The position numbers and the translations under genes were made by a program. From NCBI GenBank assembly GCA_030145205.1, contig JAQYVZ010000030.1:1-32705 (forward strand): a stretch of 32,705 bases of DNA. The letters are read 5' to 3'. The notes beneath the pieces are model-generated. The model saw only the letters and a program-made list of their open reading frames with translations, was not told the DNA's origin and did no database searches. Shown here in pieces: positions 1-32,705 of this stretch. How positions within the stretch are numbered: position 1 is the stretch's first letter; every line of letters starts with the position of its first letter. Source of the DNA: Desulfuromonadales bacterium. GTDB lineage: Bacteria > Desulfobacterota > Desulfuromonadia > Desulfuromonadales > BM103.

Positions 1-236
1 ACGCTGGGATCGAAGCCGGACTTCTTGACCGCCCAGAGATAGCATTCGTAGCGGTCACGGTCCTGTCGTTGCGGCGATTGTCCCGCGTTGGGGTAGAAGT
101 AGACTTCTGTCGATAATTGGGGTGCCGGGGCGACGTCTTGCGGGATCGCCACAGTTTGGTGTCCGGTCACCGGAGAACACGCTGCCAGGAAAACACTTGC
201 CGCCATGGCGGCTAGGAAAAATCTCGGCATGGACAT
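1..236 (-). CDS. Putative lipoprotein of the glycine-zipper type, 3' part outside the window
   Basis: Reading the minus strand from the ATG at 236 gives a signal sequence with a lipobox ending LAAC at Cys20, so the product should be lipidated and held in the cell envelope. The segment around residues 58-78 (DRDRYECYLWAVKKSGFDPS) resembles the conserved region that precedes the glycine-zipper membrane segment in YMGG-type envelope proteins; that zipper would lie beyond the window edge. A GGGGAGG ribosome-binding site lies five bases before the ATG, which decides the start. Only 78 codons are visible. It lies downstream of cpxP on the same strand, separated by a hairpin, so it may have its own promoter. 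The lipoprotein call is firm; the family call is from memory of the motif. Confidence 0.75.
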   Translation of the reverse strand, partial: MSMPRFFLAAMAASVFLAACSPVTGHQTVAIPQDVAPAPQLSTEVYFYPNAGQSPQRQDRDRYECYLWAVKKSGFDPS

Positions 237-322
237 GAGCACCTCCCCAGTTGAGTGTTTCTTGTCTCTCTAGAGTATAGACGGTTGAGCCGCAGTTTGG
301 TTGCCAACGCAAAATTAATGGA

Positions 323-345
323 GCGAGCCCGGCTGGCGGGCTCGC
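323..345 (-). terminator. Hairpin terminator after cpxP
   Basis: A perfect 9-bp inverted repeat (GCGAGCCCG at 323-331 and CGGGCTCGC at 337-345, five-base loop) begins 22 bases after the cpxP stop codon. In the minus direction it is followed after a few bases by a short T-rich stretch (311-318), so it is a plausible but not textbook Rho-independent terminator. Confidence 0.6.
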
Positions 346-366
346 GTCCAGTATCCGATGTTGCCG

Positions 367-933
367 TTACTCTTCGTCAGGTAGATCGCCGCCGCGCATG
401 AAGCCCCGACCCTTGTGATGCCCACGCCCTTCATGATGACCTTTGCCGCGCTTCTCCTGGTGCAATTCCCACAGTTTTTCCGCTTTCTCCTGTTGCTCCG
501 GGGTCAGCAAGGCCAGCATCTCCTGTTTGTGCTGGTTGCGGCTGGCGTGCATGTCGGTTTGCAGGTCGGCACTGGCCCGGGCCTTGGCGCGGAAGGCCTT
601 TTCATCAAAGTCCTGGCTATGAGACATGGCGCGGAGCTCCTCGCGGCTGGCCCGCATGGTTTCACGCATGGCCTGTCGTTCTGTCTGATGCTTCTCCCGC
701 AGGGTCTCAAGCTGTGCTTCCTGCTCTTCGGTCAGGTCGAGCGCCACCTTCATGAATTCGTGGTGACGATCCATGCGCTCCTCCTGCTGTTCGACATTCA
801 TCTTACCGGGGCCACGTTCACCTCTGGGGCCATCGCAGTCTTTGGGGCTGCAGCCACCGTTCCAGGCGAAGGCCGTGCCGCCGATCAGCAGGGCCGTGAG
901 AGTCATCGTCGAAATCAAAGTTGCTTTCTTCAT
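367..933 (-). CDS. cpxP: CpxP/Spy-family periplasmic stress protein
   Basis: A 188-residue exported protein with a signal peptide (about residues 1-23, ending AFA). The mature part is helical, charged and rich in Gln, Glu, Arg and Met. It carries the two LTxxQ motifs of the Spy/CpxP family (LTEEQ at 67-71, LTPEQ at 143-147). The C-terminus is a His/Gly/Arg-rich tail (about residues 160-180), a possible metal-binding stretch. Family members act as periplasmic chaperones and hold the sensor CpxA inactive until misfolded protein titrates them away. The divergent neighbours are cpxR and cpxA, and a CpxR box lies in the shared spacer, which supports the CpxP rather than a generic Spy assignment. 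An AGGAG site stands seven bases before the ATG. Confidence 0.88.
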   Translation of the reverse strand: MKKATLISTMTLTALLIGGTAFAWNGGCSPKDCDGPRGERGPGKMNVEQQEERMDRHHEFMKVALDLTEEQEAQLETLREKHQTERQAMRETMRASREELRAMSHSQDFDEKAFRAKARASADLQTDMHASRNQHKQEMLALLTPEQQEKAEKLWELHQEKRGKGHHEGRGHHKGRGFMRGGDLPDEE

Positions 934-999
934 GGTATTGCTCCTTGTCTGAAAAATGATCAGGTTTGTTGTTTGTGATGGTGTGACTTTACGACAAAC

Positions 1000-1028
1000 T
1001 ATCTAAAGTGTGGGTTAAGAGCTGTCAG
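1000..1028 (-). promoter_or_regulatory. Probable cpxP promoter
   Basis: On the minus strand CTGACA (1028-1023) is a 5/6 match to a -35 element and is followed after 17 bases by TAGATA (1005-1000), a weak -10. The CpxR box lies immediately upstream, where an activator would touch RNA polymerase. The -10 is poor, as is common at activator-dependent promoters. Confidence 0.45.
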
Positions 1029-1034
1029 GTTTGT

Positions 1035-1049
1035 GTAAAGTTTTGTAAA
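1035..1049. promoter_or_regulatory. CpxR box between divergent cpxP and cpxRA
   Basis: GTAAA at 1035-1039 and GTAAA at 1045-1049, separated by five bases, match exactly the enterobacterial CpxR consensus GTAAA-N(4-8)-GTAAA. The site lies upstream of the -35 of both divergent promoters, so phosphorylated CpxR could activate cpxP and its own operon from one operator. Confidence 0.8.
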
Positions 1050-1050
1050 C

Positions 1051-1079
1051 TTGGCGATGGGGTCATCTCCCTTTACAAT
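1051..1079 (+). promoter_or_regulatory. Probable cpxRA promoter
   Basis: TTGGCG (1051-1056, 4/6 match) and TACAAT (1074-1079, 5/6 match) are separated by 17 bases, a good sigma-70 arrangement. The CpxR box ends one base before the -35, and the cpxR start codon is 60 bases downstream of the -10. Confidence 0.55.
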
Positions 1080-1138
1080 TCTTAACATCGCCCGGCGCAG
1101 CTTGCCGTTATGATGTGGCTACATCAAACGGAGCGATT

Positions 1139-1843
1139 ATGAACCACATTCTGATTATTGACGATGACACTGAACTGTGCGAGCTGCTGTCTGAATATCT
1201 TGAAGGGCAGGGCTACGCCGTGCATGCCGTGCACCATGGTGTCCAGGGTGCCGACGAGGCCTTGGCCGGAGATTACGTTCTGGTGGTGCTGGATGTGATG
1301 CTGCCGGGGATGGATGGCTTCGACGTGTTGCGTAAGATCCGCGAGAGCAGTCGTCTGCCGGTGATCATGCTGACTGCACGTGGCGACGACATCGACCGGA
1401 TCGTTGGTTTGGAACTGGGTGCGGACGACTATTTGCCGAAGCCGTTCAACCCGCGCGAACTGGTGGCGCGCATCCGGGCGATTCAGCGTCGGGCCGAGAC
1501 ATCGCAGCCGTCGGCTGTGGATGCTTCTGCGGAACTGACCGTCGGTGACGTGACCCTTTGCCCGGCCAGCCGGTTGGTCAAACAAGCTGCAGAGTCGGTC
1601 GAACTGACCTCGGTAGAGTTCAACCTGCTGCATGTGTTGATGCTGCATGCCGGTGAGGTTGTCAACCGGGAAACCCTGGTCGAAGAGGTTCTGGGGCGGC
1701 GGCTGTCTGCTTATGATCGCAGTATCGATGTCCATGTCAGTGCCTTGCGCAAGAAGCTCGGCCACTCAGACGGCAGCACCGAAAGAATCCGGACGGTCCG
1801 TGGTGTCGGCTACCTCTATGCCAAACCGGAGGATGCCAGCTGA
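1139..1843 (+). CDS. cpxR: CpxR-type response regulator
   Basis: A 234-residue OmpR/PhoB-class transcription factor. The receiver domain (about 1-120) has the acidic pocket D9/D10, the phospho-acceptor D52 (VVLDVMLPG), the switch Thr79 and Lys101 (DDYLPKPFNPRELVARIRAI). The C-terminal winged-helix domain (about 135-230) includes VLGRRLSAYDRSIDVHVSAL and ends RTVRGVGYLY. The sequence follows E. coli CpxR closely, from the MNxIL start to the ELGADDYLPKPFN and EVLGxRL segments. An in-frame GTG exists at 1115, but the ATG at 1139 follows a GGAG site and matches the family's N-terminus. The TGA stop shares one base with the cpxA ATG, so the two are translated together. It should control cpxP and itself through the box at 1035-1049. 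Confidence 0.92.
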   Translation: MNHILIIDDDTELCELLSEYLEGQGYAVHAVHHGVQGADEALAGDYVLVVLDVMLPGMDGFDVLRKIRESSRLPVIMLTARGDDIDRIVGLELGADDYLPKPFNPRELVARIRAIQRRAETSQPSAVDASAELTVGDVTLCPASRLVKQAAESVELTSVEFNLLHVLMLHAGEVVNRETLVEEVLGRRLSAYDRSIDVHVSALRKKLGHSDGSTERIRTVRGVGYLYAKPEDAS

Positions 1844-3210
1844 TGCGTAGTTTGTACGTCAAGATTTTCCTGACCTTCCTGGTGACCATCTTTCTGGTGA
1901 TTCTGGCTGCTGTGATTCTGACGGTCGTGCGCGACCGGGAATTCGCGCTTTTGCCGCATCAGGATTTTGTCCGCAAGGCGATTACGGAAAACAGCCGGCA
2001 GATAATTTATGCTTACGAACACGATGGCATTGAGGCTGCCGACAAGGTCGTCCATGAACTGGAACGGCAGAGCAGTATACACATCACCCTGTTCGATGAG
2101 ATAGGGCGGCCACTGACCCATCGAAGGGTGGGCCGGCACATGGAAAGAATGGTGCAACAAGCCTTACGCACCGGTGAAGTGGTTTTCCCGAAAATGGGGG
2201 TGCGCAACCGCCTGGCCAGCGTGGTCCAGATGCCGAGCGGTCGAACCTATGTGGTGGGTGTCCGGTTGCCGAATCGGCCGCCAGCGGCTGGATTCGTTCG
2301 TAGCATTACCCACGGTTTCCTCGGCTGGCAGCTGCTGCTTCTGCTGGGGGTGGCGGCGCTGGCCTGTTTCTTCCTGGCGCGCTCATTGACGTCGCCGATC
2401 AGTCGGTTACGGCAGGCGACGCGCAGTTTCGCGGCCGGTGACCTGTCGACCCGGATCGGCGATGGTATCAAGGGCAGCAACGAGATTGCTGGCCTGGCCG
2501 GGGATTTTGATGATATGGCCGTAAAAATTGAAGACCTGGTTGACGCCCAACAACGCCTGCTGCGGGATATCTCGCACGAGCTGCGTTCACCGCTGGCGCG
2601 GCTCGGTATCGCCCTGGAGATGGCGCGCCAGGAGCAGGATCCGGAACAGCGCGACAAATCGTTGTTGCGGATCGAGCGGGAAACCGAGCGGATGAACGAG
2701 ATGATCGGTGAGCTGCTTCGCCTGACCCGACTCGACAGCGGCAGCGTCGAATTGCAGAAAGAGGAGTTTGACCTGTCCGGGTTGCTCGGCGAATTGATAC
2801 AGGATGCTAACTATGAAGCTGCGGCGCGTGCCTGCCAGGTGGTGTTGACGGCGCCGTCGGGTGCTTCCTGTGTGGGCTCCCGGGAGCTGTTGGGCCGTGC
2901 CTTCGAGAACGTGATCCGCAATGCGGTTCGTCATACCCCTGAGGGGAGTCAGATCAACGTTGAGCTGTCAGAAAAGGGCAGCGAGCTGTTGGTACGGGTG
3001 GCGGACCAGGGGCCAGGTGTCCCGGAAATTGCCCTCGACAAGTTGTTCAAGCCCTTCTTCCGGGTGGAAGCTGCCCGCGACCGGCAGAGCGGCGGCACCG
3101 GCATCGGCCTGGCGATCGCTGAGCGGGCGGTGAGCCTGCACGGTGGCAGCATTCGGGCCGCCAACCGGCCGGAGGGGGGGTTGCTGGTTGAGATCAGGTT
3201 GCCGGTTTAA
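1843..3210 (+). CDS. cpxA: CpxA-type sensor histidine kinase
   Basis: A 455-residue inner-membrane kinase, the partner of CpxR. It has TM1 at about 7-29, a periplasmic sensor domain of about 125 residues, TM2 at about 160-180, a HAMP linker, and a HisKA domain with phospho-acceptor His245 in DISHELRSPLARL. The ATPase domain carries the N box (ENVIRNAVRHTPEG), G1 (DQGPGVP), F box (FKPFFRVEAARDRQSGGTGIG) and G2. QQRLLRDISHELR and EAARDRQSGGTG are near-identical to E. coli CpxA, so the specific name is reasonable, although the periplasmic domain is diverged as usual. It would phosphorylate or dephosphorylate CpxR in response to envelope damage. The gene is followed by a repeat-bearing spacer and then a convergent gene. 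Confidence 0.88.
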   Translation: MRSLYVKIFLTFLVTIFLVILAAVILTVVRDREFALLPHQDFVRKAITENSRQIIYAYEHDGIEAADKVVHELERQSSIHITLFDEIGRPLTHRRVGRHMERMVQQALRTGEVVFPKMGVRNRLASVVQMPSGRTYVVGVRLPNRPPAAGFVRSITHGFLGWQLLLLLGVAALACFFLARSLTSPISRLRQATRSFAAGDLSTRIGDGIKGSNEIAGLAGDFDDMAVKIEDLVDAQQRLLRDISHELRSPLARLGIALEMARQEQDPEQRDKSLLRIERETERMNEMIGELLRLTRLDSGSVELQKEEFDLSGLLGELIQDANYEAAARACQVVLTAPSGASCVGSRELLGRAFENVIRNAVRHTPEGSQINVELSEKGSELLVRVADQGPGVPEIALDKLFKPFFRVEAARDRQSGGTGIGLAIAERAVSLHGGSIRAANRPEGGLLVEIRLPV

Positions 3211-3280
3211 AGGTGAAAAATGCTCACCACGAAGAGTGTGGAGAGCGCTGAGAAAGCCCAATCAAAATCAAAAATCAGGT

Positions 3281-3320
3281 CACCCTCACCCCAGCCCTCT
3301 CCCGTCAAGGGAGAGGGAGT
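3281..3320 (-). repeat. Dispersed palindromic repeat, unit A
   Basis: The core is a perfect 9-bp stem, CCCTCTCCC (3295-3303) with GGGAGAGGG (3309-3317), and a five-base loop. It is flanked by TCACCCTCACC. It is the reverse complement of the unit at 18029-18069, with a few changes. Confidence 0.85.
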
Positions 3321-3402
3321 CAAGCAGGAAAGTCGCTAAAAACCCCCATTCTCACTTAAAGAGAGATTAGCAGGGAACTTGGCAGGGAAGCTGCGAAGCA
3401 CG

Positions 3403-3440
3403 TCCCCTCTCCCCTGGCGGGAGAGGGTTAGGGTGAGGGG
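3403..3440 (-). repeat. Dispersed palindromic repeat, unit B
   Basis: The perfect stem CCCTCTCCC (3405-3413) and GGGAGAGGG (3419-3427), loop CTGGC, is followed by a TTAGGGTGAGGGG flank. The reverse complement matches the units at 18085-18120 and 19016-19068. Confidence 0.85.
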
Positions 3441-3506
3441 GCTCAGTGCTCCCCATGTCCTCAAAAGAGCACAGCGAACGAGTAGTACGCATATAGGAAT
3501 GGTTGT

Positions 3507-5006
3507 TTACGGCAACGGCGGGATCGGGTGCTGAATGCCATTCATTGCGCTGCCTTTCAGCATCGCCTTGATCTCTTCCGGCATCTTGCCGTCCCCTTTG
3601 GCCATGGCGCGCATCTGATCGCCGAGGTACGATTTCTCCACCAGGATCTTTAGCACCGCCTTCATGAACTCCTGCTTCCAGGGGGTGAGCTCATGGAGGT
3701 TCTGGAACTTGTGCATGTAGAATTTCTGCGCGGCCTTGCCCAGCTCCCGTTCCAACTCCTGCATGGTCATGTTGTTCGGCTTGATCACCGGCTCAACCAG
3801 GTTGTACTTGCGGTAATCCTTGGTTGCTACGTATTTCTCCAACTCCGGGTAGAGCTCGGCGTAGGGCCAGGGGGCGATGGCGAGGAAAAAGGCCATGTCG
3901 GGGTTGTAGTGTTTGGCCAGTTCGACTGTCTCCGCGATCGATTCCGGAGTGTCGTCCGGCATGCCAAGCACGAAGGAGGTCTCCGAGACGATGTCGGCGG
4001 CGTTGATGATGTCGATCGCCTGCTTCGACTGGCTCACCTCGGTCTCTTTATTGAACAGGTCGAGGGTCGCCTGATCGCCGGCCTCTACGCCGACGTAGAT
4101 ATGTTCGACTCCCGCCGCGCGGTACTTGTCCATGATGTCGGCATCACGCAGGATGTCATCCACGCGGGTCTCCATCAGCAGCTTGACCGGCACCTGACGG
4201 GCGATCATCAGGTCGAGAATCCCTTCCCAGCGTTCGCGGTTGTAAGTCGGCAGTTCGTCGGCCAGCATGGCCACTTCCACACCATAACGGCTGCTCAGTA
4301 GCTCCAGCTCGGCAACGAAGTTCTCCGGGCTGCGCCCTCGCCAGCTTTGTTCCCAGAAGAGTTGCTGCGAGCAGAAGGAGCATTGCGACATGCAGCCGCG
4401 CGCCGAGGAGACGATCGCCAGGCGGGCGTCGTTCTTGGCGAAATACTTGTAGATCGGCCACTCCACCAGGTCCCAGGCGGTCGGCAGGGCGTCCAGGTCG
4501 TGAATGTTGGGGCGTTTCGGGGTGGTGATGATCTGACCGTCGCAGGAAAACACCAAGCCGCGCACCTTGGCCGGGTCGTCGTTGGCGTTCAGGCAGTGCA
4601 GCAGCTCCGGCAGGGTGACTTCCCCCTCGCCGCGCACGATATAGTCGATGGTGGCCGCATCCGCCTGCAGCAGTTCGTCAAAGCAGAAGGTGGCGTGGAC
4701 GTTGCCGAGCACGGTCACCACCTCCGGGTTGACCTGCTTGGCCAGTTGCAACAGATCGACCGCATGGACAATGGATGCAGTGTAAGCCGTGGTCGCCACC
4801 ACGTCCGGGCGGAAGTCCTCGAGCCGCTGTTTGATCTCGTCCCAATCGTGCCAGAGCGCCATGGCGTCGTAGTAGTCGACCTCGAAGCCCGCCTCTCGCA
4901 GGGCGCCGGCAATATAGACAAATCCCACGTTCAGCCAGGTTCCGGCTGATTCAACCACGCCTGAATGGTAAGGCGGTGTAATGAGGGCGACGCGTTGCAG
5001 ATTCAT
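3507..5006 (-). CDS. BchE-like B12-binding radical SAM enzyme, module A
   Basis: A 499-residue cytoplasmic enzyme with an N-terminal cobalamin-binding Rossmann domain (about 1-170, with VRGEGE at 124-129) and a radical SAM barrel. The Fe4S4 ligands are C205, C209 and C212 (CMSQCSFC). Features I recall from BchE, the anaerobic Mg-protoporphyrin monomethyl ester cyclase, run along its whole length: an N-terminal PxYxxGxxEsAGxW, CSFCSQxxFW, DILRD, LFNKET, PWPYAEL, KYNLVEPVIKP and FYMxK. It is a clear paralogue of the protein at 15208-16692. It is the last gene of module A, 25 bases after the ccsA-like gene. No chlorophyll gene is nearby, so the substrate is unlikely to be Mg-protoporphyrin; a porphyrin or heme used by the neighbouring cytochrome system is an inference. 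Confidence 0.85.
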   Translation of the reverse strand: MNLQRVALITPPYHSGVVESAGTWLNVGFVYIAGALREAGFEVDYYDAMALWHDWDEIKQRLEDFRPDVVATTAYTASIVHAVDLLQLAKQVNPEVVTVLGNVHATFCFDELLQADAATIDYIVRGEGEVTLPELLHCLNANDDPAKVRGLVFSCDGQIITTPKRPNIHDLDALPTAWDLVEWPIYKYFAKNDARLAIVSSARGCMSQCSFCSQQLFWEQSWRGRSPENFVAELELLSSRYGVEVAMLADELPTYNRERWEGILDLMIARQVPVKLLMETRVDDILRDADIMDKYRAAGVEHIYVGVEAGDQATLDLFNKETEVSQSKQAIDIINAADIVSETSFVLGMPDDTPESIAETVELAKHYNPDMAFFLAIAPWPYAELYPELEKYVATKDYRKYNLVEPVIKPNNMTMQELERELGKAAQKFYMHKFQNLHELTPWKQEFMKAVLKILVEKSYLGDQMRAMAKGDGKMPEEIKAMLKGSAMNGIQHPIPPLP

Positions 5007-5031
5007 AGATGACTCGTTTTGTCCTTTTTGC

Positions 5032-5853
5032 CTATCCTACCATATATTGCGAGTGCTGGCTTTTCACGAAATAGGGGATGATGAAGAAAGCGACGATCGA
5101 GAACAGGAACGACAGGATGATGTACCAGGTCGAAAACGCCTTGCTCCACTTGAAGGTAATCCGGCCGTGCAGGTAGAGGCCGTACACCAGCCAGACGACC
5201 AGCGACCAGGTCTCGGTGGGATCCCACGACCAGTAGTGCCCCCACGAGTTGTTGGCCCAAATCGAACCGGTGATGATCATGATGGTCAAGGTGATGAAGC
5301 TGAAGGCGACCAGCCGGTAAGCGTAGTCGTCCAGCACATCTACCGATGGCAGCCTGGTCAGAAATCCTTGCTGCGGATCGCGGCGATCTTTCAGCAGCTG
5401 GGCGATCGACAGGGCAACCGCCACCAGCATGCCGGAGACGGTCAGCTTGGCAAAGACGATATGCACCAGCAGCCAGGCGCTCTGCAGGGTTGGCGACAAC
5501 GCCTTGAGTTCGGTCGAGCCCATCAAGGCGAAGCCCATCATCACGAAAGCGAGCGGCATGACAATGGCGCCGAGGTGGACGAACATGCGGATGCGCCACT
5601 GCAGCAGCAGGAAGAAGGTCACCGCAATCCAGACGTTCGACGAGAGAATCTCGTAGGTGCTCACATAGGGACCGTGGCCGGCCGCGCTCCAGCGCAAACC
5701 CAGCGAGATGCTGTGCAGGGCCAGACCAATCAGGGCCAGAATCGTCCCAAGCTTGCGCGACTTGTCGTGCGAGAAGGCGAGCGCGCTGATGTAGGCGATC
5801 GAACTGAAAATATAGCTGGCCAGGGCCAGCCAGAAAAAGAGGGCGGCGGTCAT
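5032..5853 (-). CDS. ccsA: CcsA/ResC-family heme-handling membrane protein, module A
   Basis: A 273-residue polytopic inner-membrane protein with about seven or eight helices. The tryptophan-rich heme-handling signature WGHYWSWDPTETWSLVVWLV lies at about 205-230 and the conserved HSISLGLRW segment near residue 47. In System II cytochrome c maturation, CcsA (ResC) and CcsB (ResB) carry heme across the membrane and attach it to CxxCH motifs. The ATG overlaps the upstream resB stop codon in an ATGA junction, so the two are translationally coupled and should form one complex. The length suits a separate CcsA rather than a fused CcsBA. It differs clearly from the module B homologue outside the WWD region. 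Confidence 0.9.
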   Translation of the reverse strand: MTAALFFWLALASYIFSSIAYISALAFSHDKSRKLGTILALIGLALHSISLGLRWSAAGHGPYVSTYEILSSNVWIAVTFFLLLQWRIRMFVHLGAIVMPLAFVMMGFALMGSTELKALSPTLQSAWLLVHIVFAKLTVSGMLVAVALSIAQLLKDRRDPQQGFLTRLPSVDVLDDYAYRLVAFSFITLTIMIITGSIWANNSWGHYWSWDPTETWSLVVWLVYGLYLHGRITFKWSKAFSTWYIILSFLFSIVAFFIIPYFVKSQHSQYMVG

Positions 5854-7286
5854 GCCTGCGGCCTTTCCTTTTGGAGTTCACGAATCTGTTCATCAAAACG
5901 TGCCCGGAACGAAGCTTTGTACTTTTCGGTGATCGCGCCGATCACGATCTTCTGTTGACCATCTTCCCGCAAAATCGACACCCAACAGCGCTCCGGCACC
6001 CAGAAATAGGTGATCAACAGACCGACCAGCAGCAGCGCGAAGCTGGCGAAAATCACCGGGACCCCCGCATCACGCACCACTAAATAAGAAGTGTACGGCT
6101 TCAGGCTGTCGAAGCGCAGTGTCAGGCCTTCGACGCTGAGAGTGCTGCCACCGAAAAGGACTCCCTGGAAGCGGCGGCCGTCCATCGATTCCGAGGTGAC
6201 CTTGATCAGGCTGACCGGGTGCTTCAGCGCCAGCTCTGCCAGTCCGTCGATCTGCTTGAGCTGGTCGGTGTGCAGCTCCATCAGGAGCGCCATTCGTACG
6301 CCGGGGGGGACCAGGCGGGTGGTCATCTTCAGTTGGCCAGGGTCTTTCGGCAGGACGAAGTGCGCGGCACCTTTTACTTCGGTGCCTCGATTGTCGGTGA
6401 TTGTCAGGCCGGCGACAAAGCCGTTGCGGCTGCCTTGGTAAATGGTTCGGCCGTGGGTTTTTAAGGGGTTGTTGACCGCGATCCGCTCCGCACCAAGCAG
6501 TTGCCCGCCTTTGTCATAAAGGCGCACTTCGCTGGCGCGCTGTCGGGCTTTACCCGGTTGCCAGTAGCTCAGGTCAGGGTGGTCCAGCTCCAGGGTGAAA
6601 TCGTCAGCGTCCCAGGTGAAAAGCGGTTCTGGCGAGTTGCGCTGGAACTTCTGCGTGCCCGCCTCAAACCGTTCCCCCGGAGTCAGCTCCAGGTAGCCGG
6701 CATGGCGGGTCGCGAAGCTGAGCAATGCGCCGAGCAGCACCACGAAGAAGGTCAGGTGAAAGAACAGCACGCCCCAGTGGCCCGCTTCGTGGCGGCTAGC
6801 GTAGAGGCGGATTTCCTGGTTGGTCTGCTCCGTTTTGACCCTGTAGCCGTTCTGTCTCAGGTGCTTGCAAAGTTGTGCGCTGTCCAGATCGGCAACGTCG
6901 AGCCGGGCGTGGCAGGGTAGACCCTCAATCTCATGTGCGCTGCGGAACGCCTGCAGGGCGTGCTGCTGGCGCTGCCCCTTGCGTAGCATCAGCACGCAGG
7001 CGGCACCCAGGTTGATCACCAGAAAGAGGACGGCAAGGAAAAAGGGGTTGTCCAGGTCGCCGGGGCTGCCGACGCCGATACGGTCGAGCCAGAGCAGGAA
7101 CCAGGGGGCAGTTTCGCCGTCGCCGGGCAGGGCCGCGCGTTGCGCAACGATAGCACGCTGCGCCACCAGCAGGGTGAGCAGAGCCATCAGGATGAAGGAG
7201 AGTTTAAGTCCGCCGAGGAATTCGAGCAGCTTCGTGCCGGAGAAGCCCGGCTGCTGTACGGCAGAAATGTTTTTCCGCAACAGCAT
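5850..7286 (-). CDS. resB: ResB/CcsB-family cytochrome c biogenesis protein, module A
   Basis: A 478-residue protein with the ResB layout. Two N-terminal membrane helices (about 26-45 and 80-103) come first. A third helix near 173-192 (HWGVLFFHLTFFVVLLGALLSF) carries conserved His residues. A large periplasmic domain (about 195-405) and a final helix (about 408-430, VIFASFALLLVGLLITYFW) follow. ResB works with CcsA as the System II synthetase that keeps the apocytochrome thiols and heme together during ligation. The gene lies 27 bases after the 7-heme cytochrome gene on the same strand and overlaps ccsA. An AGGAG site precedes the ATG by about seven bases. Confidence 0.9.
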   Translation of the reverse strand: MLLRKNISAVQQPGFSGTKLLEFLGGLKLSFILMALLTLLVAQRAIVAQRAALPGDGETAPWFLLWLDRIGVGSPGDLDNPFFLAVLFLVINLGAACVLMLRKGQRQQHALQAFRSAHEIEGLPCHARLDVADLDSAQLCKHLRQNGYRVKTEQTNQEIRLYASRHEAGHWGVLFFHLTFFVVLLGALLSFATRHAGYLELTPGERFEAGTQKFQRNSPEPLFTWDADDFTLELDHPDLSYWQPGKARQRASEVRLYDKGGQLLGAERIAVNNPLKTHGRTIYQGSRNGFVAGLTITDNRGTEVKGAAHFVLPKDPGQLKMTTRLVPPGVRMALLMELHTDQLKQIDGLAELALKHPVSLIKVTSESMDGRRFQGVLFGGSTLSVEGLTLRFDSLKPYTSYLVVRDAGVPVIFASFALLLVGLLITYFWVPERCWVSILREDGQQKIVIGAITEKYKASFRARFDEQIRELQKERPQA

Positions 7287-7313
7287 GTTGGGAACTCCTG
7301 TCGGTTGAAGCGC

Positions 7314-8582
7314 TTAGGTGCAGTTGTCGCCGGTGGCGGTCAGGTCGTTGTCGTGGGCGTTTTCTTGCCAGTTACCCTCGGTCCAGCTGTCGATGCCTTC
7401 CTGGAAGTAAGTCGGGTCCAGTAGGTGTTTGCGGGTTTCGGAGCCGTGTGGGTTTGCCATGTGGCAGTCCTGGCACATTTCGCCGTCATGTTTTCGAATA
7501 TGCAGTTCTTCGGGAATACCATTGTCTGTTCCGTCTGCATCTTCGCCATCAAAACCGCTGCCTTGAAAGGTTTGTGGGTGGCAGTTGAAGCACCAGACGT
7601 TGGTGGTTTCACTGGAGCTGTTGGAGTTCGGAATTGCGGAAGTTGCACTCCAGGTCGTATAGGGGCTGCCGCTAGGCACCTTGAGGACATTGTTGTAATT
7701 GGAGCCGTGCACCCCTTCAGGCCCGACTCCGGCATCGCTGGGACCGTGGCAGTCGGAGCAGAGCATCTTGGCAGTACGCAGAACCGCATTAGATGCGCCG
7801 GAGTAGCGGGTCATCATGACGCCGACATAGGTACTGTTGAAGGTGGCGGTTGATGCAATTTTGCGAGTGTAGCCGGTTTTGTCGCCTTCGACGTAGTGGT
7901 AGCTGTCGTTGTTCATGTTGAATTCATCAGCCGTTGTTCTGGAGTTTGCAGTCCAGGAGCTGTGACACTTGAAACAGACTTTGTACTGCTCGAAGGTGCT
8001 GGTGACCGTTACAAAGGTGTAAGTGATGGTTCCACCTGCGACGGGGGTGCTCGGATTCACTCCGGTCGCGCCGATAATTGGCCCTTTCGCGGCAGAGGTT
8101 GCGTCATATCCCGGAGCAACGATCGCATTTGCCACGTGTGGGTTGTGACAGTCAGTACACTCTGCATGGCGGCTGGTGCTGGTAAAAGCAGAAGAGGTGC
8201 TCTCATGGGCGCGATGGACACCATCAGTCGATGTGAGTCGAGGGTGCTTGTTGGTCTTACTGAATTGAGCAGCAATGTCGGTCGAGGCCGGACTGCCGTC
8301 ATGGCAGCTCAGGCAGAGATCCTGCTCCATGTCAAAGCCGAGGTAGGCGTCCGGGCCGCCAGTCGGGGTCGGCTCGGAGCCATCCAGACTGGCATGTTGC
8401 TCATGACAATGGCCGCAGTTGCCGGTGGCGTAGTTCGTGTTGCCGCGATCCACTCCATCGGTGGTGTCGCCATGCGAGGAATTGGCATAGAGGCCGGCCA
8501 TGGTCGGAGCCGCAGTCAGAAAGACAAAAAACAGCGCCCCATAAAAGATAAGCAAACGGAAAAGTCGTTTATTCAGTGTCAT
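7314..8582 (-). CDS. Secreted seven-heme c-type cytochrome, module A
   Basis: A 422-residue protein with a signal peptide (about 1-29, ending TMA) and seven CxxCH heme-binding motifs at C56, C90, C142, C203, C275, C331 and C370. Additional His residues (for example HNPH and VHGSNY) could be axial ligands. It would sit in the periplasm or outside the cell and carry electrons, probably in respiration to extracellular or metal acceptors. The first 95 residues are strongly similar to the module B cytochrome (NYATGNCxHCHEQHASL, EPTPTGGPD, CHDGSP). It heads the module A operon. The product ends abruptly in GDNCT, one Cys short of a further heme motif. No clear ribosome-binding site precedes the ATG at 8582, so the start is less certain than the frame. 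Confidence 0.9.
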   Translation of the reverse strand: MTLNKRLFRLLIFYGALFFVFLTAAPTMAGLYANSSHGDTTDGVDRGNTNYATGNCGHCHEQHASLDGSEPTPTGGPDAYLGFDMEQDLCLSCHDGSPASTDIAAQFSKTNKHPRLTSTDGVHRAHESTSSAFTSTSRHAECTDCHNPHVANAIVAPGYDATSAAKGPIIGATGVNPSTPVAGGTITYTFVTVTSTFEQYKVCFKCHSSWTANSRTTADEFNMNNDSYHYVEGDKTGYTRKIASTATFNSTYVGVMMTRYSGASNAVLRTAKMLCSDCHGPSDAGVGPEGVHGSNYNNVLKVPSGSPYTTWSATSAIPNSNSSSETTNVWCFNCHPQTFQGSGFDGEDADGTDNGIPEELHIRKHDGEMCQDCHMANPHGSETRKHLLDPTYFQEGIDSWTEGNWQENAHDNDLTATGDNCT

Positions 8583-8677
8583 AAGAAGGAGACCGGCAAT
8601 AAGTCGACAAAATATCCATGAGTCGACAACAAAACAAATTAACCCTGGTATGAAAGTGCTCGGTGATTAGCGAATTA

Positions 8678-8707
8678 ATTGTATATGCTTTTTATCAAGA
8701 ATATAAA
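8678..8707 (-). promoter_or_regulatory. Candidate promoter for the module A operon
   Basis: On the minus strand TTTATA (8707-8702, 4/6) and TACAAT (8683-8678, 5/6) are 18 bases apart in an AT-rich tract about 95 bases before the cytochrome start codon. This is assigned by consensus only. Confidence 0.35.
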
Positions 8708-8857
8708 CAGCTTAAGCAAATTGCATGCCTAAGGTTTAACGGGGGGTGTTTTGATTAAGATGGTCGGATATGTCAACCTCTGCGGTGATAGAAAGAAACG
8801 GCTATAGGAAAGGCTCGTCCGGTTTGATCCTTTATGGGAGGCGCATGCTTTTCACTT

Positions 8858-8887
8858 TTTCCATCCATGTAGCGGACATGCTATAGT
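8858..8887 (+). promoter_or_regulatory. Candidate promoter for the thioesterase gene
   Basis: TTTCCA (8858-8863, 4/6) and TATAGT (8882-8887, 5/6) are separated by 18 bases and lie 35 bases before the start codon, leaving a short leader with a CTGGAG ribosome-binding site. This is assigned by consensus only. Confidence 0.4.
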
Positions 8888-8922
8888 TCGGGCGGTTTAT
8901 TTATCATCAATCTGGAGCGCGC

Positions 8923-9426
8923 ATGAAGTACACCATCACGAATCATCAGAACATCTCTAAAAACTGCCTGGTCTGCGGTGTGGAAAACGAGTTCGGCCTG
9001 AAGACCCGCTTCTATGAAACCACCGATAAGGAAGTGGTTGCCCTGTTTCAGCCGATCAAGCAACACCAGAGTTATCCGGACATCACCCATGGCGGTATCT
9101 CGGCGGCGATTCTCGACGAAGTGATTGGTCGGGCGATCATGGCCTTTCACGATGAAAAGTCCTTCGGGGTGACCATCGAGCTGAAAATGCGCTATCGCAA
9201 GCCGGTTCCCTATGGTGTGCAACTCAAGGCAGTCGGCCGGATCACCAACGACAATGGTCGGATGTTCGAAGGCACCGGCGAACTCTATCTGCCGAACGGC
9301 GAGGTGGCGGTCTCTGCTGAAGGGAAGTACCTACGCCGTCGTTTGGAGCAGTTCACCAACAGTGAATTTGTTGACAGCGAGTGGTGGGCGCCAGAGGATG
9401 AACTGCCGGAGGAGATCTCCATCTAA
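8923..9426 (+). CDS. PaaI-family hotdog-fold thioesterase
   Basis: A 167-residue cytoplasmic protein with the N-terminal NCLVCGxEN-GL segment common in this subgroup. The hotdog signature THGGISAAILDEVIGRA (about 55-71) includes the HGG turn and acidic D65 that usually activate water for thioester hydrolysis. The later strand region (ELKMRYRKPVP) is typical of 4HBT domains. It probably hydrolyses an acyl-CoA or acyl-ACP thioester; the substrate cannot be told. A CTGGAG site lies just upstream of the ATG. It is followed after 18 bases by the Mut7-C gene, so the two may be co-transcribed. It lies between the two cytochrome modules but shows no obvious functional tie to them. Confidence 0.85.
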   Translation: MKYTITNHQNISKNCLVCGVENEFGLKTRFYETTDKEVVALFQPIKQHQSYPDITHGGISAAILDEVIGRAIMAFHDEKSFGVTIELKMRYRKPVPYGVQLKAVGRITNDNGRMFEGTGELYLPNGEVAVSAEGKYLRRRLEQFTNSEFVDSEWWAPEDELPEEISI

Positions 9427-9444
9427 AACCTGTCGGGAGACGCC

Positions 9445-10203
9445 GTGGACCATTCCGCCCACTTCCAGTTTTTCGGACGTTTGCAGAACCTGCTGGTTCG
9501 ACCGCACCAGGCTGGCGACGTACTCTATACGTTCACTGAGTACCCGGCGGTCAAAGATGCGATCGAAGCGCTTGGTATCCCGCATACGGAGGTGGCGGCG
9601 CTGGCCATCAATGGAACGAGCGTCTCGTTTGCCTACCCTTTGCAGCACACTGATCGAGTTGAGGTTTATCCGCACGCCTGGCCGCTTACTCTCGCTTCGC
9701 TGGTCAGTTTGACGCCACCACTGCCCGATCCTCCCCGTTTTATCCTCGACGTCCATCTCGGCAAGCTAGCCCGTCGTCTGCGCATGCTCGGTTTCGACTG
9801 CCTGTATCGCAATGATTATGAAGACGCCGAGATTGTGGAGATCGCCTGCCGGGACGACCGCATCGTACTGACTCGCGATCGCGGTCTGCTCAAACGGAAG
9901 CGGGTGGTTTGGGGCTGCCTGCTTGATGGCGACCGATTTCCGGAGCAGTTGCGTGAACTTGAAGCGCGTTACGGACTGCTGGCGGATATCTCCCCCTTGG
10001 GGCGCTGTCCGAATTGTAACGGATTGCTGCAACCGGTGGCAAAGGGGGAGATTCTTGAACGGTTGGAGCCGAAGACCCGTCTCTATTATGATGCGTTCCG
10101 AAGGTGCATCGACTGCGCTCAAATTTACTGGGAGGGAACTCATGCGGAGAAGATTCTTGATTGGGTTCGTGGACTTTGTGCCGCCCGTATGCTAGAAAAG
10201 TAG
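9445..10203 (+). CDS. Ubiquitin-like plus Mut7-C RNase-domain protein
   Basis: A 252-residue two-domain protein. Residues about 1-85 resemble the Ub-Mut7C ubiquitin-like fold. Residues about 97-250 form the Mut7-C domain, with the PIN-like acidic site around D102 (FILDVHLGKLARRLRMLGFD), the DDRIVLTRDRGLLKR segment and a zinc ribbon of C188/C191 and C221/C224. Mut7-C domains are predicted RNases related to the exonuclease domain of animal Mut7; the bacterial role is not established. Translation starts at GTG 9445 after a GGGAGA site. The product is complete and of normal family length. Confidence 0.85.
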   Translation: MDHSAHFQFFGRLQNLLVRPHQAGDVLYTFTEYPAVKDAIEALGIPHTEVAALAINGTSVSFAYPLQHTDRVEVYPHAWPLTLASLVSLTPPLPDPPRFILDVHLGKLARRLRMLGFDCLYRNDYEDAEIVEIACRDDRIVLTRDRGLLKRKRVVWGCLLDGDRFPEQLRELEARYGLLADISPLGRCPNCNGLLQPVAKGEILERLEPKTRLYYDAFRRCIDCAQIYWEGTHAEKILDWVRGLCAARMLEK

Positions 10204-10388
10204 TCAAAAGCCGAAGGGCTCCAGTGATATGGCGATGAAGATTCTGTAATCTTTCTATAGGGTTTGCTTTTCTGGTGAAATTCGTTATGGTATTTAAATT
10301 GCAACAAGTCACTTTCCAGTTGAGTTCAGTCTTGGTAGCATGAGCGGGGGCATGTGACAATTTTGCAGGTCATGAGGTGTGCTTTTTT

Positions 10389-11603
10389 ATGAAGGTTTTT
10401 TTTGCAGCGCTGGTTTTGAGCAGCCTTCTTTGCATTTTCCTGCCACCGTTCGCCTGGGCTGGAGATTATGCCGATTCAGCGCATGGTGATACCTCCATTG
10501 GGGTGGATCGCTCCACCATCGACACTGATTTTTCGAATTACGCTACGGGCAACTGCGCCCATTGCCATGAGCAGCATGCGTCACTGGGTGGGACTGAACC
10601 GACCCCGACCGGTGGACCGGATGACTACCTGCTGTTCGATGTGACCAGCAGTAACACCTTCTGCAATACCTGCCATGATGGCAGCCCGGTAACTGGCGAT
10701 GTCGCCAGCCAGACCACGAAGACCAGTGGTCATGATCCCGCGACAACCAAAACCCCCGGTAATATTAATGCCGTTTGCATGGATTGCCATGATCCCCATG
10801 CCGCGACAGAGGTTGCTCACGTCGAGGCGACTGATGGCAATACTGCTTCGGGAGTGTTGAAAAACGTGGCCGGGGTGCAAGCGACATGGTCTGCACCATC
10901 AAACCCAAGTAATGGTACAGAAACTCTGTCTGCGCCAAGTTATACAGCAACCACCGCCGTGACAAAAGAGTACGAACTCTGTCTGAAATGTCATTCTTCT
11001 TACGCTTGGGGAGCGACCCCGCCGACTGGCTGGACGGATCAAGGCAAGGAGTTTAACCCCCATAACTTCTCCTTTCATCCGGTGACTGAGAGCTCTGCCG
11101 GTCAGCAATGGAACAACACCTTCATTCGCGCTAACCAGACTGCGGCCATGACTGGCAACTGGGCTTTGCCCGCCAACTTGGATGCCCGCATGTATTGCAG
11201 CGATTGTCATGCCGACAATACTGCTGGAGCCCCGAAGGGCCCGCATGGCTCAAATGCTGTTTATATTCTGCGAGCCGTCGGCCCAGGCACTACCTACAAC
11301 AATCTCTGTCTGTTGTGTCATCGGCCTGAGGCTGGCGCGGCTACGTCAGCATTCGGCAACCATACAACGGCAAAGCACCAGTACCCAAGTAATGCTTTGG
11401 GGTGTCTTGGTTGCCATGCTGGGAATATTGGTGTCGGTGGTCGTACCGGAAATGTCCATGGCACGAATTACCGCTGGGCGACGAGTGGCCAGCCTGCGAT
11501 AAAATTTTTGGTAGGGGGCTATATCACTACGTTAACCTCAAATAGCTGTGGTGCTGCAAAAGTCACAGGTTGCGGTGGGCATCCTGGTGGGAAGGGCTAC
11601 TAA
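10389..11603 (+). CDS. Secreted seven-heme c-type cytochrome, module B
   Basis: A 404-residue protein with a signal peptide (about 1-24, ending AWA) and seven CxxCH motifs at C56, C92, C130, C198, C270, C307 and C339. It is a paralogue of the module A cytochrome: the first heme starts at residue 56 in both, and the NYATGNC-HCHEQHASL and EPTPTGGPD stretches are shared. The C-terminus adds an unpaired arrangement, C387 with C395-G-G-H398, that is not a normal heme motif. I prefer the ATG at 10389 because it gives a clean signal peptide; an in-frame GTG at 10377 overlaps the only upstream AGGT site. The gene leads the module B operon, with resB 28 bases downstream. It probably acts in extracytoplasmic electron transfer. 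Confidence 0.9.
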   Translation: MKVFFAALVLSSLLCIFLPPFAWAGDYADSAHGDTSIGVDRSTIDTDFSNYATGNCAHCHEQHASLGGTEPTPTGGPDDYLLFDVTSSNTFCNTCHDGSPVTGDVASQTTKTSGHDPATTKTPGNINAVCMDCHDPHAATEVAHVEATDGNTASGVLKNVAGVQATWSAPSNPSNGTETLSAPSYTATTAVTKEYELCLKCHSSYAWGATPPTGWTDQGKEFNPHNFSFHPVTESSAGQQWNNTFIRANQTAAMTGNWALPANLDARMYCSDCHADNTAGAPKGPHGSNAVYILRAVGPGTTYNNLCLLCHRPEAGAATSAFGNHTTAKHQYPSNALGCLGCHAGNIGVGGRTGNVHGTNYRWATSGQPAIKFLVGGYITTLTSNSCGAAKVTGCGGHPGGKGY

Positions 11604-11631
11604 GCAAACTGTTGATCTTGAGGAAACTTTT

Positions 11632-13023
11632 TTGTTTAGTTTTTTGACCTCACGCCGCATTGTCTCCATTCTGTTGGGAGCTTTCATCGTTCTGTTGGTT
11701 TTGGGAGCCCTGATCCCTCAGGAGAATTCCTCTCCGCTGTTTGAAGTCAACGTATGGCAGAACAATCACCCATTATTGGCTAAAGTTACTCAGGTCGTTG
11801 GCGGAACCAAGCTGTACACGAGTTATCCTTTCCTCGTTGTCTCCGGACTCCTCTTACTGTCTACAGCAATGTGTACTGTCCAGAGAATCGGGCTGCTGAG
11901 AAAAGAGGAATTGCCCTCGATTGATACGGACTTTTCTGTAGAGCTGTCTCCGCAGGCTTTAGAAGAGGGCTATGCTGAAGTCGTGACATATGTTCGTCAT
12001 TGTTTACGCAAGCATGGATGTTTTGCCAAGACTGAGTCCTTCCCCGTGGAAGCGATTGTTGTCGTTCGAAAGGGTGGTCTGGGCCGCTGGGGGTCTGTCC
12101 TGTTCCATTTCAGTTTCCTGATTCTTCTGATTGGAGCTCTCGCGAGTGTCTGGACACGATCGGAAGGGAGCTTCATCTTGACTGAAGGGCAGTCATTTCG
12201 GGGGACGCCGGCCGAGTTTGTCTCTCGGCAGCCAGCGGCCTTACCATGGTACGGTGTTGGCGATTTCGAGATCGTCCTGCAACAGTTCGTGCCCCAAGAA
12301 GGCCAGCCACCGACTTATGCAAGCAAATTGATTTTTAGTCAGGAGGGTAAAGAAGCCGAACGTCTGGATGTTCGTACGTTTCAAGCAGGATCGTATGCTG
12401 GACGGACCTTCTACCAGAAAGAACATGGTTTCTCTCCTCGGTTTCTCGTCAAAACAGCAGCCGGACAGGATCTTTTTGACGGCTTCGTCGCCTTGGCCTC
12501 AAGCTTTTCAGACGATGAGGTTCGCTACGAGAATGTTTTTTCCATTGTTGAGGGCAGTTTGAAAATTGAAGGACAATTGTTTCCGGATGCAGTCCAAAAA
12601 GCGGGCCAATGGCGTTCCCTGTCTCCCAAGCCGAACCGCCCGGTTTTCCTGGCCCGTATTGAACAAAGGGGCGTCCCGGTTTTTGAAGGGCCGATCCCGT
12701 TAGGCGAAGCCCTGGAGCTCGAAGGTCTGCAAATCAGTTTCACGGAACTGCGCTACTGGAGCGGACTGCAGATGGTGACGGACCTCGGAGTGCCGATCCT
12801 GTATGCGGGCTTCTTCTTGGGCTGTCTCGGTTTGGTGCTACGGACTCTGATCTCCAGTGAAACCTTTTGGCTGAAAGCGGTGCCGTCGGCGGAGACAACA
12901 TCCTTGGTTCTCTACGGGGCCGCCGAAAGAGATCAGGCGCTGTTTGCGGAAAAATTCCAAGTCCTGGTCGACGAGCTGCGTGCCGGGTTACGTGAAATGA
13001 AAGGTGATACGATTCGTGAATGA
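11632..13023 (+). CDS. resB: ResB/CcsB-family cytochrome c biogenesis protein, module B
   Basis: A 463-residue ResB homologue. The first helix (about 10-28, ending GALIPQE) and the second (about 67-85) match the ResB N-terminus. The segment GLGRWGSVLFHFSFLILLIGALASVW is the conserved third helix with its His. A periplasmic domain and a final helix (VPILYAGFFLGCLGLVL) follow. I choose the TTG at 11632: it has a GAGGAA site six bases upstream and directly precedes the conserved start. Longer in-frame starts (11548) would lie inside the cytochrome gene. The stop region overlaps the next gene, ccsA. With CcsA it should form a heme-attachment complex, plausibly dedicated to the cytochrome encoded just upstream. 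Confidence 0.88.
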   Translation: MFSFLTSRRIVSILLGAFIVLLVLGALIPQENSSPLFEVNVWQNNHPLLAKVTQVVGGTKLYTSYPFLVVSGLLLLSTAMCTVQRIGLLRKEELPSIDTDFSVELSPQALEEGYAEVVTYVRHCLRKHGCFAKTESFPVEAIVVVRKGGLGRWGSVLFHFSFLILLIGALASVWTRSEGSFILTEGQSFRGTPAEFVSRQPAALPWYGVGDFEIVLQQFVPQEGQPPTYASKLIFSQEGKEAERLDVRTFQAGSYAGRTFYQKEHGFSPRFLVKTAAGQDLFDGFVALASSFSDDEVRYENVFSIVEGSLKIEGQLFPDAVQKAGQWRSLSPKPNRPVFLARIEQRGVPVFEGPIPLGEALELEGLQISFTELRYWSGLQMVTDLGVPILYAGFFLGCLGLVLRTLISSETFWLKAVPSAETTSLVLYGAAERDQALFAEKFQVLVDELRAGLREMKGDTIRE

Positions 13024-13819
13024 CACCGCTCTGTTCTGGATCGCCCTGGCAGGCTACTTGGTGGCTATTATTCTGCTGCTGGTGAGTTTAAAGAAGGACG
13101 AAGCTCTGGCCGCGAAGGGGGTCTGGGTCGTCTGCGTCGCTCTGGTCGTGCATACCGTTTCACTGGGTCTGCGCTGGCAGGCGGCGGGGCACCTGCCGGG
13201 CAACGACCTCTACGAGTTGAACTCGGTCGGTGGTTGGTTGACTGTGGCAATTTACCTCTGGATTCAGTACCAGTACCCGAAATTCCGAGGACTGGGCGCG
13301 GTGATTTTGCTGCTGACCATTGGCATGATGCTGTACGGGGTCAGCAAACCGCATGCGATTGCGCCCCTTTCCGATGAGTACCAGAGCGGCTGGTTCTTCG
13401 TACATATCCTCTCGGCATTTTACGCTTATGGTTGCTACGTGATCGCGACCTCGGCCGGACTGCTCTACCTGGTGCGTCACTACCGCGGCGGTCCGTTCTC
13501 CGAGCGACTGCCTTCCCAGGATCTGCTCGAAAATCTCAATGGCCGGCTGATTGGCTACGGTTTCTGCAGCCATGCTATCATGTTAACGTCCGGTGCGATC
13601 TGGGCCAACAGTGCCTGGGGCCGTTACTGGGGATGGGATCCGGTGGAAACCTGGTCGCTGATTACCTGGCTGGTCTACGCGTTCCACCTGCATGCTCGCA
13701 CTTTCCTGCACTGGAAAGGCCAGCGTCTGGCCTGGATCTCGGTGGTGGCGCTGATCACCATCGTATTTACCTTCTGGGGGGTGCCGCACCTGCCCACTCA
13801 GCCTGGACAACCTGGATAA
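13016..13819 (+). CDS. ccsA: CcsA/ResC-family heme-handling membrane protein, module B
   Basis: About 267 residues and eight membrane helices, with the heme-handling signature WGRYWGWDPVETWSLITWLV and the conserved HTVSLGLRWQAAGHLP segment. The partner is the ResB encoded directly upstream, whose last eight bases overlap this gene. Two GTG starts are possible. The one at 13016 is spaced about nine bases from AAGGTG and is preferred; the one at 13004 lies within that site. The reaction is System II heme delivery and ligation at the outer face of the inner membrane. It is co-directional with all the module B genes. Confidence 0.9.
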   Translation: MNDTALFWIALAGYLVAIILLLVSLKKDEALAAKGVWVVCVALVVHTVSLGLRWQAAGHLPGNDLYELNSVGGWLTVAIYLWIQYQYPKFRGLGAVILLLTIGMMLYGVSKPHAIAPLSDEYQSGWFFVHILSAFYAYGCYVIATSAGLLYLVRHYRGGPFSERLPSQDLLENLNGRLIGYGFCSHAIMLTSGAIWANSAWGRYWGWDPVETWSLITWLVYAFHLHARTFLHWKGQRLAWISVVALITIVFTFWGVPHLPTQPGQPG

Positions 13820-14215
13820 ATGATGACAGTCGATCTGCTAATTATTCTGAATAACTTTTTTCACGATCTGGCTTCGGCCATGTGGTTTTGTGGCACTCTG
13901 ACTCTGTTGGCGCTGTTGCGCGCCGGCAAACAGGACGGTCATCCCGAAGTGGCCGCTTTCTCCCGCCAACTGTTTCGCCGGGTGTCCAAAGTCACCAATG
14001 TCAGTCTGGCCGCGGTGGTGCTGGGCGGTGTGGTGCGGGCCATTAATTACCAGGAATATGAATGGTTGCCAGCCCTGGGTCGTGATCAAGTGGGCCTGCT
14101 GGTGGTCAAGCACATCCTGCTGACCGGCATCGTGGTTGGCGGCATCTACTTGCAGGTGCGCATGGCGCGACAGTTCAGGCAGGCTCAGGATGCGGAGCGG
14201 ACATCGGTATCATGA
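13820..14215 (+). CDS. Small four-helix membrane protein, CopD/HemJ-like
   Basis: A 131-residue integral membrane protein with about three or four helices. The first helix contains FHDLASAMWFCG and a later one VVKHILLTGIVVGG, so a His in the first helix and a Lys-His pair in a late one are conserved-looking polar residues inside the membrane. This pattern resembles the CopD/DUF2269 and HemJ (protoporphyrinogen oxidase) group of heme-binding membrane proteins, but the similarity is loose and I would not assign a reaction. It starts directly after the ccsA stop and overlaps the next gene by four bases (ATGA), so it belongs to the module B operon. A role in heme handling or porphyrin oxidation is a guess from the fold and neighbours. 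Confidence 0.75.
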   Translation: MMTVDLLIILNNFFHDLASAMWFCGTLTLLALLRAGKQDGHPEVAAFSRQLFRRVSKVTNVSLAAVVLGGVVRAINYQEYEWLPALGRDQVGLLVVKHILLTGIVVGGIYLQVRMARQFRQAQDAERTSVS

Positions 14216-15207
14216 AACGTTCCCGGTTGTTCCTCCAACTGTTGATTCTTGCCGGCTGCGGGCTGATAGTCTATCTGCTGTTCCATCCGGAACTGTTTGT
14301 TGCTCCATCCGGCGATCATGATCAGAACCTGCTGACGGCAAACGAGGCTCGCGTTGCGCAGCCCGCGCCAGAGTTAACGGTCCGCCCGACCTACCGCTCC
14401 AGCATCGACTGCGGCCAACGTACTCCGCAGGCACTGGCGTTGGATGGCGAACAGCTGGTGGTCGCCTATCGTCGCCTCAACCTTGTCGATTTTTTTGCCG
14501 CCAGTGGGGAGCGTTTGGCCTTTTTCGACCCCTTCCCGAGGGGGGAGATGAACATCTCGTCTTTGTACGTTGACGATCAGGGCCAGCTTTACATCACCGA
14601 CTTCGCCAACCGCTCTCTGCTGATGTTCGACGCGCAGCGCAATTTCCGGCACTTTTTTCCCTCTGGACAGGGCACGGCAGCCGCCCGGCCACAACTGCCG
14701 GTCAGTCTCCGCGGGAGCGACAAGTTGCTTGTGGTTGCCGACCTGGGGGATAATACAGTGAAGAGCTACCTGCCGCAGGGAGAATATGTGCTCTCGCTGT
14801 CGCAGGAAGCGTCTGGGACGCCGGAACCCTGGCATCCGTTTGACGTCGCCTTGACCGATGATGGCCGCATTCTGGTCAGCGACATTCGGGGGAAGAAGAT
14901 CCTGGCGTTTTCCTGTGCCGGTAAATTTGCCTACGCTTTTGCCGACCCGGACAAAGGGGACGGCCCGCAAAAACCTGGCTCCATGGCGATCGACAGCCTG
15001 GGTCGGGTCCACCTGGTTGACAGCGGCAGCCACCAGATTTTCGTCTACGATAACTTCGGCCGTTTCTTGTTTACTTATGGGCGGCTAGGCTCTATCGGCA
15101 CGGGCATGCGGGTGCCGACCGCGATCGCCATCGACACCGAAAAGAATCTCGTCTACATCGCTGACAGCGGCAACCGTCAGATTGATGTCTGGAGTTTACC
15201 TGAATAA
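14212..15207 (+). CDS. Membrane-anchored NHL-repeat beta-propeller protein
   Basis: A 331-residue protein with one N-terminal helix (about 7-25) followed by a periplasmic domain of about five or six NHL-type repeats. These are recognisable by motifs such as GQLYITDFANRSLLMFD, GRILVSDIRGKKILAF, GRVHLVDSGSHQIFVYD and NLVYIADSGNRQIDVW. NHL propellers are binding scaffolds; in metal-respiring bacteria they often accompany cytochrome genes. The ATG overlaps the stop of the upstream membrane gene, and the radical SAM gene begins immediately after its TAA, so it is embedded in the module B operon. Module A lacks a counterpart. A role in holding the cytochrome or its maturation complex is inference. 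Confidence 0.85.
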   Translation: MKRSRLFLQLLILAGCGLIVYLLFHPELFVAPSGDHDQNLLTANEARVAQPAPELTVRPTYRSSIDCGQRTPQALALDGEQLVVAYRRLNLVDFFAASGERLAFFDPFPRGEMNISSLYVDDQGQLYITDFANRSLLMFDAQRNFRHFFPSGQGTAAARPQLPVSLRGSDKLLVVADLGDNTVKSYLPQGEYVLSLSQEASGTPEPWHPFDVALTDDGRILVSDIRGKKILAFSCAGKFAYAFADPDKGDGPQKPGSMAIDSLGRVHLVDSGSHQIFVYDNFGRFLFTYGRLGSIGTGMRVPTAIAIDTEKNLVYIADSGNRQIDVWSLPE

Positions 15208-16692
15208 ATGCTGAAAAAAATCATGTTGATAACCCCACCGTATCACTGTGGGGTCGTTGAGTCGGCCGGACGTTGGCCGAATCTGGGCTTTATCTACTTG
15301 GCGGGCGAGCTGCGCGCGGCCGGTTTCGAGGTGGTGATCTACGATGCCATGTCGCTCTGGCACGAGTATCCGCAGATCGAGGAGCGTATCCGTGAGGAAC
15401 AGCCGGACGTGGTGGCGACGACGGCGTTTACCGCGACCATCAACGATGCCCTGAAAATCCTAACAATGGCGAAGCGTATCGACCCGCAGGTCACCACTCT
15501 GCTCGGCGGCATTCACCCGACCTTCTGCTACCAGGACATTCTGCAGGAATCACACGACACCGTCGATTTTTGCATCATCGGCGAAGGGGAGCGGACGGCA
15601 CCTGAGCTGATGTCTGCCCTGGTGTCGGGGGGCGACCTGCGCCAGGTTGCCGGTCTTGCCTATTGGCAGGATAACGATGTGGTCGTCACTGCACCGCGGC
15701 CGCTGATCGAAGATCTCGACAGCCTGCGACCTGCCTGGGACATGGTCGACTGGAAAGACTATCCCCTCTACTTTATCGAGGAGACCAACGTCGCCCTGGT
15801 GAATTCGTCACGCGGCTGCCTGCATGAGTGTTCCTTCTGCTCGCAACACAAGTTCTGGAACGGTTCCTACCGGGAACGTGACGCGGAGAAGTTCGTCGCG
15901 GAGATTGCCCACCTGAAACGGGAATACGGCGTCAACGCCTTCTTCGTGGCGGATGAATATCCGACTTACACCGAGGAGCGCTGGGTGAAGATCCTCGATC
16001 TGCTGATCGAAGCGGATCTCGGCGTGCATATCCTGATGGAGACCTGTGTCGGCGATATCCTGCGCGACAAAGACATCCTCTGGAAATACCGCAAGGCAGG
16101 CATCCTGTTCATCTACATGGGTGTAGAGGCGACCAACGAAAAACGGCTGGCAGAGTTCAAAAAGGACATCAAGTTTGCCGAATCGAAAGAGGCGATCCGC
16201 CTGATCAAAGAGGCCGGCATGATCTCGGAGAGTTCGGTGATCCTGGGAATGCCGGACGAAACGCCGGAGACGATTAAGGAAACTTTCGCGCTGGCCCAGG
16301 AGTATGATTCCGACTTTATGCACTTTTTGATGATCGCCCCCTGGCCCTATGCTGACCTCTACGAGGAGTTAAAACCGTATATTGCGGAGACTGATTTCTC
16401 CAAGTACAATCTGGTTGAACCGGTGATTGCTCCCCGCTTCATGACGAGGGAGGAGGTCTTCAAGGAAGTGCTCAACTGCTACAAGAACTACTACATGAGG
16501 AAACTGCCAGAATGGTACCTGATGAAGGGCAATGACCTGAAACGGCACGCCCTGCTGACCGGGATGAAGGCGGTGATGGAGAACTCCTTCCTGAAAGATC
16601 ACATGACCGGATTGGGAAAGATGCCGAAGACGGTTGAAAAGTACCTCGGGTACTTTAAAGGATCTGCCACCAAAAAGGATTCTGCCGCTTAG
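15208..16692 (+). CDS. BchE-like B12-binding radical SAM enzyme, module B
   Basis: A 494-residue paralogue of the module A enzyme, sharing ITPPYHxGVVESAG, GFEV-YDAM-LWH, PDVVATTA and APWPYA. The N-terminal cobalamin-binding fold contains LLGGIHPTF and IGEGE; the radical SAM cluster ligands are C204, C208 and C211 (CLHECSFC). BchE-type marks retained include CSFCSQ, DILRD, PWPYADL, KYNLVEPVI and YYMRK; the NKET motif seen in module A is changed here. The ATG follows the previous stop without a gap. Such enzymes use cobalamin plus S-adenosylmethionine for oxidative or methylation chemistry; the BchE resemblance and the heme-attachment neighbours point to a tetrapyrrole substrate, which is inference. 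Confidence 0.85.
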   Translation: MLKKIMLITPPYHCGVVESAGRWPNLGFIYLAGELRAAGFEVVIYDAMSLWHEYPQIEERIREEQPDVVATTAFTATINDALKILTMAKRIDPQVTTLLGGIHPTFCYQDILQESHDTVDFCIIGEGERTAPELMSALVSGGDLRQVAGLAYWQDNDVVVTAPRPLIEDLDSLRPAWDMVDWKDYPLYFIEETNVALVNSSRGCLHECSFCSQHKFWNGSYRERDAEKFVAEIAHLKREYGVNAFFVADEYPTYTEERWVKILDLLIEADLGVHILMETCVGDILRDKDILWKYRKAGILFIYMGVEATNEKRLAEFKKDIKFAESKEAIRLIKEAGMISESSVILGMPDETPETIKETFALAQEYDSDFMHFLMIAPWPYADLYEELKPYIAETDFSKYNLVEPVIAPRFMTREEVFKEVLNCYKNYYMRKLPEWYLMKGNDLKRHALLTGMKAVMENSFLKDHMTGLGKMPKTVEKYLGYFKGSATKKDSAA

Positions 16693-16703
16693 GAAATCTG
16701 CCC

Positions 16704-17075
16704 ATGTCCGGATTGATGACCGAAATCGATAGCGCCCGTCTGAGCTTCCTGCTGGAGCAGAAGGTGACGGTTGTCGATATTCGTCGCCCTGAGGAATGGC
16801 GCACCACAGGTGTCGTGGCCGGCAGCTTGCTGCTGACCTTTTACGATGATCAAGGCAATTGTGACCTGCAGGCCTGGCTGACCACCATGCAACCCCTGGC
16901 GCCGCCAGACAAACCGCTGATCCTGATCTGCCGCACCGGCTACCGGACCGGCCTGATTGGCGAACTGCTGCTCGAACAGAGCAGCTATCAACAGTTGTAC
17001 AACGTGACCGACGGTATTCTCGGCTGGATCGCCGACGGCTATCCGGCTCAACCTTGGTCCAATTCCCCTGAATAG
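16704..17075 (+). CDS. Single-domain rhodanese-like protein
   Basis: A 123-residue cytoplasmic protein with the rhodanese fold signature: VVDIRRPEEW near residue 23, the persulfide-forming active site Cys76 in the loop CRTGYR, and the closing DGILGWIADGYP. Such enzymes move sulfane sulfur to an acceptor such as cyanide, a thiol or a partner protein. It lies 11 bases after the radical SAM gene on the same strand and is probably the last gene of the module B operon. Sulfur supply or thiol handling for the cytochrome system is possible but not shown. Confidence 0.85.
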   Translation: MSGLMTEIDSARLSFLLEQKVTVVDIRRPEEWRTTGVVAGSLLLTFYDDQGNCDLQAWLTTMQPLAPPDKPLILICRTGYRTGLIGELLLEQSSYQQLYNVTDGILGWIADGYPAQPWSNSPE

Positions 17076-17166
17076 TTGCTGACCGGCCTCGTTCCGTTTA
17101 GAATATCCCTGTTGTCATGTTTATTTTTAGTGGGCGCTGTCCCCTTTTTATGGATACGGACGTTTC

Positions 17167-17997
17167 ATGGAACTGAACACCATCCTGTTTGCTTTCGGAC
17201 TTACCCTGTTTGCCGGTCTCGCGACCGGTATCGGTAGCGCCCTGGCATTTTTTACCCGCACCACCAACACACGTTTCCTGTCTGCAGCCCTCGGTTTCTC
17301 GGCCGGGGTGATGATCTACGTCTCCTTTGTCGAGATTTTCGTCAAGGCGCGGCGAGAGCTGATCATGAGTCTTGGCGAAGTTCCCGGAACCTGGGTAACC
17401 GTGCTCTCCTTTTTCGGCGGCATCGCCCTGATCGCGGTGATCGACAAGCTGGTGCCCAACTACGAGAACCCGCACGAGCTGCATTCGATCGAAGAGATGG
17501 ACCAGGGACTGGAAAATCTGCCGAACAACGAGGCTCACGATTTCGGCAAGCTGAAGCGGATGGGCGTATTTACCGCCCTGGCGATCGGTATACATAACTT
17601 TCCGGAGGGTTTGGCGACCTTTACCGCGGCCCTGACCGACCCGAACCTCGGTATTGCCATCGCGGTGGCGATTGCCATTCACAATATCCCGGAAGGGATC
17701 GCTGTGTCGGTGCCGATCTACTACGCGACCGGCAGTCGCAGCAAGGCGTTCAAGCTCTCATTCCTGTCTGGCCTGTCGGAGCCGGTCGGGGCACTGTTTG
17801 GTTACCTGGTGCTGATGCCGTTTCTGTCGCCGACCCTTTTCGGTGTCCTGTTTGCCGGAGTGGCCGGCATCATGGTGTTCATCTCGCTGGATGAACTGTT
17901 GCCCGCTGCGGAGGAATTCGGTGAGCATCACTTGTCGATCTACGGCATGATCAGCGGCATGGCGGTGATGGCGCTGAGTTTGTTGATGTTTTTGTAA
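17167..17997 (+). CDS. zupT: ZIP-family zinc/divalent metal transporter ZupT
   Basis: A 276-residue inner-membrane importer with eight predicted helices. The two metal-site helices carry [10 protein letters not shown] (H143, E147) and [12 protein letters not shown] (H172, E176), the hallmark of ZupT. A hydrophilic loop between helices 3 and 4 (about 95-130) contains His and many acidic residues, as in other ZIP proteins. Length is close to the E. coli protein (257 residues). It takes up Zn(II) and often Fe(II), Mn(II) or Co(II). The start at 17167 has only a weak ribosome-binding site (GGATACGGA). A Fur-box-like palindrome lies just downstream, not upstream, of the gene. Confidence 0.92.
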
Positions 17998-17999
17998 GG

Positions 18000-18016
18000 G
18001 GAATGATAATCATTCC
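18000..18016. promoter_or_regulatory. Fur-box-like perfect palindrome
   Basis: GGAATGAT and ATCATTCC flank a central A, a perfect 17-base palindrome two bases after the zupT stop. Aligned to the 19-base Fur consensus it agrees at 14 positions, including the whole ATGATAATCAT centre. No good promoter is visible beside it, so it could be an operator, a remnant, or a hairpin at the gene end. Confidence 0.45.
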
Positions 18017-18028
18017 GCAAAGAATAAC

Positions 18029-18120
18029 TCCCCTCTCCCTTGACGGGAGAGGGCCAGGGTGAGGGTGACCAATTCATAAATCATCCCCCTCACCTCAATC
18101 CTCTCCCGCCAGGGGAGAGG
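18029..18120 (+). repeat. Dispersed palindromic repeat, units A and B together
   Basis: Unit A has the perfect stem CCCTCTCCC (18031-18039) and GGGAGAGGG (18045-18053). Unit B has CCTCTCCC (18100-18107) and GGGAGAGG (18113-18120). Between them, positions 18061-18106 match 18992-19037 at 45 of 46 bases. This copy fills most of the zupT-hisN spacer. Confidence 0.9.
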
Positions 18121-18162
18121 AAGATTCGTCGAGAGAGGGTTTCGTTCTAAGAAAGAGCAGAA

Positions 18163-18966
18163 ATGACAACACCTAAAATTGACCTGACAAACGTCCTGCC
18201 GTTTTGCCGTGAACTTCTGGAAGAGGCAGGCGAGATTGCTCTCAGTTATTTCCGTCGCGAACTGGCGGTGGACAACAAGCTCGAAGAAGGCCGCTTCGAT
18301 CCGGTGACCCGTGCCGACCGCGAGGTCGAGGCCTTCCTGCGCAAGGCGCTGCACAAGCACTTTCCGGACTGTGCGGTAATCGGCGAAGAGGGTGGGGTCA
18401 CGCCCGGAACCTCGGAACTAAGCTGGGTGATCGACCCGATCGACGGCACCAAGGCGTTCATCAGCGGCCTGCCGACCTGGGGTATGTTGCTTGGGTTGAA
18501 GCAGGGGCGGCAGTTGCTGGCTGGTATGATGTACCAGCCGTTTACCGGCGAATATTTTGTCGGCAGCACGGCTGGTGCATTTCTGCACCATGGCGAGCAG
18601 CGCCGTGTTTTGCAGACCCGGCAGGGAACATCGCTGGCCGAGGCGATCCTTTATTGCACCCACGAGAGCATGTTCGATGGCCCGGAAAATCTTGCTGCTT
18701 TTCGTCGGGTGGCTGACCGGGTGCGGTTGCAGCGGTTCGGCGGCGACTGCTATGCTTACTGCATGCTGGCGCTCGGTCGCATTGACCTGGTGGTGGAGGA
18801 TACCCTGCAGCCGTATGACATCATGCCCCTGATCCCAATCATCGAGGCGGCTGGCGGGGTGGTGACCGATATCAACGGTGGTCCGGCGGACGAGGGTGGT
18901 TTTGTCGTGGCCGCGGCCAACGCTGCGCTGCATCGTGAAGTGCTGGATGTGATTCGTGAAAAGTGA
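18163..18966 (+). CDS. hisN: Histidinol-phosphatase of the inositol monophosphatase family
   Basis: A 267-residue Mg-dependent phosphatase. The metal-binding motifs are GEEGG (E75/E76), DPIDGTKAFISGLPTWG (D91, D94) and PYDIMPLIPIIEAAGG (D219). The combination DGTKAFISGLPTWG with GGDCYAYCMLALGRIDLVVED is what I know from the HisN histidinol-phosphatases rather than SuhB or CysQ, so I assign dephosphorylation of L-histidinol phosphate, the penultimate step of histidine synthesis. Substrate assignment within this family from sequence alone carries some risk; other sugar- or nucleotide-phosphatase activities are the alternative. It is a stand-alone gene flanked on both sides by copies of the palindromic repeat, with a weak ribosome-binding site. 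Confidence 0.8.
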   Translation: MTTPKIDLTNVLPFCRELLEEAGEIALSYFRRELAVDNKLEEGRFDPVTRADREVEAFLRKALHKHFPDCAVIGEEGGVTPGTSELSWVIDPIDGTKAFISGLPTWGMLLGLKQGRQLLAGMMYQPFTGEYFVGSTAGAFLHHGEQRRVLQTRQGTSLAEAILYCTHESMFDGPENLAAFRRVADRVRLQRFGGDCYAYCMLALGRIDLVVEDTLQPYDIMPLIPIIEAAGGVVTDINGGPADEGGFVVAAANAALHREVLDVIREK

Positions 18967-18991
18967 AACGTAAAACGTAAATTTTATCTGT

Positions 18992-19068
18992 GAGGGTGAC
19001 CAATTCATGAATCATCCCCCTCACCTCAATCCTCTCCTTTAGGCCCTGCGGGTCCGCCAGGGGAGAGG
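18992..19068 (+). repeat. Dispersed palindromic repeat with a 17-base internal insertion
   Basis: Positions 18992-19037 match 18061-18106 at 45 of 46 bases, and 19055-19068 match 18107-18120 exactly. Compared with that copy, 17 bases (19038-19054) are inserted in the left arm of the unit B palindrome, which destroys the simple hairpin. Unit A is missing apart from its end. Confidence 0.88.
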
Positions 19069-19130
19069 AGGACAATGTAACCCGTGATTTTTTTTACCTT
19101 TAACGTTTGACCTTTAACGGGGTGTGTCGC

Positions 19131-20528
19131 ATGCAAAAGTCCTTTGACGTGATCGTGATCGGTAGCGGCCCCGGCGGGGAAGGGGCTTCGATCAGGCTGG
19201 CCAAGGCTGGTAAGTCGGTGGCCGTGGTGGAAGAACACTCACTGGTGGGAGGCGGGTGCACTCACTGGGGGACTATCCCGAGCAAGGCGCTGATCCAGGT
19301 GGTTCGGCAGTATTCCGCTTTCCGGAGGAACCGGTTGTTCGATCGGATGCTGCACCATATGACGATCTCGGCGGCAAACCTGCTGGAGATGGTCGAAGAC
19401 GTGGTGGCCCGCCAGGTGCGTGAGCGTGAAGGCTTCTACGTGCGCAACAATATTGAAGTGATCCAGGGACGGGCCCGCTTCGTGGCACCCAAGATTCTGG
19501 AGATTGATGATGGTGCCGGCACACTGGATACCTTGACCGCTGAGCATTTCGTGGTGTCCACCGGATCACATCCCTTCCGTCCGGATGACGTTGATTTCAC
19601 GCACCCGCGCATCATCGACAGCGATACCATCCTGCAGCTTGAGGAGCTTCCTGAAACCTTGACGGTCTACGGTGCCGGCGTGATCGGCAGCGAATATGCG
19701 TCGGCCTTTCGGAATCTGGGTGTCAGAGTCAATCTGGTAAATACGCGCGGCCGTCTGTTGGAATACCTGGATGACGAGATCAGCAACGCGCTCAGTTATC
19801 ATATGGCGGACGAACAGGGAATTTTGATCCGTCATAACGAGGAGCATGAGAGGGTTGAGACGAGTGACGATGCGGTGACTTTGCATCTCGCCTCCGGCAA
19901 GAAGATCAAGTCGGATCTGCTGCTCTGGGCCAATGGCCGCTCCGGCAACTCGCAGGACCTGGGGCTTGAAAATATCGGTGTGACTCCGGACCACCGGGGC
20001 AACATCCCCGTCAACGATGCGTATCAGATTCCCAATCAGCCGCACATCTATGCCGTCGGCGACATCATCGGTTTCCCCAACCTGGCCAGCGCCGCGTTCG
20101 ATCAGGGGCGTTTCGCCGGAATCCACATTGCCGAAGGTCGCTGCGACGAACACCTGGTTCGGTTCATTCCGACCGGTATCTACACCTCTCCTGAAATCAG
20201 CTGCATCGGTCTGACGGAACAGGAGTTGACGGAGCAGCAGATTCCCTACGAAGTCGGCCGGGCTTTTTTCCGCAACCTCGCCCGCGGCCAGATCTCCGAT
20301 TGCCAGGCCGGTATGTTGAAGCTGCTGTTCCACAGCGATACCCTGGAATTGCTCGGTATTCACTGTTTCGGCAATCACGCTGCAGAAATCCTGCATATCG
20401 GTCAGGCGATCATGTCGCAGCCGGCACCGAACAATCGGATTACCTACTTTTTCAACACCACGTTCAACTATCCGACCATGGCGGAAGCCTACCGGGTGGC
20501 GGCATTTAACGGCTACAATCGGCTTTAG
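19131..20528 (+). CDS. sthA: Soluble pyridine nucleotide transhydrogenase
   Basis: A 465-residue FAD enzyme of the pyridine nucleotide-disulfide oxidoreductase family. The FAD-binding GSGPGGEG stands at 11-18. The usual redox-active disulfide is replaced by CTHWGT (in [15 protein letters not shown]), which marks SthA rather than lipoamide dehydrogenase or glutathione reductase. The NAD-binding [12 protein letters not shown] motif follows near 185, then [16 protein letters not shown], and the dimerisation domain ends [17 protein letters not shown]. It transfers hydride between NADPH and NAD and balances the cofactor pools; length matches E. coli (466). The ATG at 19131 suits the family; an in-frame TTG at 19107 would add eight unlikely residues. 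The next gene starts three bases after its stop. Confidence 0.93.
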
Positions 20529-20531
20529 AGC

Positions 20532-21425
20532 GTGTCCATCAAGAATAGACCTTACCTGCTGCTCATTCTGGCAGTGCTCTTCTGGGCCGGCAATTTTATT
20601 GTCGGCCGGGCTTTTCATGGCGAGATCCCGCCGATCGCCCTGGCCTTCTGGCGCTGGGTGGGCGCCGCCTTGTTCATCACGATTCCGTCGATCAAGCACG
20701 TGCGTCTCGACCTCCCTGTCTTGCGCCGCCACTGGCCGGTCCTCCTGCTGCTGGCACTGACCGGCGTCGCCTCCTTCAACACCCTGGTCTACAGCGGCCT
20801 GCAGTACACTCAGGCGATCAATGCGTTTCTGCTGCAATCACTGATTCCTGTCCTGATCGTCCTGCTCTCTTTTTTGCTGTTTCGTGAAAAGGTTAGTCTC
20901 CGGCAGATCTGTGGCGTGCTGGTGTCTCTGTGGGGTGCGGTGACCATTGTTGCGCGCGGCGACTTTAACCTGTTGCAGGCCTTGTCATTCAACCGCGGCG
21001 ACCTGCTGGTGTTCATCGCCGTGGTCGGCTACGCGGTTTATTCGGTCATGCTGCGCAAGCGTCCTCGCGTGCATGCCCTGTCGCTGATTTTTACGACCTT
21101 CTGGTTGGGCACGCTGATGATCCTGCCGTTCTACATCTGGGAGACGCTCAATGTGAAGCCGCTGCAGCTGACGCTGCACACCTCTCTGGCGATCGGCTAT
21201 GTCGCCCTGTTCCCCTCCATTCTCTCCTACCTCTGCTACAATCGCGGCGTGGAGCTGATCGGGGCGAACCGCGCCGGTCTGTTCATCCATCTGATGCCGG
21301 TATTCGGCAGTATCATGGCGATCCTCTTTCTCGGCGAGCGTTTCCTCTGGTTTCACGCGGTCGGCATCGCCCTGATTGCGGTCGGCATCCTGCTGGCAAC
21401 CTTCCGGGTGGCCCGGCAGGAATAA
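20532..21425 (+). CDS. EamA/DMT-family metabolite exporter
   Basis: A 297-residue inner-membrane protein with ten predicted helices in two EamA repeats. The N-terminal LFWAGNFIVGRA and the second repeat's YVALFPSILSYLCYNRGVELIGANRAGLF with PVFGSIMAILFLGE are typical of drug/metabolite transporters. The substrate is not predictable; relatives export amino acids, nucleobases or related metabolites. The start is GTG at 20532, three bases after sthA, so it is read from the same transcript; no strong ribosome-binding site is visible. Confidence 0.87.
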   Translation: MSIKNRPYLLLILAVLFWAGNFIVGRAFHGEIPPIALAFWRWVGAALFITIPSIKHVRLDLPVLRRHWPVLLLLALTGVASFNTLVYSGLQYTQAINAFLLQSLIPVLIVLLSFLLFREKVSLRQICGVLVSLWGAVTIVARGDFNLLQALSFNRGDLLVFIAVVGYAVYSVMLRKRPRVHALSLIFTTFWLGTLMILPFYIWETLNVKPLQLTLHTSLAIGYVALFPSILSYLCYNRGVELIGANRAGLFIHLMPVFGSIMAILFLGERFLWFHAVGIALIAVGILLATFRVARQE

Positions 21426-21549
21426 GTGCTGCCTGTAAATTACGCATTCTCTCCTCTGAAAAGGCTCATTTTATGGTAGCATTGTAAGTAGATGGATCAT
21501 TCTGTAGACATGTTGTGAACCGATTGCATAAACGATAGGGAGAGAGCCC

Positions 21550-22062
21550 ATGACAGAACAAAATGACCAGAACCAGGAGCAGCAGGATCAGAGCCAGGAG
21601 CAGCAGGAAGTCGGTTTGTATGAGAAGCTGGCCAAGCGCACAGCGGAACTGCTGGAGGAAAGCAAGAAAACCCTTGACGAGGCAATGAAAAAAGCAAAAG
21701 AGGAAGTTTCCAAAGCGGGCGACTTCTCCAGTGAGCAAATGGACAAGGTTGCCTCCTACGTGCGGCGGGATTTGACTGAAAACGCCAATAAGGCGAGCGA
21801 GGCCGTGATGACGACGGTCGATCCGCATCGCATGGCGGCCGGGGTGCAAAGTGTTTTTTCCCGCATTCTGACCAGCACGGCCGATGCCTTGAGCGATCTT
21901 GCCCAGAAGGCGGAAAAAAACCTGGAGTTCAAGACTGGTGAAGTGACCAGCCCGGGGACCTTGACCTGCAAGGACTGCGGCGCGGAAATGCACATGAAGA
22001 ACACCACCCGCATTCCGCCCTGTCCCAAATGCCACAAGACTCTTTTCCGCAAGTCGTATTGA
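21550..22062 (+). CDS. YbeL-like protein with C-terminal zinc ribbon (DUF1451 type)
   Basis: A 170-residue cytoplasmic protein in three parts. There is a Gln/Glu-rich tail (1-20), a long charged helical region (about 22-125, probably coiled coil, containing YVRRDL as in E. coli YbeL), and a zinc ribbon with C140/C143 and C158/C161 (CKDC, CPKC). The helical-then-zinc-ribbon layout fits the DUF1451/YbeL family, whose function is unknown. It has a GGGAG ribosome-binding site and a strong terminator directly after it, so it is probably a single-gene transcript. Confidence 0.8.
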   Translation: MTEQNDQNQEQQDQSQEQQEVGLYEKLAKRTAELLEESKKTLDEAMKKAKEEVSKAGDFSSEQMDKVASYVRRDLTENANKASEAVMTTVDPHRMAAGVQSVFSRILTSTADALSDLAQKAEKNLEFKTGEVTSPGTLTCKDCGAEMHMKNTTRIPPCPKCHKTLFRKSY

Positions 22063-22076
22063 GACAAGAACCGACC

Positions 22077-22105
22077 CAGGGGCCCTGCGGGGCCCCTGTT
22101 TTTTT
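22077..22105 (+). terminator. Strong Rho-independent terminator
   Basis: A perfect 9-bp stem, CAGGGGCCC (22077-22085) and GGGCCCCTG (22090-22098), with a four-base loop, is followed at once by seven T residues (22099-22105). It begins 14 bases after the stop of the YbeL-like gene. Confidence 0.95.
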
Positions 22106-22146
22106 AGCCCGCAAATTGCGTGGCCGTTCCCAGGAAGGACTGTTGC

Positions 22147-22581
22147 ATGACCGCACTTGATCAGGCGCTGGAGTATTTTCGGGAAAACCCCGAGGAGGCC
22201 ACCAGTTCGTCAAAATTCTATGACTTGTTTTTAAACACGCTCTTTTACGTGCCGACGGTGATGGAGAAACTGGAGGTCGAGGCTCCGGAGGAGGAAGAAG
22301 ATCTCAGCGTGCCGATGATCGTCGAGGTGGATGGCCTGAACTACCTGATGCTGTTCGATACGGAAAAACGCCTGAAGGACTGGGCGCAGCAGGATGCTCC
22401 CTTTCTGACGGTGCCGGGCCATATGATCTCGGAGTTTGCCGCCCCCGATCTTTACTGGGCTCTGAATGTCGGCACAGATTACGCCAAGCAGTTCGTGCCG
22501 GAAGAGACCGCCTGGATCAAGAGCGTGGTCGCCCAGTGTAAATCCGAGATCGTCAAGCAGACCGGCGCGACCGAGGAGTGA
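22147..22581 (+). CDS. SseB-family protein
   Basis: A 144-residue acidic cytoplasmic protein resembling the N-terminal domain of SseB. It begins with a helical segment (TALDQALEYFRENPEEA) and then has a beta-rich core including VPMIVEVDGLNYLMLFDTEKRLKDW, which matches the SseB pattern of strand, then F-T/D-S-E-x-L-xxW. SseB proteins are poorly understood and were named for serine sensitivity in E. coli. The ATG at 22147 follows AGGAAGG at a good distance; an earlier in-frame start at 22120 has no ribosome-binding site. It is followed by the TPM-domain gene 25 bases on. Confidence 0.7.
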   Translation: MTALDQALEYFRENPEEATSSSKFYDLFLNTLFYVPTVMEKLEVEAPEEEEDLSVPMIVEVDGLNYLMLFDTEKRLKDWAQQDAPFLTVPGHMISEFAAPDLYWALNVGTDYAKQFVPEETAWIKSVVAQCKSEIVKQTGATEE

Positions 22582-22606
22582 TTGTCGGGATGCCTGAGGC
22601 CTTTGC

Positions 22607-23632
22607 ATGAACAGGTGTCGTACCTTCTTTCTGTTGTCAGCCATTTTTTTGACGCTGCTGCTGAGCGCCTGTGGTGACAGCCCTCGTTCGCAAACCACCT
22701 TTATCGATGACCAGCCAAGTCTCCTGAGTGAGATCCAACAGGCGCGGATCAGAGCTTATCACCAGCGTCTGCTTACCGACCTCGATATCCATCTGCAGGT
22801 GACCATTCTCGATGCGGCAGCTCCGGACATCGATCGACGTGCTGTCGAACTGTTTGACGCCTATCGCCTAGGAGAAGCAACCCGGGCCGCCCGTGGTTTG
22901 CTGCTACTGGTCGATCCAAAGGGTCGGCAGGTGCGGCTGGAGGTCGGTTACGACCTGGAGCCGGTTTTCACCGATCTGCTGGTCAGCCGGGTCGAACGGG
23001 AACAGATGATCCCATTCTTTCGGGCCAACCGGGTCGGGGATGGCCTTGAGGCCACCGTGGAGCTGTTAGTCGCCGCGGCACTTGAGGACACAAAGGGGTC
23101 GGTCGCCGGAGGCGGCGAACTGGTGCCTCTGAGCGGTGGGGGCGGCGCGAAAGTCGCCGTTGAAATCGGCTCGGGGGCTGCTCCCAAAGACGCTGTTGAC
23201 GCATCGGAAGACTATGCCCCGGGGGGCAGCCCGGCAGACACGTTGCGGACTTATGCCGAGGTGCTGAGCCTGCGGATCAAGGACCCCGACCTGCCGATCT
23301 ACACGCCAGCCACCCGGGAGTTTTTTCAGCAATGGCTGGTCACTGACGGTCAGCAGGCGAGCGAACTCAAAAGCGTGAGTGCGGCCCTGGAGGTTGGCGA
23401 ACTCCTCCTGAACGATCGCTACGCGGTGCTCCGGTGTCCGCCCGGCATGCGTGCTCATGCGCCCTACCTGCTGCAATTGTCCCCGCAGGGCTGGCAACTC
23501 GACTTCGTGACTATGAGCCAAGTGATCGGTTTCAATCACCGCAACCAGTGGTTTTTCAGAAACCATGAGCATCCGTACCGGTTTGCGTTTACAGATTGGA
23601 CGTTTGATCAACACGGATTTCCGAAGAAATGA
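22607..23632 (+). CDS. TPM-domain lipoprotein (YgcG/Psb32-like)
   Basis: A 341-residue envelope lipoprotein with lipobox LSAC at Cys22. Residues about 33-165 form a TPM (TLP18.3/Psb32/MOLO-1) domain, seen from DDQPSLLSEIQQARI, RGLLLLVDPKGRQVRLEVGYDLEPVFTD and ATVELLVAA. A Gly-rich linker (about 168-200) leads to a C-terminal domain (about 205-341) with no family I recognise. TPM domains occur in Psb32-type photosystem repair proteins and many bacterial membrane proteins, with no single agreed activity. It may be co-transcribed with the SseB-like gene upstream. The C-terminal half is the part most in need of a profile search. Confidence 0.8.
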   Translation: MNRCRTFFLLSAIFLTLLLSACGDSPRSQTTFIDDQPSLLSEIQQARIRAYHQRLLTDLDIHLQVTILDAAAPDIDRRAVELFDAYRLGEATRAARGLLLLVDPKGRQVRLEVGYDLEPVFTDLLVSRVEREQMIPFFRANRVGDGLEATVELLVAAALEDTKGSVAGGGELVPLSGGGGAKVAVEIGSGAAPKDAVDASEDYAPGGSPADTLRTYAEVLSLRIKDPDLPIYTPATREFFQQWLVTDGQQASELKSVSAALEVGELLLNDRYAVLRCPPGMRAHAPYLLQLSPQGWQLDFVTMSQVIGFNHRNQWFFRNHEHPYRFAFTDWTFDQHGFPKK

Positions 23633-23765
23633 CGGCTCTGAATATGCGAAATTGGTGATAAACTTACAAGTCATATGGCTGAGTTTTTGCGGTCATTTGC
23701 CGAGGTTGATTCTTTTTTTGCGATGATATTATGGCCCTTGCCATTTTTTGCCTCCCTTGAGAATT

Positions 23766-23790
23766 CCTTTTAATCCTTTTAATCCTTTTG
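23766..23790. repeat. Short tandem repeat CCTTTTAAT
   Basis: Two full copies (23766-23774, 23775-23783) and a partial third of a nine-base unit lie in the spacer. It may be a slippage product; no function is evident. Confidence 0.6.
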
Positions 23791-23819
23791 AAACAATAAC
23801 TTGAGTGTTTTGCTCGGTC

Positions 23820-23841
23820 GTGTGCTGTGGTGACAGCACAC
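23820..23841 (+). terminator. Hairpin, possible terminator
   Basis: A perfect 9-bp stem, GTGTGCTGT (23820-23828) and ACAGCACAC (23833-23841), with loop GGTG. A run of five T lies at 23850-23854, eight bases beyond the stem, which is too far for a standard terminator. It could end the TPM-gene transcript or be an operator palindrome. Confidence 0.35.
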
Positions 23842-23954
23842 TGCCCCGCTTTTTGCTGATTCTGGGCATCCTGTTTGCAGATTTAATAGATTCAGAATGG
23901 TCGGCAGGCGTTTCTTTGGCATGATGCCCGACCGCGTGTTTCATGGAGTCTCTA

Positions 23955-24308
23955 ATGTGGCATTCTACTCATTCAACCGGAATTTCAGATGTCGATGATC
24001 AGCATAAGGCGATCGATACCCTGATTGGGTTGTACCGCAAATCAGCCAGCGTTGCGGAGGAGCAGCAGTGTCTGGATGTCCTTCACTACGCGGTCCAGTC
24101 GCATTTTCAGTTTGTTGCTAACTTTTTCGACGTGAAATTCCCCACTGAGTTCAAGCAGCGTCAGAACGAAATTCTGGATTGGATGTCTCGACGGATTCAG
24201 CAGCGCAAAGAGGGGGGAGTGTCGCAGGAGGATTTTGCTGACGAACTTTGCCAGATGTTTTTGCTTAATGCTACATCAGAGGGAAAGCAGCTGCAGAATT
24301 TTGGATGA
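23955..24308 (+). CDS. Degenerate hemerythrin-like protein, copy 1
   Basis: A 117-residue cytoplasmic protein with the bacteriohemerythrin N-terminal pattern (W2, G9, DDQH with H17) and SHFQF (H50). The Glu expected four residues after H50 is Val54, the HxxxH pair is absent, and the C-terminal H-x4-D is absent. Most di-iron ligands are therefore missing and O2 binding as in a true hemerythrin is unlikely. I choose the ATG at 23955, six bases after GGAG, over the one at 23943, because it gives exactly the length and MWHS start of its tandem neighbour. It may be a four-helix scaffold or a protein with a different ligand. Confidence 0.7.
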   Translation: MWHSTHSTGISDVDDQHKAIDTLIGLYRKSASVAEEQQCLDVLHYAVQSHFQFVANFFDVKFPTEFKQRQNEILDWMSRRIQQRKEGGVSQEDFADELCQMFLLNATSEGKQLQNFG

Positions 24309-24341
24309 ATGAGTACGAAGGTGTTTTAACAGGGGGGCTTA

Positions 24342-24695
24342 ATGTGGCATTCCGCATATTCGACCGGAGTCAAGGAGTTTGATGATGATCATGCGCATAT
24401 CGATGCGGTGATTGTCCATGTCGCGAAAGCGACCGGTCCTGAGGATGAAAAACGACATCTGATGGATGTCTACTGTTCGATTATCTCCCATGTGCAGCAT
24501 AAGAGCGACCTGCTTGGCCAGAGTTTATCGCGCGAAGAGCAGGATCATGACGCGACCTTCCTGCGTGATGTTAGAACCAAAATCCGCGAGCGGGACGAAT
24601 GTGTGATTTCCCGGAGTCAGTTGATCAGTGATTTACGGCATATGCTGATGGTACATGCCATGGTTCATGAAGCCAGTGAGAGACGGTCGGCCTGA
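24342..24695 (+). CDS. Degenerate hemerythrin-like protein, copy 2
   Basis: A 117-residue paralogue of the preceding protein, with the same start (MWHS-xx-STG), H17 and H50 at identical positions, but only low identity elsewhere. It keeps more His residues (H53, H69, and a C-terminal LMVHAMVHE), yet residue 54 is Lys where the iron-binding Glu would be. A GGGGGG-rich site precedes the ATG. It lies 33 bases after copy 1 and is probably co-transcribed. The pair looks like an old tandem duplication that has drifted from the di-iron function. Confidence 0.7.
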   Translation: MWHSAYSTGVKEFDDDHAHIDAVIVHVAKATGPEDEKRHLMDVYCSIISHVQHKSDLLGQSLSREEQDHDATFLRDVRTKIRERDECVISRSQLISDLRHMLMVHAMVHEASERRSA

Positions 24696-24724
24696 ACTCT
24701 ATCAGGCGGGCCAGGAGCTTTCTG

Positions 24725-24883
24725 ATGACCATTCCTTTCCTTAAGAAGTCCACCAAGCCACCGCGTCCGCAGGTGCGGATTGCGTTCCGGACGCCGCTAC
24801 GCGTCTCTTTCTTGCTACGGGTGTTGCGGGGTCGCCGCTTTGATGCCTTGCCGCGGGATCGCTCGGAACGACCGCTACTCTGA
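24725..24883 (+). CDS. Small, strongly basic hypothetical protein
   Basis: A 52-residue frame starts at an ATG seven bases after an AGGAG site, 29 bases after the second hemerythrin-like gene. The product starts MTIPFLKKSTKPPRPQ and is rich in Arg, Lys and Pro, with a hydrophobic patch in the middle (VSFLLRVL). I recognise no family. The good ribosome-binding site and a hairpin downstream (24965-24991) support expression; the biased composition leaves it uncertain. Confidence 0.4.
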   Translation: MTIPFLKKSTKPPRPQVRIAFRTPLRVSFLLRVLRGRRFDALPRDRSERPLL

Positions 24884-25234
24884 GTTTCTGTTGTGTCTGT
24901 TGCGCGTTTTTTCAGAAAAAGCGTTGAGCAGAGACGTCAGTGAGATTGACGTGATTGTTGCAAGAACGGCCACCCCTATCGGGTGGCCGTTGTCTTTCAG
25001 GCTTTGGGCGTAAGAAATCGTAAGCCTGTGTCAATAAATTCATTCAACAATCATTAAGTAGGCTGTTTTGTCAGGTGCCTTGCGTTGTTTCAGTATGGCT
25101 CAATTTGTCGCTGTTGCGTTGTCCCCGTATGTGCGAGACATGGCTCCTCGCTTTTTTGTGTAAACGTTTCCCGCACTTCTTCGTCTAGGAAGGTATGCCC
25201 CGACAAAATCAATGTAACTGAGAGGAGAATATCA
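24884..25234. other. Gene-free stretch upstream of the Gly-rich secreted protein
   Basis: It contains the hairpin at 24965-24991 and then about 240 bases of leader before the next start codon. I see no well-supported coding frame or recognised riboswitch. The promoter of the next gene should lie here, but no element matches well enough to call. Confidence 0.55.
24965..24991 (+). terminator. Hairpin terminator
   Basis: A perfect 11-bp stem, AACGGCCACCC (24965-24975) and GGGTGGCCGTT (24981-24991), with a five-base loop, followed by a modest T-rich GTCTTTC. It probably ends the transcript of the hemerythrin-like pair and the small ORF. Confidence 0.75.
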
Positions 25235-25723
25235 ATGAGGAAAACTTGGCTTGTACTTTTGTGCGGCGCTCTGCTTTTGGCGGCTATGGCTGCTCCTGCT
25301 TTTGCTGGTAATGGGAATGGTTCTGAAGGAAGCAACGGCGCTGGTGGCTCAGGCGAAAGCGGCGAAGGCGGTGATGGCGGCGCTGGTGGCTCAGGCGAAG
25401 GCGGCGAAAGCGGCGAAGGCGGCGAAGGCGGTGGTGATGGCGGCGAAGGCGGCGAAAGCGGTGGTGATGGCGGTAACGCAGGTGAAGCCAACGGCGCCGG
25501 CGGTGATAGCCCGGGTGTTGGTGATGGAACAGCTGACGGTTTGAGCCCTGCCGGCATGGAACAGCCCCAGACCCGTACGCGTGAAATGGTTCGCACAAGC
25601 TATGAACTGAATGAAACTGCGACCCGTACGCAAGCGCATATTGCGGAGCAGGCTCCTGAAGATCCTGTAGAAGAACCCACTGAACCCACTGAACCTACTG
25701 AACCTACTGAACCTACTGAGTAG
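25235..25723 (+). CDS. Secreted Gly/Glu-rich low-complexity protein with EPT repeats
   Basis: A 162-residue protein with a clear signal peptide (about 1-24, ending AFA). Residues about 25-100 are almost only Gly, Glu, Ser, Asp and Ala in GEGG/GDGG units. A short ordinary segment follows (about 105-145, with REMVRTSYELNETATRTQAH). The C-terminus is five EPT units. The ATG at 25235 follows AGGAG by seven bases; longer frames upstream have no support. The mature protein is acidic and likely disordered, perhaps a surface or matrix component; I recognise no family. A strong terminator follows, so it is probably a single-gene transcript. The repeats make length variation between strains likely. Confidence 0.8.
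   Translation: MRKTWLVLLCGALLLAAMAAPAFAGNGNGSEGSNGAGGSGESGEGGDGGAGGSGEGGESGEGGEGGGDGGEGGESGGDGGNAGEANGAGGDSPGVGDGTADGLSPAGMEQPQTRTREMVRTSYELNETATRTQAHIAEQAPEDPVEEPTEPTEPTEPTEPTE
25673..25717 (+). repeat. Five tandem 9-base units encoding EPT
   Basis: Five copies of GAACC(C/T)ACT run to the stop codon. The first two copies have C and the last three T at the sixth base, which suggests stepwise duplication of single units. Confidence 0.9.
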
Positions 25724-25813
25724 CTCAACAGTGATGGTTTGAAATTAAGTTAACCTCTGTTTCGGGACCCTCTTGACGGGTTCTCGGATGGAAAAAAGAG
25801 TCCGGAATGGAGA

Positions 25814-25852
25814 GCGGGGACAGGTTTGGCAGCCTGTCCCCGCGCTTTTTTT
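25814..25852 (+). terminator. Strong Rho-independent terminator
   Basis: A perfect 11-bp stem, GCGGGGACAGG (25814-25824) and CCTGTCCCCGC (25833-25843), with an eight-base loop, is followed by GC and seven T residues (25846-25852). It ends the transcript of the Gly-rich protein and lies against the 3' end of the convergent gene. Confidence 0.93.
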
Positions 25853-25861
25853 GGGCAACGT

Positions 25862-26392
25862 TTATTTGAAATCGATGTCCACGTCGAGCGCAACCAGAAA
25901 TTTGTTGAAGGCTGCGAACAGTTCCATGACTCCCAACGCCTCAACGATCTCCGCATCACTCGCACCCGTCTTTCGCAGGGCGTCAATGTCAGCATCCCCG
26001 ATGGCATGGGGCGCCCGGTTAGCCTCGCGTGCAAAGGTGATCAACGCTTTTTCCTGAGGCGTGAAGTCAGTCTGGTCCAAGGTGTCCCGCAGGGAATCAA
26101 TGACATCCTGAGTCATGCCGAGAGCCAGCATGTCCCCGGCATGGGTGGCCAGGCAGTAGGCGGAATCATTGTCGGTCGAGACCAGGATCGCAATCGCCTC
26201 CTTGACGGCCCGGCTCAGCCGACCGGTCATCAGGATGGCTTTGATCTTTTCCCAGTTGGTTCTCAATAAGGGGGGACAGTGTGCATAGGTCCGGAAGAGG
26301 TTAGGGACCATGCCGAAGGTTTCTTCGATCTCCCGGAAGGTCTCAAGGACGTCTTGCGGGAGGTCTGCATTGCATGTCGGAATTCTGGCCAT
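25862..26392 (-). CDS. Carboxymuconolactone decarboxylase / AhpD-like family protein
   Basis: A 176-residue helical cytoplasmic protein of the CMD/AhpD superfamily, closest in feel to the peroxidase-related group (RLSRAVKEAIAILVSTDNDSAYCLATHAGDMLALG). The usual active site is Cys-x2-Cys-x3-His. Here the second Cys (C80) and the His (H84) are present, but the first Cys position is Ser77, so disulfide-based peroxide reduction of the AhpD kind is not expected in the normal form. E65 of the proton-relay region is kept. A GGAG site precedes the ATG. It is a stand-alone gene convergent with the Gly-rich protein gene. The substrate is unknown. Confidence 0.82.
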   Translation of the reverse strand: MARIPTCNADLPQDVLETFREIEETFGMVPNLFRTYAHCPPLLRTNWEKIKAILMTGRLSRAVKEAIAILVSTDNDSAYCLATHAGDMLALGMTQDVIDSLRDTLDQTDFTPQEKALITFAREANRAPHAIGDADIDALRKTGASDAEIVEALGVMELFAAFNKFLVALDVDIDFK

Positions 26393-26478
26393 AGCCCAAC
26401 TCCTTAAAGCGGTTTCCCTGCTTTCATTTTATGGCCCCTGCGGCCAGATGTCCATCCCGGACGCCTTGAAAAAATCAC

Positions 26479-26507
26479 TTAAAATTTTCGCGTAAAAACG
26501 CTATACT
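26479..26507 (+). promoter_or_regulatory. Probable promoter of the ispH-pfaD-pfaA operon
   Basis: TTAAAA (26479-26484, 4/6) and TATACT (26502-26507, 5/6) are separated by 17 bases in an AT-rich tract. A transcript starting near 26514 would carry the hairpin at 26531-26550 in its leader. Confidence 0.5.
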
Positions 26508-26521
26508 CCATGATTCAGTTG

Positions 26522-26550
26522 CAAAAAAATGGGGCAGGTGGACCTGCCCC
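26522..26550 (-). terminator. Leftward-facing terminator in the ispH leader
   Basis: GGGGCAGG (26531-26538) and CCTGCCCC (26543-26550) form a perfect 8-bp stem with a four-base loop. In the minus direction, one base later, it is followed by seven T (complement of 26522-26528). Nothing is encoded on the minus strand to its right in this window, so it may block antisense transcription, or serve in plus-strand RNA as a leader hairpin. Confidence 0.6.
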
Positions 26551-26587
26551 TGTCGTTTGCGGCAGAAATTGTTTGCAGGGAGACACA

Positions 26588-27454
26588 ATGAAAGTTGTCA
26601 GGGCCCAGAGAGCGGGCTTTTGCATGGGAGTCGATCTGGCCCTCTGCAAGTTGAACGATCTTATTGAAAATACAGCAGAACGAGGCACGATTTTTATCCT
26701 CGGGTCGATCATTCATAACCCCCAGGTGGTGCGGGAATATGCCGAGAAGGGGGTGGTGACCGTCCAGTCTCCGGAGGAGATTCCGACCGGATCGACAGTG
26801 GTGATCCGTGCGCACGGTGTCGCCAAGGAAATTCAGGACGAGCTGAGCAACCGGGGCGTGCATGTGGTTGATGCGACCTGCCCGAAAGTGGCGGCGGCCT
26901 GCCTGCTGATCGAACGACACACTGCCGACGGCCGGACTTTGCTGCTGTTTGGCGAGGAGGCCCACCCTGAAGTCAAATGCTTGTTGAGTTATGCCGCCGG
27001 GGATGCGATCGTTTTCGATTCCCGGGACCAGTGTGCTGAGCTGGAGTTGGACTCCGGTCGGAAGTACTGTCTGGCCGCCCAGACGACTCAGGACAAGGAT
27101 ATCTTCAGAGAGATCATTGAAGATCTGCAGGGCCGTGAGGAGTTGGACATTACGATCTTGCGGACCATTTGCGACGCGACCAAACAGCGCCAGGAAGAAG
27201 CGATCCGCATCGCCGGTGATGTCGATTTCGTGATTGTCGCCGGTGGCTACGAGAGCAGTAATACCCGGCGCCTGGCCCAGGTTGTGGGTGCACATGGAAC
27301 CAAGGCGCTGCATGTTGAAACAGCGAACGAGCTGCCTTTGGACGAATTGAGGAAGTATCCGGTGATCGGTCTGACGGCCGGGGCATCCACCCCGAAAGAA
27401 ATTGTCGATGAAATTCAGCGGGTCCTGATGACTTTGCAGGAGGACAAGCGTTGA
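26588..27454 (+). CDS. ispH: 4-hydroxy-3-methylbut-2-enyl diphosphate reductase
   Basis: A 288-residue iron-sulfur enzyme of the MEP isoprenoid pathway, converting HMBPP to IPP and DMAPP. The three cluster ligands are C12 (GFCMGV), C98 (DATCPKV) and C195 (RTICDAT). Substrate-site residues include H43 (IIHNPQVV), H76 (RAHGV) and the HPEV segment at 126-129. The C-terminal GGYESSNTRRL and GLTAGASTP motifs are also typical. The ATG at 26588 has GGGAG five bases upstream; the longer frame from 26510 would encode the leader hairpin. Its TGA overlaps the TTG start of pfaD, so a general isoprenoid enzyme is coupled to a lipid synthase operon here. Confidence 0.95.
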   Translation: MKVVRAQRAGFCMGVDLALCKLNDLIENTAERGTIFILGSIIHNPQVVREYAEKGVVTVQSPEEIPTGSTVVIRAHGVAKEIQDELSNRGVHVVDATCPKVAAACLLIERHTADGRTLLLFGEEAHPEVKCLLSYAAGDAIVFDSRDQCAELELDSGRKYCLAAQTTQDKDIFREIIEDLQGREELDITILRTICDATKQRQEEAIRIAGDVDFVIVAGGYESSNTRRLAQVVGAHGTKALHVETANELPLDELRKYPVIGLTAGASTPKEIVDEIQRVLMTLQEDKR

Positions 27455-29028
27455 ACGCTTTCGCACAGGAGAACAGCGTGGCTCAAGCCGCGGCGAATCT
27501 TGAAGTGTTGCGGGCTGTTGGCCAGCCTTTGATGTTTTCTCCTCAGGAGGGGACCCTGCAGGTGCGGACGGGAGCGCAAGACGGCTCGATGGCAGACGGA
27601 TTTGTCGCCGCCTGTCCCCTGGATCAGCTGGGGGATCAGGGCTTTTGCCGCGATCACGGTTTGCGTTACCCCTATGTCGGCGGGTCGATGGCCAAAGGGA
27701 TCAGCTCCGTCGCCATGGCCAAGGCTTTCGGCCGGGCCGGGATGTTGGGGTTCTTCGGTTCCGCTGGCCTGCGGCCTGAGGAGGTCGCTGCCGCGATCGA
27801 CCAGATTGAGGCCGACAATGAGGATTACCCTTTCGGCTTCAACCTGCTTCACAGTCCGAACGAGCCTGGGCTTGAAAATGAGCTGGTCGATCTTTACCTT
27901 GAACGTAAGGTGAACCTGGTCGAAGCATCGGCTTTTCTGGCCCTGACCCTGCCGGTCGTGCGTTACCGGACGCACGGTATTTATCAGGATGCGGATGGCC
28001 GGATCGTGACGCCGAATCGGGTGATCGCAAAGATCTCTCGCGAGGAAGTAGCGACCCGCTTTCTTTCACCGCCGCCGCAGAACTTGCTCCGTGAACTGGT
28101 TGTGTCCGGCGCTCTCACTGACGATCAGGCGGCGCTGGCGGCGCAGATTCCGATGGCGCAGGATGTGACGGTTGAGGCGGACTCCGGCGGACATACTGAC
28201 AATCGGCCGGCCCTGACTTTGTTCCCGACCATTGCGGCGTTGCGGAACCGGTTGCAGCAGGAGTTTGGCTATGCTCAACCGCTTCGGGTCGGTCTGGGTG
28301 GTGGCATTGCCACACCGACGGCGGCTGCGGCGGCTTTTGCCATGGGCGCGGCCTACCTGGTGACCGGTTCGATCAACCAGGCTTGCCTGGAATCTGGAAC
28401 TTGCGACGAAGTCCGCCAGATGCTGGCGGAAACACGTCAGGCCGATATTACCATGGCCCCCTCAGGCGATATGTTCGAGATGGGCGTGAAGGTTCAGGTT
28501 TTAAAACGCGGCACCATGTTTTCCATGCGGGCGGCCAAACTGTACGAGCTTTACCGTGGCTTTGACAGTCTTGAAGCGTTGCCGGCAGATGAACGGCAAA
28601 AACTCGAAAAAACAATTTTTCAGATCAGCCTGGACGATGTCTGGGAACAGACCCGTGGTTATTTTCTCAACCGTGATCCCCGTCCGCTGGAAAGAGCGGA
28701 GCGGGATCCGAAATTCAAAATGGCCCTGGTGTTCCGCTGGTATCTCGGCCAATCACCGGTCTGGGCCAACCAGGGCGTCTCGACCCGCCGGGTCGACTAT
28801 CAGATCTGGTGCGGTCCGGGCATGGGCGCGTTCAATGAATGGACGCGCGACAGTTTTCTTCAGAATATTGCCAACCGTGATGTCGTTACGGTTGCACTGA
28901 ACCTATTGTTTGGCGCGAGCGTGATCATGCGGGCCAACCAGATGACAATGCAGGGGGCGACCCCTGGCTGCATTGAGGACCTTACTCGGCCTCTGCAGGT
29001 AGAAACCATCAAGGAGTACCTTCGTTGA
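27451..29028 (+). CDS. pfaD: PfaD-family trans-acting enoyl reductase
   Basis: A 525-residue flavoprotein of the PfaD/2-nitropropane-dioxygenase type, a TIM barrel that binds FMN and works in trans with PUFA synthases to reduce enoyl intermediates. Family marks include YPYVGGSMAKGISS (73-86), the GFFGSAGLRP segment, EADSGGHTDNRP (243-253), RVGLGGGIATP and APSGDMFEMGVKVQVLKRGTMF. Two starts are possible: TTG at 27451, overlapping the ispH stop (TTGA) seven bases after AGGAGG, or GTG at 27478 after AGGAGAA. The first is preferred for its spacing. It lies immediately upstream of the pfaA-like gene, with which it overlaps by four bases. In the marine gammaproteobacterial clusters I know, pfaD lies after pfaA-B-C. 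Confidence 0.93.
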   Translation: MNAFAQENSVAQAAANLEVLRAVGQPLMFSPQEGTLQVRTGAQDGSMADGFVAACPLDQLGDQGFCRDHGLRYPYVGGSMAKGISSVAMAKAFGRAGMLGFFGSAGLRPEEVAAAIDQIEADNEDYPFGFNLLHSPNEPGLENELVDLYLERKVNLVEASAFLALTLPVVRYRTHGIYQDADGRIVTPNRVIAKISREEVATRFLSPPPQNLLRELVVSGALTDDQAALAAQIPMAQDVTVEADSGGHTDNRPALTLFPTIAALRNRLQQEFGYAQPLRVGLGGGIATPTAAAAAFAMGAAYLVTGSINQACLESGTCDEVRQMLAETRQADITMAPSGDMFEMGVKVQVLKRGTMFSMRAAKLYELYRGFDSLEALPADERQKLEKTIFQISLDDVWEQTRGYFLNRDPRPLERAERDPKFKMALVFRWYLGQSPVWANQGVSTRRVDYQIWCGPGMGAFNEWTRDSFLQNIANRDVVTVALNLLFGASVIMRANQMTMQGATPGCIEDLTRPLQVETIKEYLR

Positions 29029-32000
29029 AAAAACAGAGCAAGGTTGACACCAACACCTCATCCCAGAACTCACCGATTGCGGTCATCGGTATCGGCTGTC
29101 TCTTCCCGCAGGCGAACGATGCTGCAACTTTCTGGGAGAATATCAAGCATGGTACGGATGCGATTACCGAGGTTCCGGAAACCCACTGGAAGGCGTCCGA
29201 TTACTTCAATGCTGATCCGAAAGCTCCCGATCAGGTGTATGCCAAGAAGGGCGGTTTCCTGTCCCCGGTTGATTTCAATCCGATGGAGTACGGTGTTCTG
29301 CCGAACGCGCTCGAGGCAATTGACACCTCGCAGTTGCTGGGAATGGTCGCCGTTGAGCAGGCGTTGAAGGACGCTGGCTACACGGCCGAGCGGGAGTTTG
29401 ACCGTGAGAAGGTCAGCGTCATCCTCGGTGTGACCGGCGCACTGGAGTTGGTGATTCCACTCGGTGCCCGTATGGGCCATCCCCGTTGGCGGGAAGCGCT
29501 CAAGGATGCTGGTGTCGCGGAAGAGGTTGCGGCCGATGTGCTGCAGCGAATCAGCGACTCCTACGTGCCTTGGCAGGAGAACTCCTTCCCCGGTCTGCTC
29601 GGCAACGTGGTCGCCGGACGGATCAGCCGCCATTTCAATTTCGGCGGCACCAATTGCGTGGTCGATGCGGCTTGCGGCAGTTCCCTGAGCGCACTCAACC
29701 TCGCCGCTATGGAGCTGGCCACCGGCAAGGCGGACATGGTCGTCTCCGGCGGGATTGATACCTTCAACGATATTTTCATGTACACCTGCTTCAGCAAGAC
29801 GCCGGCGCTCTCTCCGTCCGGACATGCCCGGCCGTTCGATGCAGATGCCGACGGCACGACCCTGGGTGAAGGGATGGGGGTTGTCGTGCTCAAGCGTCTG
29901 GCCGATGCGGAGCGGGACGGCGACCGGATTTACGCCACCATCCGCGGAATCGGGTCGTCCAGTGATGGACGGGGTGCCGCCATCTACGAACCGAACGCTG
30001 AGGGCCAGGCCAAAGCCGTTCGCCGTGCCTTCGCCCAGGCAGATGTCAGTCCGGACACCGTTGGGCTGATCGAAGCACACGGTACCGGCACCAAGGTGGG
30101 TGATGCCATCGAGATCAAGGGGCTGTTGAGCGTCTTTGGCGAGGCAGAGCAACCGCGCTGCGCGATCGGTTCGGTCAAGTCGCAGATCGGTCACACCAAG
30201 GCTGCCGCCGGATCAGCCGGCCTGATCAAGGCGTGCCTGGCTCTCTACCACAAGACCCTGCCGCCGACCATCAAGGTCAAGACGCCGGCGGAATCGTTGA
30301 CCCGCGGCAAGACCCCGTTCTACATCAATACCGAGGCCCGTCCCTGGGTCTCCAGCCCCGATCACCCACGGCGGGCGGGTGTCAGCGCCCTCGGTTTCGG
30401 CGGCAGCAACTTCCACTGCCTGCTTGAGGAGTACCAGGCGGACAAGCCGGTACGGGATGGTCTGACCGATGTTCAGCCCGTACTGTTCAGCGCGGCGGAC
30501 GAGGCCGGGTTGGCTGCGGCTCTGGCCGATTATCCGGCTGATGCCGCCTGGGCGGAGCTGCGCCAGTTTGCGGCTCGCAGCCGCCAGACATTCGATGCCA
30601 GTCAGCCGTGCCGACTGGCCCTGGTGGTCGATCGGGAAAAGACCAACCGCGCGACCCAGATTAAAGGGGCGCTGACCCTGTTGGAGAAGAATCGCGGCCA
30701 GCAGCGTTGGAGCAGCCCGGACGGTGTGTTCTTTGCCAGCGGTGAAGCGGGCCGAGCCGCCGTGCTCTTCCCCGGGCAGGGGGCTCAGTACCCGGGCATG
30801 CTGAAGGACCTGGCGATCCACTTCCCCAAATTTTTCAAAGCCTTTGAGCAGGCGGATCAGGTGTTTACAAACCAGGTCGATGAGGGTTCTTCGCGTCTGG
30901 CCGATCTGGTTTACCCGCAACCGCGCTTCAGCGAGGCAGCCCGCGCTACGGATGACGAGTGTCTGCGCGCCACCGAGGTGGCCCAGCCCGCTCTGGGTGC
31001 TGTCAGTCTGGGTGCTCTGGATGTTTTGAACAGCTTCGGTTTCGAAGCGGAAGGGTTTGCCGGTCACAGCTACGGTGAACTGACCGCCTTGTGTGCGGCG
31101 GGTTGTTATGATCGTGACACCCTGCATGAGTTGTCACGCCTGCGTGGTGTGTTGATGGCGGCCGGCGAAGGCGACCGCGGCTCGATGTTGGCCGTTTCGG
31201 CACCCTTGGCCGAGATTGAAGCTCTGCTCGACGAAGCGAGTCTGGACCTGGTGCTGGCCAACCGGAACACCCCGGAGCAGGGCGTGCTGTCCGGTGGTTC
31301 TGAGGAGATCCGCAAAGCGGCTGACTTGTTGACAGAGAAGGGGATGCGTTTCAAGCAACTCTCGGTGTCGGCAGCCTTCCATAGCTTCCTGGTGGCGGAT
31401 GCCGCTAAACCCTTCGCTGAACGGTTGCAGCAGATTGAATTCGCGACACCGGCAACGGCTGTTTTTTCCAATACCAGTGGCAGCCAGTACCCGCAGAAGG
31501 CGGCCAAGGTCAGAGACCTGCTGGCGACGCAGCTGGCCAGTCCGGTCGATTTTACCAGCGAGATTGACAGCATGTACCAGTCCGGTATCCGGACTTTCGT
31601 GGAAGTCGGTCCGGGCGCACGTCTGACCGGAATGGTGCAAGCGATCCTCGGTGAACGTGAGCACCAGGCCATCGCCATAGATTCTTCCAATGGCAAGCGC
31701 TCCGGTCTGCTCGACCTGGTCCGCGCCCTGGCGCAGCTGGCTGTGAACGGTGCAGCGATCGACCTGGCCCAGTGGGATGAGCTGGCGCTTCAGGAAGCGG
31801 CCGCGGCGCCGAAGAAAAAGGGCGGATTAACGGTCCCGTTGTGCGGAGCGAATCACTTTGTGGCGCCGGCCAAACGGCCACCGGTTGCGCCAAAACCGGT
31901 TCAGGCGGTGGCACCGGCAACCCCTGCGGCGGCACCGGCACACCAGCAGGTGGAGACTGCAGCTGTCCCGGCGGAGTCCCTGCAGGAGGCGCTGCGCATG

Positions 32001-32705
32001 ACTCAGCAGAGCTTGCAGGCGTTGCAGAGCCTGCAGGAACAAACGTCGCAGTTGCACCGCAAGTTTCTGGAAGGACAGGAGTCGGCGACAACCTCCTTTT
32101 TGGGCCTGATCGAACAGCAGCAGCGGTTGCTGCAGGGCGGTAGCCCGCTGCCCGCGGTGTCTGCTCCGGCCGGGAATGTGGCCGTTGCCGTCCCCAGTTC
32201 GGCACAGCATGCTGTGCCGGTCGTCGAGGCTACTCCTGCTCCCATCGTGACTCCGGCCGCTGGTGTGGACAGCAGCAAAGTGACTGACGTGCTGCTGGCG
32301 GTGATCGCCGAGAAGACCGGCTACCCGGTGGAGATGCTGGAGCTGGAGATGTCCCTGGACGCCGACCTGGGCATCGACTCGATCAAGCGGGTTGAGATTC
32401 TGTCGGCCCTGCAGGGGCAGCTGCCGGACGCGCCGGCAGTGAGTCCAGAGGATCTGGGCAGCCTGCAGACCCTGGGTCAGATTGTCGAACATTTGGGTGC
32501 GGCGAGTGCCGCGGCCCCCGCAACGGCTTCCGCCGCTGGTGTGGACAGCGGCAAAGTGACTGACGTGCTGTTGGCGGTGATCGCCGAGAAGACCGGCTAC
32601 CCGGTGGAGATGCTGGAGCTGGAGATGTCCCTGGACGCCGACCTGGGCATCGACTCGATCAAGCGGGTTGAGATTCTGTCGGCCCTGCAGGGGCAGCTGC
32701 CGGAC
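29025..32705 (+). CDS. pfaA: PfaA-like polyketide/PUFA synthase, partial (KS-AT-ACP-ACP...)
   Basis: At least 1227 codons are open to the window edge. The ketosynthase (about 15-475) has the full catalytic triad C217 (DAACGSS), H352 (EAHGTGT) and H390 (GHTKAAAG). The acyltransferase (about 580-880) has FPGQGAQYPGM and the nucleophile S682 in GHSYGE. A Gln-rich helical linker (about 985-1040) leads to at least two acyl carrier proteins with phosphopantetheine sites S1119 and S1211 (LGIDSIKRVEIL). This is the PfaA order; the ketoreductase expected after the ACP array is outside the window. The start is TTG at 29025, overlapping the pfaD stop (TTGA), eight bases after AAGGAG. With PfaD it should build a polyunsaturated fatty acid or related secondary lipid; the product cannot be told without the remaining genes. 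Confidence 0.93.
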   Translation, partial: MKKQSKVDTNTSSQNSPIAVIGIGCLFPQANDAATFWENIKHGTDAITEVPETHWKASDYFNADPKAPDQVYAKKGGFLSPVDFNPMEYGVLPNALEAIDTSQLLGMVAVEQALKDAGYTAEREFDREKVSVILGVTGALELVIPLGARMGHPRWREALKDAGVAEEVAADVLQRISDSYVPWQENSFPGLLGNVVAGRISRHFNFGGTNCVVDAACGSSLSALNLAAMELATGKADMVVSGGIDTFNDIFMYTCFSKTPALSPSGHARPFDADADGTTLGEGMGVVVLKRLADAERDGDRIYATIRGIGSSSDGRGAAIYEPNAEGQAKAVRRAFAQADVSPDTVGLIEAHGTGTKVGDAIEIKGLLSVFGEAEQPRCAIGSVKSQIGHTKAAAGSAGLIKACLALYHKTLPPTIKVKTPAESLTRGKTPFYINTEARPWVSSPDHPRRAGVSALGFGGSNFHCLLEEYQADKPVRDGLTDVQPVLFSAADEAGLAAALADYPADAAWAELRQFAARSRQTFDASQPCRLALVVDREKTNRATQIKGALTLLEKNRGQQRWSSPDGVFFASGEAGRAAVLFPGQGAQYPGMLKDLAIHFPKFFKAFEQADQVFTNQVDEGSSRLADLVYPQPRFSEAARATDDECLRATEVAQPALGAVSLGALDVLNSFGFEAEGFAGHSYGELTALCAAGCYDRDTLHELSRLRGVLMAAGEGDRGSMLAVSAPLAEIEALLDEASLDLVLANRNTPEQGVLSGGSEEIRKAADLLTEKGMRFKQLSVSAAFHSFLVADAAKPFAERLQQIEFATPATAVFSNTSGSQYPQKAAKVRDLLATQLASPVDFTSEIDSMYQSGIRTFVEVGPGARLTGMVQAILGEREHQAIAIDSSNGKRSGLLDLVRALAQLAVNGAAIDLAQWDELALQEAAAAPKKKGGLTVPLCGANHFVAPAKRPPVAPKPVQAVAPATPAAAPAHQQVETAAVPAESLQEALRMTQQSLQALQSLQEQTSQLHRKFLEGQESATTSFLGLIEQQQRLLQGGSPLPAVSAPAGNVAVAVPSSAQHAVPVVEATPAPIVTPAAGVDSSKVTDVLLAVIAEKTGYPVEMLELEMSLDADLGIDSIKRVEILSALQGQLPDAPAVSPEDLGSLQTLGQIVEHLGAASAAAPATASAAGVDSGKVTDVLLAVIAEKTGYPVEMLELEMSLDADLGIDSIKRVEILSALQGQLPD
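32259..32705 (+). repeat. Tandem ACP-encoding repeat, 276-base period
   Basis: Positions 32259-32429 and 32535-32705 are identical at 169 of 171 bases, in frame (92 codons). One difference changes Ser to Gly before the ACP and the other is silent. The second copy is cut by the window end, so the array may continue. Confidence 0.92.

Follow-up and report, generated by a model that had tools for sequence, protein, structure and literature searches.

Two oppositely oriented gene sets in the window, i.e. the whole 32,705-nucleotide stretch of Desulfuromonadales DNA that was analysed, raise the question of what a B12/radical SAM enzyme of the BchE kind does beside a multiheme c-type cytochrome and a separate pair of heme-attachment genes. 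ResB-CcsA proteins are cytochrome c synthetases, and BchE builds the fifth, isocyclic ring of chlorophyll; two close cousins of BchE encoded beside cytochromes and private heme-attachment genes could be the sign of a modified heme that has yet to be described. Literature searches on the gene combination and its parts, judged by titles and abstract openings, returned no description of the combination. The initial annotation had read a cytochrome, resB, ccsA and a B12/radical SAM gene in shared order on each strand, which was borne out, and the names are backed by Pfam. Module B additionally carries CopD-like and NHL genes between ccsA and the radical SAM gene, both of which are missing from module A.

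Table. Features of modules A and B, with positions in the window and the evidence for each assignment.
Feature	Position	Strand	Evidence
Module A BchE-related B12/radical SAM enzyme	3507..5006	-	PF02310 + PF04055; TIGR02026 416 bits; tree
Module A CcsA, WWD-type motif	5032..5853	-	PF01578 131 bits; TIGR03144 178 bits (cut-off 187.6)
Module A ResB	5850..7286	-	PF05140, 133 bits
Module A 7-heme c-type cytochrome	7314..8582	-	7 CXXCH; signal peptide by eye; PF09699 above cut-off
Module A cytochrome C-terminal tail	7314..7394	-	Single Cys outside CXXCH, unlike the fuller form of the tail
Module B 7-heme c-type cytochrome	10377..11603 (first ATG 10389)	+	7 CXXCH; PF09699 above cut-off
Module B cytochrome C-terminal tail SNSC-X7-CGGHPGGKGY (Cys391, Cys399, His402)	11538..11603	+	Sequence; tail model A4
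Module B ResB	11632..13023 (ORF opens 11548)	+	PF05140, 138 bits
Module B CcsA, WWD-type motif	13004..13819	+	PF01578 122 bits; TIGR03144 170.8 bits (cut-off 187.6)
Module B CopD-like small membrane protein	13820..14215	+	PF05425 22.6 bits, below cut-off 32.1
Module B NHL-repeat protein	14212..15207	+	PF01436
Module B BchE-related B12/radical SAM enzyme	15208..16692	+	PF02310 + PF04055; TIGR02026 439 bits; AF2 pLDDT 89.6
Rhodanese-like ORF downstream of module B	16704..17075	+	Named by eye

In module A, resB and ccsA overlap by 4 bases (7286-5850 and 5853-5032); a longer mechanical ORF at 5003-5896 (-), overlapping this ccsA, was rejected as spurious. Two plus-strand ORFs (8923-9426 and 9445-10203) lie between the modules. 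The ORF of module B resB spans 11548-13023, with the likelier start being the TTG at 11632, preceded by GAGGA. In the CopD-like protein, His15, Asp16, Arg73 and Lys97 were invariant across 30 aligned relatives, and the CopD family of Pfam was matched in 19 of 30. The rhodanese-like ORF is possibly no part of module B; a search of 100 loci matched just the gene's own two copies. A promoter scan returned sites no more numerous than in shuffled sequence.

Between the modules, the radical SAM enzymes were 48% identical over 490 columns, the cytochromes 38% over 321 columns (with the N terminus most alike), the CcsA proteins 35%, and the ResB proteins 26% over 348 columns. The modules had been interpreted earlier as self-contained systems, duplicated and diverged, in which a cytochrome has its own attachment genes and a radical SAM enzyme; the linkage held (see below), a local duplication was not supported, and self-containment is less certain in view of the 13 linked loci without a protein of at least four CXXCH. 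In quick trees with SH-aLRT support only, as constructed for enzyme, CcsA and ResB, enzyme A fell within a 12-row clade (support 100) of Geobacteraceae and one further genome, and enzyme B within an 11-row clade (support 99) of Aminicenantes, Planctomycetota and some Desulfobacterota-type rows. The two enzymes are of separate origin, and local duplication of a single module is rejected on the enzyme tree and on the CcsA tree. Of the trees, which the initial annotation had proposed as a check, those of the enzyme and of CcsA broadly agree: in each, module B stands beside one and the same pair of relatives and module A lies away from it. In both modules CcsA branches apart from the other copies of the genome. 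The ResB tree was less clear, as the module A protein formed a long branch with the ordinary ResB of the genome and two Nitrospirota rows (88), a placement that carries a long-branch warning.

Judged from their sequences, the two enzymes are close kin of BchE in a clade of their own. Both carry a B12-binding domain and a radical SAM domain, as BchE does, and the radical-SAM cysteines Cys204, Cys208 and Cys211 (CX3CX2C, inside FCSQxxFW as in BchE) were invariant in 40 sequences. Their scores against the BchE model fell below its curated cut-off of 481 bits, with the next-best family reaching 164 (A) and 150 (B) bits. Six plasmid-borne proteins, five of them annotated as bchE and several adjoining other photosynthesis genes, shared 37-40% identity with the module B enzyme over 92-93%. 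On the basis of 59 family rows, 25 BchE-diagnostic positions common to both groups were fixed in at least 95% of the rows and in all 6 BchE sequences, and each was shared by no more than 3 of the 13 radical-SAM proteins from elsewhere; at 24 further positions the family is fixed for a residue other than the commonest one of BchE. The enzyme family came out as a single clade (92), as did BchE (100); the branch that unites the two against the outgroup is weak (67). The best matches in a fold search were CysS, MgmA, OxsB, TsrM and the radical-SAM dehydratase AprD4. The substrate of BchE is a Mg-porphyrin ester. BchE oxidises a porphyrin side chain, and its poor solubility has made its chemistry hard to study (PMC13142503). 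Unlike BchE, the enzymes here have resB/ccsA, and in many cases cytochromes, as linked genes, and in this genome BchM, the marker for synthesis of Mg-protoporphyrin monomethyl ester, was not found (best score 43 bits against a cut-off of 158.9); chlorophyll synthesis was rejected as their role on that account.

The linkage of the enzyme to resB/ccsA is conserved. As the initial annotation had anticipated, the genes co-occur: resB and/or ccsA lay within about 10 kb of the enzyme at 39 of the 52 testable loci, in several phyla, compared with none of five control radical-SAM loci, the controls being radical-SAM hits to the BchE model (not every one shown to bind B12) for which the search used the four grown profiles alone, one with about 4 kb and another with about 8 kb of upstream flank. 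Any of resB, ccsA or copD was present near the enzyme at 42 loci, and a protein with at least four CXXCH at 35. Homologues standing apart from such genes, the finding that had been held to speak against the idea, were a minority (10 of 52 with no resB, ccsA or copD in view). Loci were taken as testable with at least 7 kb upstream, which left 52 among the 79 of 80 counted (L062, having no unbroken family ORF, was left out); the resB, ccsA, copD and NHL profiles started from the proteins of the window and were grown on these very loci, with extra single-sequence resB searches. Since cytochrome, resB, ccsA and enzyme recur together in several phyla, the gene set exceeds chance. Clusters in Geobacteraceae and Nitrospirota contain an extra B12/radical-SAM protein and a LuxE-like ligase, and the 13 of 39 linked loci with no protein of at least four CXXCH in view were mostly of this extended type.

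The synthetases themselves resemble ordinary System II in having adjacent ResB and CcsA domains (PF05140 and PF01578 above cut-off in both modules) and in the CcsA motif, read from the two sequences as WGHYWSWDPTETWSL and WGRYWGWDPVETWSL, which we take to be WWD-type. They differ in scoring lower on the Pfam ResB and CcsA families than the other copies of the genome, i.e. two ResB and three further CcsA-type genes encoded elsewhere, in falling below the cut-off of the CcsB equivalog TIGR03144, and in the separate branch of their CcsA, although the ResB of module A does not clearly stand apart. Heme-attachment sets devoted to unusual heme sites are on record (PMC6976685), namely Wolinella NrfI (CXXCK) and CcsA1 (CX15CH) and Shewanella SirEFG, which likewise are extra sets encoded beside a multiheme cytochrome. 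The cytochromes here have neither CXXCK nor CX15CH; what sets the modules apart is the C-terminal C-X7-C-X2-H tail (module B) and the added BchE-related enzyme.

All seven CH dipeptides of each cytochrome sit in CXXCH, and neither CXXCK nor CX10-18CH was found in either protein. With seven CXXCH, a synthetase of its own and, in module B, a candidate odd site, the arrangement is similar to that of the MccA/SirA octaheme sulfite reductases, but a CX15CH-type site is lacking, and searching PDB sequences with the cytochrome of module B gave no matching chain; the predicted structure (pLDDT 30) was too poor to read. An odd tail is frequent among resB-adjacent cytochromes: C-x(1,2)-H was found in the tail of 14 of 22 cytochromes whose gene lies no more than 300 bp upstream of resB, compared with 5 of 42 others (Fisher p 3e-5), and in 4 of 12 whose sole link was a position 1 kb or less from the enzyme. 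The resB-adjacent proteins had at least one extra tail Cys in 22 of 22 cases, at least two in 18, and an aromatic residue among the last three in 16, whereas the full C-X(3-9)-C-X(1-2)-H form occurred in only 9 and is missing from module A. Having at least two additional Cys among the C-terminal 35 residues, as 27 of 33 linked and 20 of 53 other cytochromes did, was a poor discriminator, because CX4CH ends count too and several of the others lie near the enzyme. The tail count leaves aside L115, L117, L119 and L120 (taken to duplicate other loci), L101-L114 (stretches of the genome itself or serving as controls), repeated tails, and proteins that are incomplete at the 3′ end.

With a little less than even confidence, each module is read here as a cytochrome-maturation cassette, in which the BchE-related enzyme would modify a tetrapyrrole and the cognate ResB-CcsA would attach it to the cytochrome. 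The cytoplasmic B12/radical-SAM enzyme would act on a side chain of heme or on a porphyrin precursor late in the pathway, and by the precedent of BchE the likeliest reaction would be oxidation or cyclisation at a propionate; the divergent ResB-CcsA would export the modified tetrapyrrole and attach it to its own multiheme cytochrome, the point of attachment being either one selected CXXCH or a special position within the C-terminal Cys/His tail, with the CopD-like protein as a putative membrane helper. That the substrate is heme or a porphyrin, which reaction takes place and whether the tail plays a part are what we infer; counterpoints to heme modification are the enzyme scores below the BchE cut-off, the 24 positions at which BchE differs, the BchM not found, the 10 unlinked loci and the 13 linked ones without a protein of at least four CXXCH. 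A broader claim, that a branch beside BchE in several phyla makes a new heme (e.g. one whose propionate is oxidised or cyclised) and that a private ResB-CcsA fixes this heme to multiheme cytochromes, partly at a C-terminal C-X(n)-C-X(1-2)-H, seems unlikely, and was rated lower because the full tail form is present in only 9 of the 22 resB-adjacent cytochromes. If true, the tetrapyrrole would be a covalently bound cofactor of a new kind, and the ring-closing enzyme of chlorophyll would be tied to cytochrome maturation by descent; cytochromes c could then bear heme chemically remade before attachment, and the redox properties of many-heme electron conduits would have to be read differently from sequence. 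The proposal gives a widespread BchE relative a testable function, bears on the origin of the anaerobic cyclase of the chlorophyll pathway, and offers in this family further enzymes for a chemistry that is hard to study via BchE.

The enzyme could instead modify the apocytochrome peptide, e.g. a tail residue, in the cytoplasm before export, leaving ResB-CcsA to add ordinary heme. For this speak the strong fold match MgmA, the Cys/His tail as a conceivable substrate, and hits to models of B12/radical-SAM enzymes acting on peptides or proteins, namely ApyD (137 and 127 bits) and RiPP C-methyltransferase (108 and 103 bits); against these the BchE model scores roughly threefold higher (416 and 439), and the peptide-modifying families were rejected as the identity of the enzyme. 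As the 25 BchE-diagnostic residues are retained, the tail is variable, and 13 linked loci show no protein with at least four CXXCH in view, peptide modification appears doubtful. A role in heme supply, in which the enzyme either replaces a step of ordinary heme synthesis under anaerobic conditions or carries heme to ResB-CcsA, would agree with the kinship to a porphyrin enzyme and with a CopD-like partner whose invariant His, Arg and Lys are reminiscent of HemJ. This is quite improbable, given that HemJ was not among the best 25 of 33 Pfam families listed for the relatives of that partner, and that a mere carrier need not keep three radical-SAM cysteines invariant in 40 sequences. Core heme synthesis is further disfavoured by the patchy occurrence of the enzyme: among 199 genomes from the class 66 carry it, and the others presumably make heme too.

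The extended clusters, with their second B12/radical-SAM protein and LuxE-like ligase, and the 13 linked loci with no protein of at least four CXXCH in view would also fit a system in which ResB-CcsA and the enzyme make and export a separate tetrapyrrole or other cofactor, the cytochrome being one client or just a neighbour; we give this a distinctly small chance, as ResB-CcsA are known for cytochrome c synthesis and all four genes stand together in several phyla. Loose clustering of unrelated redox genes, in which the enzyme has no part in maturation, would account for the 10 loci that lack resB, ccsA and copD, but is very improbable against 39 linked loci in several phyla with no such control, and against enzyme and CcsA trees that broadly agree for modules A and B.

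Across the 199 genomes, the type-1 tail and the enzyme were both present in 22, the tail only in 5, the enzyme only in 44 and neither in 128 (p 4e-8; p 2e-5 after removal of seven possible profile source genomes), a test that is partly circular, with profiles built from cytochromes chosen near the enzyme, and uncorrected for kinship. Thus 44 of the 66 enzyme genomes had no type-1 tail match. Some matches arise by construction (A3 with G000 and G139, A4 with G000 and G028; at most seven source genomes among the 199), and the same holds within the window: model A4, which contains the same sequence, matched the module B tail with an E-value of 2.1e-16, and model A3, which also contains its target, matched module A (E-value 3.5e-6) over 7359-7490 only, with the last 15 residues outside. 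The five of 27 tail genomes without the enzyme were G072, G121, G164, G169 and G211; in G072 the contig ends directly after resB-ccsA, and in G121 neither resB nor ccsA is close by. The tail-model match in G011 did not cover the tail end, and a type-2 tail in G142 (E-value 1.3e-5) lies about 468 kb away from the enzyme genes of that genome.

Two operons, one per strand and each with a cytochrome, resB, ccsA and a B12/radical-SAM gene, were present in the window, as the initial annotation had stated; coordinates, CXXCH counts (seven per cytochrome in both modules) and family assignments all agreed with this layout. In module A the genes were spaced by 25- and 27-base gaps and one 4-base overlap, and in module B, given a resB start at TTG 11632, adjacent genes overlapped, abutted or lay at most 28 bases apart. 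Identity between the modules was 48% for the radical-SAM enzymes, 38% for the cytochromes (321 columns), 35% for CcsA and 26% for ResB. The rhodanese-like ORF at the end of module B had no relative among the other loci searched, and may not be part of the module.

Features of the two modules and the region between them
Feature	Position	Strand	Remark
Module A: cytochrome, resB, ccsA, radical SAM	8582-7314 (cytochrome); radical SAM to 3507	minus	
Thioesterase-like protein	8923-9426	plus	between modules; named by eye
Mut7-C RNase-like protein	9445-10203	plus	between modules; named by eye
Module B: cytochrome, resB, ccsA, CopD-like, NHL, radical SAM, rhodanese-like ORF	10377-11603 (cytochrome); radical SAM to 16692	plus	

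The radical-SAM enzymes of both modules belong to a family related to BchE, the enzyme of the chlorophyll fifth ring. They scored 416 and 439 bits against the NCBIfam BchE model, below its cut-off of 481, and 164 and 150 bits against the runner-up family HpnR, and the module B enzyme was 37-40% identical (92-93% coverage) to six plasmid-borne proteins, five of them annotated bchE. An alignment of 59 family rows with the six plasmid-borne BchE and a further 13 radical-SAM proteins showed 25 positions at which one residue was kept in 6/6 BchE and 95% or more of the family rows, and in at most 3/13 of the remaining proteins. These positions include Tyr12, Glu18, Trp23, Met48, Trp182, Gln213, Glu341, Trp379, Asn401 and Lys432 (module B enzyme numbering); at 24 further family-fixed positions the commonest BchE residue was different. 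In a quick tree BchE and the family each formed one clade (support 100 and 92), united against the outgroup by a weak branch (67), with long branches meeting in the outgroup. Closest in structure to the AlphaFold2 model of the module B enzyme (mean pLDDT 89.6) were AprD4, a radical-SAM dehydratase, and four B12 enzymes, CysS, MgmA, OxsB and TsrM (Z 32.5 to 26.4). None of the enzyme's 13 PDB sequence matches was named BchE.

The scan of named genomes gave 218 relatives, of which the best 80 loci were taken for neighbourhood analysis. By their record titles, these came from Desulfuromonadales and Geobacteraceae, Nitrospirota, Aminicenantes, Planctomycetota, Actinomycetota, Bacteroidota and other groups; 79 had an unbroken family ORF, and 52 of these had at least 7 kb upstream. 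Linkage of the enzyme to ResB/CcsA, as initially proposed, was supported: in 39 of the 52 loci the enzyme's strand carried resB and/or ccsA no farther than about 10 kb away (both genes in 32). The count was 0/5 for control loci, which were other radical-SAM genes of this genome with their flanks; these also lacked copD, NHL and any protein with at least four CXXCH. Part of the family stood outside this linkage, as resB, ccsA and copD were all absent in 10/52 loci, the other 42 carrying at least one of resB, ccsA and a CopD-like gene. His15, Asp16, Arg73 and Lys97 were kept in 30/30 aligned CopD-like members. In 35/52 loci one strand or the other encoded a protein with at least four CXXCH, and none was in view at 13 of the 39 resB/ccsA-linked loci, mostly of the extended type described below.

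In cytochromes directly 5′ of resB, the last CXXCH was often followed by a stretch bearing a PHG or HG-x-W-like motif, and the protein then ended in a tail that carried additional Cys and His. All 22 such cytochromes that lay upstream of resB by no more than 300 bp had an additional Cys in the tail, and 18 had more than one; C-x(1,2)-H was present in 14, the full form C-X(3-9)-C-X(1-2)-H in nine, and an aromatic among the last three residues in 16. The full form was found in the module B cytochrome, and one tail Cys in that of module A. Elsewhere, C-x(1,2)-H occurred in 4/12 cytochromes that lay near the enzyme only (1 kb or less), and in 5/42 others, four of these five in loci also carrying resB. 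In the own genome the tail was absent from 11 other complete C termini, which came from 30 of the 41 matches of one heme-motif family; three of the 11 had other extra cysteines. Three multiheme cytochromes of this genome (L169, L170 and L172, on contigs C102, C150 and C308) shared a near-identical extra-Cys ending, CDAGTA.ADCGCFSCHT, distinct from the linked-cytochrome tail and reminiscent of nanowire-type cytochromes.

Of two tail profiles, type 2 matched 3/147 relative genomes, all with the enzyme (two being profile sources), and type 1 matched six; the enzyme was present in three of these six, including two profile sources. Of 199 genomes of the class (completeness at least 90%), 66 carried the enzyme and 27 the type-1 tail, with 22 carrying both (Fisher p 3.7e-8, or 2.1e-5 after removal of seven possible profile-source genomes, kinship uncorrected). 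Type-1 matches lay within 20 kb of an enzyme gene on the same contig in 13 of 37 cases.

The modules had been regarded as duplicated and diverged; as a local event, this was contradicted by the enzyme and CcsA trees, in which they fall in different clades. The module A enzyme (76% identical to Geobacter argillaceus) belonged to a 12-row clade of Geobacteraceae and one other genome (support 100), and the module B enzyme grouped with two near relatives, then with Aminicenantes, Planctomycetota and a Desulfobacterales MAG (11 rows, 99). Module B CcsA again stood beside the same two relatives (100), module A CcsA in a clade (98) whose 23 rows came from Geobacteraceae, Nitrospirota and other groups (nearest single row Nitrospirota, 45%), and the own genome's three other CcsA-type proteins together elsewhere (99), the genome totalling five CcsA-type proteins and four ResB. 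In the ResB tree module B adjoined one of its two enzyme-tree relatives (97), and module A, a long branch to be read with caution as such, joined two Nitrospirota rows and the ordinary ResB of this genome (88). The enzyme and CcsA sequences thus show that two versions of ancient separation share one locus, ResB not being decisive for module A.

BchE performs a six-electron oxidation of a porphyrin side chain with SAM and cobalamin, as excerpted from PMC13142503, and dedicated synthetases serve odd heme sites, NrfI for CXXCK and CcsA1 for CX15CH, with SirEFG a further case (excerpts of PMC6976685). The modules resemble such synthetases in kind, combined here with a BchE relative. From this chemistry and these precedents, the likeliest reading by analogy is that each module supplies its cytochrome with a side-chain-modified heme: the enzyme would modify the heme side chain, and the private ResB-CcsA pair would hand the product to its own cytochrome, where the Cys/His tail is one candidate site. 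The operon, the kinship to BchE, the linkage and the frequency of the tail are observed, and substrate, reaction and heme site are inferred from them. That the enzyme simply repeats the step of chlorophyll synthesis is disfavoured because BchM was not found in the own genome; a bolder, possible reading is that the module enzymes make a new cofactor. Among the titles and abstract openings listed by searches of open-licence papers, none described a relative of BchE together with ResB/CcsA or with cytochromes; the parts are of known kinds, and the combination is, as far as the searches show, undescribed.

Many Geobacteraceae and Nitrospirota clusters also encoded another B12/radical-SAM protein and a LuxE-like ligase, together with glycosyltransferases of the PMT type and an uncharacterised protein about 175-190 residues long. 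Extended clusters with the additional radical-SAM protein and the ligase, as if serving a longer pathway, occurred in Geobacteraceae/Desulfuromonadales and Nitrospirota (loci L039, L044, L054, L067, L077, L081, L088, L093 and L095), with the gene of the LuxE-like (acyl) ligase on the opposite strand in some. Four actinomycete enzymes (loci L058, L073, L080 and L086) formed one clade (support 100), with no resB, ccsA or copD in view and a protein with 5 to 21 CXXCH at 6.7-8.9 kb; enzyme use may have diverged in this clade.

Just past the end of module A, imperfect inverted repeats at 3290-3440 (CCCTCACCCCAGCCCTCTCCC versus GGGAGAGGGTTAGGGTGAGGGGG, by eye) resemble an element of the REP or MITE type. 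The ORF at 25085-25723 encodes a low-complexity protein whose middle is rich in Gly, Glu and Ser and which ends in (TEP)n.
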